Part shown: piece after piece, positions 1-52,446 of the stretch
Layout of the letters: each line of letters opens with the position of its first letter
Position numbering within the stretch: position 1 is the first letter of the stretch
From: Deltaproteobacteria bacterium
GTDB lineage: Bacteria; Desulfobacterota; GWC2-55-46; UBA9637
Reading direction: 5' to 3'
NCBI GenBank assembly: GCA_016219285.1
Contig: JACRNJ010000035.1
Location: 1-52,446 of the forward strand
DNA length: 52,446 nucleotides
Program-made: the position numbers and the translations under genes
The notes under the pieces: model-generated
What the model saw: the letters and a program-made list of their open reading frames with translations, nothing else
Databases searched by the model: none
What the model was told of the DNA's origin: nothing

Positions 1-2
1 CA

Positions 3-158
3 ACACCAGCACCGATACAGACACCACCGCCGACAACTCAATTGACTCCGCAGCAAACAAAGGAAATGCAAAGTGTCTTGGCAAGTGCAGAGGCACAGTT
101 GAAACAGATGCAAAAGGCGATTGAGCAAAAGAAAATACATACTCATTATAAAGGATAA
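3..158 (+). CDS. C-terminal end of an unidentified protein (cut by window edge)
   Basis: An open frame runs from the window edge to a TAA at 156-158. The visible 51 residues are Pro/Thr/Gln-rich at first and then Gln/Lys/Ala-rich, a composition compatible with a linker followed by a short coiled coil. No domain is recognisable and the start lies outside the window. It overlaps the first codons of the next reading frame, so either the downstream gene starts later or this is not a real gene. Confidence 0.3.
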   Translation, partial: TPAPIQTPPPTTQLTPQQTKEMQSVLASAEAQLKQMQKAIEQKKIHTHYKG

Positions 159-897
159 CATTCCCATTACCCGAGGAAATATTATTGTTGCCATAGACGG
201 AAGCCCATACTCCTACTGGGGCCTTATGATTGCTATTGGACTTAAAAAGGCCTTTAATCTTGAAATAGAAGCCGTGGCAGCCTTTGACCCATACTTTCAC
301 CAGGTGGCATTCAGAAATATAGCCGACGCCCTGTCGGAAGATGCTGCAAAGGTATTCAGATTCAAAGAGCAGGAAAAACTCCATGATGAGATTATAGACA
401 AAGGCATGGCAAAACTATATGAAGCCTATCTTGATATGGCAGCGAGAGTGGCAGAGGCGAGGGGTGTGGAAATAAAGACAACCCTTCTTGCAGGCAAGGC
501 ATGTGACGAGGTACTGAAACATGTAAGAATGACAAAGCCTGCCCTTCTTGTAATTGGTCATTTTGGCCTTCACCATGTGCCTTAATCAGACATGGGAAGC
601 AATGCAGAAAACCTGTTAAGACTTGCGCCATGCAGCGTCTTTCTTGCCGGAAGAGGGTTTAACCCTGAAGAGGTCATAAAAACCAGAACAGACGCCGCTC
701 CAAACATGGAATGGACAGAAGGCGCAATAAAGAGACTGGAAAAGGTTCCACCCTTTGCAAAGAACATGGCAAAGAAGGCCATAGAAGACTATGCCAGGGA
801 AAAGGGACAAAGCAGTATAACCGAAAAGATTATGGATGAGGCAACCCAAAAACTCCTTCCCCCTTCTGCCAGAAGGGCTATGGGGATAGAGGAGTAA
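121..897 (+). pseudogene. Universal stress protein with C-terminal PCP_red domain, interrupted by an in-frame TAA
   Basis: Read through, this is a 258-residue protein. A USP alpha/beta domain (residues about 20-180, opening with IIVAIDGSPYS and containing EAVAAFDPYF) is followed by a PCP_red helical domain (about 196-258, EWTEGAIKRLEKVPPFAKNMA), the module found at the C-terminus of light-independent protochlorophyllide reductase subunits. A TAA at 583-585 splits it in frame. The peptide continues directly on the other side (HHVP*SDMGSNAENLL), and one base change (GAA to TAA) would explain the break. The only start in frame is a TTG at 121 without a clear ribosome site and overlapping the upstream frame, so the N-terminus may also be lost. 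It may be a pseudogene, a consensus error or a read-through gene. The protein family is confident; its present function is not. Confidence 0.75.
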
Positions 898-912
898 ATG
901 AAGATTGAGATT

Positions 913-1017
913 GGTAGGAGTCGTCTCCAGACGGCGATAATAAGTCGCCAACAGAGCCTGCCCCTGCATGTAGTAAGCAGGGGAGTTGTCTCCTACCGGC
1001 GAATAACAATCGCCAAC
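913..1017 (+). repeat. Two direct 30-bp repeats within inverted-repeat arms
   Basis: Two related 30-bp units lie at 923-952 and 988-1017. Both begin GTCTCC, carry a GGCGA...TCGCC mini-hairpin and end CGCCAAC. They are flanked and interlocked by GGTAGGAG (913-920) paired with CTCCTACC (990-997), and by CCCCTGC (961-967) paired with GCAGGGG (977-983). This is typical of a non-coding palindromic interspersed repeat. Confidence 0.6.
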
Positions 1018-1055
1018 GGAAATTGGAAATTTTGAAATGGGAGAAAAAGAAACAT

Positions 1056-1397
1056 ATGCAATATTTTGAGGTTATTCTTGAGAACGGACATATAGGGGCT
1101 GGCAACAGCTATGAAGCTAAAAGGTATATTGCAGGCACGGATATCTTATCTGTTATTTCAAAGGTAAAGTTTCTTCCGAGGATAAAGAAGAGGCATACCA
1201 TAGAGGCTGTAAAGTCTATAAAGCAGATAACAAGAAAGGAATACCTGAGAGGGAAGATAGAGTCATTAAAGCACCCTCATCTATTCAGGGTCTGGGATGG
1301 TTACCGATGCCCTATCTGCGGGGAAAGGTTCAGGGATATCTTTTCTTTTAGGCGGCATGTAGAGAAATATGGGGCGCATCTGGCTCATGCAATCTAA
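1056..1397 (+). CDS. Small GHxGAGN-family protein with C-terminal C2H2-type zinc finger
   Basis: This 113-residue protein is chosen from the ATG at 1056; an in-frame TTG at 1023 would add 11 residues. The first 75 residues (FEVILENGHIGAGNSYE, then FLPRIKKRH and EYLRGK) match another protein in this window at 37388-37627, so the two form a paralogous family. The extra C-terminus reads CPICGERF followed by RRH and GAH, giving C-x2-C-x12-H-x6-H, a plausible zinc-binding finger. I do not recognise the family. The basic, compact character and the finger suggest nucleic-acid or protein binding, but that is a guess. tatA follows 76 bp downstream with its own ribosome site. Confidence 0.7.
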   Translation: MQYFEVILENGHIGAGNSYEAKRYIAGTDILSVISKVKFLPRIKKRHTIEAVKSIKQITRKEYLRGKIESLKHPHLFRVWDGYRCPICGERFRDIFSFRRHVEKYGAHLAHAI

Positions 1398-1473
1398 TAA
1401 TTAAGATAAAAAAGGCATCTAACCCCCGACAGAAACACTAGGGGGCAGGTCTAAAGTTTACAGGAGGTTATCT

Positions 1474-1680
1474 ATGTTTGGTATAGGAACAACAGAACTT
1501 ATCATCATCCTTGCAATTATTTTGATAATATTCGGCGTTGGCAAACTTCCTGATATAGGGAGCGGCTTTGGAAAGGCCATACGAAACTTTAAAAAGAGTG
1601 TCAGCGAGTCTGAAATAGACATGTCTTTGGAGGATTGGAAACAAAAGTTTTCTTCTTCTGCGAAGGGGATAGAGAAATAA
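1474..1680 (+). CDS. tatA: Twin-arginine translocase TatA/TatE-type subunit
   Basis: This 68-residue protein has the TatA architecture: a short N-terminal membrane helix (about 6-22), the conserved [10 protein letters not shown] hinge, and an amphipathic helix with [10 protein letters not shown]. The C-terminal tail is short. The start is fixed by ACAGGAGG just upstream. TatA forms the variable-size channel that moves folded, often cofactor-bearing, proteins across the inner membrane. No tatC or tatB lies next to it, which is common. It precedes the respiratory module, but the intervening promoter suggests separate transcription. Confidence 0.93.
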
Positions 1681-1720
1681 AAAGGTATAAAAAAAAGGTA
1701 TAAAAAAAAGGTATAAAAAA
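1681..1720 (+). repeat. Three 13-bp tandem repeats after tatA
   Basis: GGTATA recurs at 1684, 1697 and 1710 with an A-rich filler, giving a perfect 13-bp period of the form AAAGGTATAAAAA. It lies between the tatA stop codon and a strong promoter. It may be a polymerase-slippage product or a bent-DNA upstream element. Confidence 0.8.
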
Positions 1721-1724
1721 ACCC

Positions 1725-1753
1725 TTGACAATATTTCCCGAAATTGTTATACA
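1725..1753 (+). promoter_or_regulatory. Sigma-70-type promoter
   Basis: TTGACA at 1725-1730 and TATACA at 1748-1753 are separated by exactly 17 bp. This is the best consensus promoter in the first 10 kb. It points toward the small membrane proteins and the oxidase operon. The leader contains an inverted repeat (TATCCTAA at 1764-1771 with TTAGGATA at 1803-1810). Confidence 0.65.
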
Positions 1754-1836
1754 AGACCCACTTTATCCTAAATAATTTTTAATAATTTTTTGAGCAATAT
1801 AATTAGGATAGCGTTATCTAAATCTAAAATCTTGCC

Positions 1837-1944
1837 TTATCTGGTGAAGTAATAAACAACCAGGGCTATTATTACTACCAGATTGACAACAAGTCCAAGA
1901 AATATCAGATAATCAGCAGGTGTTGGTTTCCAGTTTCTAATCAT
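1837..1944 (-). CDS. Small single-span membrane protein (35 aa)
   Basis: The ATG is at 1944 and the TAA at 1837-1839. The protein starts MIRNWKPTPADYLIF, continues as one hydrophobic helix of about 20 residues, and ends VVYYFTR. The polar Trp-containing head, clean membrane span and positively charged end look like a real mini-protein. No good ribosome site precedes it, and it is antisense to the leader of the oxidase operon. It could be an accessory subunit of the neighbouring bd-like oxidase or chance coding. Function unknown. Confidence 0.4.
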   Translation of the reverse strand: MIRNWKPTPADYLIFLGLVVNLVVIIALVVYYFTR

Positions 1945-2002
1945 GAAAAAATTATAGTGTTAAAAATATAGTTTGTCAAATTAAAATTGAGGCGAGGTAA
2001 AG

Positions 2003-2101
2003 ATGCAGGAAGAAAAATCAAGCAAGGCAGGACCGGCCATATTTGTCATCGTAGTAATAAGCACATTGATATTTTTTTATTGGTTTCTCACCAAGCAGTA
2101 A
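2003..2101 (+). CDS. Small single-span membrane protein (32 aa)
   Basis: The ATG at 2003 is preceded by a good ribosome site (GGCGAGGTAAAG). The product has a charged head (MQEEKSSKAGP), one membrane helix rich in Ile/Val/Phe, and a short basic tail. Its size and position just upstream of a bd-type oxidase subunit recall the CydX/CydS-type peptides that stabilise bd oxidases, although those usually follow the large subunits. No similarity beyond composition can be claimed. Confidence 0.6.
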   Translation: MQEEKSSKAGPAIFVIVVISTLIFFYWFLTKQ

Positions 2102-2106
2102 AAAAT

Positions 2107-2161
2107 CTCAAACCTAAAGGTTTGAGTTACAGCTTGGAGTAACTCAAGGCTTTAGCCTTGA
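2107..2161 (+). repeat. Compound hairpin between two mini-genes
   Basis: Three inverted repeats abut: CTCAAACC-taaa-GGTTTGAG (2107-2126), GTTAC...GTAAC (2126-2143) and TCAAGGC-ttta-GCCTTGA (2144-2161). No T-run follows, so this is probably an interspersed palindromic element or an mRNA-stabilising structure rather than a terminator. Confidence 0.65.
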
Positions 2162-2183
2162 AAATCACAAAGGGGGAAGGGCT

Positions 2184-2297
2184 ATGAAATCGGTTATCAG
2201 CTTTGTTGTTGCCCTGGCAGCAAGTGCGGTATTTTTTTTATTACTTGATACCATACTTTTTAAGGCTCAGGGTTTATCGCTGATTTTTAAGGGATAA
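2184..2297 (+). CDS. Small single-span membrane protein (37 aa)
   Basis: The ATG at 2184 follows AGGGGGAAGG, a strong ribosome site. The peptide MKSVISFVVALAASAVFF continues into a leucine-rich stretch and a basic end (LIFKG). It has one membrane helix of about 25 residues. It lies 70 bp before the oxidase gene in the same direction, so an accessory role in that complex is plausible but unproven. Confidence 0.55.
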   Translation: MKSVISFVVALAASAVFFLLLDTILFKAQGLSLIFKG

Positions 2298-2368
2298 CAA
2301 TCTTCGCCAGAGAATATAGCTCAATTTTTAGGGTTATAACTCAAATGACCATAAAGGAGCAGATAATT

Positions 2369-4252
2369 ATGAGATTATCTTCTATCGTTGTCAAAAAGAA
2401 TCTCCTGTTGAAAATGGGATTTACCGTAGCCCTGTTCTTTTTTGTCTCTCTGTTTGCCTTTCAGTTTTTAGAATCCACAAAATTTTTTCCAATAGGAGTT
2501 GATACTGTATATGCCGCTGAACAGGCTGTAACGGCTGAAAAGCCTGCAGGGGCAGAGGCTAAGCCTGATGCAAAAAAAGAGGAATACCAGCCTGCGCCGA
2601 AGCTTACTGAAAAAGATTATCCGCAGGTAAAAGGGATAAACGGCAGGATTATGGCGTGGCTTGTGGCGCAGCTGCACCTATGGTTTGCGGCCTTTGTCCT
2701 TGCTGTTCCAATCCTGGTCTTTATCGTAGAAATCATAGGCATGGCCACAAAAGACAAGCGGTATGACAAGATGGCGTATGAGTTTATCAAGGTAAGCCTC
2801 ACAGCATATTCCATAACTGCCGTATTTGGCGGCCTTCTTCTCTTTACCTTAGTTATATTCTACCCTGATTTTATGAGATATATGGCAAATATATTCAGCC
2901 CCACTATGCTTGCCTATGCCTTCCTTTTCTTCGCAGAAAGCGCATGCCTTTATATTTATTACTACGGGTGGCATGCAATGGAGGAAGGGACTGCCAAATG
3001 GGTGCATCTTACCATAGGGTGGATGCTGAATATAATAGGCACAGTGCTGATGTTTCTTGCCAATGCATGGGTTAGTTTCATGATGTCTCCGCATGGCGTT
3101 GATGCCGCTGGTGTATTTGAAGGAAATATATGGCATGCCATACACAATCATCTTTGGAATCCGTTGAATCTTCATAGGACTGTTGCAAATGTGGCATACG
3201 GCGGTTCTATTATTGGCGCATATGCGGCGTATAAGTTTTTAAGCGCAAGAAACACAGAAGAGAAGGCCCATTATGATTGGATGGGTTATACGGCAAACTT
3301 TATTGCAATATGCGGTCTTCTTCCGCTTCCATTCGCAGGTTACTGGCTTATAGCAGAGATTTACGCATACAGCCAGCAGATGGGAATAACACTCATGGGC
3401 GGCGTATTTGCATGGCTCTTTATTATTCAAGCAGTCTTAATTGGCGCCCTCTTCCTTTCTGTGAATTATTACCTGTGGTGCGGCATGGAGAGGAGCAAAG
3501 GGGCTGAAAGATACACCAAGTATATTAAATACATTGCCTTTGTCATTGTCGCATGCTTTCTTGTCTGGTTTACTCCGCACACATTGATTATGACACCCGG
3601 TGAATTGAAGGCTCTTGGAGGGCCGTATCATAAATATCTTGGCCCATTGGGCATCATGCCTGCCAAGAATACGGCTGTCAATATTATGCTGATATTTACA
3701 TTTTTAAGCTTTCTCTTGTATCGTCGCTGCAATAAAATTGCCACAGTTTCATGGGCCCCGATAGGCAATGCTATTCAGGCAGCTATCTTTGTGGCAGCGA
3801 TAATAAATATATGCATACTCGGCATATATTATGGCTATTTTACAAATACAGTGTTAAAAGTTGGATCATCAGTCCCGCAGGTTGCATCAACCCTTTTCGT
3901 CATCATATCCTGTATGATTATAGATGTGTTTATGTTCAAGGGCGCAAAAGAGGTTGCTCCGTTGCAGTGGGGTAAGATACCAGACAGGAGTCAGTATGCC
4001 CTCTTTATCCTTGCCGTGTCTTTTACATGGCTCATGGGGCTGATGGGTTTTATCCGTTCAGCTATAAGACAGCACTGGCATGTATATACTGTATTCAGGG
4101 ACAATTCACCTGATGCCTTTACCCCTACAATTGGCTACGCTACTAAAGTTGTTTCTATAGGCGTTATTATATTCATGGCCATTGTAATCTTTATATTCTG
4201 GCTGGCTCACATAAGCGGGAAAAAGAATGTTTCACAAGGGGCACATCACTAA
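2369..4252 (+). CDS. Cytochrome bd-like oxidase subunit I (CydA-like, apparently non-quinol type)
   Basis: The start at 2369 is preferred over an ATG 24 bp upstream because AAGGAG sits 9 bp before it. The 627-residue protein has an added N-terminal membrane helix (about 16-37) and an Ala/Lys/Glu-rich linker, then a CydA-type helical bundle. Candidate heme ligands match CydA: His103 (AQLHLWFAAF), Glu190 (LFFAESACLY) and His269 (NLHRTVAN). The GRQPW/Q-loop segment that binds quinol in classical CydA is not visible; the equivalent stretch reads LPFAGYWLIAEIYAYSQ. Additional C-terminal helices extend it beyond the usual size. No cydB follows; cytochromes c do. bd-superfamily members lacking the quinol site (described as OR-C and OR-N types) are known, and this is likely one, taking electrons from cytochrome c. 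Oxygen as the true substrate is inference. Confidence 0.85.
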   Translation: MRLSSIVVKKNLLLKMGFTVALFFFVSLFAFQFLESTKFFPIGVDTVYAAEQAVTAEKPAGAEAKPDAKKEEYQPAPKLTEKDYPQVKGINGRIMAWLVAQLHLWFAAFVLAVPILVFIVEIIGMATKDKRYDKMAYEFIKVSLTAYSITAVFGGLLLFTLVIFYPDFMRYMANIFSPTMLAYAFLFFAESACLYIYYYGWHAMEEGTAKWVHLTIGWMLNIIGTVLMFLANAWVSFMMSPHGVDAAGVFEGNIWHAIHNHLWNPLNLHRTVANVAYGGSIIGAYAAYKFLSARNTEEKAHYDWMGYTANFIAICGLLPLPFAGYWLIAEIYAYSQQMGITLMGGVFAWLFIIQAVLIGALFLSVNYYLWCGMERSKGAERYTKYIKYIAFVIVACFLVWFTPHTLIMTPGELKALGGPYHKYLGPLGIMPAKNTAVNIMLIFTFLSFLLYRRCNKIATVSWAPIGNAIQAAIFVAAIINICILGIYYGYFTNTVLKVGSSVPQVASTLFVIISCMIIDVFMFKGAKEVAPLQWGKIPDRSQYALFILAVSFTWLMGLMGFIRSAIRQHWHVYTVFRDNSPDAFTPTIGYATKVVSIGVIIFMAIVIFIFWLAHISGKKNVSQGAHH

Positions 4253-4279
4253 ACATAAGTAAATTCCGGGGGTCGTAAC

Positions 4280-5086
4280 ATGAAAACCTTTTTAAAAGTA
4301 GTAATATTCAGTGTAGCGGTAATACTTTTTTATGCCTTTTATGCCAATGTAATGATTCCGCAGGTCAGGCCTGCACCTCCTCCGGCAGAGGCAAAGCTGG
4401 ATATGGGCAGTCTGACTATGGAGCAGTTTATACATATGGGGGATGAAATCTTCCATGGCAAAGGAACATGCGAACTTTGCCACAACCCTGTTGGCGGAAG
4501 GGCGCCTTTGCTGGATCAGGTCGGCAAAATAGCTGAGGAAAGAATCAAAGATCCTCGTTATAAAGGTAAGGCAAAGACAGGCGAGGAATATATACGGGAG
4601 TCCATGAAAGAGCCGTCTACATTTGTTGTTGCGGGTTTTGGCGTAAAAGGGACAAATGACACCCAGAGTCCCATGCCGGTTGTTACTTCAGGCGCCATAG
4701 GCTTGAAAGATTTTGAGGTTGATGCTGTTATAGCTTATTTCCAGCAGAAGGCAGGTGTTACAGTAACAGTACAACTGCCAAAGGAAACGCCAAAAGCTAC
4801 TGAAGAAACTCATGTGGCAGATCCTGCCAAGAGTGGTGAAGAGGTTGTAACCAAGTATGGTTGTGGTGCCTGTCATAAAATAGCCGGACAGCAAGGCGCA
4901 CTTGGCCCAGACCTTACAAAGATAGGGGCAAAGAAGAATAAAGATTATCTCAGAAGGGCTGTATTAAATCCCAATGCAGATATTGCCCCCGGGTTTCCTG
5001 CTGGTATGATGCCTCCAGATTTTGGGACTAAGATGCTATCCGGAGAATTTGAGATACTAATTGATTATATGGTGAAATCGAAATAG
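4280..5086 (+). CDS. Membrane-anchored diheme cytochrome c
   Basis: This 268-residue protein has an N-terminal membrane anchor (about 5-25) and a Pro-rich linker. It has two CxxCH heme c sites, CELCH at 64-68 and CGACH at 195-199. The second domain is a compact class I fold with a candidate Met ligand in PAGMMPPDFG. The first heme is followed by about 120 residues with no second heme but with a PMPVV segment typical of a distal methionine. The gene lies 27 bp behind the bd-like oxidase with a GGGGG-type ribosome site. It is the probable immediate electron donor on the periplasmic side. Confidence 0.9.
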   Translation: MKTFLKVVIFSVAVILFYAFYANVMIPQVRPAPPPAEAKLDMGSLTMEQFIHMGDEIFHGKGTCELCHNPVGGRAPLLDQVGKIAEERIKDPRYKGKAKTGEEYIRESMKEPSTFVVAGFGVKGTNDTQSPMPVVTSGAIGLKDFEVDAVIAYFQQKAGVTVTVQLPKETPKATEETHVADPAKSGEEVVTKYGCGACHKIAGQQGALGPDLTKIGAKKNKDYLRRAVLNPNADIAPGFPAGMMPPDFGTKMLSGEFEILIDYMVKSK

Positions 5087-5185
5087 ATTTACGAATTACG
5101 AATTTAGATTTACGATTTTAGATTTTAGATTTACGATTTTAGATTTTTAAATCGTAATTCGTAAATCGTAATTCGTAAATTACAT
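5087..5185 (+). repeat. AT-rich palindromic spacer within the cytochrome operon
   Basis: Short words such as TTTACGAATTACGAATTT and ATTTTAGATT are repeated and then answered by their complement (AAATCGTAATTCGTAAAT), so the spacer can fold into a long AT-rich hairpin. A closely similar element lies after the next gene at 5967-6056. Confidence 0.75.
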
Positions 5186-5204
5186 AAATGGGAGGTCTAA
5201 CGGG

Positions 5205-5966
5205 ATGAAGATACCGAGACTTTTATTATTTGTAATAATTGTAGTTATTAGCTACGGCATATTTAAAGCGCCTGGGATTTTGCTTAATCAGCCCATACCA
5301 TCAAGTCTGATTGTAATGTATATGTTCTTTGCAGTGGTGACAACGCTCCTCTGGATAACTTCTACAGAAAAGGATATGCAGGGGCTTGTTGGCCCGATAA
5401 AAACTATGATTCAAGACCCCACCAAAAAGACGTTAAGGAATATTGTATTTGTTATTGTTCCTCTGGTGGCAGGCGGTATAACGTATACGCAGTTAAAGCC
5501 CAGTTACGAGGCGCCAGTAGAATTAAGGTCTATCCACCCTGCCCCCCCATCTACGGTTAAGGCCTTCGGCAAGACATTTAATCTTGCTACGCTGGTAAAC
5601 CCATATAGAAAATTAGAAAAAGAAGACCCTGCAAAGTTTACCCAACTGGTTAAAGAGGGCGGTGAGGTATATTTTAAAAATTGTTTCTACTGCCATGGAG
5701 ATAAGTTAGATGGCAAGGGGCATTATGCGCATGGATTTAACCCATTGCCTCTGGCCTTCACAGATATAGGAACCATTGCCCAGCTTCAGGAATCATTTGT
5801 ATTCTGGAGGATTTCAACAGGCGGGCCTGGCCTGCCAAAGGAAGCCGCGCCATGGGTATCAGCCATGCCTGTCTGGGAAAACTTCATTACAGAAGATGAG
5901 GTCTGGAAGGTCATTCTCTTTTTATATAATTATACAGGATATGCGCCGAGGTCTTGGGAGAAATAG
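5205..5966 (+). CDS. Membrane-bound monoheme cytochrome c
   Basis: The 253 residues contain three predicted membrane helices (about 4-25, 33-52, 78-97) followed by a periplasmic class I cytochrome c domain. That domain has one heme site, CFYCHG at 160-165, and a distal segment with AMPVWENF supplying a likely Met ligand. GGGAGG precedes the start. The three-helix membrane part is unusual for a simple electron carrier and may dock it to the bd-like oxidase. The protein sits in the middle of the cytochrome operon between two AT-rich hairpins. Confidence 0.88.
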   Translation: MKIPRLLLFVIIVVISYGIFKAPGILLNQPIPSSLIVMYMFFAVVTTLLWITSTEKDMQGLVGPIKTMIQDPTKKTLRNIVFVIVPLVAGGITYTQLKPSYEAPVELRSIHPAPPSTVKAFGKTFNLATLVNPYRKLEKEDPAKFTQLVKEGGEVYFKNCFYCHGDKLDGKGHYAHGFNPLPLAFTDIGTIAQLQESFVFWRISTGGPGLPKEAAPWVSAMPVWENFITEDEVWKVILFLYNYTGYAPRSWEK

Positions 5967-6056
5967 ATTTCAGATTTACGATTTAAGATTTTAGATTTAA
6001 GGTTTTTAAATCGTAATTCGTAAATCATAATTCGTAAATCATAATTCGTAAATAAT
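5967..6056 (+). repeat. Second AT-rich palindromic spacer in the cytochrome operon
   Basis: The same vocabulary as at 5087-5185 recurs: GATTTACGATTTAAGATT is followed by AAATCGTAATTCGTAAATC and two further ATAATTCGTAAAT units. It can form a hairpin between two co-directional cytochrome genes and could tune mRNA processing. Confidence 0.7.
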
Positions 6057-6076
6057 AAAAGGATGGTCAAATACCT

Positions 6077-7606
6077 ATGAGAAAAAGACTGTTATCCCTA
6101 ATTGTTTTAAGCATAATGCTGATGTCAATCCAGGCGTGGGCGGCACAAGGTAATAAAGAAAACGGAAAGACAATATACGATAAAAAATGCTGGTGGTGTC
6201 ATGGTGAGAATGGGGCAGGAGACGGTCCTGCAGCCAAATTTTTAAATCCTCCGCCAAGGGATCTGACAGCAGGCTGGTATAAATTTAAGACAACGCCATT
6301 TGATGAAATAACCCCTGCGGACGAAGATATTTTCAGAATGATAAGCGGCGGCATGAATCACATCTCTCTCTGGAAAGGGATGTCAGGCACATCCATGCCC
6401 AATTGGGACGATGTGCTGAAGGAGCAGGAGCGGTGGGACATTGTTGCGTATATAAAATCATTCAGCGGTCTGGATAAGCCTGCAAAAGGGCCGATTGATT
6501 ATAAAAACCAGATAAAATCATCCAAAGAGAGCATTGAAAAAGGCAAAGAGACTTTTAAGAAGATGTGTGCAGAGTGTCATGGCGAGGAAGGAAGAGGCGA
6601 CGGCACAAAAAAGTTAAAGGATGACCTCGGCTTCAGGACATGGCCAAGAAACCTGACAAAACCATGGACATTCAGGGTAGATAATGATCCAAAAGAGATA
6701 TACACCCGTATAAGCAATGGGATTCCTGGCACGCAGATGCCATCTTTTGCAGACCCCACAAGCAAAAAGACACTTTCAGATGAAGAAAGGTGGAATGTTG
6801 CAAATTATATTGTATCTATTGCAGATGATGTTAAAAGGCCAAAGGATGATACTGTTCTGAAAGCCATGAGGCTGGAGGGAGAACTTCCTGATAAGGTTGA
6901 TGACCCAAAATGGAGTGAGGCAGAATCGATAAGCTTTTATATGATTCCTCAGATAATTGCAAAAGAGAGATTCTTTACGCCTTCATTGGATAGCATAACA
7001 GCAAAGGCATTTTATAATGGTAAAGAGATTTCAATACTCCTTGAATGGGATGACAGGACAAAGAGCATTCCAGGAGATGAAAAGGCTAAGGAGATAGCGG
7101 AAGGCGATGTTCTTGAAGATAGCGTAGCTATTCAGCTGCCTGTGACTATACCTGAAGAGATGGAAAAACCATATTTTGGCATGGGTGATTCTGCAAGGCC
7201 TGTGAATATCTGGCAGTGGAAGAGCGGTAAAAAAGATGCCTCCGAAGCTATAAAACTTCTTAATGCCAATGGATTTCAGAAGGTTGAACAGAGAGATGCG
7301 GGAAAAACAGGATTAAGGGCAACGGGTATTTATAATAATGGGACATGGCGTGTTGTAATGAAAAGACAGCTATCTACAGAGGAAAAGGCTAAAGATATAC
7401 AATTTGAGGAAGGCAGATATACCCCAATTGCATTTGCTGCATGGGATGGGAGCAATGGAGAATCAGGCTCCAAACATGTAATGACCACTTGGTCTTGGCT
7501 GCTGCTTAAGCCTGCAACACCAAAGTCAACATACTTTATTCCCCTGATTGTTGTGTTAGTGGTTTTTGGCGGAGAGCTTTTACTGGCCAGGGGTCAGAAG
7601 AAGTAA
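6077..7606 (+). CDS. Diheme cytochrome c fused to ethylbenzene-dehydrogenase/NxrC-like heme-binding domain
   Basis: The 509 residues begin with a Sec signal peptide (1-22, ending AWA). Two class I cytochrome c domains follow, with CWWCHG at 38-43 and CAECHG at 164-169. A beta-rich EB_dh domain (about 255-480) resembles the gamma subunit of DMSO-reductase-family enzymes such as ethylbenzene dehydrogenase and nitrite oxidoreductase NxrC, which carry a b-type heme. A C-terminal membrane anchor (YFIPLIVVLVVFGGELLLA) ends the protein. No molybdopterin subunit is encoded nearby, so it is probably an electron-transfer hub rather than an enzyme subunit. It is the last gene before a terminator. Confidence 0.88.
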   Translation: MRKRLLSLIVLSIMLMSIQAWAAQGNKENGKTIYDKKCWWCHGENGAGDGPAAKFLNPPPRDLTAGWYKFKTTPFDEITPADEDIFRMISGGMNHISLWKGMSGTSMPNWDDVLKEQERWDIVAYIKSFSGLDKPAKGPIDYKNQIKSSKESIEKGKETFKKMCAECHGEEGRGDGTKKLKDDLGFRTWPRNLTKPWTFRVDNDPKEIYTRISNGIPGTQMPSFADPTSKKTLSDEERWNVANYIVSIADDVKRPKDDTVLKAMRLEGELPDKVDDPKWSEAESISFYMIPQIIAKERFFTPSLDSITAKAFYNGKEISILLEWDDRTKSIPGDEKAKEIAEGDVLEDSVAIQLPVTIPEEMEKPYFGMGDSARPVNIWQWKSGKKDASEAIKLLNANGFQKVEQRDAGKTGLRATGIYNNGTWRVVMKRQLSTEEKAKDIQFEEGRYTPIAFAAWDGSNGESGSKHVMTTWSWLLLKPATPKSTYFIPLIVVLVVFGGELLLARGQKK

Positions 7607-7629
7607 CATCTTAATTAAGATTTAATTTA

Positions 7630-7667
7630 GGCTGAGGTTAAGGTATTATTTGATCTCAGCCTTTTTT
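7630..7667 (+). terminator. Intrinsic terminator of the cytochrome operon
   Basis: GGCTGAG (7630-7636) pairs with CTCAGCC (7655-7661), followed directly by six T. The convergent gene ends at 7672, so the hairpin may serve both strands. Confidence 0.85.
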
Positions 7668-7671
7668 ATGC

Positions 7672-8949
7672 CTATCTTCCTGTCCTTTTTCTAAGTTCTG
7701 CCATAATCTCAGGGGTTATCTCTTTTAATTGTTTTTCCTTGGCATAACGTTCCAGCCCTTTTTTAACCATGCCTTTTAAAAATGAAGGCACCTTATCAAG
7801 TCTTTCAGAAGCCTCCTTTGTCCATGGTATGGTTTCCGGTTTATGGTTTCGCATTTCTTGTTTTTTATCTTTAATTTCCGGTTCATATTCACACCATGGG
7901 TCTTCTCCCATGATATTTGAAGTAGCCGCAAGAGCCCTGGCTCTGCAGCCTCCGCATACTTCGTTGTAATCGCACTCCTTACACCGCCCTTCATATTTCG
8001 GATTTCTAAGAGAGTGAAAAACTGGAGAGGTTGTCCAGATGTTAGACAGACTTGTGTTGCTTAAGCTGCCAATCTTTGTTGGCATATAAGGGCATGGTGT
8101 TACATCTCCCTCAGGTGTAATTCTGAAATAACCTGTTCCTGCAATACAGCCGCTTGTTGTGCCTTTTAGAAGAGGACTTTCAGGATTGATTTTATGCGCA
8201 ATCCTTAAAAAATGAGGGGCGCACCTTGCCCGGACCATGATTTTACCTTCATAGTCCTTTTCTGCCTTTACAAGATATGTCAGTGTTTCCTCATACTGCT
8301 GAGGGGTTATGTCTGTCATCTCCTGGCCTCTGCCTGTGCAGACAAGAAAGAATATGTTGCAGGCTCTGGCGCCATTCTTATATGCATACTCTATGATATC
8401 CGGTATTTCGGAATAATTATCTTTTGTTACAGTTATCTGAACTTGAAAATCAAGGCCGTGCTTTTTCAAAATCTCCATGCTGGTTGTAGTTTTTTCCCAT
8501 GCCCCGCTCAACCCTCTAAATTTATCATGATATGCTGGGCCTGCCGAGTCTATGCTTATTCCAACCCCCTTTACACCGTGCCTTATAATCTCTTTTACCA
8601 TCTTATCATCCAGGAGCGTTCCATTTGTTCCTATTACAACCATCAATCCCTTACCTGATGCATAAGAGAAGAGTTCCATGCAGTCATGCCTGAGCAGAGG
8701 TTCACCGCCGGTAAAAATAAGCATGGCTTGCGGGTTAAGTGCGGTAATTTCATCTATTATCCTTTTAGCTTCACTGGTAGGTAGTTCACCTTTTCCTTGT
8801 TCCAATTCAGAGGCGTCAAGGTAACAGTGGCTGCACTTCAAGTTGCATCTTTTGGTTATATTCCAGGATATGAGAAATGGTATGAAATTCATGTCATCTA
8901 GTTTTTCTAAAAAGACATCTTCACAATGCTGCATAGTGTTATAATCCAC
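7672..8949 (-). CDS. Radical SAM/SPASM protein of the AhbC/AhbD/NirJ group with C-terminal PCP_red domain
   Basis: This 425-residue protein has the radical SAM cluster CNLKCSHC (C35, C39, C42), the FTGGEPLL motif, and a SPASM-type C-terminal cysteine set (CIAGTGYF, CPYMP, CKECDYNEVCGGC, WC) for auxiliary Fe-S clusters. Residues about 375-425 (WTKEASERLDKVPSFLKGMV) form a PCP_red domain like that of the broken gene at 121-897. Close relatives act in siroheme-based heme or heme d1 synthesis. A siroheme decarboxylase subunit is encoded about 1 kb away, which supports a role in the alternative heme pathway. The exact step (AhbC, AhbD or NirJ-like) cannot be set by eye. The terminal domain is an unusual addition. 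Confidence 0.82.
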   Translation of the reverse strand: MDYNTMQHCEDVFLEKLDDMNFIPFLISWNITKRCNLKCSHCYLDASELEQGKGELPTSEAKRIIDEITALNPQAMLIFTGGEPLLRHDCMELFSYASGKGLMVVIGTNGTLLDDKMVKEIIRHGVKGVGISIDSAGPAYHDKFRGLSGAWEKTTTSMEILKKHGLDFQVQITVTKDNYSEIPDIIEYAYKNGARACNIFFLVCTGRGQEMTDITPQQYEETLTYLVKAEKDYEGKIMVRARCAPHFLRIAHKINPESPLLKGTTSGCIAGTGYFRITPEGDVTPCPYMPTKIGSLSNTSLSNIWTTSPVFHSLRNPKYEGRCKECDYNEVCGGCRARALAATSNIMGEDPWCEYEPEIKDKKQEMRNHKPETIPWTKEASERLDKVPSFLKGMVKKGLERYAKEKQLKEITPEIMAELRKRTGR

Positions 8950-9020
8950 TGTTAGGATTTGTAAGAACCAGCTTTTTTGCTATTTTAAGGTTTGAAAGTA
9001 ATTAAAGTCAATATTTTTAT

Positions 9021-9560
9021 TTATTCGCTCTGTTTAGGTTGTTTTCTGCTATCAGGGTTTGGAGCGATTAGCCCAACTGCTGTATGTATAGCTTGGTATT
9101 TGTTTGCAATCATAGCCTTTAGGATGATTTCCTGCAGCTCATTATTTTTTATAAGGTTTGCCAATCTATGGATGTTTTCTAATTCTTTTTGCGGAAGCTG
9201 GCCTGGATATTGCCGATTACAAGCTGGGGATAGCGGGTTTGGAACGCTTATTTCTGCATTTTTGCCAATGCGGAAGATAATGTCTTCTACTGTTTTTTCT
9301 TTAAACTCTGCGTTTATCTTTTTTATAATATCCTGTTTTAGATATTTAAGCTCCTCCATCCATGTAGATGTGGCTACTATTACATAGAGGATTTTACCTG
9401 ATAGTTTTAATGGTCGGGTTCTTTTTGATATATTTAAGCCGACTATCTTTGACCATATTTTGTGGACCGAAAGGCCTTTGGCAATTATTGCTGATTCAGG
9501 GGAATCAAGAAACAAATCTATGACATGTCCTATTCTTATGGGGGTTTTTGCATGTATCAT
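9021..9560 (-). CDS. DciA/DUF721-family protein
   Basis: The 179 residues match the DUF721 pattern: IWSKIVGLNISKRTRPLKL, then GKILYVIVATSTWMEELKYLKQDI and VEDIIFRIGKN. DciA proteins load or assist the replicative helicase in most bacteria that lack DnaC/DnaI. About 80 C-terminal residues beyond the core domain are unassigned. Its start overlaps the stop of the upstream small membrane protein gene by 4 bp, indicating co-transcription. Confidence 0.82.
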   Translation of the reverse strand: MIHAKTPIRIGHVIDLFLDSPESAIIAKGLSVHKIWSKIVGLNISKRTRPLKLSGKILYVIVATSTWMEELKYLKQDIIKKINAEFKEKTVEDIIFRIGKNAEISVPNPLSPACNRQYPGQLPQKELENIHRLANLIKNNELQEIILKAMIANKYQAIHTAVGLIAPNPDSRKQPKQSE

Positions 9561-9811
9561 GACAATTTTACTTTATTAAAGTATCCACCAAGAAGCTGGC
9601 CAAGCATTGACCCTATAAACAGGAGAGGTATTGCCTGGTAGCTAAATCCCAGCCATATTCTCATTAAGATTACAATTGGTATTGGTATGTGTATACAGAT
9701 AAACCATTTGAGAGAAAACTTTTTCGTTGTTGACCTTATATAACCAAATGGAAGATTAAGTATTAACGCTATGAGTGTGAGAGCTACGAGTGTAAGCAAC
9801 ATTTTTTCCAT
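9557..9811 (-). CDS. Small three-helix membrane protein, unknown
   Basis: About 84 residues with three hydrophobic stretches separated by short basic loops (RSTTKKFSLKW, RIWLG). The pattern resembles small conserved inner-membrane proteins annotated only as hypothetical. Candidate starts are the ATG at 9811, a TTG three bases upstream and an ATG at 9802; none has a strong ribosome site. It overlaps the dciA-like gene by 4 bp. Confidence 0.65.
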   Translation of the reverse strand: MEKMLLTLVALTLIALILNLPFGYIRSTTKKFSLKWFICIHIPIPIVILMRIWLGFSYQAIPLLFIGSMLGQLLGGYFNKVKLS

Positions 9812-9887
9812 CAAGTTTGGAATAATATCAAATGTGATGGCTTATTTCAAGCTATTATCTGGCCTATTACCCCAACCTAGCTTATGG

Positions 9888-9916
9888 TTGATATATCTTT
9901 GCATGTATGCTATGTT
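9888..9916 (+). promoter_or_regulatory. Candidate promoter for the siroheme decarboxylase gene
   Basis: TTGATA (9888-9893), a 17-bp spacer and TATGTT (9911-9916) lie 34 bp upstream of the start codon in the divergent intergenic region. Confidence 0.4.
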
Positions 9917-9949
9917 AAATACAATTATAACTTGGGGAGGCCAGGACTT

Positions 9950-10426
9950 ATGAGCAAAAAAACAATGACAGATGTAGAAAAGGCTATATGCACAGCGATT
10001 CAGTATGACATACCATTAGACCCATGCCCGTTTGAAACCCTTGCTAAAAAGGTTGGAATACCAGAGGATGAATTTATAAACAAGGCTAACGAGTTTTTGG
10101 GAAAAGGTTATATAAGAAGATTCGGCGCCGCAATCCGCCATAGAAAGGCAGGCATAACTGCCAATGGCATGGGTGTATGGGTTGTGCCTGATGAGGACAG
10201 GGAACGGGTCGGAAAAATTATGGCGACTTTTAAAGAGGTCAGCCACTGCTATGAAAGGCCGAGCTTTGAAGGTTGGCCGTATAATCTCTTTACCATGATA
10301 CATGGAAGGACAAAAGAAGACTGCTATGATGTGGCCAAGAAAATTTCTGAGGCTACAGGAATAAAGGGGTATAAACTTTTGTTCAGTTCGCAGGAGTTTA
10401 AGAAAGAAAGCATGATATATTTTTGA
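9950..10426 (+). CDS. Siroheme decarboxylase subunit (AhbA/AhbB, Lrp/AsnC-like)
   Basis: The start at 9950 follows GGGGAGG at 9934-9940. The 158-residue protein has an N-terminal winged helix (about 8-55) and an AsnC-like ligand domain. It carries family signatures RRFGAAIRHRKAGITANGMG and YERPSFEGWPYNLFTMIHG. AhbA and AhbB (NirDLGH family) form a heterodimer that decarboxylates siroheme to 12,18-didecarboxysiroheme, the entry to siroheme-dependent heme or heme d1 synthesis. Only one subunit is in this window; its partner must be elsewhere. The nearby radical SAM protein and HemL at the right end fit the same pathway. Confidence 0.88.
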   Translation: MSKKTMTDVEKAICTAIQYDIPLDPCPFETLAKKVGIPEDEFINKANEFLGKGYIRRFGAAIRHRKAGITANGMGVWVVPDEDRERVGKIMATFKEVSHCYERPSFEGWPYNLFTMIHGRTKEDCYDVAKKISEATGIKGYKLLFSSQEFKKESMIYF

Positions 10427-10450
10427 AAAACAGGCAATATGCGGGAGGCT

Positions 10451-10498
10451 ACAGGTGATAGGAAAAACCATAGCTCATAACCTATAGCCTATCACTGT
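10451..10498 (+). repeat. Inverted repeat upstream of the recombinase gene
   Basis: ACAGGTGATAGG (10451-10462) pairs with CCTATCACTGT (10488-10498) with one bulged base. The CCTATAGCC word inside also occurs in a hairpin at about 46206-46261, so it is probably an interspersed repeat. Confidence 0.6.
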
Positions 10499-10505
10499 AT
10501 TTGCC

Positions 10506-11402
10506 ATGGAAGAATCAGACAGACTGCTTGATGAGTTCCTCAACCACTTAACCGTTGAAAAAGGCCTTTCAAAAAACACTATTGAGGCATACAGCCGAGA
10601 TATTATTAAATACATATCGTTTCTGGAATCTGGCAACATATCGCCGTTTAAGGCAAATCCTTCCCATATAGTTTCTTTCCTCTCTAAGCTCAAACAAAAT
10701 AATATTTCAACAAGATCTTATGCCAGAAATCTGGTTGCCGTCAGGATGTTCTATAAATTTCTCATGCGGAACAATCAAATATTAACCATGCCCACCGCCG
10801 GGGTGGATATGCCAAAACTTGCCTCAAGACTTCCGGAGGTGTTAAGTATTGAAGAAGTTGGCAGGCTGTTGGAAATGCCAAAAACGGAAGATTGTCTGGG
10901 TTTGAGAGACAAGGCAATGCTTGAAACCCTTTATGCAACTGGAGTGAGGGTTACTGAACTGATTTCTATAAAACTAAACGACTTAAACCTTCAGACAGGA
11001 TACATTGTTACATATGGCAAAGCTTCTAAAGAAAGGATTGTGCCTCTTGGCGAAACCGCAATAGCATATATAAGAAAATATATTGACTCATCAAGGTCAA
11101 TGCTTTTAAAAAATAGAATGAGCGAATATCTTTTTGTAACCTCAAGGAGCAAAAGGCTTACAAGGCAGGCATTCTGGGCGCTTATAAAAAGATATGCCTT
11201 GCTTGCAGGGATTTCAAAAAACAAGGTAAAGCCCCACGCGCTGCGCCACTCTTTTGCAACGCACCTATTGGAAAGAGGAGCGGATTTACGGTCTATCCAG
11301 ACAATGCTCGGTCATTCAGATATTTCCACTACACAGATATATACCCATGTAAAGACAGAACAACTCAAATCAATTCATAAGAAAAGTCATCCGAGAGGGT
11401 AA
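10506..11402 (+). CDS. xerD: Tyrosine recombinase XerC/XerD
   Basis: This 298-residue protein has the usual Xer length. It has an N-terminal SAM-like core-binding domain (1-95) and a C-terminal catalytic domain with all expected residues: Arg148 (TGVRVTEL), Lys172 (YGKASKER), His244/Arg247 (HALRHSF), His270 (LGHSDI) and the nucleophile Tyr279 (TQIYTHV). Xer proteins resolve chromosome dimers at dif. There are no signs of integrase-type extension or adjacent attachment sites. XerD versus XerC is uncertain by eye; I lean to XerD from the HALRHSFATHLLERGADLR segment. Confidence 0.9.
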   Translation: MEESDRLLDEFLNHLTVEKGLSKNTIEAYSRDIIKYISFLESGNISPFKANPSHIVSFLSKLKQNNISTRSYARNLVAVRMFYKFLMRNNQILTMPTAGVDMPKLASRLPEVLSIEEVGRLLEMPKTEDCLGLRDKAMLETLYATGVRVTELISIKLNDLNLQTGYIVTYGKASKERIVPLGETAIAYIRKYIDSSRSMLLKNRMSEYLFVTSRSKRLTRQAFWALIKRYALLAGISKNKVKPHALRHSFATHLLERGADLRSIQTMLGHSDISTTQIYTHVKTEQLKSIHKKSHPRG

Positions 11403-11477
11403 TGAGCCTTGCTCCATATGCAAATTTTGAATTGAAAAATAGTAATATACTTAAATTCACCATTTACAATATTAATT

Positions 11478-12371
11478 ATGGAACTTAAGTTTCTTGAAAT
11501 ATTCTGCAAGGTTGTTGAGCTAAAGAGTTTTTCAAAAGCCGCCTCAGAGCTTTTTTTGACTCAGCCTACAATAAGCAATCACATAAAGACACTTGAGGAT
11601 GCGGCCGGAATACAATTCCTTGACCGCCTCGGCAGGAATGTCCTGCCAACAAAGGCAGGTGAGATTTTATACAGGTATGCAAAGGAGATTGTAAAGCTTA
11701 AAAGCAATGCAATTCAGGAACTCAATGAATTTATGGGAAATGTAAAGGGCAGCCTGATTATCGGCGGCAGCACAATACCCGGAGAATATATTTTGCCGGA
11801 ATATATTGCTAAATTCAAAATGGCGCATCCTGATGTTGCAGTAACCCTGAAACTTGGTGATACTCAGGATATAATTGATATGATAATGGATAGCACTGTA
11901 GAAATTGGTGTTATTGGCTCAAAGCCAGTCAATGAAAGAATAGATAGCAGAGAATTTATAGAAGATGAACTTGTGCTTGTTGCCCCTACTAAACATTTTA
12001 AAGGAATAAGAAACCAGGTAGGTATAAGAGATTTAGAAAAATTGCCTCTTATCATGAGAGAAAAGGGTTCTGGCTCAAGAAAGGCATTGGAACAAACCTT
12101 AAAAAAGAACGGCATCAACATAGAAGAGCTAAATATAGCAGCGGAGGTGGGCTCTACCGAGGCAGTCAAGCAGTCTGTCAGGGCTGGCATTGGTATCTCA
12201 TTTCTTTCCCGATTTGCCGTAAAAGATGAAATACCGCGCAAAACATTGAGAAAAATATCCGTTGTTAATGGTTTTAATATCTCACGGCATTTCTATATAG
12301 CTACAGATAAGGCAAGGGCCATATCCCCAATTTGCCAGGCATTCATAAACAATCTTTTAAATTTGCACTGA
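11478..12371 (+). CDS. LysR-family transcriptional regulator
   Basis: The 297 residues have an N-terminal winged helix (1-60, FSKAASELFLTQPTISNHIK) and a periplasmic-binding-protein-like effector domain (about 88-297). The opening MELKFLEIFCKVVELKSFSKAA resembles the group annotated as selenium-metabolism-associated LysR regulators and YeiE/CysB-like proteins. No obvious target operon is adjacent: the upstream recombinase is co-directional, and the downstream transglutaminase-like gene follows after 240 bp of repeats. Effector unknown. Confidence 0.88.
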   Translation: MELKFLEIFCKVVELKSFSKAASELFLTQPTISNHIKTLEDAAGIQFLDRLGRNVLPTKAGEILYRYAKEIVKLKSNAIQELNEFMGNVKGSLIIGGSTIPGEYILPEYIAKFKMAHPDVAVTLKLGDTQDIIDMIMDSTVEIGVIGSKPVNERIDSREFIEDELVLVAPTKHFKGIRNQVGIRDLEKLPLIMREKGSGSRKALEQTLKKNGINIEELNIAAEVGSTEAVKQSVRAGIGISFLSRFAVKDEIPRKTLRKISVVNGFNISRHFYIATDKARAISPICQAFINNLLNLH

Positions 12372-12493
12372 AAAATACCCAGCTACTCTACTAACCTCCG
12401 ATCAATAGAAAACCCATTTTATATTCAAAAAATCAATTTGACATATTTGCTATTTCTATATTAATTTAAATGATATGATAAGTAACATAAATT

Positions 12494-12571
12494 TGTAGTC
12501 TGCCGATTTATCGGCGATTTTAAAATACGCCCACGGGGTACCCAACCGAAGGTTGGGTCGGGCAAACTACA
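12494..12571 (+). repeat. MITE-like element with TGTAGT...ACTACA ends (copy 1)
   Basis: The 78-bp unit starts TGTAGTCTGCC and ends GGGCAAACTACA, so the ends are imperfect inverted repeats. Inside are a GCCGAtttaTCGGC hairpin and CCCAACC-gaa-GGTTGGG. A second element of 77 bp with the same ends and the same GCCGAttaTCGGC start lies at 32809-32885. It is non-autonomous, with no coding capacity. Confidence 0.65.
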
Positions 12572-12612
12572 TCTACTTATTTTTATAGTCCACTATAACA
12601 TGGGAGGTAGTT

Positions 12613-13641
12613 ATGCTTAAAAAGATTATTCTTGCATTAACGATAATGCCCTTTATTTTGGGCATTGCATATGCAAAGGAAAGGCAGGGGGAGGTTATAT
12701 TTGAAATAAATATTGATGCACCTGAAGACTCTCAGGATGTGAGACTATGGCTGCCGTATCCTATATCGGATAATGAACAAACCATAGAGGATGTAAAGAT
12801 TGACGGCAATTTTTCCAAAAGCGGCATATATGGTCAGAAGCAGGAGGGCGATATGGCCCTTTATGCAGAATGGACTCAATCTGTAAAAGAGAGGACTCTC
12901 AAATTATCTTTCAAGGCATCAGCCGTAGAAAGGGTTAAAAAGGATTTTCCTGCAAAAGTTCCTTCACAGGAATCCGGCATGCCTGTTGAGATTAAAGAAT
13001 ATGTCAAAGGCTCCCAGTTCATACCAACAGATGGTAAAATTAAAGAAATAGCAATGAAAATTACCAAAGGGAGGAAAACCATAAAGGCCAGGGCAGAGGC
13101 TATCTATGATTGGGTTATTGAGAATACCTTCAGGGACCCCGATATCAAGGGGTGCGGAACCGGTGATGTTGAAAGGATACTTGCTGAAAAGAGCGGCAAG
13201 TGCGCTGACATCAGCGGTGTATATGTAGCCCTTGCAAGGGCGGCAGGTGTCCCCGCACGGGAGGTCTGGGGGCTTAGGCTTGGGAAAAAGCCTGAAGAGG
13301 ATATAACAGGCGGACATCACTGCTGGGCAGAGTTTTATCTTCCCGGCTATGGTTGGGTTCCTGTTGACCCAGCCGATGTAAGAAAGGCCATGCTTACGGA
13401 AAAACTGGGGTTAAGGGATGCAAAAGCAAGAGAATATCGTAATTATTATTTTGGGGCTGTTGATGCATACAGGATTATTCTGACCAGAGGGGCAAAGGGT
13501 TATTATTTGAGCCCTCCACAGAAAGAAGCGCCGCTCTCTTATGGTTTTATGTATCCTTATGCAGAGGTTGACGGCAAGGCAGTAGAGTGGTTGGCTGCTC
13601 AAAAGGAATTAAAATACAAGATTACCTTTAAGGAGATATAA
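12613..13641 (+). CDS. Secreted transglutaminase-like protein
   Basis: The 342 residues begin with a signal peptide (1-21, ending AYA). A papain-like transglutaminase core carries Cys197 (SGKCADIS), His236 (GGHHCWAEF) and Asp252 (PVDPAD) in the usual order. In bacteria such domains act as transamidases or, more often, as cysteine proteases or peptide hydrolases in the envelope. An N-terminal beta-rich domain (about 25-110) precedes the core, as is usual for this group. GGGAGG precedes the start. Nothing nearby specifies a substrate. Confidence 0.85.
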   Translation: MLKKIILALTIMPFILGIAYAKERQGEVIFEINIDAPEDSQDVRLWLPYPISDNEQTIEDVKIDGNFSKSGIYGQKQEGDMALYAEWTQSVKERTLKLSFKASAVERVKKDFPAKVPSQESGMPVEIKEYVKGSQFIPTDGKIKEIAMKITKGRKTIKARAEAIYDWVIENTFRDPDIKGCGTGDVERILAEKSGKCADISGVYVALARAAGVPAREVWGLRLGKKPEEDITGGHHCWAEFYLPGYGWVPVDPADVRKAMLTEKLGLRDAKAREYRNYYFGAVDAYRIILTRGAKGYYLSPPQKEAPLSYGFMYPYAEVDGKAVEWLAAQKELKYKITFKEI

Positions 13642-13962
13642 TCCCTCCGAAAAATGCAATCTTGCCCGCCTTTAAAGATGATAAGGTTTTGGCGAACGTT
13701 TTAAGTGTTCCAAATCTAAAAGTGTACCCAAAAATAGCGATTGATTTTTTTGGTGCAGATGTCGATTGCCATCCTGATAAAAATGACGGAAAATCACTTT
13801 CTAATCTCTCCTGTCTGCTATATTCCATAAAAACTGGAAGGTTTTCATCTTTTACAGCTTGTTGCAGAAGATATTGCTGATTCCACGGCCTTAAATTCTT
13901 GCATATCAAATAGTTTTATGTTAGTTAAATGGTTCAATTCTATCACAAAATGAGTTATAAAA
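13642..13962 (+). other. Gap of 321 bp with no convincing gene
   Basis: Short overlapping frames exist on both strands (a 93-codon frame on the minus strand and a 72-codon frame on the plus strand). Neither has a ribosome site, a recognisable domain or a normal composition. It could be a degraded gene. I see no repeat or RNA signature. Confidence 0.4.
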
Positions 13963-14658
13963 ATGATTGAAAATTACGTTTTATACGGATTATTTACCGG
14001 CCTTGTTACGCTTATAGCAGGTTTGCTTCCGCTTTTCATTGATTTCAAAGGTATCCGCTATATTATCGCTGTTTCTGCAGGGGTTGTTATTGCCACAGTT
14101 TTTCTTGACCTGCTTCCTGAGACAAATCTTAAAAATAATTCATGGATACTTGTCCTCGGTTTCCTTTCATTCTATGTAATTGGAAAACTTACTGTGCTTC
14201 ATTCATGCGGAGAGATGGAATGCGAGCAGCACAGCATGAATATGGTTTCTATATTCGGAATGGCTCTTGATAATCTCGTTGACGGTATCGCTATAACCAT
14301 AGGGTATTTGACAGATCCGCATATCGGGCTTGCGCTTACCATTGCTGTTGTTATCCATGAGATACCACAGGACATTACTGCAACAATTCTTATGAAAGAA
14401 TTAGGTTACAGCACAAGAAAAATGCTTTTTCCAATTTTATTTGCAGCGCTCTCTTATCCTGTTGGCGCATATGCGGCGATATTTATTCCCCCCACATTTC
14501 ACGAACCTATTATTGCATTTATTGCCGGCGCATTTATTTATATAGGTGTTGGTGATTTACTGCTGGAGGCGCACAAAAAGTTTAATGTAAAAGTTATACT
14601 ATCTGTTTTAGCTGGTTTTGCATTAGTATTTATAGTTGAAACGGTTATAGGGCACTAA
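13963..14658 (+). CDS. ZIP-family metal transporter
   Basis: The 231-residue integral membrane protein has about 7-8 helices. Its metal-path helices read ALDNLVDGIAI (TM4, corresponding to HNxxDG) and HEIPQDITATI (TM5, corresponding to HEIPHE). A CGEMECEQH segment in the cytosolic loop could bind metal. ZIP proteins move Zn2+, Fe2+ or Mn2+ into the cytoplasm. The first conserved histidine is Asp here and the second HE is QD, as seen in some bacterial ZIPs. The gene appears monocistronic, with repeats on its 3' side. Confidence 0.87.
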   Translation: MIENYVLYGLFTGLVTLIAGLLPLFIDFKGIRYIIAVSAGVVIATVFLDLLPETNLKNNSWILVLGFLSFYVIGKLTVLHSCGEMECEQHSMNMVSIFGMALDNLVDGIAITIGYLTDPHIGLALTIAVVIHEIPQDITATILMKELGYSTRKMLFPILFAALSYPVGAYAAIFIPPTFHEPIIAFIAGAFIYIGVGDLLLEAHKKFNVKVILSVLAGFALVFIVETVIGH

Positions 14659-14784
14659 TACTAACGCAATAAATGTTTTTATACTGAGTTGGACTCCTCG
14701 GAAAATCCTCAACATACTACAATTAGTATGCCTGCGGTTTTCATCCTCGTCCTCCTTGTCTAAAACTATTTCTTGCGTTCGTAT
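14659..14784 (+). repeat. MITE-like palindromic element between the ZIP gene and purB
   Basis: The ends ACTAACGCAATAAAT and ATTTCTTGCGTTCGT are imperfect inverted repeats. The centre has CATACT-acaatt-AGTATG, flanked by complementary purine- and pyrimidine-rich arms. It has no coding potential. The CATACT/AGTATG core recurs inside the element at 44327-44535. Confidence 0.6.
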
Positions 14785-14830
14785 GATGTAACTTTATTTC
14801 GATTCGTTTGTATTAATAAAAGGAGTTTTT

Positions 14831-16150
14831 ATGATAGAGCGATACTCAAGAAAAGAGATGTCCAAATTATGGGAGCCGGAGAATAAATTCAAAAAGTGGC
14901 TTGAGATAGAGATTCTTGCATGCGAGGCATGGGCAAAGCTTGGTGAGATTCCACAGCAGGCTTTCAATAACATAAAGACAAGGGCTGATTTTAATATTCA
15001 ACGGATTGACGAAATTGAAAAGACCGTGAAGCATGATGTTATTTCATTTCTTACCTCTGTTGCGGAGTTTGTTGGGCCTGATTCAAGATATATCCACAGG
15101 GGACTGACATCTTCCGACATCCTTGACACATCCTTTGCCCTTGTTTTGAGAGAGGCTGCTGACCTGATTATTGCAGATATAAAGGGACTCATGGCGGTTA
15201 TCAAGAAGCGGGCATTTGAGCATAAAGACACAGTTATGATAGGCCGTTCCCACGGCATCCATGCAGAGCCAATAACCTTTGGTCTTAAGATGACGCTCTG
15301 GTATGAGGAGATGAATAGAAACCTTGAGAGGATTAAGAAGGCAAAAGATGTTATTTCCTATGGCAAGATTTCAGGCGCTGTCGGCACATTTGCAAATATC
15401 CCGCCGTTTGTTGAGGAGTATGTTTGCAAAAAAGTTGGGCTTAAGCCGGCGCCCATCTCAACACAGATAGTCCAGAGAGACAGACACGCAGAATATTTTA
15501 CAACACTGGCCATCATTGCGTCGTCTATTGAAAAATTCGCCGTAGAGATACGGCATCTCCAGAGGACAGAGGTTCTTGAGGCAGAAGAGCCGTTTACTGT
15601 TGGCCAAAAGGGCTCGTCAGCCATGCCTCATAAAAGAAATCCTGTTGTATCAGAGAATATTAGCGGTTTAGCTAGGCTTATGCGCGGATATGCCAGCGCG
15701 GCCATGGAAAATATCCCTCTGTGGCATGAGCGGGATATAAGCCATTCATCGGTTGAAAGGGTTATTGCGCCGGATGCTACAACGCTTATGGATTTTATGC
15801 TCACAAGGGCAACGGCGCTTGTTAAAGATTTGGTTGTCTATCCTGAAAATATGAAAGAAAATTTGGATAAACTCAAAGGACTTCTATTTTCTCAGACAGT
15901 CCTGCTCGCCCTTACGGAAAATGGTATTAGCAGAGAAGATGCGTATCAGATTGTCCAACGTAATGCCATGAAGGTATGGAAGGAAATACAGGGGCCAAGT
16001 GGTCGATTGGCCAAGGGGCTGAAACATGCCTTACTCAAAGATAAAGAAGTTACTGCGCGGCTTTCAAAGAAAGAGATTGAGGCATGTTTTGATATTTCAA
16101 GGTATGTGAAGAATGTAGATTATATTTTTAAGAGGGTATTTAAGGAATAG
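14831..16150 (+). CDS. purB: Adenylosuccinate lyase
   Basis: This 439-residue protein is of usual length for the fumarase/aspartase-superfamily lyase. It has the signature GSSAMPHKRNP (261-271) in the mobile catalytic loop and the catalytic region RSHGIHAEP (His141). It converts SAICAR to AICAR and adenylosuccinate to AMP in purine synthesis. AAAGGAG precedes the ATG. It is followed within 8 bp by the mscS-like gene and then purC, forming a purine-centred operon. Confidence 0.96.
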   Translation: MIERYSRKEMSKLWEPENKFKKWLEIEILACEAWAKLGEIPQQAFNNIKTRADFNIQRIDEIEKTVKHDVISFLTSVAEFVGPDSRYIHRGLTSSDILDTSFALVLREAADLIIADIKGLMAVIKKRAFEHKDTVMIGRSHGIHAEPITFGLKMTLWYEEMNRNLERIKKAKDVISYGKISGAVGTFANIPPFVEEYVCKKVGLKPAPISTQIVQRDRHAEYFTTLAIIASSIEKFAVEIRHLQRTEVLEAEEPFTVGQKGSSAMPHKRNPVVSENISGLARLMRGYASAAMENIPLWHERDISHSSVERVIAPDATTLMDFMLTRATALVKDLVVYPENMKENLDKLKGLLFSQTVLLALTENGISREDAYQIVQRNAMKVWKEIQGPSGRLAKGLKHALLKDKEVTARLSKKEIEACFDISRYVKNVDYIFKRVFKE

Positions 16151-16158
16151 ACAATTCT

Positions 16159-17223
16159 ATGCAAATTGACATCAGCAAAGATACCGAACTTTGGCTTAAG
16201 CAAGGCCTCATATCCTTCGCAATACTGGCGGGTTCCTGGTTTGCTGCCAAATTTGTAAGATATTTTCTTACAAACTGGGTGCATAGATTTACCAAGCATA
16301 CAGAGACGGAACTTGATGACAAGATAGTAGAGACTGCCAAAGGGCCTGTCTACTATATTATTATCTTATCAGGCATATATCTTGCCATATCAAACCTGCC
16401 CCTTCTGCCAAAACTAAAGGCAATCGGTGATGGAATAGTATATGTCTTGGGCGTGGGGATGGGCGTAATCATGATTTATAGGGTAGTAAATGTCTTTCTT
16501 GAATGGTATACCCACAATGTTACTAAAAAGACAGACAGCCAGCTTGAAAAAGAGTTTCTGCCTTTAATAGAAAAACTTGTATTTATATTCATCTTTATTA
16601 CAGGTCTGATAATCATCCTTAAGCATTTTGATTATGATATCCTATCGCTTGTCACAGCGCTCGGTGTTACATCACTTGCCATAGGCCTGGCTGCCAAGGA
16701 TACTTTGGCGAATATGATATCAGGTTTTACCATCATGCTGGACAGGCCGTTTCGGGTCGGCGACAGGGTGCAGCTTGTGTCAGGTGAAATTGGAGATGTA
16801 ATTGAAATAGGTTTAAGGAGCACCAAGATAAAAACTCTTGAAAGCAATGTATTAATTGTTCCCAACACAGAGATTGTCAACACAAAAGTTATTAATCAAT
16901 GCTATCCTGACAAAGCCATGCGTGGGAGGGTCAAGGTGGGGATTGCCTGTAACGGCGATGTGGATAAGGCCAAAAAAATAATGCTTGATATTGCCGGGTC
17001 AAATCAAAAGGTGTTGAAAGAACCCAAGCCGTTCGTGCTGCTTACCGAATTTGGGGATTCTGCTTTGATTTTGCAGATGTTTTATTGGATTGATAACTGC
17101 TTTGACATATTTATAGCGCAGGATGGGCTGAATAGTGAGATAAAGAAAAGGTTTGAGCAGGAAGGGATTGAGATGCCGTATCCAACAAAAACCGTATATG
17201 TGAAGGAGGGTAAATTACCATGA
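16159..17223 (+). CDS. MscS-family mechanosensitive channel
   Basis: The 354 residues contain about four N-terminal membrane helices, then the pore-lining TM3 region and the MscS beta domain. The hallmark is VTALGVTSLAIGLAAKDTLANMISGFTIM, followed by RPFRVGDRVQL and LIVPNTEI. Such channels release solutes on hypo-osmotic shock. Its location between purB and purC, overlapping purC by 4 bp, is translational packing with no obvious metabolic logic. Confidence 0.92.
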   Translation: MQIDISKDTELWLKQGLISFAILAGSWFAAKFVRYFLTNWVHRFTKHTETELDDKIVETAKGPVYYIIILSGIYLAISNLPLLPKLKAIGDGIVYVLGVGMGVIMIYRVVNVFLEWYTHNVTKKTDSQLEKEFLPLIEKLVFIFIFITGLIIILKHFDYDILSLVTALGVTSLAIGLAAKDTLANMISGFTIMLDRPFRVGDRVQLVSGEIGDVIEIGLRSTKIKTLESNVLIVPNTEIVNTKVINQCYPDKAMRGRVKVGIACNGDVDKAKKIMLDIAGSNQKVLKEPKPFVLLTEFGDSALILQMFYWIDNCFDIFIAQDGLNSEIKKRFEQEGIEMPYPTKTVYVKEGKLP

Positions 17224-17924
17224 AGCGGCTTGAAAAACTGTATGAAGGCAAGGCAAAGATTCTTTATGCTACAGACAACCCTGGTTTATTGATACAATAT
17301 TTCAAGGATGAAGCTACTGCTTTTGACGGAAAGAAAAAGGGAATTATTAAGGAAAAGGGGGTATTAAATAATAAAATATCCTCAAGGATTTTTCAATATC
17401 TTGAAGATAAAGGAATTCCAACCCATTTTGTAAAAAGGCTGTCTGACAGAGAGATGGTGATAAAAAAGTTGGAGATAATCCCTGTTGAGGTTGTGGTTAG
17501 AAACATAGCCGCAGGAAGCCTTGCCAAAAGGATGGGCGTTGAAGAGGGGGCGCCGCTTAGAAAGACTGTTCTGGAATTTTATTACAAGAGCGATACCCTC
17601 GGCGACCCCATGATAAATGATTATCACATAGAGACATTCAACTTTGCCAAAAAATTTGAGGTTGATATATTGAAAGAGATGGCCATTGAGATAAACGGCT
17701 ATCTTTCAAAGTTTTTTGATGAACGGGGGATAACCCTTGTGGATTTTAAACTTGAGTTTGGCCGCCATAAAGGACAGATACTTTTAGGCGACGAGATAAC
17801 CCCTGATGGTTGCAGGCTATGGGATAAAGAGACAAAAGAGAAGATGGATAAAGACAGGTTTAGACGCGATTTGGGAAAGATAGAAGAGGCATATCAGGAA
17901 GTGTGCCGGAAGGTATTGGCATAG
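17220..17924 (+). CDS. purC: SAICAR synthetase
   Basis: The 234 residues match Pur[12 protein letters not shown] at the N-terminus, [15 protein letters not shown] in the centre, and [13 protein letters not shown] plus [15 protein letters not shown] in the ATP-binding half. It condenses CAIR with aspartate, the step immediately before PurB, which is encoded two genes upstream. The ATG overlaps the mscS stop by 4 bp, so translation is probably coupled. Confidence 0.96.
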
Positions 17925-17932
17925 GAGTTTTT

Positions 17933-19099
17933 ATGACATCATACAAAAATAAAAAAGCAATTCTTGCCCTTGAGGACGGCGCTGTGTTTGAGGGCTATTC
18001 ATTCGGATCTGAGGGCGAGGCAATCGGCGAGGTTGTATTCAATACCTCTATGTGCGGCTACCAGGAGATACTTACAGACCCGTCCTATAAAGGGCAGATT
18101 GCAGCTATGACCTACACACAGATAGGTAATTATGGAGTAGATGAAGAGGATATAGAATCCAATAAACTCTGGCTCGAAGGTTTCATAGTCAAGGAATATT
18201 GCGATTATCCGAGCAACTGGCGATCAAAAGAGACACTTGACATTTATCTCAAGAGAAATATGGTTGTTGGCATACAGGGTATAGACACGAGGGCCCTTAC
18301 CAAACATTTACGTAACAATGGCGCAATGAACGGGGTCATATCCACAAAATTGGAGACAGATTTAAAATCTACCCACACCCTTGCTGCCTCCCTTGTAAAA
18401 AAGGCAAAGGAGTATCCGTCTATGGCAGGGCTGGATTTAGCAAAAGATGTTACATGTAAAGAGTCTTATCATTGGAGTCAGGGTTTGTGGAATTTGGAAA
18501 AGGGTTACGCTGCTTCAGGCTTCAAGCTTCAGCCTTCAGCCTATAAGGTTGTTGCCTATGATTTTGGTATAAAATTCAATATCCTCAGAAACCTTGTAAG
18601 CGTCGGCTGTGATGTTACAGTAGTGCCTGCATTTACTTCTGCTGAAGAAGTCTTAAACATGAATCCGGATGGCATATTCCTTTCAAATGGTCCTGGCGAC
18701 CCTGACGCTGTTACATATGCAATAGATAATATAAGAAGACTAATTGGTAAAAAGCCTATATTCGGTATTTGTCTTGGGCATCAGATACTCGGTTTAGCGC
18801 TTGGCGGAAAGACATATAAACTTAAATTCGGCCATCGCGGCGGGAATCAGCCTGTTATGGATTTGACCACCAACAAGGTTGAAATCACGTCCCAGAACCA
18901 TGGTTTTGCAGTAGATGTAGAATCCTTAAAAGGGATTGCTGAACTTACACATATCAATCTTAATGACAAGACTGTGGAGGGTCTGGCGCATACAAAGCTG
19001 CCGCTCTTTTCTGTTCAATACCATCCTGAGGCATCTCCTGGTCCTCATGATTCATCTTATCTGTTTAAACGATTTATAGATATGATGGAGGGGAGATGA
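17933..19099 (+). CDS. carA: Carbamoyl-phosphate synthase small (glutaminase) subunit
   Basis: The start at 17933 is set by AGGAG five bases upstream; an in-frame GTG 30 bp earlier lies inside purC. The 388-residue protein has the N-terminal CarA domain ([17 protein letters not shown]) and a class I glutamine amidotransferase domain. The nucleophile Cys is in [11 protein letters not shown] and the His/Glu pair in [10 protein letters not shown]. It supplies ammonia for carbamoyl phosphate; carB is not in this window. The linker between the two domains carries [16 protein letters not shown], encoded by a run of near-repeats of GCTTCAG. This looks like an inserted repeat tolerated in frame. Confidence 0.95.
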
Positions 19100-19139
19100 G
19101 TTCGAAGTTGGGAGTTGAGAGTTCGGAGAGAAATAAAAT

Positions 19140-19775
19140 ATGGAATTTCAAGAGTATATAGAAAGGCTGAAGACAGTTTTTATATGCGAGAAATATGATG
19201 CGGAGATTAAAAAGGCAAAGCAAGAATTTATTGCCCACGGAGGTGAACTTGGCAGCGAGATAGACGGATATGAAGAGGCCTTGGATATCTTTTTTGACTG
19301 GTATCTATTTGAACGGCCTCAACTGCGGGAAGGATTCACTCCGTTAATATTGCTATATAGAAGTAATATTATTTCAGAGGAGGCAAGAAAGGTATATTTA
19401 GATTTTACAAAGTACATTCATTCTATATTTATAATAAAAAAGAATGTCTCCTATATTAAAGTCATGGATATATTTACGAAAAACAAATATTTAGTAACCG
19501 AAGCGCCTTCAGCAATCATGGAAAGGGGGGATATGGTGGAGGCAAGACTTCTGCTATTCAGAGGGGAGTATAGGTTTTCAGGGGCTTTTTGCTTTTATCC
19601 TGATAGTATTTATTCAATTATTAAAACAGAGGCGGCGGAAGCAAGCAAGGCCGGGGCGGAAAATTTCGTTCCTTTAATCAGGAAGTTCAGAAGGTTGAAA
19701 ACTGTGTGGAGCAGATGCTCAAAAATGGATATAAATAAGATTCATACCTTAATGGAGGAAGGACGGCTCGCGTAA
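19140..19775 (+). CDS. Conserved hypothetical protein (211 aa)
   Basis: A soluble, mostly helical protein, MEFQEYIERLKTVFICEKYDAE at the start, with a well-behaved central part (DIFFDWYLFERPQLREGFTPL, VTEAPSAIMERGDMVEARLL). No catalytic motif is visible. The normal composition and co-direction with carA argue for a real gene. I do not recognise its function. The 40-bp spacer to carA contains repeated GAGTT(C/G)-type words. Confidence 0.7.
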   Translation: MEFQEYIERLKTVFICEKYDAEIKKAKQEFIAHGGELGSEIDGYEEALDIFFDWYLFERPQLREGFTPLILLYRSNIISEEARKVYLDFTKYIHSIFIIKKNVSYIKVMDIFTKNKYLVTEAPSAIMERGDMVEARLLLFRGEYRFSGAFCFYPDSIYSIIKTEAAEASKAGAENFVPLIRKFRRLKTVWSRCSKMDINKIHTLMEEGRLA

Positions 19776-20054
19776 TGAGATAATGAATTTGCCATGTACA
19801 ATAAATAATGGGACCCCTTCTTTATATCATTCTACTCATGCCTCCTTTTACTACAACTACGTTCCCTGTAGCAAGCTACAGGGAATTCGCAAGCTGTCTA
19901 TTTGTTTAATACAGCGGTTTCCACAGGAGAAGTGGATTAGGTTGTCAAGGGATTTATTGACAACAGGACTTTTTTGGGCATTCCTGCCATCCATAAAGAG
20001 TTGCTCCCAAACAAACGAATTGACTATTGTGATGTGGATGGTGGTGAACGAGGC
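19776..20054 (+). repeat. Intergenic gap with a perfect hairpin
   Basis: At 19862-19885, TTCCCTGTAGC and GCTACAGGGAA form a perfect 11-bp stem around two bases. This is a palindromic unit rather than a terminator, since no T-run follows. The rest of the gap has short frames on the plus strand that run into antisense of the SPFH gene and look spurious. Otherwise I see nothing in it. Confidence 0.55.
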
Positions 20055-20909
20055 CTATTTCACCTGTATAAACGGAATAGTTCCGCCGGTCACACTCGGA
20101 AGTTTTCCATCCCACTTTTCTACCGCCTTCCGCTGGTTCTCAATCTCTCTCAGCTTTAGGAGTGATTCAGTTATCTCCTGCCTCTGAATCTTTAATCCTT
20201 CTGCCTCAGCCTTTGCCTGGCTGATCTTCTGTTCGTTTTCCACCTTTATCCTTTCCAACTCGTTCTTGGACTTGGCAACCTGTTGTTCCGCCACCTGCTT
20301 TGCCTCAATGGCATCATTGAAGGTCTTTGAGAAGTTGAAATCCGCAACAGATACCTCAACAACCTTGATATTGAAGACCGCAAGCCTGTCTGCCAATTCT
20401 GTGCGTATGGCAGACTTGACCTCTCCTCTCTTTGTTATCAACTCCTCTGCAGTATATTTGGCGGTTACGGACTTGATAACCTCCTGCACAGCAGGCTGGA
20501 TTATCTTATCTTCAAATGCCGCCCCTATTTTTTGATACACCTCGTCCACTGCCTCCGGGACCAGGTGATAATTTGTGGCCATGACTGTAGATATGATCTG
20601 AAGGTCTTTAGAAGCTGCCTCGGCCTTTGCCTCATTCTTTTGCACCTGCACGTTTACCTTCACAACCCTGTCTATGAATGGCATCTTAAAGTTTAAACCT
20701 TCTGGAAGCACGCCCTTTTGCACAGCGCCTAATCTGATAAGAACACCTCTTTGACCTGGTCCTACAATAGCCCATGGCCCGCCGCCCATAAGCAGCATTA
20801 CAATAATGAGCGCCCCAATTATTATGGGAACCTTACCAAACCTTTTTCCAAATCCCTTTGCCTTCTGCATCATTTCCTCTAAATCTGGTTCCTGACGATT
20901 TTGATACAT
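20055..20909 (-). CDS. SPFH/band 7 (prohibitin/HflC-like) membrane protein
   Basis: The 284 residues comprise a short cytosolic head, one membrane helix (about 28-45), an SPFH domain (about 50-200, GPGQRGVLIRLGAVQKGVLPEG) and an Ala/Glu/Lys-rich coiled coil (KQVAEQQVAKSKNELERIKVENEQ). Such proteins form large membrane scaffolds that regulate FtsH-type proteases or organise microdomains. No HflK partner lies adjacent, so prohibitin-like is safer than HflC. GGAGGTAG precedes the ATG. It lies 18 bp downstream of the P-type ATPase stop, so the riboswitch upstream of that gene may control both. Confidence 0.88.
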   Translation of the reverse strand: MYQNRQEPDLEEMMQKAKGFGKRFGKVPIIIGALIIVMLLMGGGPWAIVGPGQRGVLIRLGAVQKGVLPEGLNFKMPFIDRVVKVNVQVQKNEAKAEAASKDLQIISTVMATNYHLVPEAVDEVYQKIGAAFEDKIIQPAVQEVIKSVTAKYTAEELITKRGEVKSAIRTELADRLAVFNIKVVEVSVADFNFSKTFNDAIEAKQVAEQQVAKSKNELERIKVENEQKISQAKAEAEGLKIQRQEITESLLKLREIENQRKAVEKWDGKLPSVTGGTIPFIQVK

Positions 20910-20927
20910 TTTAAACTACCTCCTTGT

Positions 20928-23675
20928 TTATTTTGTTTTTTTTCTTTTCCACCACTTCTCTGCCTCCACTGCAAAAAATACCACAGAAGATAGGACAAGT
21001 GTAATAAATAACTCGTCTAAACTCAATGGTTCTGTTTTAAATACAGGATTCAAAAATGGAATATATATGGTTGCCATCTGTAAGGCAAATGTTAAGGCAA
21101 AGGCGGCTAAAAGGGGCTTATTGGAAAATAACCCCTGACTAAAAAGGGATTCCTTCTCAGACCGTATTGCAAGGACATGCCCCATCTGGCTAAGGCATAA
21201 CACAGTAAACACCATTGTCTGCCAGTGTGCATGTCCTGTCTCAATTGACCATGCCTGTGTGAAGATTGATACAAAGCCCATGAGGAGACCCACCCAGATT
21301 ATGTGAGTACCAAGACCATGGGCAAATATGCTCTCTTGTGGATGTCGCGGCGGTCTATTCATTATCCCCTTTTCCGTGGGTTCCGCAGCAAGGGCAAGAC
21401 CTGGAAGTCCGTCTGTTACGAGGTTAATCCATAGGATATGGATTGGCAAAAGGGGGATGGGAAGCCCCAGAAACGGCGCAAGGAATATAGTCCATATCTC
21501 ACCCGAATTGCTCGTCATGGTATATTTAATAAATTTGCGTATGTTGTCAAATATCCGTCTCCCCTCTTTTACTGCCTTCACAATGGTTGCAAAATTATCA
21601 TCAAGGAGTATCATATGGGACGACTCCTTTGATACATCTGTCCCTGTAATTCCCATTGCAACCCCTATATCAGCCCTCTTTAATGCAGGCGCATCATTGA
21701 CGCCATCGCCTGTCATTGCAACAAACTGGCCTTTATCCTGAAGCGCCTTAACAATCTTTAGTTTCTGTTCAGGCGCAACCCTTGCATAGACCCTTATGTG
21801 GAGAACCCTTTCCTCAAATTCTTCAAAAGAAAGTCTTTCAAGTTCCCTTCCAGTGATTATAGTCTTTAAATCATCTTCAACAATGCCAAGTCTTATTGCT
21901 ATTGCCCTTGCAGTAATCGGATGGTCGCCTGTTATCATGACAGGTTTTATACCAGCAGTTTTACATAGCGATACTGCTTCCCTTGCCTCTTCCCTCGGCG
22001 GGTCCATCATTCCTACAAGACCTAAAATAATAAGGTCTCTTTCCACATTTTCAGGTGCAATATCATCAGGAAGCCTTTCCCATCTCCTCATTGCAATGCC
22101 CAGTATCCTCAGTCCATCAGCAGCCATGCTTTCACTTATTCTGTTAATCTCCTCTACATCAATGGTTTCTAGTCCATTTGATGTCAAAATATTTGAAGAT
22201 TTTTCTATCAAGACCTCAATTGCACCTTTTGTGAAGGAGATGAATTTTACTTCACCCTCCCCTTTATCCCCTCCCGTCAAGGGAGGGGATTTTAAAAGTT
22301 CCCTCTCCCCTTGCGGGAGAGGGTAAGGGTGAGGGGTGGTTTTATGAAAAGTCGTCATACACTTTCTGTCAGAATCAAAGGGGATTTCTGTAACACGGGG
22401 GAATTCCCTCTCCAGATTCTCTTTATCAAAGCCTGTACCTTTTGCAATGTTATACAAGGCAATCTCTGTTGGGTCGCCAATGAGTTTACCTTCGGCATCT
22501 GTTTGCGCATCATTGCTTAATGCAAGGGCAGTCATAAACCAGTCAAGAGTCGAGAGTCTATAGTCAAGAGTCAAAAAAGACAAACGGCTATCATTAAATG
22601 ACTTCTGACTTCTGACTTCTGACTCCTGACTCCTGACTAGTTTTCCATCCACCCATATCTCCTCCACTGTCATCTTATTCAACGTAAGCGTCCCTGTCTT
22701 ATCAGAGCAGATATAGGTTACAGAACCAAGTGTCTCAACTGCCGGGAGTTTCCTTATAAGCGCATTTTGTATAATCATCTTTTTTGCACTGAGGGCAAGA
22801 GAGATTGTTACGACTGCAGGAAGGGCTTCGGGTATTGCCGCAACAGCATGGGCAATGGCTGTAAGGAGCATCAATAACGGCTGTGCCCCTCTCATAATTC
22901 CGATACCAAAAACAACCACGCATATGGCTAAAACAGCAATGGCAAGCCTTTTGCCAAAGTTTGCGAGCCTTTTCTGGAGCGGAGTTTTTACCTCCTCTTC
23001 CCCCTGAAGCATTGCGGCAATCTTGCCAATCTCTGTCTCCATACCTGTTGCAGATACAATGCCTTTGCCCCTGCCATAACTTACAACAGTCCCTTTGTAT
23101 GCCATGTTTTTTCTGTCGCCAAGAGGTAACTCCTTATCATGCAGCACCTTTGTAATTTTTTCTACAGGGACTGATTCTCCTGTGAGCGCTGCCTCTTCTA
23201 TCTTTAACTGAACTGCCTCAAAGAGTCTCATATCAGCAGGAACAATCTTACCTGCCTCAAGAACCACAACATCCCCCTGGACTATTTCTGATGCAGGGAT
23301 ATTTGTAGGTTTGCCGCCCCTTATTACAGTTGCAAATTGCGCTGCCATCTGTTTTAAGGCAGCCATTGCCTTCTCTGTCCTGTATTCCTGAACAAATCCA
23401 ATAACAGCATTCAAAACCACTATAACCATAATGGCAATGGTATCAATTACATCACCGATAAAACCTGATATAATGGCAGCTATCATAAGGACAATAATCA
23501 TAAAGTCCTTGAACTGCTCAAGAAACATTGCCAAATGGCTTTTCTTTTTCTTCTCTATAAGTTCGTTTGGGCCATATTCTGCAATGCGTTTTTGCGCCTC
23601 AGATAAAGAAAGACCTTCGAGAGACGAACCTAAACTTTCAATGACCTCATCTGTATTTTTCTGATGCCAGTGCAT
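20928..23675 (-). CDS. P-type cation-transporting ATPase (P2A-like; Mn2+/Ca2+ export)
   Basis: The start at 23675 follows GGGAG; a TTG four codons upstream is less likely. The 915-residue pump has the actuator TGES (165-168), IPEALP in TM4 (PEGLP in Ca2+ pumps), the phosphorylated Asp325 in CSDKTGTLT, the nucleotide-binding KGA, and [12 protein letters not shown]. Two stretches are not native to the family. Residues about 348-379 come from tandem repeats of GACTTCTGACTT type (DNA about 22539-22634). Residues about 445-477 ([12 protein letters not shown], then [13 protein letters not shown]) come from a palindromic repeat (DNA about 22245-22343). Both keep the frame and lie in the cytoplasmic N/P-domain region. 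A yybP-ykoY riboswitch upstream argues for Mn2+ export. Confidence 0.92.
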
Positions 23676-23710
23676 GCACACTCCCAATCAAAACAATCTT
23701 GCCAAAAAAA

Positions 23711-23840
23711 AGACCTTTACCTGAGTATTCAGGTAAAGGTCTCGTATGCTCATTAAGGAACCAGAGGAACCGGGCATATTTTAGCCGTGTTGACGACTCC
23801 TCACACCTGCATTAAACAGGTTACTACTCCCCTTTACTTA
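23711..23840 (-). ncRNA. yybP-ykoY (manganese) riboswitch with transcription terminator
   Basis: Read on the minus strand, the leader begins AAAGGGGAGTAG, continues with GAGGAGTCGTCAACACGGC and ends GAGCATACGAGACCTTTACC, which are the conserved words of the yybP-ykoY aptamer. It is followed by an 14-bp-stem hairpin (AGACCTTTACCTGA with its complement, 23711-23742) and a U-run (23704-23710). This class senses Mn2+ and commonly controls cation P-type ATPases and exporters. It lies 35 bp upstream of the ATPase start. The likely mechanism is Mn2+ binding that prevents terminator formation. The identification is from memory of the consensus, not a covariance search. Confidence 0.85.
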
Positions 23841-23955
23841 AAAGAACCAAATTTATATAAGTAACTCTACATAATATCTATCTGCAATGTCAAGGTGTTT
23901 TTACACCCCTTCCATTGCCATTCCGCCATGCTTTCCGTTTTTATTATTTCTTGCT

Positions 23956-25494
23956 TTAATGAAGCACATTAGGCAGTATATCCAATATATCACTCGCAAT
24001 AATCCCAACCTGCCCTTTTTCCCTTGCCACCTCATCACCTGCAAGGCCGTGAATATAAACTGCTATATTAGATGCGTCTATCGGGTCATAACCCTGCGCT
24101 ATAAACCCTCCTATCATACCAGCAAGGACATCGCCTGTGCCTGCTGTTGCCATGCCAGGGTTTCCTGTCGGGTTTATAAAAACACTGCCAAAAGGTTCTG
24201 CAATAACAGTCATTGCGCCTTTCAACACAACAATAACTTTATTTTCCTTCGCAAATCCTGATGCTATTCCGAGCCTGTCTGCCTGAACATGCTTTGCTGC
24301 CACATCAACAAGCCTTGCCATTTCTCCGGGATGAGGCGTAATAACAATAGGGGCTTTTGCCTTCTTCAAAATTTTTACATCACTCACCAAACAATTTATG
24401 CCATCTGCATCAATGACAAGAGGTATTTTAGATTCCATTACAAGCCTCAAAACCAGTTTTTTAACAGGCCCCTCTGCTGTAAGCCCTGGACCAATGACAA
24501 GCACCTCCTTATCCTTAATAAATTTCGCTATCTTATCAAAAGCCTCATACCCCAGCACACCTGATGCCGATTCAGGCAAAGGCAATGTCATAACCTCTGT
24601 AAGCTTTTTCGCCATAATCGGGTTAAGACTTTCAGGGATGCCAAGTGTAACAAGGCCTGCCCCCACTCTCATTGCGCCCACAGACGCCATAGCGGCAGCG
24701 CCTGTCTTGCCAACAGAACCTGCGAGCACAAATACATGGCCGAAACTCCCCTTATGTGTATTGCTGTGTCTTGGTTTTAAAAGTTTTTTTATACTGCCTC
24801 GGTCAAGGAGTTCCCATGAGATTTTCTCATCTTCTATAAGCTGCCTCGGCATTCCAATATCAACAATCTCAACCCTTCCCGCGTAATCCACGCCCGGATA
24901 AACTAAGATCCCTATCTTTGGAATCGCCATTGTTGCTGTTATTGTTGCCTTCACGCAACTGCCAAGCACTCTCCCATTTGAGGCATCAAGACCGGATGGA
25001 ATGTCAACTGCCACAACCTGTTTATTAAGCCTATTTATAAATTCTATCACATCCCGCTGAATCCCTTTTACATCTGCTGAAAGCCCTGTGCCAAAGATGG
25101 CATCTACAATCAAGCAGGAATGCAGTATATTCACACCGTGCCTTTGAAGAGACTTCTTTGATACTACTGATACTATCTCTCCGCCCATCTTCTCCAATAT
25201 ATTCAAATTTACCTTTACTTCACCATTTACATCCCGCCTTTGTGCAATGAGATAGACACATGCGTTGAAGCCCTTATTGAGCAGATGCCTTGCAACAACA
25301 AATCCGTCGCCGCCGTTATTACCCTTGCCTGAAAAAATAGAAACCCGTTTGCCCTTAAGATTGCCAAAATCCCTTTCAATAATATCGGCAACTCCCCTGC
25401 CCGCATTTTCCATAAGCACAAGACCGTGGATGCCGTAGTTTTTTATGGCCTTCTCATCAAGCTGCCTCATTGTAGCTGAATCAACAATCTTCAT
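23956..25494 (-). CDS. nnr: Bifunctional NAD(P)H-hydrate epimerase/dehydratase
   Basis: The 512-residue protein fuses the YjeF_N epimerase domain (1 to about 215; FSGKGNNGGDGFVVARHL) to the ADP-dependent dehydratase of the ribokinase fold (about 230-510; NPTGNPGMATAGTGDVLAGMIGGF). It repairs damaged NAD(P)HX back to NAD(P)H. Length and domain order are those of typical bacterial Nnr. It lies about 115 bp upstream of the riboswitch, and the ATPase is probably transcribed separately from the switch's own promoter. Confidence 0.95.
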   Translation of the reverse strand: MKIVDSATMRQLDEKAIKNYGIHGLVLMENAGRGVADIIERDFGNLKGKRVSIFSGKGNNGGDGFVVARHLLNKGFNACVYLIAQRRDVNGEVKVNLNILEKMGGEIVSVVSKKSLQRHGVNILHSCLIVDAIFGTGLSADVKGIQRDVIEFINRLNKQVVAVDIPSGLDASNGRVLGSCVKATITATMAIPKIGILVYPGVDYAGRVEIVDIGMPRQLIEDEKISWELLDRGSIKKLLKPRHSNTHKGSFGHVFVLAGSVGKTGAAAMASVGAMRVGAGLVTLGIPESLNPIMAKKLTEVMTLPLPESASGVLGYEAFDKIAKFIKDKEVLVIGPGLTAEGPVKKLVLRLVMESKIPLVIDADGINCLVSDVKILKKAKAPIVITPHPGEMARLVDVAAKHVQADRLGIASGFAKENKVIVVLKGAMTVIAEPFGSVFINPTGNPGMATAGTGDVLAGMIGGFIAQGYDPIDASNIAVYIHGLAGDEVAREKGQVGIIASDILDILPNVLH

Positions 25495-25559
25495 GGTTTG
25501 AGAAAAATATCACACTACGCGGGTTTTTACAATTTTAAACATAAAATAATTATACACGG

Positions 25560-25680
25560 TTATATTTCACTTAAAACTTCGGTGATTTTTTGCTTCATTA
25601 TTCCAATCAGTTTTTTGTTAGCTTCAATAACTTTTTCCTGCTCTTCCATTGAAGCGGCGAGTTGTCCAAGGCGGCATGAC
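25560..25680 (-). pseudogene. C-terminal remnant of a restriction-modification-type protein
   Basis: A short minus-strand frame ending at 25560 encodes RLGQLAASMEEQEKVIEA followed by NKKLIGIMKQKITEVLSEI. This coiled-coil ending resembles the tails of type I R-M subunits (HsdS/HsdM style). Nothing upstream continues it: a stop lies a few codons further. It is probably a relic left by deletion of a restriction-modification gene. Confidence 0.35.
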
Positions 25681-25744
25681 CTCAAAAGGGTGACGTGTTG
25701 GGTTCAGAATTTGATATTAATTGACACACACTCATATTTTTTAA

Positions 25745-25787
25745 TTGCAAAATGTGCTTTTTTTAGAGTATACTAAAATATTTAGTA
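25745..25787 (+). promoter_or_regulatory. typA promoter overlapped by an inverted repeat
   Basis: TTGCAA (25745-25750), an 18-bp spacer and TATACT (25769-25774) form a good promoter. TACTAAA-ata-TTTAGTA (25771-25787) is a perfect 7-bp-arm inverted repeat starting in the -10 element. It could be an operator or the first transcribed hairpin. Confidence 0.5.
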
Positions 25788-25809
25788 TTAAAAATTCTGG
25801 GGGGACAAA

Positions 25810-27618
25810 TTGAAAAACACACAAATCAGAAATATTGCAATCATTGCCCATGTTGACCACGGCAAGACAACATTGGTTGATTTCATGCTTAAGCAGGCTG
25901 GCATATTCAGGGAAAATGAGCGGGTAGAGGAGCGGGTTATGGACTCCATAGACCTTGAGCGGGAGCGCGGCATAACCATCATGGCAAAGAATACTGCTGT
26001 TTTATACAACGGCGTAAAGATAAATATTGTTGATACGCCTGGTCATGCGGACTTTGGCGGCGAGGTTGAGAGGACTTTAAAGATGGTTGATGGCGTGCTG
26101 CTTCTGGTGGATGCATCCGAAGGCCCTCTGCCGCAGACCCGTTTTGTTTTGAAGAAGGCGCTGGAACTCAAGCTGCCGCCCATTGTGGTCATAAATAAGA
26201 TTGACAGACCTGACGCCAGAATAAAAGAGGTATTAAACGAGGTTTATGATTTATTCATTGATTTGGATGCAACTGAGGAGCAGATTGATTTCCCTGTTAT
26301 CTACACCATCGCACGAGAGGGGCTTGCAAAACTTACACCCGACGGAGAGGGCAAAGACCTCCAACCTCTTTTTGAGCTGATACTCAAAACTATCCCATCG
26401 CCGGAAGGGAATGAGAATGGCGTTTTACAAGTTCTTGTTACCAATATTGATTATAACGACTATGTGGGCAGACTGGCTGTAGGCCGCATATTTAGCGGAA
26501 CAATCAGGGCCGGCCAGATGGTTGGGGTTGTGAATCAAAAGGGAGAGGTAGTAAAAACAAAGATTACTGTGCTTTACGGTTTCCAGGGATTGAAGCGGGT
26601 TGAACAGCCGCAAGCGGTTATGGGCGACATCGTTGCCATTGCCGGAATAGAAGGCGCAAACATCGGCGATACTATCACTGATGTTGAAAACCCGAAACCG
26701 CTGCCAAGGATTGCGGTTGATGAGCCTACCATCTCCATGGTCTTTTCCATCAACTCGTCGCCATTTGCCGGCAAAGATGGAAAATTTGTGACATCACGAC
26801 ACCTGAAAGAAAGGCTTGAAAAAGAGCTGCTCTATAATGTGGCAATCAAGATGGAGCAGATGGAATCAAAGGATTCATTCAAAGTTATGGGGCGAGGCGA
26901 ATTGCAGTTGGCAATCCTTATAGAGATGATGCGCAGGGAAGGTTATGAGCTTACCGTGGGAATGCCGGAGACTATTACCAAGAAGGTGGACGGCGTGCTG
27001 CACGAGCCTATGGAGCAACTTACCATAGATTGCCCTGAGGAATTTATCGGCGTTGTAACACAGAAGATCGGCATGAGAAGAGGCAAGATGCAGAAAATGC
27101 AGAATAACGGCCACGGCAGGGTGAGGTTGGAATTTCGTCTGCCCTCCAGAGGGCTTATAGGTTTCAGAACAGAGTTTCTTACAGATACAAAAGGCACAGG
27201 GCTGCTAAACCATATTTTTGACGGATATGAGCCGTGGCAAGGAATAATTTCAAAACGTACGACAGGCGCGCTGGTTTCGGACCGGGCCGGTGTCACAACC
27301 ATCTATGCCCTATTTCATATCCAGCCAAGAGGAGAATTGCTTGTAAGCGAAAGCACGGCTGTATATGAGGGCATGGTAATTGGCGAAAATTCAAGAGAGA
27401 ATGACCTCGATGTCAATGTGGTGAAGGAAAAGAAATTGACCAACATGAGGGCATCAGGCTCTGATGAAACCCTCCGTCTTGCGCCGCCAAGGATGATGAG
27501 CCTTGAGCAGGCCATAGAATTTATCAACGAGGACGAGTTGGTAGAAGTTACGCCTAAGAATATCAGGATTAGGAAAAAGGTTCTTGAAGCAAACAAGAGG
27601 CCGAAAAGAGAAAAATAA
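25810..27618 (+). CDS. typA: Ribosome-associated GTPase TypA/BipA
   Basis: The 602-residue translational GTPase has G1 [10 protein letters not shown]2/RERGITI, G3 [11 protein letters not shown]4 [12 protein letters not shown]-like domains III and V, and the BipA-specific C-terminal domain ([17 protein letters not shown]). It starts with TTG at 25810, eleven bases behind GGGGGG, and reads [20 protein letters not shown]. It assists 50S assembly and growth under stress, notably cold. It appears monocistronic with its own promoter. Confidence 0.96.
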
Positions 27619-27683
27619 ATTTCTCCTTGAGATGAGCACAAAAAGCTGATAGATTTGAAAAATAAACAATAAGGGTATGAAGT

Positions 27684-28706
27684 ATGAAAAAATCAAAATA
27701 TAATGTGGCTGTTGTGGGCGCTACCGGTGTCGTTGGCCAGGAGATGATAAGGATACTGGAAGAGCGAAAATTTCCTGTAGATAAAATAAAGCTTCTGGCA
27801 TCAGAGAGGTCTGCCGGACAATTTCTTGAATATAAGGGCAAGGAGGAAAAGGTTTGTCTGCTTTCCGAAGAAACCTTTGAAGGAATTGATATCGGTTTAT
27901 TTTCGCCGGGCGCATCAGTAAGCGCTGTTTATGCGCCAAAGGCCGGCAAGGCAGGATGTGTTGTCATAGACAATACAAGTCAGTTCAGGATGGATCCGGA
28001 TGTGCCTTTGGTTGTGCCGGAGGTAAATCCAAAGGCAATAGCTGAGTATAAAAAAAGAAATATCATTGCAAACCCCAACTGCTCAACTATCCAGATGGTA
28101 GTTGCATTAAAGCCTATTCATGATGCTGTCAGGATAAAAAGGATTGTGGTCTCCACATATCAGGCTGTTTCAGGAGCGGGTAAAGAGGCAATGGATGAGC
28201 TCTCCAACCAAGTGCTTGCAATCTATGGCCAGAAGGAGATAGAAAAGAAGGTCTTCCCATATCAGATAGCATTCAACTGCATTCCTCAGATAGATGTGTT
28301 TCTTGACACCGGCTATACAAAGGAAGAGATGAAGATGGTGAATGAGACAAGAAAAATAATGGAAGATGGTTCAATAAAAGTAACTGCCACAACCGTTCGT
28401 GTGCCTGTATTCAACAGCCATTCGGAGGTTGTGAACATAGAAACAGAAAAGAAGATAACAGCGAAAGAGGTAAAAAAACTTCTTTCAAAGGCCCCCGGCA
28501 TAAAGGTTATAGATGATGCGAAAAATAAACTCTATCCCATGCCCATAGATGTGTCTCAAAAGGATGAGGTGTTTGTCGGCAGGATAAGAGAGGATGAGTC
28601 CATACCAAACGGCATCAATATGTGGATTGTATCCGACAACCTGCGCAAGGGCGCTGCGCTCAATGCTGTGCAGATTGCGGAGATATTAATAAGGGAGTAT
28701 TTATAG
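27684..28706 (+). CDS. asd: Aspartate-semialdehyde dehydrogenase
   Basis: The 340-residue protein starts with the NADP-binding GATGVVGQEM (12-21). The catalytic Cys133 lies in ANPNCSTIQ and the active-site region in SGAGKEAMDEL. The substrate-binding VPVFNSHSE is also present. It reduces aspartyl phosphate to the semialdehyde, the branch point to lysine/diaminopimelate, threonine and methionine. A short gap of 65 bp separates it from typA. Confidence 0.96.
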   Translation: MKKSKYNVAVVGATGVVGQEMIRILEERKFPVDKIKLLASERSAGQFLEYKGKEEKVCLLSEETFEGIDIGLFSPGASVSAVYAPKAGKAGCVVIDNTSQFRMDPDVPLVVPEVNPKAIAEYKKRNIIANPNCSTIQMVVALKPIHDAVRIKRIVVSTYQAVSGAGKEAMDELSNQVLAIYGQKEIEKKVFPYQIAFNCIPQIDVFLDTGYTKEEMKMVNETRKIMEDGSIKVTATTVRVPVFNSHSEVVNIETEKKITAKEVKKLLSKAPGIKVIDDAKNKLYPMPIDVSQKDEVFVGRIREDESIPNGINMWIVSDNLRKGAALNAVQIAEILIREYL

Positions 28707-28878
28707 GCTGAAGGAAAAATAATAGTTCGGCAGTATAAAACAATGAGGCCACTGGCAAGAAATGCTGTTTCTCCTTTTTGCGCAGTCGCTTTGCCTCTGA
28801 CAACTCAAACATCCTTCCCCTTTATATGCCCTGTCTTGCCTCCTGAAAAGTTACACAGAGGATTTCACATTGCCGACT

Positions 28879-29679
28879 TTAACATATATGCGGCTTGTAA
28901 AGCTTTTTCCTCCTATCCTTAAAAATATTGTTAAGAGGTGTTATGTTTTTATTCCTTGCCAATTTGTGGTCTATCTCCACAATTCCTATTTTCTCTTTAT
29001 TGTCAGATGCGCGACAGAGTATCTTGCCGTCAGGCGCAACAATCTCGCTCTGGCCTATAAATTTCAGCTTCTGCCCTTTTATCCTATGCTCAACCCCAAC
29101 CCTGTTTGCTGTTATTGCAAAGACCTTATTTTCAAGACACCTCGTTATCATTGCCTGAGGGCAGTGCGGAAGCACAAGATTTGACGGATGACAAATAATG
29201 TCAGCGCCTTTTAAGGCAAGGATTCGCGCCACCTCAGGGAATAACCAGTCAAAACATATCATCATCCCAACCTTGGCAATACCGATGTCATAGACTTTAA
29301 AAGATGTATTGCCGGTTGTAAAAAACTTTTTTTCATTCCAGAAAAGATGCGCCTTTCTGTAGGCGCCGATAAAGCCTTTTGGCCCAATAAGGAGAGCGGA
29401 ATTATAGAATCTGCCGCAATGTTTTTCAGAAATTCCTGCAACAATAAAGATTTTTTTGTTTTTGGCTATTCGTATAAGCCTTTGACTTGTCCAGCCTTGC
29501 GGCGCTTCTTCTGACAAAAGAGAAACTTCTTTCTTTGATTTAAACTGATAACCTGTGCTGAAAAGCTCTGGCAAGACAACAAGTGAGGCATCTAATGTTT
29601 TGAGTTTTGCGGCAGCCTTTTCTACATTCTCTTTAATCTTGCCGAAAACAGGAGATGTCTGTAAAAATGCAACTCTCAT
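28879..29679 (-). CDS. Carbon-nitrogen hydrolase (nitrilase superfamily)
   Basis: The 266 residues carry the Glu-Lys-Cys triad: Glu38 (LPELFSTGY), Lys109 (YRKAHLFW) and Cys142 (MMICFDWLFPE). Members hydrolyse amides or N-carbamoyl compounds, for example omega-amidase or N-carbamoylputrescine amidase. Substrate cannot be told from sequence. The ATG overlaps the stop of livM by 4 bp, so the two are translated together, which suggests a link to transported amino-acid derivatives. Confidence 0.88.
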   Translation of the reverse strand: MRVAFLQTSPVFGKIKENVEKAAAKLKTLDASLVVLPELFSTGYQFKSKKEVSLLSEEAPQGWTSQRLIRIAKNKKIFIVAGISEKHCGRFYNSALLIGPKGFIGAYRKAHLFWNEKKFFTTGNTSFKVYDIGIAKVGMMICFDWLFPEVARILALKGADIICHPSNLVLPHCPQAMITRCLENKVFAITANRVGVEHRIKGQKLKFIGQSEIVAPDGKILCRASDNKEKIGIVEIDHKLARNKNITPLNNIFKDRRKKLYKPHIC

Positions 29680-30935
29680 CTATGCTCCACCTCATATAGT
29701 GATTCCATTTCCTGAACATAAATCTTTTCATCTTCTGGATGGAGTTCTATCTTTCGCCTTTGGCTGCCGATTAGACCCTGCGGCCTAAATACCATCATTG
29801 CAACCAGCACAGCGCCAAAGATAAGCATCCTGTAGCTTGCAAACCCCCTTAAAATCTCCGGCAGGATAATCAGGATTGTTGCGCCTGCAATTACCCCCGG
29901 TATGCTTCCCATGCCGCCAAGCACAACCATTGCAAGAACAAAGACAGACTCGAAAAATGTAAAGCTCTCCGGCGATACAAAGGCAAATTTTCCTGCAAAG
30001 AACACCCCTGCAATGCCAGCCCAGAAGGCGCCGATGGAAAAGGCAAGGCATTTCATCTTTGTTGTGTCAATACCCATGGCCTCTGCCGCAATCTCGTCTT
30101 CTCTCATAGCAATCCATGCCCTGCCTATTCTGGAATTATTAAGGCGGTTTATTACAATAGCTGTTAATAGCGCAATGCCAAGGATAAGATAATAAAAATG
30201 TATTGGCTGGCTGAATTTAAAAGATGCAAGAGACGGCCTTGCTATGCCGAGTATGCCATTTGGCCCCCCTGTAAGGCCGTCCCAGTTATTTAAGACAAGA
30301 TGAACTATCTGGATGAAACCGAGGGTTACAATTGCAAGATAATCACCACGCAGCCTGAGCGTAATTATGCCTAGCATAAAACCAATGCCTGCCGCAAAAA
30401 AACCTCCTATTGGCAAGGCAAGCCAGAATGAAACGCCGAGTTTAGTCGACAAAAGCGCATAGGTATATGCCCCTATCGCATAAAAGGCGATATAGCCCAA
30501 ATCCAAAAGCCCTGCCAGGCCAACAGAGATATTTAAACCTAGGGCTAAAACCGCATAAAGTCCTGCAAGGGTCAGGACATCTATATAGTAGTTATTAAGG
30601 AAAACAGGCAGTATGACAAGAAGCGCGGCAAAACCGATACTGGCAAGAATTATATTGCGGCCTTTTAATGAGCCTGCGCTTAATCCCCCGCCACCTTTTT
30701 TGCCAAAGAGTTGTAAAATGTGTGGCCTAAAAATGAGCTTCAAGATTTTTTTGACACGAGCAGTGGCTTCTAACCTCGTAATGCCATAAAATACTGCCTC
30801 TCCTGAAATAATGGCAAGGCTCAAAAATATGGCGCTTTTTATCCCGGTAAATGGGAAAACTAAAAAACCAAACCAGAACGGGATAAAGATATATTTTAAA
30901 AGATTTTTTTGGGGCATAATAGCGGCTACAGCCAT
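29676..30935 (-). CDS. livM: Branched-chain amino-acid ABC transporter permease LivM-like
   Basis: The 419-residue membrane protein has the LivM core: GLYAVLALGLNISVGLAGLLDLGYIAFYAIGAYTYA, the TLRLRGDYLAIVTLGF segment and the EAA-like loop REDEIAAEAMGID. The first about 120 residues add two or three helices. No livH, livG, livF or binding protein lies upstream: the gene is preceded by 436 bp of repeat-rich DNA. It is therefore either an isolated permease using subunits encoded elsewhere or the end of a disrupted operon. Role in Leu/Ile/Val or urea/amide uptake is inferred from family only. Confidence 0.88.
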   Translation of the reverse strand: MAVAAIMPQKNLLKYIFIPFWFGFLVFPFTGIKSAIFLSLAIISGEAVFYGITRLEATARVKKILKLIFRPHILQLFGKKGGGGLSAGSLKGRNIILASIGFAALLVILPVFLNNYYIDVLTLAGLYAVLALGLNISVGLAGLLDLGYIAFYAIGAYTYALLSTKLGVSFWLALPIGGFFAAGIGFMLGIITLRLRGDYLAIVTLGFIQIVHLVLNNWDGLTGGPNGILGIARPSLASFKFSQPIHFYYLILGIALLTAIVINRLNNSRIGRAWIAMREDEIAAEAMGIDTTKMKCLAFSIGAFWAGIAGVFFAGKFAFVSPESFTFFESVFVLAMVVLGGMGSIPGVIAGATILIILPEILRGFASYRMLIFGAVLVAMMVFRPQGLIGSQRRKIELHPEDEKIYVQEMESLYEVEHR

Positions 30936-31371
30936 TCTACTAAATCCCTATTCCATGTCAACACCGTTAGAGGGTTGGCCGTCTAAAGAGCTTTCTTCTC
31001 CATTGAATATCTATTTGGGGGACTCTTATATTATTGAGAAACTTTTAAGGATATAGTAGTATTTTGCAGTGAAAGTCATAAATTGTAGTCAACGATAAAA
31101 ATAAGTGTCTACTATAATAAATTTCGAATTTTTAAATCCTAATTTCTAATAAATCCTTGACAGGAAGAATACTATATATGTCAAGGATAAAATGCCAACC
31201 GTCAAAAAACATTGGAAATTTAGTCATTGGACATTTCATTAGAAATTAGACATTAGGATTTAGGATTTCTTAATACCATGTCAACTTATTTAAGGCGTTC
31301 ATGGCATATTGTTTTGAGATAGACACTTAGGACAGCATTTCTCATTTCTGCTTCCCAAGTGTTGCACTTCA
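30936..31371 (+). repeat. Repeat-rich 436-bp intergenic region
   Basis: Outer arms AAATCCTAATTTCTAAT (31134-31150) and ATTAGAAATTAG...ATTAGGATTT (31238-31261) are inverted. Nested inside them is ATCCTTGACA (31153-31162) paired with TGTCAAGGAT (31179-31188). No gene is convincing here. The AT vocabulary is related to the hairpins near 5.1, 6.0 and 47.4 kb. It separates the divergent livM and kinase genes, so promoters must lie within it, but I see none with a good match. Confidence 0.6.
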
Positions 31372-31431
31372 TTGTTGAACTGGCGTTTCGAAAAACTTGT
31401 CCATTTATTATTACTGCCATTATCTATAACT

Positions 31432-32769
31432 ATGGATACACCAAGAATTTCATCTGCATTGCAAGGGATAGGAACCAAGACCAGGGGCATTAAAGACCTG
31501 ACCATAGTGGATTATGCCTTTATGCTGATGAGGGGCATTGTTATAACATGTGGTTTTTTCTGGCTGGTTTTACATCCGTATCCCGATACATTAAAGTTAT
31601 GGATTATAATTCCTTTTCTCATTTTTATCACTTACAGCATTATCGCTCACGGATTGATACTTATCTGGCCTCAAAAGATAGAAACAATATATTTTGCCTG
31701 CTTAAGCCTGGATTTAATCTTTATAGGAATATTTATAAAATTATCAGGCGGCTTTAACAGCATACTGTTTCTTATAATCTATCCGCCAATTGTTATTCAT
31801 TCATTTTATTATGGATTTTATAGGGGGATCGCCCTTTCCGCTGTTGCCTCTATTGTTTATGTCATAGCTGTATATGACCAGTGGTGGCTGCTGCAATGGA
31901 CAGACATGGCATTCAGGATATTTATAATGTTTCTCATTGCGGGTTTTATGGGTTTTATTTCTGAGAGGGCAAAGCATGACCGAGATGAACTTATAATAAC
32001 TCAGAGGAGATTGGAATTTCTTCAAAAAGAACTGGAAAAGGCATATAAAAATCTTCAGGACGTAAAATCGCAGGTTGAACAGTCGGAAAAGCTTGCATCA
32101 ATAGGAAGGCTGTCGGCAGAGCTCGCCCATGAGATTAATAACCCACTGGACGGCATAAAGAATTGCCTTGCCGTTATTAAAACTGAAACAGAGGACACTG
32201 AGCTAAAAAAGAAGTATTTTGAGTTAATAGACGAAGCGTTATATGATATTGAATGCGCTGTTAGAAACCTTCTGGGTTATGCAAAGAGGCATGTGCCTGT
32301 ATGGGAAGAAGTGGATATAAATGGTGTTTTAGAAAGAACTATTATTATGACCGATTATAAATTACAAAACACAGGGATAGCGGTTAAAACTAGTTTTGAG
32401 GCTAATATTCCCGCTGTAATTGGAGACTCTCATCAACTGCAGGAAGTCTTTTTTAACATTATACTCAATGCTCTGGATGCAATGCCGAAAGGCGGCACGC
32501 TTACTGTAGAAACAAGTAAGGCAGGCAATTTTGTAGATATTAAAATAATAGATACCGGCATCGGCATTAGCCATGATGATATGGCTAATATCTTTCAACC
32601 ATTCTATACAACCAAATTGCTTGGCGAAGGGACAGGATTAGGATTATCTGTAAGCCTTGAAATTGTGCGAAAGCACGACGGAGATATAAATGTTTATAGT
32701 GAGCAAGGGAAAGGAGCTGTCTTTAATATAACACTGCCGGCAGCAATAAAAGCGAGCGCACCCTGTTAG
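31432..32769 (+). CDS. Membrane-bound sensor histidine kinase
   Basis: From ATG 31432 the protein has 445 residues; a TTG at 31372 would add 20, and neither has a clear ribosome site. About six membrane helices (residues 25-185, no periplasmic domain) are followed by a coiled coil and an NtrB-like transmitter. The H-box is LSAELAHEINNPLDGIKN; the N-box FNIILNALDAMP, G1 DTGIGI and G2 GEGTGLGLSVS follow. It pairs with the NtrC-type regulator 150 bp downstream. The last codons and the stop lie inside a TTAGAGA/TCTCTAA palindrome, so the C-terminal ASAPC is probably repeat-derived. Confidence 0.9.
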   Translation: MDTPRISSALQGIGTKTRGIKDLTIVDYAFMLMRGIVITCGFFWLVLHPYPDTLKLWIIIPFLIFITYSIIAHGLILIWPQKIETIYFACLSLDLIFIGIFIKLSGGFNSILFLIIYPPIVIHSFYYGFYRGIALSAVASIVYVIAVYDQWWLLQWTDMAFRIFIMFLIAGFMGFISERAKHDRDELIITQRRLEFLQKELEKAYKNLQDVKSQVEQSEKLASIGRLSAELAHEINNPLDGIKNCLAVIKTETEDTELKKKYFELIDEALYDIECAVRNLLGYAKRHVPVWEEVDINGVLERTIIMTDYKLQNTGIAVKTSFEANIPAVIGDSHQLQEVFFNIILNALDAMPKGGTLTVETSKAGNFVDIKIIDTGIGISHDDMANIFQPFYTTKLLGEGTGLGLSVSLEIVRKHDGDINVYSEQGKGAVFNITLPAAIKASAPC

Positions 32770-32797
32770 AGAACTATGCTCTCTAACGGAGTAAAGA
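32766..32797 (+). repeat. Palindromic repeat supplying the kinase stop codon
   Basis: TGTTAGAGA and TCTCTAACGGAG flank a short loop. The TAG within the left arm is the kinase stop. The C(C)CCGTTAGA/TCTAACGGGG theme is the same as in the element inside the BNR gene at 40074-40153. Confidence 0.55.
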
Positions 32798-32808
32798 ATT
32801 AAAGACCT

Positions 32809-32885
32809 TGTAGTTGCCGATTATCGGCGTTTTTAAGCCTGCTACTGATAGGCGCAAGAATAGACCCATAAATGGGCAAACTACA
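32809..32885 (+). repeat. MITE-like element with TGTAGT...ACTACA ends (copy 2)
   Basis: The unit begins TGTAGTTGCCGATTATCGGC and ends GGGCAAACTACA, like the copy at 12494-12571. It overlaps an upstream alternative start (32872) of the response regulator, so it forms that gene's leader. Confidence 0.65.
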
Positions 32886-32919
32886 AATTATGAATGGGGA
32901 GAAGCACAATAGTCAATAT

Positions 32920-34311
32920 ATGAATGTCCTTATTGTAGAAGATGAAAAGATTAAAAGGATAACTTTAACAGATGCTCTCTTGAAACAAGGTTATGCTGTG
33001 TTAGCCATGGAAAATCCTATTGAGGCGCTCAATATATTCAAAGAGCGGGAATTTGATGTTGTAATTACCGATATAAGGCTTCCGCATATGGACGGGCTGG
33101 ATTTTTTAAAAGAAATAAAAACCTTAAAACCAGAGATTACGGCTATTGTAATGACTGCATATGCCACAATAGATACAGCCATAAAGGCAATGAAGCTTGG
33201 AGCCTATGATTATATAACAAAGCCTTTTTCATCAGAAGAGATGCTCCTTATAATTGAAAGGCTAAAGGACTTCAGAAGGATTGTTGAAGAAAACATTAAA
33301 CTTAAGCAAGAGATAACGGAACGGTACCGTTTTGGCAATATAATAGGAAAGAGCAAGAAGATGCGGGATGTTTATGAGTTGATTAAGACAGTTGCCCCAT
33401 CTGATGCAACAACCCTTATTGTTGGAGAAAGCGGAACAGGCAAGGAGCTTATTGCAAATGCCATCCATTACAACAGCCCAAGAAAAGATAACCCATTTAT
33501 AAAAGTTAGCTGCTCAGCCCTTGCCGAGACCTTGTTGGAGAGCGAACTATTTGGACATGAAAAGGGCGCATTCACCGGCGCTGTTAAGGAAAGAAAGGGG
33601 AGGTTTGAACTGGCTAACAACGGCAGCATCTTTCTGGATGATATAGATGATATACCTCTTTCAATGCAGACGAAGCTGCTTCGGGTACTTCAGGAAAAGG
33701 AGATAGAGAGGGTCGGCGGAACCAAAACTATTAAAATAGATATTCGCATAATATGCGCAACCAAGGTTGACCTTTTAAAGCTGGCAAAACAGAGAAAATT
33801 CAGGGAGGATCTTTATTATCGTTTAAATATAGTCCCCATAAACCTCCCTCCCTTAAGGGATAGGAAAGAGGATATCCCGCTTCTCGTAGAGTATCTGCTG
33901 AATAAATACTCATCCAAAGGAGAAAAGAAAACCTTTTGCCACGAAGCAATGAAGCTCTTGATAAATTATGATTGGCCAGGCAATGTAAGGGAGCTGGAAA
34001 ATGTGGTAGAAAGGGTAGTAACCCTTACAAGATCTAATGATATTAGAGTTGAGGATCTTCCTGATTTTCTCATGGCATCACCGGAAAAGTTATGCGACAG
34101 ACATCTGATTGATGTTATGACAGAAGCCGCCTCATTTGAGGATATGATAAAGGATATGGAGAAAAGGCTCCTTATCCTGGCCATTGAAAAGGCAGGCGGA
34201 AATAAGAGCGAAGCCGCAAGGATACTGAAGATGAAAAGAGAGACATTGAGGGACAAGGTAGAAAAATACGGAATCTCGGAATTATATCAAGCAACGAAGG
34301 CCAAATCATAA
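32920..34311 (+). CDS. NtrC-family sigma-54-dependent response regulator
   Basis: The 463 residues comprise a receiver domain with phospho-acceptor Asp51 (VVITDIRLP), an AAA+ domain with Walker A GESGTGKE and the sigma-54-contacting GAFTGA loop, and a Fis-type HTH (GGNKSEAARILKMKRETLRDK). Possible starts at 32872 and 32890 would add 10-16 residues; 32920 is chosen because the receiver fold begins there. It activates promoters used by sigma-54 RNA polymerase in response to the upstream kinase. No clear -24/-12 site was found in the downstream metal-related genes, so the regulon is unknown. Confidence 0.92.
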   Translation: MNVLIVEDEKIKRITLTDALLKQGYAVLAMENPIEALNIFKEREFDVVITDIRLPHMDGLDFLKEIKTLKPEITAIVMTAYATIDTAIKAMKLGAYDYITKPFSSEEMLLIIERLKDFRRIVEENIKLKQEITERYRFGNIIGKSKKMRDVYELIKTVAPSDATTLIVGESGTGKELIANAIHYNSPRKDNPFIKVSCSALAETLLESELFGHEKGAFTGAVKERKGRFELANNGSIFLDDIDDIPLSMQTKLLRVLQEKEIERVGGTKTIKIDIRIICATKVDLLKLAKQRKFREDLYYRLNIVPINLPPLRDRKEDIPLLVEYLLNKYSSKGEKKTFCHEAMKLLINYDWPGNVRELENVVERVVTLTRSNDIRVEDLPDFLMASPEKLCDRHLIDVMTEAASFEDMIKDMEKRLLILAIEKAGGNKSEAARILKMKRETLRDKVEKYGISELYQATKAKS

Positions 34312-34365
34312 AATATCGTAAAAGGACGTCTAAAAACAGAAATTGCTTTTTACCCAAAAATCAAT

Positions 34366-34424
34366 CTATTTTTATGGTCTATTTTATGGTCTTGACATGT
34401 ATGCAAGAATTTGTTAATTATAAA
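34366..34424 (+). promoter_or_regulatory. Promoter with tandem upstream repeats
   Basis: TTGACA (34392-34397), 17 bp and TAATTA (34415-34420, running into TATAAA) form a promoter. Directly in front lie two near-identical units, CTATTTTTATGGT (34366-34378) and CTATTTTATGGT (34379-34390). Their in-phase position against the -35 suggests a regulator binding site. It precedes the Met/His-rich secreted protein gene. Confidence 0.5.
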
Positions 34425-34456
34425 AGAATAAGCATCAGCGCTGTCAGCTATCTTTT

Positions 34457-34849
34457 ATGAGAAGGTCATTTGCAATAGTCCTGCTTTTAGCCGTGATTAC
34501 CATGAATATGGACATGGTTTGCCAATCGTTATGCCTGGCAGGGCGCGGCGATATGGCCGGCGCCCATTCATCTCACAAGACAACAAATCACGAGATGCCA
34601 AAAGCAGACATGTTCCCGGTTACACATCACGACACCCAAGAGTCGCACCATAACATGCCTCAAACATCCATAAAGTGCGACTGCCCTGCAGATCAAGTGG
34701 CAGTTCTTGGTTTTGAACTGACCATAGCAGACACTTTTGCAGATTTAAAACCCTCGTCACATATCATATCAAAAATCCATTCTCAAAAGGTCGTCTTTTT
34801 AAGCAACATACCCATTCCATTAGAAGGGCCTCCCAAGCTCATATCCTGA
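34457..34849 (+). CDS. Secreted Met/His/Cys-rich protein, copy A
   Basis: This 130-residue protein has an N-terminal hydrophobic signal (RRSFAIVLLLAVITMNMDM), then CQSLC and a His/Met-rich central part (HSSHK, NHEMPK, THHDTQESHHNMP), then CDC. A conserved C-terminal half (VLGFELTIADTFADLKPSSH) follows. The clustered His, Met and Cys are what a periplasmic copper or other soft-metal binder would show. Copy B lies at 36879-37271 with an almost identical second half. I do not recognise the family. It heads the metal-related block. Confidence 0.75.
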   Translation: MRRSFAIVLLLAVITMNMDMVCQSLCLAGRGDMAGAHSSHKTTNHEMPKADMFPVTHHDTQESHHNMPQTSIKCDCPADQVAVLGFELTIADTFADLKPSSHIISKIHSQKVVFLSNIPIPLEGPPKLIS

Positions 34850-35155
34850 TTTCTCATAGCCAGTTCCACTCATAAAAATTGTAAATTAAAGATTGGAAAT
34901 TTGAAATTTTAAAATGTGAAACCAATCTTGCAATTTATAATTTGCAATTTGCATTTTACAATTTGAGCGAAGCGAATCTTCTTGTTTCCAAGCTATGTCT
35001 GCTGTATCACAGGCATGTCCAGCTTGGGAACGCCGATGTCTAAAAAGCTACAGCTTTTTTCTATGGAGCCGGAGCTTCATAAACAATTGCATTGCCAAGC
35101 ATAGCTTGGTAACGAGAAGAAATGACATATCAAACAAAACGAGGAGGTAAAGACA
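34850..35155 (+). repeat. 306-bp intergenic region with three hairpins
   Basis: AT-rich arms at 34876-34965 (AAATTGTAAAT against ATTTTACAATTT, plus GATTGG against CCAATC) come first. They are followed by GTTTCCAAGCT/AGCTTGGGAAC at 34984-35031 and AAAAAGCT-ac-AGCTTTTT at 35042-35059. No gene is present before the ribosome site GAGGAGG of the SmbP-like gene. Confidence 0.6.
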
Positions 35156-35458
35156 ATGAAAAGGAAAATATTTGCCGTAATGCTTGTATCGCTGTTTTTC
35201 ACTGCATTTAATGCAGGCACGGTCTACGCAGAGACCCATGGTGCTAAAGAACATGCCAGCGAAGGGGTAAATCACGCAAAAGAGGGCATAAACCATGTGA
35301 AAGAGGCAATAAAACACATGGAGGAATCTATCAAGGCAGGCGGCGACTCTCATGCAAAAGAGGCCGTTGAACACGCAAAAGAGGCAATCAAGCACGCAGA
35401 GGAATCTATAATGCATGCGGAAAAGACCTCTGAAAAGACAGCGCCAAAGAAAAAGTAA
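35156..35458 (+). CDS. SmbP-like small metal-binding protein
   Basis: The 100-residue protein has a signal peptide (about 1-24, ending VYA). The mature part is built of helical repeats with periodic histidines: EHA, NHAKEGINHVKEAIKHMEE, HAKEAVEHAKEAIKHAEES, MHAEK. This regular His/Lys/Glu pattern matches the small periplasmic metal-binding protein SmbP of ammonia oxidisers, which binds several copper ions. GAGGAGG precedes the start. Metal specificity is inferred. Confidence 0.8.
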   Translation: MKRKIFAVMLVSLFFTAFNAGTVYAETHGAKEHASEGVNHAKEGINHVKEAIKHMEESIKAGGDSHAKEAVEHAKEAIKHAEESIMHAEKTSEKTAPKKK

Positions 35459-35473
35459 ATCTACTTGCTGATA

Positions 35474-35498
35474 GGGCGGACATTTAAATTGTCCGCCC
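35474..35498 (+). repeat. GGGCGGAC hairpin, copy 1
   Basis: GGGCGGAC (35474-35481) pairs perfectly with GTCCGCCC (35491-35498) around ATTTAAATT. It is followed by CAGTATTTCTAAAA. A near-copy precedes the TonB receptor gene at 37641-37667 with the same flank, so it may be an operator or attenuating hairpin shared by two outer-membrane genes. Confidence 0.7.
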
Positions 35499-35530
35499 AG
35501 TATTTCTAAAATAAAAGAAGGAGGCTTATA

Positions 35531-36341
35531 ATGAAGAAAATAGCGTCAGTAGTAATCTACACAATTGGATTTTTCATGTCGTTAACCAGTTTAAGTTTTG
35601 CATGTGACTTTTGTATTTTGTCACAGGGTATATCTCCCTTGGAAACATTTAAAGGCGCCGGTATCCGGGTAAATGAGAGGTATACACTTTTGAATAGTAT
35701 TTATAAGGGAACAGAGAAGATTACAAATCCAGGTGCAAAAGAGGAGTATTGGACAACTGAGATTACAGGTTTTTACGGCATCACAGAAAACCTTATGCTT
35801 CTGGGAGCAGTTCCTTATAAAAAAACCAGCATGAATGGTGAGCTTATGGTCAATCCGGATGGAACCGTGGATTTGGACCCCATGACAGGGCCATCTCCAA
35901 CTTGGCACAGGCTCTACAGATTATCTCGTAGGCCTTTCTTTAAGTCATGCTATCCAAAAACTTGCTCTATCTGCCAATCTCTTGGGCGCCATTACAACAG
36001 AGGGAAAGGCTGGAGATAAGAAACATCAGTACGGGAATACGTTGAACTATGATATCACGGCAAAATACAGGGTCTATCCTGCTGAGTTTGCGCCTTCAAC
36101 TACGCAGCTTTTCTTTTCACTTGGCCTGAACGGGGAATTAAGGGAAAGGGAAAAGGAGAATGGGGTGGAGGTTGTTAATTCAGGTGGGCATACAACCTAT
36201 CTCACACCGGGGGTTCAGGTTGTGGCAGCGCCTCACTGGGTATTTGAGCTATCTTATCAGCATCCTGTTTATCACAACCTATATGGAACTCAGCTTGCTG
36301 AAGACTACAAGGTGAATGGCGCAGTAACATATCTATTTTAA
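35531..36341 (+). pseudogene. Outer-membrane beta-barrel (MetA-pathway-type transporter) gene with a frameshift
   Basis: The first frame (35531 to about 35897) gives a signal peptide and a mature start ACDFCILSQGISPLE, then barrel-like strands. The second frame resumes at about 35898 (QLGTGSTDYLVGLSLSHAI) and runs to 36341, ending in an alternating pattern with terminal Phe. Joined, they make about 269 residues of an outer-membrane protein resembling the putative MetA-pathway phenol-degradation/transporter barrels. One extra base near 35894-35898 explains the break, which is either a real mutation or a consensus error. The CxxC at the mature N-terminus hints at metal or disulfide chemistry. 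The next gene starts directly after its stop. Confidence 0.75.
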
Positions 36342-36878
36342 ATGAAGATTATAATCTTAAGTCTCATACTGGGCTTGACGCTATTATTTGCCGATTCTTG
36401 CTATAGCCTTGATAAGGCGCATCTCAATGCCATTGGCATCCAGGAACTTAAGCAGGAGGCGCCTGATTTTACCATTAAAGGCCCTGATGGAAATATGATG
36501 AGCCTGAAGGACTTCATGGGCAAGGTGGTCATCCTGCACTTCTGGGGCACATGGTGCAAACCGTGCAAAGAGGAGTTTCCTCTCTTTGAGAAGATGTACC
36601 AGAGGGTTAAAGATAAGGATGTGTTTTTTATCCCTGTGTCCATAGACGCAAAGGCAACGCAGGAAGATATAAATGCCTTTGCAAAAAGGCTTGGCGCAAC
36701 CTTTCCGGTATTCCTTGCAAGGGACGGCAATGTGACTGATAGATACTGGACATGGGGCGTGCCTGTTACATATTTTGTTGACAAGAAAGGTTTGATAGCA
36801 GGCAGGGCAATTGGGCCGAGGGATTGGGCATCGGATGGTGTCAATGCTGTTATAAACGCCTTATTGGAAGAAAAATAA
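36342..36878 (+). CDS. TlpA/ResA-like periplasmic thioredoxin
   Basis: This 178-residue protein has an N-terminal signal or anchor (about 1-20) and a thioredoxin fold with the active site FWGTWCKPCKEEFP and the cis-Pro region GVPVTYFVD. Such proteins reduce disulfides in apocytochromes c or in copper chaperones of oxidases. It starts at the base following the stop of the barrel gene and is followed immediately by the Met/His-rich copy B, so the three are one translational unit. In this context, keeping metal-binding cysteines reduced is the attractive reading. Confidence 0.9.
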   Translation: MKIIILSLILGLTLLFADSCYSLDKAHLNAIGIQELKQEAPDFTIKGPDGNMMSLKDFMGKVVILHFWGTWCKPCKEEFPLFEKMYQRVKDKDVFFIPVSIDAKATQEDINAFAKRLGATFPVFLARDGNVTDRYWTWGVPVTYFVDKKGLIAGRAIGPRDWASDGVNAVINALLEEK

Positions 36879-37271
36879 ATGAAAAGATTTTTTGCAATAG
36901 TTCTGCTTTTCGCCGTGCTTGCCATGAATATGGATATGATTTGTCAATCATTGTGTCTGTCAGGACATGGTGATACGACTAATGGCCATTCATCTCATAA
37001 GATGGCAAGCCATGAGATGCCAAAGGGCGAAATCTGTCCGACTACGCGTAATGATGCTAATCATTCTCACCATGACATGCCTCAAACATCCATAAAGTGC
37101 GACTGCTCGGCAGACCAAGTGGCAGCTCTTGGTTTTGAACTGACCATAGCAGACACTTTTGCAGATTTAAAACCCTCATCACATATCATATCAAGAATCC
37201 ATTCTCAGAAAGTCATGTTTTTAAGCAACATACCCGCTCCATTAAAAGGACCTCCCAAGCTCGTATCCTGA
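36879..37271 (+). CDS. Secreted Met/His/Cys-rich protein, copy B
   Basis: The 130 residues parallel copy A (34457-34849): signal KRFFAIVLLFAVLAMNMDM, CQSLC, a His/Met stretch (HSSHKMASHEMPKGE, HSHHDMP), CDC, and the tail GFELTIADTFADLKPSSHII. The second halves are nearly identical at the DNA level while the middle has diverged. This points to recent duplication or gene conversion. It starts one base after the TlpA stop. Probable periplasmic metal-binding protein, family unknown. Confidence 0.75.
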   Translation: MKRFFAIVLLFAVLAMNMDMICQSLCLSGHGDTTNGHSSHKMASHEMPKGEICPTTRNDANHSHHDMPQTSIKCDCSADQVAALGFELTIADTFADLKPSSHIISRIHSQKVMFLSNIPAPLKGPPKLVS

Positions 37272-37387
37272 TTTCTCTCCACATTCAGATTAAGATTAAA
37301 TAAAAGGACTAGGGATAGAGCCTATAGATTGGTTTTTGCTAATCTCAAGCCCCTAGACCCTAGCCTCTATTTTTACGGGAGGTATTT

Positions 37388-37627
37388 GTGTTCTATAAAC
37401 TAATCACTGCATGCGGCCATATGGGCGCAGGAAACAGTTTTGAAAGGGTCTGGTTTATAAAGGGCAGCAACCCCATTACTGTTCTTGAAAGGGCAAAGCG
37501 ACTTCCTCGCGTAAAGAGGAAGGAAACATCCCTTGGCATCAAGCTAATTAAAGAGATAAGCGAGGAAGAATACATAAATGGCATAAATAGCAAGAGTGAA
37601 GCAGTCAAGATATTGCTGAATGGATAA
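37388..37627 (+). CDS. Small GHxGAGN-family protein without zinc finger
   Basis: The 79 residues begin with GTG behind GGGAGG (37377-37382). The sequence FYKLITACGHMGAGNSFERVWFIKG, then KRLPRVKRKE and EEYINGI, aligns along its length with the first 75 residues of the protein at 1056-1397, but no C2H2 finger follows. The two define an unrecognised family. Its location between the metal-binding proteins and the TonB receptor may indicate a regulatory or accessory role. Confidence 0.65.
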   Translation: MFYKLITACGHMGAGNSFERVWFIKGSNPITVLERAKRLPRVKRKETSLGIKLIKEISEEEYINGINSKSEAVKILLNG

Positions 37628-37640
37628 CACAATGCCTGAC

Positions 37641-37667
37641 TGGGCGGACATTTAAAGTATCCGCCCA
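37641..37667 (+). repeat. GGGCGGAC hairpin, copy 2
   Basis: TGGGCGGA (37641-37648) pairs with TCCGCCCA (37660-37667), followed by GCATTTCTAAAAC. It matches copy 1 at 35474-35498 including its flank and lies 27 bp before the TonB receptor start. Confidence 0.7.
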
Positions 37668-37693
37668 GCATTTCTAAAACAAAGGGGAAATTC

Positions 37694-39784
37694 ATGAAGA
37701 TATTTGCTCTTTTTCTTTTTAGTATAAATATATTTTTATTGGCCTTCAGTGCCTATGCAGAAGAAGGCGCCACTAAGCTTGAGGATATTGTTGTTACCGG
37801 CACAAGGGAGGCTGAGGCAGCAAAAGAGACGCCTCAGACAGTTGGTGTAGTAAAGGGCGGGGAAATAAAAGAAATAAAACCGTCCCATCCCTCGCAGGTT
37901 ATGAACAGGGTTCCGGGTGTTTGGATAAGGCAGACAACGGGGGAGGGGCATGTTACAGCAATCCGCCAGCCTCTTACAACACAGCCTCTTTACCTCTTTC
38001 TTGAGGACGGCATACCGATAAGGTCAACAGGATTTTTTAACCACAATGCGCTTTATGAAATCAATATGCCGGGCGCTGACAGGATAGAGGTTATAAAAGG
38101 TCCCGGAACCGCCTTGCACGGAAGCGATGCAATAGGCGGGGCAATAAATGCAATGACAAGGGCGCCGTCTCTGACACCTGAGATAGAGTTCACCCCTGAG
38201 GCAGGTGAACACGGCTGGTATCGCCTCCTTTTCAGCGGCAGCAATACATGGGACAGCCACGGTATTAGACTTGATTTGAATGATACGCATACGGACGGCT
38301 GGCAGGATGATACTGCATACGACAGGCAGGCAGCAACCCTTCGCCATGATTACATGTTTGATACAACCTTAAACATAAAAACTGTGCTTGCCTATTCCAA
38401 TATTGACGGACACGGCGAATCGGCAGGATTGTCAAAACAAGATTATGAGACCCGGCCATCATACAGCTATACGACCTTTAATTTCAGAAAAGTTGATGCA
38501 TTCAGACTCTCCTTTGATATTGAAAAAGAGGTGTCAGAAGGCAAAGGCCTTATAAGTGTTATCCCATATTACAGAGTGAATAAGATGGACTTACATCCGG
38601 GATGGGGCATATTCAGCATTGGTGGAAACAACTACAGGGGTTCTGATTACACTACAAAGTTTCAGTCTTATGGACTACTTGGTAAATACCGTTACGATTT
38701 TGAACCGATGAGGACAAGATTGGTAATGGGCGTTGACCTTGACTATAGCCCGGGTTCATACTTTGAAAGGAGAACTATCGTAACAAAAACAGGGGATAGA
38801 TATACATCCTATACCTATGACACATCTACGACCAACAACTACGACTATGATGCAACATTTACAGGGATTTCGCCGTATATTCATACAGAAGTATCGCCAT
38901 TGGAGAAATTAAGATTAACCGTTGGCGCCCGTTATGATGATATGTCCTATGATTATGAGACCCGCCTTGCAGCAAATGCAAACAGGCCTGCAGATACAAA
39001 AAAAACCTTCTCCCATCTAAGCCCAAAGGCGGGGTTGACTTATTCATTTACAAAAGATGTCAGTGCATTCCTTTCATACAATCACGGCTTCCGCGTGCCT
39101 TCATCAGGCGACTTATTCAAAGGAAGCAATGGCACTGCCGCAACAACAGTAAATCTTCAGCCAATTAAGATTGATAGTTATGAAACAGGCGTCAAGGCAG
39201 GTTTTCTGAACAACAAACTAACCCTTGATGCCTCTTTATATCTGATGCAGAAAAAGGATGATATTGTCTCCTACAGGGTAGCTGCCAACTTAAGTGAAAA
39301 ACGTAATGCGGGTGAGACCGAGCATAAAGGTGTTGAGATTGGGCTTGGCATAAAACCGATAAACGAGGTCGGACTTAATGTGAGTTATTCTTATGCAGAA
39401 CATACATACAAGAACTACAGAGTTTCGTCAACTTTAGACTACAGCGGCAAGGAGATATCCTCTGCGCCAAGAGAGATAGTAAATACCCGTTTATATTATG
39501 AACCTCATATCTTAAACGGCGGAAGGACTGAGATTGAATGGGTGAAACTCGGTAGTTACTGGCTTGATGATGGAAATACTGAAAAATATGACGGCCACAA
39601 CCTTTTCAATGTGAGGGCATCTTGCAAATTCAACCCATCATGGGAACTTTATGCAAGGGCAATAAACGTTACAGATGAACTCTATGCTGAGAGCGCCTCA
39701 AAATCATCTACTGGCTCTGCCCAATATAACCCGGGCATGCCGCAGACATTTTATGCAGGGTTTGTTTACCACTGGGGAATATAA
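37694..39784 (+). CDS. TonB-dependent outer-membrane receptor
   Basis: The 696 residues have a signal peptide (about 1-22), a TonB-box-like LEDIVVTGTR, a plug domain (about 45-155, with RIEVIKGPGTALHGSDAIGGAINAMT) and a 22-strand-type barrel. The proteins of this type import siderophores, cobalamin, or metal chelates; plug and size resemble copper/siderophore receptors. It is followed without a gap by a BNR protein and then its own ExbB, ExbD and TonB. That dedicated motor, plus the upstream metal-binding proteins, supports metal or metallophore uptake. The ligand is unknown. Confidence 0.92.
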   Translation: MKIFALFLFSINIFLLAFSAYAEEGATKLEDIVVTGTREAEAAKETPQTVGVVKGGEIKEIKPSHPSQVMNRVPGVWIRQTTGEGHVTAIRQPLTTQPLYLFLEDGIPIRSTGFFNHNALYEINMPGADRIEVIKGPGTALHGSDAIGGAINAMTRAPSLTPEIEFTPEAGEHGWYRLLFSGSNTWDSHGIRLDLNDTHTDGWQDDTAYDRQAATLRHDYMFDTTLNIKTVLAYSNIDGHGESAGLSKQDYETRPSYSYTTFNFRKVDAFRLSFDIEKEVSEGKGLISVIPYYRVNKMDLHPGWGIFSIGGNNYRGSDYTTKFQSYGLLGKYRYDFEPMRTRLVMGVDLDYSPGSYFERRTIVTKTGDRYTSYTYDTSTTNNYDYDATFTGISPYIHTEVSPLEKLRLTVGARYDDMSYDYETRLAANANRPADTKKTFSHLSPKAGLTYSFTKDVSAFLSYNHGFRVPSSGDLFKGSNGTAATTVNLQPIKIDSYETGVKAGFLNNKLTLDASLYLMQKKDDIVSYRVAANLSEKRNAGETEHKGVEIGLGIKPINEVGLNVSYSYAEHTYKNYRVSSTLDYSGKEISSAPREIVNTRLYYEPHILNGGRTEIEWVKLGSYWLDDGNTEKYDGHNLFNVRASCKFNPSWELYARAINVTDELYAESASKSSTGSAQYNPGMPQTFYAGFVYHWGI

Positions 39785-41151
39785 TGTTGAAAATTTCTAA
39801 TTTCAAATCCTCGATTAAAACCTTCGAGGACAAGATTCTAATTTCCAATATTGTGGCGGCAGTCGTCTTATTTGCGGCTATTTGTACGGACTGCATGGCA
39901 GGCGAGTTTTCGTTTAGTCCTCCTTTCAGCATCAGCCATCCCGACAAAAAGGTTTCTCCTCCTGCTGCAGCAGTATATGATGGCAAGATATTCATTTCTT
40001 ATATCAGGGAAGAAGGTGATGTATATGTTACAACATTGTCAATGGATGGTAAGACACTGATTGTGCCGGTAAACCCCGTTAGAAGTCCACATACAGAAAA
40101 CACTAACAGAACCAATCAACCGGATACATCCAATATAGAGACTTCTAACGGGGTAAAGGTGAATGAGAAAACTGCCCCTGCCAATGGGATTCATCAAAGT
40201 CCCGGCATGGCTGTGGGGCCAAAAGGTGAAATCTATCTTACATGGACAAGCCCCCGGGAAGGCGGTGATTTTGCTGCGGATATCCGGTTTGCCCGTTCTC
40301 TTGACGGGGGGAAGACATTTCTGCCGTCCACAGCAGTTAATGATAATGTATTGCCAAGCTCACGGGGGTTTGAATCTATCTCGGTCGGAAAAGACGGCAT
40401 CATCGCTATTGCGTGGCTTGACGGCAGGGAGAAACTTGTCCCTGCGGGCATTAAGCAGGGGAAGAAGGGCGTTTCATCCGCATACTTTGCCAGGTCAACG
40501 GACGGCGGCAAGACATTTGAGAAAAATATGCGGCTGGACGATAATGTCTGTCCTTGCTGCAGGACAGCAGTAACTGCCGGACCAGGCGGTGTAGTATATG
40601 CCTCATGGCGGAAGGTTTTTGATGGAGATATTCGCGATATGGTGGTTGCCGGTTCTGTTGATAATGGCAAAACATTTAATGAGCCTGTTGTAGTAAGCCG
40701 AGACCAGTGGGCTATACAGGGGTGTCCTCATAGAGGGCCTTCTATGAATATTGATGAGAATGGAGTTCTTTATTATACATGGTATACAGAGGGGAGCGAT
40801 GGCCTTCCGGCCGTATATCTTTCCGTATCAAGAGATAGAGGCAAAACATTTATTTTTAAACAATCACTGCCATCGGGCGGCAGATTTTTTCCTGACCACC
40901 CAAGATTGGCTGTTGCAAAGGATGGGACAGTCTATGTGGTGTGGGAGGAGAAGACACCGGTCTTGACTAGGATACTATTTGCATCATATCAAGATGGAAA
41001 GGGGTTTTCTAAACCAATGCAGTTGAATCAGGGTGTAAGGAGGTCTCATGAGCCAATTTTGTTGGCAGGCGACGATGGAAGCGTATATGCTGTCTGGGCT
41101 TATGATGAGATAAGATTTTCAAAGGTAGTAATCAGGGCAATGAAACCATAA
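39784..41151 (+). CDS. Secreted BNR-repeat (sialidase-like fold) protein with CPCC motif
   Basis: The ATG overlaps the receptor stop by one base. The 455 residues contain an N-terminal hydrophobic segment and several Asp-box repeats (SLDGGKTF, STDGGKTF, SVDNGKTF, SRDRGKTF) of a six-bladed propeller. A Cys motif DDNVCPCCRTAV lies near the centre. Sialidase catalytic Arg/Tyr/Glu residues are not evident, so a binding function is more likely than hydrolysis. Residues about 98-124 (NPVRSPHTENTNRTNQ...) come from an in-frame palindromic insertion (40074-40153). Tight linkage to the TonB receptor suggests a periplasmic or surface partner for the same ligand. Confidence 0.8.
   Translation: MLKISNFKSSIKTFEDKILISNIVAAVVLFAAICTDCMAGEFSFSPPFSISHPDKKVSPPAAAVYDGKIFISYIREEGDVYVTTLSMDGKTLIVPVNPVRSPHTENTNRTNQPDTSNIETSNGVKVNEKTAPANGIHQSPGMAVGPKGEIYLTWTSPREGGDFAADIRFARSLDGGKTFLPSTAVNDNVLPSSRGFESISVGKDGIIAIAWLDGREKLVPAGIKQGKKGVSSAYFARSTDGGKTFEKNMRLDDNVCPCCRTAVTAGPGGVVYASWRKVFDGDIRDMVVAGSVDNGKTFNEPVVVSRDQWAIQGCPHRGPSMNIDENGVLYYTWYTEGSDGLPAVYLSVSRDRGKTFIFKQSLPSGGRFFPDHPRLAVAKDGTVYVVWEEKTPVLTRILFASYQDGKGFSKPMQLNQGVRRSHEPILLAGDDGSVYAVWAYDEIRFSKVVIRAMKP
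40074..40153 (+). repeat. 80-bp palindromic element inserted in the BNR gene
   Basis: CCCCGTTAGAAGTC (40074-40087) and its exact complement GACTTCTAACGGGG (40140-40153) bound the element. It is translated in frame, giving a polar, low-complexity loop. The theme TTAGA/TCTAA with flanking C/G runs recurs at 32766-32797. Confidence 0.85.
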
Positions 41152-41221
41152 AACCCTCTCTCCAGTCCCCTTATCAAAGGGGGTTAGGGGGTTGTGGGAG
41201 AGGGAAGGGTGAGGGGGATTT
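41152..41221 (+). repeat. REP-like palindromic spacer before exbB
   Basis: CCCTCTCTCC and GGAGAGGG flank a CCCCTTatcaAAGGGG hairpin. The same CCCTCTCCC...GGGAGAGGG words are translated inside the P-type ATPase gene at about 22245-22343, so both belong to one interspersed family. The end of the element doubles as the exbB ribosome site (GAGGGGG). Confidence 0.7.
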
Positions 41222-41812
41222 ATGTTTGAGATTATTGCAAAAGGCGGCATTGTCATGATACCGCTCTTGCTTTGTTCTGTTATCTCTATCGCAATCATTG
41301 TAGAGCGGGCTGTGTTCTGGCTGAAGCAGAGGAAAGGGATTATGCCGGCCCATTTGCTTCAGATGACAGAGGATAAAAACTGCGGCGAACTTATGAAGGA
41401 TGTCAGCGGCAGAGGTTCTTATATCGTCAGAATAATTTCCAGCGGGATTATGCAGAAGAATGCCTCTGCAACCCTTGCCATGGAAACAGCAGCCATGCAG
41501 GAGATTGCGATGATGAAGAAATATCTGTCGGCCCTGGACACTATTATAACCCTTGCCCCGCTGCTTGGGCTTCTTGGCACGATTGTAGGAATGATACAGT
41601 CTTTTGACATCATGTCGGTGGTCGGCATTGGCCAGCCGCACTCTGTTACAGGCGGTGTTGCAGAGGCCCTTATTGCAACTGCCTTCGGGCTTACGGTGGC
41701 CATTACGACACTTGTTCCCTACAATTATTTTCTTTCCAAAGTAGAGAAGGCAGAGGAAGAGATGGAGCAGTATGCAACAAGAGTTGAAATGATTTTGAAA
41801 CAGCAGGAATAA
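41222..41812 (+). CDS. exbB: ExbB/TolQ/MotA-type proton channel subunit
   Basis: The 196 residues have three membrane helices and the family core LGLLGTIVGMIQSF followed by GVAEALIATAFGLTVAI. With ExbD it converts proton flow to movement of TonB. It is the first of three co-directional genes, with exbD two bases downstream. The preceding TonB receptor and BNR gene imply a dedicated energy supply for this uptake system. Confidence 0.94.
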   Translation: MFEIIAKGGIVMIPLLLCSVISIAIIVERAVFWLKQRKGIMPAHLLQMTEDKNCGELMKDVSGRGSYIVRIISSGIMQKNASATLAMETAAMQEIAMMKKYLSALDTIITLAPLLGLLGTIVGMIQSFDIMSVVGIGQPHSVTGGVAEALIATAFGLTVAITTLVPYNYFLSKVEKAEEEMEQYATRVEMILKQQE

Positions 41813-41814
41813 TT

Positions 41815-42261
41815 ATGAAGATACGTTCTTTCAGAAAACAGCCTAAAAAGGCGCGCATAGAGATTATCCCTATGATAGATACAATGTTTTTTCTGCTGGT
41901 ATTTTTTATGATAGCCACCCTTTCCATGACCGTCATGCGTGGTATGCAGGTGAATCTGCCAAAGGCCGAGGCCTCAAAAAGCGATTTAAAGGACGATATC
42001 TCTGTTACACTCTCAAAAGATGGCTATCTGTATTTTAATAAACAAAAAATTCAAAGGGCAGAACTACCGACGCTGCTTCTGGCCGAGGTCTCAAAGAATC
42101 CCGGTATCCTGGTGATGATTAGCGCCGATGAAGAGGTGAGCCACGGAAACGTAGTTGAGCTGATGGATGCAATAAAGACAGCCGGCATAAACAGACTGGC
42201 TATAGCAACAAAGAAGCCAGTCTCTGTAAGTTTTAAGCAGGGAAAGGAGAGAAAGCCATGA
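41815..42261 (+). CDS. exbD: ExbD/TolR biopolymer transport protein
   Basis: The 148-residue protein has one N-terminal helix with the proton-carrying Asp (IIPMIDTMFFLLVFFMIATL) and a periplasmic domain (VSLSKDG-like ISVTLSKDGYLYFN, then ISADEEVSHGNVVELMDAIKTAGI). It pairs with the upstream ExbB. Its stop overlaps the tonB start by 4 bp. Confidence 0.94.
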   Translation: MKIRSFRKQPKKARIEIIPMIDTMFFLLVFFMIATLSMTVMRGMQVNLPKAEASKSDLKDDISVTLSKDGYLYFNKQKIQRAELPTLLLAEVSKNPGILVMISADEEVSHGNVVELMDAIKTAGINRLAIATKKPVSVSFKQGKERKP

Positions 42262-42995
42262 TGAGCAGCCTTAAAACACCCTTTATCATTTCTCTTTTAT
42301 TCCATAGCATGGTGCTTTTTTCAGTGGCGGCTTTGTATAAGCCTGTGAAGGAGGCATTCATGGATGTTACGCCGCTGGAATTTGTTCAGTTGACCGAGGA
42401 AAAAGAAATCGTTCAGCCGGAAAAGGAGAGAAAGAAGGAAGTTGCCATTCCCCAAAAGGCAGAGATTGCTCCTTTGCAGACGAAGACAGAAGAAAAACAG
42501 GAAGAAATAAAAAATCAAGAGATTAAACCAGTTCAGGATATTGAAACTGATATCAGCGAATCTGCGCAAAAAGAACATGTTGAAATTCCATTATCCACTG
42601 TTGTCGATTCTAATGTTATTGATGCGCAAGATGTTTATGCGCAGGCTGTTCCTGTTGTTGATAATATTCCTGCTATTGATAATATCACTATCCCTGATAT
42701 TGCCAATAAAACAAACAGGTTTATAAGCATGGTAAGGTCAAAGATAGAGAAGTCAAAGTTTTACCCCCGATGGGCAAGGGAGAGGGGATATGAGGGTGTT
42801 GTAGGAGTGCATTTTGTAATACAGCCGGATGGTAGTGTGGCCAATATCAAAGTTGTGAGGCCGTGCCACTGCGATATGCTAAATAAGGCGGCATGCGAGG
42901 CCATAAAAAAGGCAGCGCCGTTTAGCGCGATGCCTGATGAATTAAAAAACAAAGAGATGACAATGGAGATAGATATTGGTTTCAGGCTGGAGTAA
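42258..42995 (+). CDS. tonB: TonB-family energy transducer
   Basis: The 245 residues include an N-terminal membrane helix, a Glu/Lys/Pro-rich spacer (about 45-100) that spans the periplasm, and a C-terminal TonB domain (about 165-245; YEGVVGVHFVIQPDGSVANIKVV). The C-terminal domain contains a CHCDMLNKAAC insertion with three cysteines that is not usual for TonB. It contacts the TonB box of the receptor encoded four genes upstream. Confidence 0.92.
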   Translation: MMSSLKTPFIISLLFHSMVLFSVAALYKPVKEAFMDVTPLEFVQLTEEKEIVQPEKERKKEVAIPQKAEIAPLQTKTEEKQEEIKNQEIKPVQDIETDISESAQKEHVEIPLSTVVDSNVIDAQDVYAQAVPVVDNIPAIDNITIPDIANKTNRFISMVRSKIEKSKFYPRWARERGYEGVVGVHFVIQPDGSVANIKVVRPCHCDMLNKAACEAIKKAAPFSAMPDELKNKEMTMEIDIGFRLE

Positions 42996-43016
42996 GATTA
43001 AGATATTTAAAACAGA

Positions 43017-43577
43017 TTATACTAATCCGGCCAGCATGGAATTGCCGGACCTTTTGGGTATAAGCTGCATTTCTCTCCTTATCGAACCGACTCTCGGCCT
43101 GGATTCAATCATTCCCTTTTCAATAAGCGTTTGTATATCCTTATAAATCCGGCTGTAATCCCGTCCCGTCTTTTTTGCGACTGAATAAGCGCTGATTCCA
43201 GGGTTGCTCACAATAAGCTGTAATATCTCCCGGCGCTTACGGGATATCATGGCAACATCAGGGTCAACAGGATATTGTGAATCTCCGGCAGCAATCATCC
43301 CCCACACAGCATCCCATGCATTAATAGCCATTCTTTCCTCCTGTGAATCCATACCGAACTCATCCCTTATCTCCGGCCATACCTCAACGAAGCGCTCCTC
43401 TCCTATCTCATGCAGCAGCCAGCGCACAGGCAGATAAAGAAAGGACTGGCAGAATGCCTTTTTATGACCTTCCGGGCCTTTGCGCATGATGCCGCGCCAT
43501 CTCCTATAGCTCATCTCCCCGCTCCAGAAGGCTTGGCGCAATATCCTTTGTCTCTCTTTTATATTGGTCTGAAACAT
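43017..43577 (-). CDS. Winged-helix protein, putative partner of the nucleotidyltransferase
   Basis: The 186 residues carry a C-terminal winged helix (about 115-175; RREILQLIVSNPGISAYSVAKKTGRDYSRIYKDIQTL), ending in a basic tail. The N-terminal 100 residues are Trp/Arg-rich and unassigned. The gene overlaps the upstream nucleotidyltransferase gene by 19 bp on the same strand. By analogy with AbiE systems it is the likely antitoxin and autorepressor, though it follows rather than precedes the toxin and is not a recognisable AbiEi. Confidence 0.7.
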   Translation of the reverse strand: MFQTNIKERQRILRQAFWSGEMSYRRWRGIMRKGPEGHKKAFCQSFLYLPVRWLLHEIGEERFVEVWPEIRDEFGMDSQEERMAINAWDAVWGMIAAGDSQYPVDPDVAMISRKRREILQLIVSNPGISAYSVAKKTGRDYSRIYKDIQTLIEKGMIESRPRVGSIRREMQLIPKRSGNSMLAGLV

Positions 43578-44278
43578 ATATCAAAATATCGCTTTACATT
43601 GAAAGCGGTTATCCCCTTATACCTCTCCGCAACTTCAAGCGTTTCAAACTCATCCATTAGGTCTTTCCACGGTATATTCCTTATCCCGCTCTCAAGAACC
43701 CGTTCTGAAACATTTGCCCCCCTGCTGTTTATCTCAGCTACAAACTCCATGATTGGTTTGATTTCTTTACTCAACACATAAAGGTCAAAGAGATCGCGGG
43801 CAGTCTGACGGGCGCCCTTGCCGGCCACTCTCCCGGTTTCAGTGACTACCTCTCCCGTTCCGGTTATTGTACGAAGCTTTCGGTGATAGAGACCTTCAAT
43901 AACCTCAGTTCGGATGCCTTTGACCGTGACTGTCGAAAACATATCGGCATAGATATCCTCTACAATGCTAATCCTGATGGATTCACCTTTCACATTGACC
44001 ATTCCATGCAGTTGAGCAGCATACATCGGGTCTGTCACTGCTTCAACTGCATGAAGCCGAAGCCCGGCATCTTTCATGCGGCGCTGGAGCAGCATCGGCT
44101 CAAATCTCTTGCTTACAAAAAAATCAAGGTCATATGATACCCTGTGTCCGAGATAACATCTTGCCAGAGCAGTTCCGCCGCCAAGAATTACCTGCGCCCC
44201 AGGGAATAACTCCTTTTCTTTCCCGAAGATACTGCGTAAGATTGCATCATGGAGTTTATATAATTGCTGAATTGTCAT
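43559..44278 (-). CDS. Nucleotidyltransferase (AbiEii/AbiGii toxin-like)
   Basis: Starting at the ATG at 44278 the protein has 239 residues. It shows the AbiEii-type nucleotidyltransferase core: VILGGGTALARCYLGHRVSYDLDFF with the metal-binding Asp pair, and a later RDLFDLYVL segment. Such proteins are toxins of type IV or related toxin-antitoxin systems, some with phage-abortive activity. The start codon lies within a perfect 20-bp palindrome (44270-44289), a probable operator. Confidence 0.82.
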   Translation of the reverse strand: MTIQQLYKLHDAILRSIFGKEKELFPGAQVILGGGTALARCYLGHRVSYDLDFFVSKRFEPMLLQRRMKDAGLRLHAVEAVTDPMYAAQLHGMVNVKGESIRISIVEDIYADMFSTVTVKGIRTEVIEGLYHRKLRTITGTGEVVTETGRVAGKGARQTARDLFDLYVLSKEIKPIMEFVAEINSRGANVSERVLESGIRNIPWKDLMDEFETLEVAERYKGITAFNVKRYFDICFRPI

Positions 44279-44289
44279 ATATGACAATT
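44270..44289 (+). promoter_or_regulatory. Perfect 20-bp palindrome over the toxin-gene start
   Basis: AATTGTCATATATGACAATT is identical to its reverse complement. It spans the ATG of the nucleotidyltransferase gene (read on the minus strand), the expected place for an autoregulatory operator bound by the co-encoded winged-helix protein. Confidence 0.7.
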
Positions 44290-44301
44290 TATAATATTAA
44301 C

Positions 44302-44535
44302 CCAGAAAATGCAATAACATTTTCTGGCAAACGCAATCTTTGGCCAAATACTGCGTCAAAGCTGACTGTCCAAATACTCACATACTTAAAACAGTATGCT
44401 CCGTTTTGTCCAGTCAGCTTTTCCTTGCCCTTGACAAATTATGTATTTTGTTGAAGCAAAACACAAAACTCATTTGTCAAAGGCAAAGGAGTTAATTTGT
44501 CAAGGGCTTGTCTTTGGCTCAAATCTTGCGTTTGC
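44302..44535 (+). repeat. Nested-palindrome element of about 209 bp beside the toxin genes
   Basis: A hairpin CCAGAAAAT/ATTTTCTGG (44302-44327) is followed by an element with ends GCAAACGCAA (44327-44336) and TTGCGTTTGC (44526-44535), extendable as imperfect inverted repeats for about 22 bp. Inside, AAAGCTGACTG pairs with CAGTCAGCTTT around CATACT...AGTATG, and CCCTTGACAAATT pairs with AATTTGTCAAGGG. It has no gene. It looks like a MITE or the folded end of a lost element. Confidence 0.65.
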
Positions 44536-44604
44536 ACCCAAAAAATAAAAACCAAATGCATTTTTCGGGCTAAATTATAAATGTCAAGTTCAGCGCAGCA
44601 AAAT

Positions 44605-44856
44605 TTATAAATGCCTTATTGGAAGAGAGATAAAGGATGTAAAGAATATCTTTTGTAATAATTCGGTTATAGCAATCGTCCAACAAGCAGGATTTTCTCT
44701 ATACTTATTTGCCCATTCAAAAAACTGTCTCCGCTTTAGTCCAAGCAAATCCATGCCTTGCTTTGCGTTCAGTTCCTTTTTTAAATATCTTTCTAAAATC
44801 ATTCTTACCTGCTCATCTATCAGTCTTTTGTTAATCTGCTCTGTCATTGTTTGCAC
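44605..44856 (-). pseudogene. N-terminal fragment of an integrase-type transposase
   Basis: The 83-codon frame encodes a helix-turn-helix start (RYLKKELNAKQGMDLLGLKRRQFFEWANKYRENP) like the N-terminus of rve/DDE transposases. The homology then ends in a tail with no catalytic domain. Similar AT-rich TTTATAA/TGTCAAG words occur on both sides (about 44575-44610 and 44930-44960), perhaps degenerate IS ends. Judged an IS relic. Confidence 0.5.
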
Positions 44857-44991
44857 TCCTCCCTGTTGGAAATTTTAAATTATAATCTCAACAAGGTATC
44901 ATAGAGGAGTGCGGTTTTAAATTTTAAATGACATGTTATAAATTCTCCTTGACAAATATCTCAAAGGGGATTAAGTTTTGATTCTTATCTC

Positions 44992-45139
44992 GTTAGCAGG
45001 CTGCCGAAAAGCCCCATATTGTCATTGCGATGAGTGGTTTTTGTGACGAAGCAATCTGTAACTTATTGATTTGTATAGAGATGAGTTTGTTTCGCTTCGC
45101 TCGCTAAGACCACTATCTTGGTTTTTCAGCAACTGTTAA
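44992..45139 (+). repeat. Interspersed repeat with GTTAGCAGGCTGCCGAAAA ends
   Basis: The left end GTTAGCAGGCTGCCGAAAA and right end TTTTTCAGCAACTGTTAA are imperfect inverted repeats. Inside is a TCATTGCGA...GACGAAGCAATCT stretch, typical of widespread bacterial palindromic repeats. It forms the leader of the next gene. Confidence 0.6.
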
Positions 45140-45148
45140 AGGTAAATT

Positions 45149-45982
45149 ATGAAACAATTGTCGGTAAACCACCTCACATTTGCAGGCAAGTATTTTCCTG
45201 ATACCCTCTGTGCGAGAAACTCAAACCATTCATCCACATCTTTACAGGCTGGATTTTCCGGTATGCTGGCAAGCCTTATCCTGTTTCTCGGTTTGTTTGT
45301 TGCCAGCTGTGCAAACCCACAGCAGGAGCAAACATTAAAGGATATGAAGGCTCATATGGCCGAATTAGAAAAAAACCAGTCTAAAACCAATGCAAATATG
45401 GAAGCATTAAATAACAAATTCCTTCTGCTTCAGGAGCAAGCCGTCATCAGCAAAAAAGATATCGTGGAGCTTAAGGCTATGGCTGTCCCTGTTATACCGC
45501 CTGATAACCTCAAGGTTGTAAGACTTGAGACAGGAGATATAAAGAAAGAAGAGGTTAAAAAAGAACTGATAAAAAAAGAGGAGATTAAAAAAACAGAATC
45601 TTTGCCAAGCGCTGAGGCTCTTTACAATGAAGCACAAAACCTATTCATGTCCGGCAGATTGTCTGAATCAATTGATAAGTTTGCTAAGTTTATTCTGCAT
45701 TACCCTCAACATACGCTGGCAGATAATGCGCAGTACTGGATTGGAGAAATCTACTATTCGCAGAAAGATTATCAAAAGGCGCTATCGGAGTTTAAAAAGG
45801 CAGTGGACAGCTATCCCAATGCAAATAAGGCTTCTGATGCGCTTTTAAAAGTGGCCTTTTCATACTTGGAGCTTAACAATAAAGAAAAGGCAATGGATGC
45901 ATTTAAATTGCTTATAGAGAGATACCCATCGTCAGAGGCGGCAGTAAAGGCAGTGATAAAGATTCAAGAACTCCAAAAATAG
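45149..45982 (+). CDS. CpoB/YbgF-like TPR lipoprotein
   Basis: The 277 residues include a hydrophobic segment with a lipobox-like LFVASC (Cys54), then a coiled coil (60-110), a Lys/Glu-rich linker, and three tetratricopeptide repeats (about 155-275; AEALYNEAQNLFMSGRLSESIDKFAKFI, then LADNAQYWIGEIYYSQKDY) as in CpoB. Translation may start at ATG 45263, which would place the lipobox at residue 16, but no ribosome site favours it. CpoB coordinates envelope constriction with the Tol-Pal system and peptidoglycan synthesis. tol-pal genes are not in this window. Confidence 0.82.
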   Translation: MKQLSVNHLTFAGKYFPDTLCARNSNHSSTSLQAGFSGMLASLILFLGLFVASCANPQQEQTLKDMKAHMAELEKNQSKTNANMEALNNKFLLLQEQAVISKKDIVELKAMAVPVIPPDNLKVVRLETGDIKKEEVKKELIKKEEIKKTESLPSAEALYNEAQNLFMSGRLSESIDKFAKFILHYPQHTLADNAQYWIGEIYYSQKDYQKALSEFKKAVDSYPNANKASDALLKVAFSYLELNNKEKAMDAFKLLIERYPSSEAAVKAVIKIQELQK

Positions 45983-46029
45983 TTTTATGAAGAGGGAAGC
46001 TGCCATGAAATAAAAATTGATTTTTACGC

Positions 46030-46203
46030 GTGTTTTTTCCTTTATCTGAAGAGGAAAAGACAATTATCTTTCTTCCAACAGAAATGAGAACGTTTGTAAT
46101 AATCCGTGCAGAAGAGGACGCATCCACTGCATTTATAACAAAAAGCGGTTATGTCATCTATAAAGGAGACAAGGTAAGGACAGCAAAACAAAAGAGGCTA
46201 TAG
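46030..46203 (+). CDS. Short frame of uncertain status (57 aa)
   Basis: A frame from GTG 46030 to TAG 46203 encodes a normal-looking peptide (EEEKTIIFLPTEMRTFVI, then FITKSGYVIYKGDKVRTAK). No ribosome site is seen and an in-frame TGA lies just upstream (46018-46020). It may be the remaining C-terminal part of a degraded gene. Function unknown. Confidence 0.3.
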   Translation: MFFPLSEEEKTIIFLPTEMRTFVIIRAEEDASTAFITKSGYVIYKGDKVRTAKQKRL

Positions 46204-46262
46204 GTGGATAGGCTATGGGCTATAGGTTTTACTATTGCCACTTGCCAGTTGCCTATAGCCTA
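46204..46262 (+). repeat. Hairpin before dprA
   Basis: GGCTATGGGCTATAGG is answered by CCTATAGCC some 25 bases later. The CCTATAGCC word also occurs in the hairpin upstream of the recombinase gene at 10451-10498. Confidence 0.5.
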
Positions 46263-46272
46263 ATTATTTTTT

Positions 46273-47385
46273 ATGGCTCACGAAATAAAATACTGGCTTG
46301 CACTTGGAAGGATTAAGGGAATTGGCAAATTAGCATATAAGACGCTGATTGACGAATTCCATGAGCCAAGGCTTGTTTTTGAATCATCGCTAACGAGACT
46401 TGAACAAACCCATGGTATCGGGAAAAAACTCAGCCAGGCCATAAAAGGATTTAACGAGTGGAAGTGGGTAGAAAATGAAATAAACCTCATAAAGAAACAC
46501 GACGTTAAATTCCTGACCATGAGACACGCAGATTTCCCCAAATCCCTGCTTTCAATCCCAGATCCTCCGCCGTATCTCTATGTAAAAGGGACAATATGTA
46601 AAGAGGATGAAAATGCTGTAGCTGTTGTAGGCACAAGGCTTCCAACATTATACGGCATCGCTGTTGCAGAAAAACTATCCAGAGAATTGGCCGCACTTGG
46701 GATTACAATTATAAGCGGCATGGCAAGGGGCATAGACTCGGCGGCGCACAGAGGGGCTATTGCAGGCAAAGGCAGGACGATTGCTGTGCTTGGCAGCGGC
46801 ATTGATGTGATATATCCGTCAGAAAATAAGAAACTGTATGAACAGATTATATCAAATGGCGCTGTTGTGTCCGAGTTTCCCATTGGCGCCCCGCCGCTTG
46901 CAACAAACTTTCCCCAGAGGAACAGGATTATCAGCGGCCTTGTTAAAGGCGTGCTGGTTGCAGAGGCATCGCTCAGAAGCGGCTCTCTTATAACAGCAAG
47001 ATTGGCGCTTGATTATGGAAGGGATGTTTTTGCCCTGCCTGGCAGCGTAACATCCAGCAAGAGCAAAGGCACAAACAAACTTATTAAAGATGGCGCAAAG
47101 CTTGTTGAAGATATAAGGGACATACTGGAAGAATTGTCAATAAATATGCCAGGAGTCCTGAACCAGAAAACAGAAGCAGCTACAGACACAGCAAGCGAGG
47201 TACGGCCGCGGCTTTCACCTGAAGAAGAAAAGATTATAAACCTTCTTGATGAACCATGTTTCATTGACAGCATCATACAAAACACAGGTTTATCTGCCCA
47301 AAAGACATCATCACTGCTTCTTGATATGGAATTAAAAGGACTTATTGAGCAGCAGGCTGGAAAACAGTTTGTAAGGAGGTATTAA
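46273..47385 (+). CDS. dprA: DNA-processing protein DprA/Smf
   Basis: The 370 residues comprise an N-terminal HhH/SAM region (LGRIKGIGKLAYKTLIDEF), the Rossmann-like DprA core (VAVVGTRLPTLYGIAVAEKL, ISGMARGIDSAAHRGAI, LGSGIDVIYPSENKKLYE, FPQRNRIISGL) and a C-terminal winged helix (about 310-370). DprA loads RecA on incoming single-stranded DNA during natural transformation. The neighbouring gene is topA, which reproduces the widely conserved dprA-topA order. Confidence 0.95.
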   Translation: MAHEIKYWLALGRIKGIGKLAYKTLIDEFHEPRLVFESSLTRLEQTHGIGKKLSQAIKGFNEWKWVENEINLIKKHDVKFLTMRHADFPKSLLSIPDPPPYLYVKGTICKEDENAVAVVGTRLPTLYGIAVAEKLSRELAALGITIISGMARGIDSAAHRGAIAGKGRTIAVLGSGIDVIYPSENKKLYEQIISNGAVVSEFPIGAPPLATNFPQRNRIISGLVKGVLVAEASLRSGSLITARLALDYGRDVFALPGSVTSSKSKGTNKLIKDGAKLVEDIRDILEELSINMPGVLNQKTEAATDTASEVRPRLSPEEEKIINLLDEPCFIDSIIQNTGLSAQKTSSLLLDMELKGLIEQQAGKQFVRRY

Positions 47386-47394
47386 AAAAACAAA

Positions 47395-47500
47395 TACTAA
47401 TTTCTAATATCTAAATTCTAAATAATGACTAAGGCTGTTTTGAGTTAGAATTTTAGGTTTGTTTAGGATTCAGAAATTAGGATTTGGAAATTTAAAAATA
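47395..47500 (+). repeat. AT-rich inverted repeat between dprA and topA
   Basis: ACTAATTTCTAATATCTAAATTC is answered by GAATTTTAGG, AGAAATTAGGATTT and similar words. The vocabulary is that of the spacer at 31134-31261. It leaves little room for a topA ribosome site: none is evident before ATG 47503. Confidence 0.6.
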
Positions 47501-47502
47501 TT

Positions 47503-50022
47503 ATGCCCAAATCACTCGTCATAGTAGAATCCCCTGCAAAGGCAAAGACCATTGGGAAATTTCTCAGCAAGGATTTCACAGTAAAGTCTTCCGTCGGCCA
47601 TATCCGCGACTTGGTGGAGAAAGGGATAGGGGTGGATGTAAAAAATAATTTTGAACCCCTGTATGAAATTTCACCTGATAAAAAAGCGGTGGTTGCCGAA
47701 TTGAAAAAACTTTCCAAAGGCGCAGATACGGTGTGGCTCGCAACAGATGAAGACCGCGAAGGTGAGGCCATCGCATGGCATTTGTCGGAAGCGCTGGACT
47801 TGAAGCCTGAGAAAACAAAACGGGTAAGCTACTCTGAAATTACCAAAGAGGCGATTCAACAAGCGATAGCTAATCCGAGAACGATTGATAAAAATCTGGT
47901 GGATGCGCAGCAGGCGCGCAGGGTTTTGGACAGGCTGGTCGGCTACGAGATTTCGCCAATCCTTTGGAAAAAAGTGAAACCCGCCCTCTCTGCAGGAAGG
48001 GTGCAGAGCGTTGCTGTAAGATTAATTGTGGAGCGGGAAAGAGAAGTACAAAATTTCAAATCTGTTTCATCTTACAAAGTGTCGGCTGTTTTTCTAAGTG
48101 AGAAAAACGAGGTGGTGAAAGCGGAGCTGCCGAAAAAGTTCCAGACCAAAGAAGAGGTGAAATCATTCCTCGGAAAATGCAAAAATGCGGAGTTCTCCAT
48201 CGCCAACATAGAGACAAGGCCGGCAAAGAAATCCCCATCCGCTCCTTTTACCACTTCTACACTTCAGCAGGAAGCGGGAAGAAAATTCGGATACTCTGTT
48301 GCTCAAACCATGAGAACTGCGCAAGGACTTTATGAGAGCGGAAAAATAACCTATATGCGCACGGATTCGGTAAGTCTTTCAGACACAGCGCTTGACCAGG
48401 CGAAGAAGGAGATTGAAAAATTGTATGGAAAAGACTTTATCAATACCCGTCGTTACAAAACAAAGAGCAAAGGGGCGCAGGAAGCGCACGAAGCTATTCG
48501 TCCTACATATCTCGGCGCCTCTTCAATTGAAGGCGATGCGCAGGAACTCCGCATTTATGATCTGATTTGGAAAAGGACTATTGCCTCGCAGATGAGCGAT
48601 GCCCTGCTGGAGAAGACTACAGCAACAATCTGTGTGTCAACAGCTGAAGAAAGTTTTGTTGCGCAGGGAGAAGTTCTGAAGTTTGAGGGGTTTTTGAAAG
48701 TTTATCTGGAAGGAAGAGACGACGAAGATGAGGAAAACAGAGAAGGCATTCTTCCTCCTTTGAAAATCGGCGAGAAACTCACGGGCAAAGAAATAGCTGC
48801 TACGGAACGTTTCACGCATCACCTGCCCAGATATACCGAAGCTACGCTTGTGCGCAAGCTGGAGGAACTAGGTATTGGAAGGCCTTCAACCTATGCTCCC
48901 ACCATCTCTACCATTCAAAAAAGAAATTATGTAGTCAAGGAAGACCGCGAAGGGGTGAAACGCGATTTCAGTTGTGTCCATTTGAAGAATAAGCAAATCA
49001 CAGAAGAAATTAAATCGGAAAACACCGGGGCGGAGAAGGCAAAACTCTTTCCCACGGACATCGGCATGGTGGTAAATGATTTTCTGATGAATAATTTCAA
49101 AGACATTATGGATTTCAATTTCACGGCAAAGGTGGAAGAGGAGTTTGACGAAATTGCCGGGGGAAAATTAGTGTGGACGAAGATGCTTGCAGAGTTTTAC
49201 AAGCCCTTTCATGAAATAGTGGAGCACACTGCCGAAACATCAGAGCGCCAAAGCGGTGAGCGTCTGCTAGGCAAAGACCCGAAGACAGGAAAACAAGTAA
49301 TCGTGAGGCTCGGAAGGTTTGGGCCTATGGTTCAAATAGGGCATCAGGATGACGACGAGAAACCGCGTTATGCCTCGCTCCGCAAAGACCAGCGTGTGGA
49401 TAACATCACCTTTGAACAGGCAATGGAACTTTTTAAACTGCCGCGTAACCTCGGAATGCATGAAGCTAATGAGGTGATTGTGGGCATAGGACGTTTTGGT
49501 CCGTACATAAAATATCAGGACGGCTATGTGTCGCTCCCCAAAGGTGAAGACCCGCACACTATTTCACTGGAAAGGGTCAAGGAAATTCTGAATGGCCCCC
49601 GCCTGCCGAAAGCGTTGGGTAAGTTTCAGAACGAAGATATCAGTGTGGCAAAAGGGAGATTTGGCCCTTATGTGAAATATAAAAATATCTTTGCATCCTT
49701 GAGCAAAGGTGAAGACCCGTTCAGTGTAACTCTGGAGCGCGCCATTGAGTTGGTGACCGCAAAGGAGAAAAAGGAACAAGAGAAGCTAATCCGGTCGTGG
49801 GATGGTGACGCGCGCGTGCGAGTAGTGAACGGCAGATACGGCCCGTGCATTCAGGCCGGAAAGAAATTTTTCCGCATCCCCGCCAACAAAGAGCCGCAGG
49901 AGCTTACACTGGATGAATGTCTTTCCATGGCTGGATTAAACGAGGAAAAGAAAAAATCCAAAACTGCAAGCGCAAAGGGAAAAGTAAAAAGCGGAAAAGC
50001 AAAAATTCGCAAGGCGGGTTAA
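47503..50022 (+). CDS. topA: DNA topoisomerase I, Bacteroidetes-like
   Basis: The 839 residues have the TOPRIM domain (VIVESPAKAKTIGKFL; TDEDREGE at 81-88), the active-site Tyr284 (GKITYMRTDSVSLS) and TSTLQQEAGRKFGYS. Unlike most proteobacterial enzymes there are no C4 zinc fingers. The C-terminus has repeated GRFGPYVK(Y/H)-type units (about 595-810) and a Lys/Ser/Ala-rich tail, the architecture I associate with Bacteroidetes TopA. Codon choice also differs from its neighbours: CGC and CGT for Arg are frequent here, while nearby genes favour AGG/AGA. It relaxes negative supercoils. Probably acquired by transfer, replacing a native copy behind dprA. Confidence 0.94.
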   Translation: MPKSLVIVESPAKAKTIGKFLSKDFTVKSSVGHIRDLVEKGIGVDVKNNFEPLYEISPDKKAVVAELKKLSKGADTVWLATDEDREGEAIAWHLSEALDLKPEKTKRVSYSEITKEAIQQAIANPRTIDKNLVDAQQARRVLDRLVGYEISPILWKKVKPALSAGRVQSVAVRLIVEREREVQNFKSVSSYKVSAVFLSEKNEVVKAELPKKFQTKEEVKSFLGKCKNAEFSIANIETRPAKKSPSAPFTTSTLQQEAGRKFGYSVAQTMRTAQGLYESGKITYMRTDSVSLSDTALDQAKKEIEKLYGKDFINTRRYKTKSKGAQEAHEAIRPTYLGASSIEGDAQELRIYDLIWKRTIASQMSDALLEKTTATICVSTAEESFVAQGEVLKFEGFLKVYLEGRDDEDEENREGILPPLKIGEKLTGKEIAATERFTHHLPRYTEATLVRKLEELGIGRPSTYAPTISTIQKRNYVVKEDREGVKRDFSCVHLKNKQITEEIKSENTGAEKAKLFPTDIGMVVNDFLMNNFKDIMDFNFTAKVEEEFDEIAGGKLVWTKMLAEFYKPFHEIVEHTAETSERQSGERLLGKDPKTGKQVIVRLGRFGPMVQIGHQDDDEKPRYASLRKDQRVDNITFEQAMELFKLPRNLGMHEANEVIVGIGRFGPYIKYQDGYVSLPKGEDPHTISLERVKEILNGPRLPKALGKFQNEDISVAKGRFGPYVKYKNIFASLSKGEDPFSVTLERAIELVTAKEKKEQEKLIRSWDGDARVRVVNGRYGPCIQAGKKFFRIPANKEPQELTLDECLSMAGLNEEKKKSKTASAKGKVKSGKAKIRKAG

Positions 50023-50136
50023 GTAAAACAACCCGATGAATACCCTCCTCCCCTTATGGAGAAATATTCCAAAAGGGCAGGCAAGGCAATAAAATGCCAG
50101 AAGCAAGGGTGCGGGTATAAGGAAGATGGAGATTGA
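50023..50136 (+). pseudogene. In-frame zinc-ribbon-like tail after the topA stop
   Basis: Immediately after the topA TAA (50020-50022), and in the same frame, a further 37 codons run to TGA at 50134-50136. They encode a coherent peptide, QPDEYPPPLMEKYSKRAGKA followed by IKCQKQGCGYKEDGD. The pattern (basic strand, then C-x4-CGY) resembles the last half-finger of type IA topoisomerases of other lineages. It could be the surviving 3' end of a native topoisomerase gene. The shared frame may be chance. Confidence 0.4.
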
Positions 50137-50152
50137 AGGAAAGATATAAATC

Positions 50153-50181
50153 TTGACACTGTCCACTGGGTAAGATAAAAT
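50153..50181 (+). promoter_or_regulatory. Promoter of the vapBC operon
   Basis: TTGACA (50153-50158), a 17-bp spacer and TAAAAT (50176-50181) lie 29 bp upstream of the antitoxin start. Confidence 0.65.
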
Positions 50182-50210
50182 ATAAATTATCTTGTTAAAT
50201 GGAGGTTTGT

Positions 50211-50459
50211 ATGAAAACAACTGTTACGGCAAGAGGGCAGGTATCAATTCCTGTAGAAATCAGGGATAAATTTAATATAGAGCCGGAAACGAAGGTTGAT
50301 TGGGTTGTTGACGGGAACACTATAAGGGTTATTCCTATTCCGAAAGACCCAATATCGGCCTTTCGCGGCAAAGGCAAAGGGCTTTACACCACAAAAAACC
50401 TTATAAAAGAAAGAAAAGAGCAAAGGAAGTTTGAGTGTGAAAAAGAAAGAGGGGAGTAA
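50211..50459 (+). CDS. vapB: VapB-type antitoxin, AbrB/SpoVT swapped-hairpin fold
   Basis: The 82-residue protein starts at ATG 50211 behind GGAGG. It has the AbrB DNA-binding half ([33 protein letters not shown]) and a charged C-terminal tail ([19 protein letters not shown]) that would wrap the toxin. It neutralises the downstream PIN toxin and represses the operon. It overlaps the toxin gene by 23 bp. Confidence 0.88.
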
Positions 50460-50856
50460 AATATATCTGCTCGACACCTCTGCTGTTCTTGCCTTGTGGA
50501 ATGCGGAAGATGGCGCGGATACGGTAGAAGATATTCTGAAAAAATCTTCTAATGCTTCCGTATTTGTTTCCTTTATGACCTTTATGGAATGCAGATATTG
50601 TATATGGAAGAAAAAGGGGAAGGCAGTGGCAGATGAATTTTACAGGGATTTAAGCCTGTTGCCTATAAAACGCGTAGATGTTGATGATGTTTTGATAAAT
50701 ATAGCCTCCGAAATGAAGGCAACAAACAATCTGTCGGTTGCCGACAGTTGGATTATTGCAAGCGCCATAAAAACCAATTCTACACTTGTCCACAAAGACC
50801 CTGAGTTTGAGCAGATTGCGGATAGAGTTGATATGCTGAAACTGCCTTATAAGTAG
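50437..50856 (+). CDS. vapC: VapC-type PIN-domain ribonuclease toxin
   Basis: The 139 residues start at GTG 50437, seven bases behind AAGGAAG; a TTG two codons upstream is an alternative. The PIN acidic residues are in place: Asp ([11 protein letters not shown]), Glu (TFMECRYC), Asp ([12 protein letters not shown]) and Asp/Glu (LVHKDPEFE). VapC toxins cleave tRNA or rRNA when freed from VapB. Overlap with the antitoxin gene gives coupled translation. Confidence 0.9.
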
Positions 50857-50951
50857 AATTTGTGAAGTCAAATGTTGGATTTTGCTTTGCTCAACTCAAC
50901 CTTGGCTAATTGTCAATAAGTAAGTCTGACCCCATGGAGGTAGGAGAAACT

Positions 50952-52235
50952 ATGAAAACCACCAATTCCAAACAACTCATGCAAAAGGCGCAAAAACTCA
51001 TTCCCGGCGGGGTGAACAGCCCTGTCAGGGCGTTTAAGGCAATGGGCGGGAATCCGCTCTTTATCAAAAAGGCCAAAGGCTCAAAGATATACGATGCGGA
51101 CGGCAACTGCTTTATAGATTATGTCGGCTCATGGGGGACGGCAATCCTCGGCCATTCGCATCCCAAAGTCAATGCTGCATTAAAAAAGGCGGTTGACAGA
51201 GGCACAAGTTATGGCGCGCCAACCGAGCTAGAGGTTACACTTGCAGGGCTTGTGGTGGAGGCATTCCCCTCTATGGACATGGTGCGCTTTGTAAACTCAG
51301 GCACAGAGGCGACCATGAGCGCAATACGTCTTGCGCGGGCATATACGAAAAGAGATAAGATAATAAAATTTGAAGGATGTTATCACGGCCACGGTGACGG
51401 CCTTCTGGTCAAGGCAGGAAGCGGCGCAGCAACTCTTGGTGTGCAGGACAGCCCCGGAGTTCCGGCGGATATTGCAAAAAATACTTATACGGCCATCTAC
51501 AACGACATAACATCAATAGAGGATATTTTAAGGAACGACCCTGAAGGTGTGGCCTGCATCATGGTAGAGGGTGTGCCTGGCAATATGGGTGTTGTGCTTC
51601 CACAAAGCGGTTTTTTAAAGGCGCTCAGGGATATGTGCAATCAATACGGTATTGTGTTGATACTGGATGAGGTTATGAGCGGATTTAGGCTTTGCTACGG
51701 CGGGGCGCAGAAGGTTTATGATGTTGACCCTGATATGACATGCCTAGGAAAGGTAATTGGCGGAGGTTTGCCTGTCGGCGCATTCGGCGGAAAGAAAAAG
51801 ATTATGGAGATGCTGGCGCCATCCGGCCCTGTTTATCAGGCAGGGACATTGTCAGGCAATCCTCTTGCCATGACCGCAGGCATAGAGACCCTCATGATTT
51901 TAAAAGGCAAGGGGGTTTATGAAAAGTTGGAGAAAACCAGCAAAGGGCTATGCGACGGCCTCGAAACTATAGCCAAGAGAAAAAATATCCCTGTGCATAT
52001 TGCGCGGGCTGGCGCAATGTTTACGCTTTTTTTTAATGACAGGCCGGTTGATAACTATGCGGATGCAAGAAAAAGCAACCTTGAAAGGTTTGCAAAATAT
52101 TTTAAAAAGATGCTGAAATCAGGTATCTACCTTGCCCCATCCCAGTTCGAGGCAGTATTTGTTTCATTGGCGCATTCAAAGAACGACATTAATAAAACAC
52201 TGGCTGCCGTAGAAAAGGTATTTAAAGAATTATAA
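50952..52235 (+). CDS. hemL: Glutamate-1-semialdehyde 2,1-aminomutase
   Basis: The start at 50952 follows AGGAG (50942-50946), so the 427-residue form is preferred to an upstream ATG. It is a class III PLP enzyme with [17 protein letters not shown] at the N-terminus, the PLP-binding LDEVMSGFR and the Schiff-base Lys in [16 protein letters not shown]. It makes 5-aminolevulinate in the C5 route to tetrapyrroles, feeding the siroheme-dependent heme pathway seen at 7.7-10.4 kb. Confidence 0.96.
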
Positions 52236-52318
52236 TGTTAAAAAATAGCAGCAGTCGTTGCGCTTCCTTATTGAACCTGGGTATGAAATATCGGACAGGA
52301 AAGACAATTACTAATATC

Positions 52319-52355
52319 TTCACAAACTAAGCCTCATTAGTGTATAATATGAGGC
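52319..52355 (+). promoter_or_regulatory. Promoter and inverted repeat before a transposase gene
   Basis: TTCACA (52319-52324), 18 bp and TATAAT (52343-52348) form a likely promoter. GCCTCAT (52331-52337) and ATGAGGC (52349-52355) are perfect inverted repeats that bracket the -10, possibly the end or operator of an IS630-like element. Confidence 0.45.
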
Positions 52356-52446
52356 ATGATATGCAAAAAAATATTTGATGCTCGTAGACTGCCACGAAAA
52401 GCGAAAGAGCAGTTGAGAATTGCTGCAGTCAGGCGCATAGATTCTG
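52356..52446 (+). mobile_element. Start of an IS630-like transposase (cut by window edge)
   Basis: From ATG 52356 the frame stays open to the window edge and encodes MICKKIFDARRLPRKAKEQL followed by RIAAVRRIDS. That is the beginning of the helix-turn-helix of IS630-type or similar orphan-HTH transposases. Only 30 codons are visible, so completeness cannot be judged. Confidence 0.5.

Follow-up and report, generated by a model that had tools for sequence, protein, structure and literature searches.

The analysed window, a stretch of 52,446 nt from an uncultured groundwater bacterium, carries a putative operon whose genes, as listed in the initial annotation, were confirmed in place, except that the outer-membrane gene is not intact, every one of them on the + strand. 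It encodes two paralogous Met/His/Cys-rich proteins of 130 aa, a protein of the SMBP family, a TlpA/ResA thioredoxin, a small GHxGAGN protein, a TonB-dependent receptor, a BNR propeller with a CPCC motif, ExbB, ExbD and a TonB bearing three additional cysteines. The same gene set occurs in other genomes, its order being preserved from one family to another within the class and also in other phyla, and therefore represents more than a chance arrangement. Receptor and BNR genes adjoin in 10 other genomes of the class, and the pairing is also kept in Nitrospinota and in some Beta- and Gammaproteobacteria. TlpA, ExbB, ExbD and TonB usually accompany this pair in relatives; SMBP and TlpA travel together with the receptor/BNR/ExbBD/TonB genes in only part of them. 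In marine Gammaproteobacteria, the BNR family is found downstream of a CopL-like ORF and TlpA.

A histidine kinase (31372-32769, +) and an NtrC-type regulator (32872-34311, +) adjoin the operon, as previously described, but they lie outside the conserved system, not being conserved beside the cluster in relatives. Given this non-conserved adjacency and the sigma-70-like promoter of the first gene, they were rejected as its dedicated regulators. The promoter (TTGACA-18-AATTAT; 34392-34421, +) is situated just 5' of the first 130-aa ORF, and in most relatives TTGACA and a TATAAT-like box precede the first such ORF.

The SmbP-family small metal-binding protein (35156-35458, +; 100 aa) is a member of PF16785 by score (44.7 bits against a cut-off of 29; 1.7e-11) with similar His-rich repeats, but differs from SmbP in being located in an uptake operon, and it is missing from some relatives. 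SmbP-type proteins bind several metals. Further downstream, the PF13557-like outer-membrane protein with N-terminal CDFC (35531-36341, +) was correctly recognised earlier as a gene, but not as a broken one: it is split over two frames (35531-36019 and 35982-36341), and about 55-60 codons are absent between 'DPMTG' and 'HLQLGTGSTD', together with a change of frame, in comparison with intact relatives such as that at L058:4958-5932 (324 aa). By this internal deletion and frameshift, it is either a pseudogene or an assembly fault. It is followed by an exported TlpA/ResA-type thioredoxin with WCKPC (36342-36878, +). The small GHxGAGN-family cytoplasmic protein (37388-37627, +; GTG start), for which no family match was found, is in relatives usually encoded between the second 130-aa ORF and the receptor. 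Its family has paralogs elsewhere, including positions 1023-1397 of the window, and it was therefore rejected as a cluster-specific part. A 48-nt element with the hairpin GGGCGGACATTTAAATTGTCCGCCC (35468-35515, +) lies just 5' of the outer-membrane gene, and a second copy (88%; 37636-37683, +) just 5' of the receptor gene.

Two upstream ORFs with a C-terminal Pro-Pro

The first gene of the operon (leader 1; 34457-34849, +) encodes a His/Met-rich protein with signal peptide, and its paralog (leader 2; 36879-37271, +), with a start codon immediately after the TlpA stop, directly precedes the receptor segment. Their DNA is 80% identical over 300 nt. We regard both as candidate CruR/CutF-like copper-sensing upstream ORFs. 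The two proteins have about 130 aa, a signal peptide, a CxC, 45-46 further residues and then Pro-Pro 4 residues before the stop; in leader 1, CxC occupies residues 74-76 and PP residues 125-126 of 130. The homologs were found by a profile cut before the C-terminal tail, and PP lies at most 13 residues from the end in 24/24 of them, mostly exactly 4. Of 1003 other ORFs taken as background, 54 (5%) have PP in the last 8 residues, and 9 have it at the exact place. Relatives in two genomes (G001 and G027) are without CxC, the former being a decayed leader retained after loss of the uptake genes, and in a third (G010) the spacer is short. The family always opens a segment on its 5' side, preceding varied genes: in G059 and G060 this leader is followed by a cytochrome c and a COX1-family oxidase, and in G076 by a multihaem cytochrome.

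No Pfam family matches either leader. The DUF2946 (PF11162) model, that of the CruR family, gave no match to either leader, to any of 16 homologs or in any genome of the order; on these grounds, and with CxC instead of CXXC, membership was rejected. The residues before PP are EG, KG, EN, DR and others, where CruR has RA. Both ORFs agree with the filters for CutF-like proteins, namely <150 aa, signal peptide, PP in the last 15 residues and a same-strand gene within 1000 nt (PMC9973294): they have 130 aa, a hydrophobic N-terminus and PP at 125-126, and the nearest same-strand genes begin 306 and 116 nt after them. Single members of the family weakly match CzcI (6.5e-4) and CopL (0.046), both CutF-like.

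CruR of Bordetella is a copper-sensing upstream ORF before a TonB-dependent copper transporter (PMC9426467, PMC12914433), with CXXC, 45 residues, RAPP and 3 residues (PMC9426467). The system CruR-CrtA(BfrG)-CrpH of B. pertussis and the operon described here have in common a short exported leader with a Cys motif, a 45-residue spacer and a C-terminal PP, its place at the head of an operon with a TonB-dependent transporter, and a link to heme-copper oxidases; some CrtA operons likewise carry ExbBD/TonB (PMC9426467, PMC12914433). They differ in that the leaders here are two instead of one and have CxC and EGPP rather than CXXC and RAPP, without a DUF2946 match, the PepSY_TM gene was not seen, the receptor belongs to another branch, and the BNR propeller, TlpA, SMBP and cysteine-bearing TonB are additional. 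The leaders resemble Rhodobacter capsulatus CutF and other CutF-like proteins, CopL and CzcI among them, in a length of <150 aa, a signal peptide, a Cys metal motif, PP in the last 15 residues and a same-strand downstream gene (PMC9973294), but their motif spacing follows CruR and they would regulate import, not efflux or an oxidase. Copper switches CutF on, a sign opposite to that needed for import.

The two ORFs had been taken for secreted metal binders. They are probably not metal sponges, and are better read as sensors that detect copper as nascent chains and act in cis, like CruR, CutF and CopL (PMC9426467, PMC9973294). Ordinary secreted proteins for periplasmic capture of copper or another soft metal, with Pro-Pro as a structural tail, would also account for the signal peptide, the Cys/His/Met content and the purifying selection at the protein level (pairwise dN/dS 0.19-0.53). 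We nevertheless consider this unlikely: across the 16 aligned members, only the initiating Met and the PP at the C-terminus are identical in all, the distances from CxC to PP and from PP to the stop are fixed, the leaders always come 5' in a segment before varied genes, and the described relatives, CutF and CruR, work in cis and were undetected as proteins (PMC9973294, PMC9426467).

The 306-nt region after leader 1 (34850-35155, +) contains an AT-rich inverted repeat, also present 3' of the leader at three other loci (L049, L051, L052). In the region after leader 2 (37272-37387, +), folding predicts base-pairing between UCUCC (37276-37280), immediately 3' of the stop, and the GGAGG Shine-Dalgarno of the next gene (37378-37382), with a predicted long hairpin and then a U-run between them; the region folds alike in the window and in L045, with z of only -1.3 and -1.9. 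Stems were predicted in the leader regions generally, with weak z-scores (-0.1 to -2.8) and no shared fold; no conserved RNA structure was found there, and Rfam gave no credible match. Sequences after the leader stops have only a slight excess of C over G (p ~0.01 by sampling), and a Rho site is thus suggested at most.

The receptor, its propeller and TonB

The TonB-dependent receptor (PF07715 + PF00593; 37694-39784, +) belongs to a PqqU/YncD-like branch, YncD/PqqU being its closest solved relatives (profile, E 6.7e-47). Membership of PqqU was rejected, as the receptor scores 115.9 bits against the cut-off of 1200 for NF041535, about one tenth; PQQ context is absent, and its plug motif GEGHxTxIRQPLTTxP...STGFFNHNALYE is absent from PqqU. 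The match to 9rvq, a CrtA structure, is far weaker (3.8e-26), and CrtA membership was rejected on this comparison. With OprC of Pseudomonas aeruginosa (TIGR01778), often encoded downstream of DUF2946 leaders (PMC9426467), the receptor would share TonB-dependent copper import, but among the 14 receptors compared conserved His is present, conserved Cys is absent and the CxxxM-HxM copper site of OprC is lacking; membership was rejected, and TIGR01778 was not among the best 25 of the 29 models listed for the receptor. It thus bears no known copper-receptor signature. The AlphaFold model was poor (mean pLDDT 65, plug <50) and was left out of the interpretation.

In the exported BNR β-propeller (39784-41151, +), the cysteines C256, C258 and C259 (CPCC) and C314 (GCPHRG) do not vary among 27 sequences that share 18-74% identity. 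Its predicted structure is good (pLDDT 86), and Foldseek retrieved generic sialidase/lyase propellers only: the fold (prob 1.0) and one BNR repeat are shared, but sequence identity is low (10-17%), and the invariant CPCC and GCPH stand instead of the sialidase active site. ExbB (41222-41812, +) and ExbD (41815-42261, +) were assigned by homology and position. The adjacent TonB (42258-42995, +) has the C-terminal domain of PF03544 with an additional PCHC(D/E)xLNKAAC (C203, C205, C213), whose cysteines are retained without exception in the TonBs of the system that were compared. We found no literature on a TonB receptor with a BNR propeller and copper.

Copper as the probable cargo

COX1, CtaB and SCO1 genes adjoin in the same genome, which encodes a heme-copper oxidase with SCO1, and in one relative (G027) a cytochrome c oxidase gene lies ~7 kb from the cluster. 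Import of an organic cofactor or of a non-copper metal complex (PQQ-like, iron chelate, nickel, cobalt), with leaders sensing that metal, would suit the YncD/PqqU kinship of the receptor, the breadth of SmbP-type binding and the fact that CutF-like proteins are not all copper-specific, some being tied to nickel/cobalt. The very low PqqU score, the CxC, which is of the Cys type tied to copper (the nickel/cobalt type is His-only), and the oxidase with SCO1 speak against it, and we find this alternative doubtful. Least probable is an outer-membrane system for thiol redox or electron transfer, with metals relevant for its regulation only, to which the TlpA WCKPC, the invariant TonB and BNR cysteines and the leaders before cytochrome genes (G059/G060/G076) could point, but a dedicated receptor with ExbBD-TonB favours import, and SMBP and the leaders are of metal-binding types.

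The dedicated TonB-driven, copper-linked uptake proposed initially is supported by the cohesion of receptor, BNR, ExbBD and TonB, by the partial company of SMBP and TlpA and by the invariant BNR and TonB cysteines; the 'secreted metal-binding' role of the two ORFs is the less likely reading, and the kinase/NtrC pair is not conserved next to the system. On balance, we lean towards a copper-chelate import operon in which two CruR/CutF-like switches in series lift repression when copper is short. In shortage, ribosomes finishing leaders 1 and 2 would pause at the C-terminal Pro-Pro, and the pause would keep the downstream mRNA transcribed or translated: the segment after leader 1 would yield SMBP and TlpA, and that after leader 2 the GHxGAGN protein, the receptor, the propeller and ExbB, ExbD and TonB. 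Copper binding to the CxC/His/Met part of the emerging leader would relieve the pause, rather than cause it, and shut off the segment behind, as in Bordetella CruR. A dedicated ExbBD-TonB would energise the receptor for import of a copper chelate; at the outer membrane or beneath it, copper may be handled by the propeller and the cysteine-bearing TonB, with TlpA keeping their thiols reduced, and SMBP may buffer copper en route to the heme-copper oxidase. A more ambitious version, to which we give little credence, has two serial nascent-peptide sensors of an undescribed family, one for periplasmic handling and one for import, combined with the PCHC...AAC TonB and CPCC propeller as a copper or redox gate that couples the energy supply of the receptor to the copper state.

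Little is known of copper acquisition across the Gram-negative outer membrane, and experiments have described the sensing of copper by nascent peptides for few proteins (CruR, CutF) in few bacteria. If the leaders are such sensors, a leader family invisible to Pfam and used twice in one operon, in phyla with hardly any described, would widen the range of this control, and the rule CxC, 45-46 residues, PP, 4 residues, stop would find copper operons in uncultured groups. The invariant TonB and propeller cysteines point to two candidate copper- or thiol-handling sites in the import machine.

Gene content and conservation of the cluster

The cluster lies on the + strand (window 34457-42995) and encodes leader 1, an SmbP-family small metal-binding protein (SMBP), a broken outer-membrane protein, a TlpA/ResA thioredoxin, leader 2, a 79-aa protein named by its GHxGAGN motif, a TonB receptor, an exported β-propeller with CPCC (BNR), ExbB, ExbD and TonB, in this particular order. 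The gene set proposed in the initial annotation stands, with corrections. The outer-membrane protein gene is present but not intact: it is split over two frames, lacks ~55-60 codons of its intact relatives, and represents either a pseudogene or an assembly error.

The order leader(s), TlpA, leader, GHxGAGN, receptor, BNR, ExbB, ExbD and TonB recurs in same-class loci of other genomes, with an outer-membrane gene or SMBP placed before or after and, in some, a single leader. The BNR gene was found in 12 of the 63 genomes of the class (E 1e-30). Receptor and BNR are also adjacent in Nitrospinota (L062-L064), Azonexus, Dechloromonas and one gammaproteobacterial MAG. BNR relatives follow large carboxypeptidase-regulatory-domain outer-membrane β-barrel proteins in Acidobacteria (L066, L067, L070), and are preceded by a CopL-like ORF and TlpA in marine Gammaproteobacteria. 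The nearest named loci belong to ‘Deltaproteobacteria’ MAGs from groundwater and sediment. In the compared same-class loci, nothing corresponding to the upstream sensor kinase and NtrC regulator lies next to the cluster.

SMBP (35156-35458) is 100% identical to its counterpart in another species of the genus (L045:2075-2377 of G004), where proteins of the neighbouring genes are 62-81% identical; the sequence identity suggests that the gene was transferred recently or underwent gene conversion. A 48-nt element containing a perfect GGGCGGACA hairpin occurs twice (35468-35515 and 37636-37683), each copy immediately ahead of a gene for an outer-membrane protein, and L043, L046 and L048 have similar hairpins in front of the receptor gene. 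A second GHxGAGN-family small protein (1023-1397, +) adjoins a UspA-like gene, a pairing also seen in L148, L152 and L154. Downstream of it (2345-7606) are a cytochrome bd-like oxidase gene, then genes for c-type cytochromes and for a protein with an ethylbenzene-dehydrogenase-like haem domain.

Putative import machinery and copper demand

The receptor comprises plug and barrel. Its nearest solved relatives are YncD/PqqU; much weaker is the match to CrtA, the transporter behind CruR, which brings in chelated copper for heme-copper oxidases (PMC12914433). Among 14 receptor sequences His 65, 86, 117, 199 and 544 are invariant and no Cys is conserved; CrtA is likewise described as lacking conserved Cys, and also Met, with a His in use. 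The receptor structural model is too poor for placing residues. The propeller model reached pLDDT 86, with generic PDB matches, and C256, C258, C259 and C314 are invariant in 27 sequences. In the TonB C-terminal domain, C203, C205 and C213 are invariant in all checked system copies with intact TonB.

At the start of one of its contigs the same genome carries part of a COX1-family gene, and behind it lie genes for a CtaB-like UbiA and for SCO1/SenC; in G027, a cytochrome c oxidase gene lies ~7 kb from the cluster. COX1 is present in 63/63 genomes of the class, so its co-occurrence with the cluster is uninformative. Copper uptake, as originally suggested, is a likely reading.

The leaders as candidate copper sensors

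Leader 1 (34457-34849; 130 aa, rich in Met, His and Cys) and its paralog leader 2 (36879-37271) had been taken for secreted binding proteins; by anatomy and position we read them instead as CruR-like leaders. In CruR, copper on the nascent protein releases arrest, which sets off Rho-dependent termination before the gene for a TonB-dependent transporter (PMC9426467). Rhodobacter has a related exported sensor of opposite sign, CutF (PMC9973294). Both window leaders have the published CutF-like features (PMC9973294): <150 aa, a signal peptide, Pro-Pro in the last 15 residues and a same-strand gene within 1 kb. CzcI and CopL, both CutF-like families, were weakly matched by single leader-family members. 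No leader matched the DUF2946 model, and the leaders are not assigned to that family.

Only the start Met and the C-terminal Pro-Pro are identical in 16/16 aligned homologs; Pro-Pro normally lies four residues from the end, 45-46 residues from the CxC motif. To avoid circularity, a profile truncated before residue 113 was searched against all ORFs of the dataset. It recovered 24 distinct homologs, every one with Pro-Pro ≤13 residues from the stop and most with it in the exact position; in other ORFs of like size Pro-Pro occurs in the last eight residues in 54/1003 and at the exact place in 9/1003. The spacing is kept in 19 of 20 CxC-bearing members (the exception is G010), and the G001 and G027 leaders lack CxC. 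Pairwise dN/dS of 0.19-0.53 indicates selection on the leader as a protein. G001, of the same genus and without the receptor cluster, retains one such leader, followed by two proteins without any Pfam match (L042:6684-8651).

Leader position and surrounding elements

A sigma-70-type promoter precedes leader 1, with TTGACA and a TATAAT-like box similarly placed in most relatives; no Shine-Dalgarno is evident before the window's leader 1. Leader 2 starts right behind the TlpA stop, ahead of the receptor segment. In the f2 genomes G008 and G010, a second, diverged leader lies further upstream. Elsewhere, a leader of the same family is followed by genes for cytochrome c and for a COX1-family oxidase (G059, G060) or, in G076, by a GHxGAGN gene together with a multihaem cytochrome. 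A constant leader with varied cargo is the pattern expected of a regulator, and leader position supports a putative cis role. In G059 and G060 (L149, L150) the cytochrome c gene behind the leader homolog is small; in G060 the COX1-family gene (oxidase or NO reductase type) comes next, and the homolog there has lost the second Cys of CxC.

A predicted pairing of UCUCC, right after the leader-2 stop, with the next Shine-Dalgarno (window and L045) is only a lead, the fold not being significant. Excess of C over G downstream of leader stops is mildly above controls. Leader 1 is followed by an AT-rich inverted repeat containing GAGCGAAGCGAAT (34876-34964), which in L049, L051 and L052, of another family, comes after the leader-2 stop.

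By its anatomy, the leader would work like CruR, and the leaders, which had been taken for secreted binding proteins, are the most interesting part of the system.
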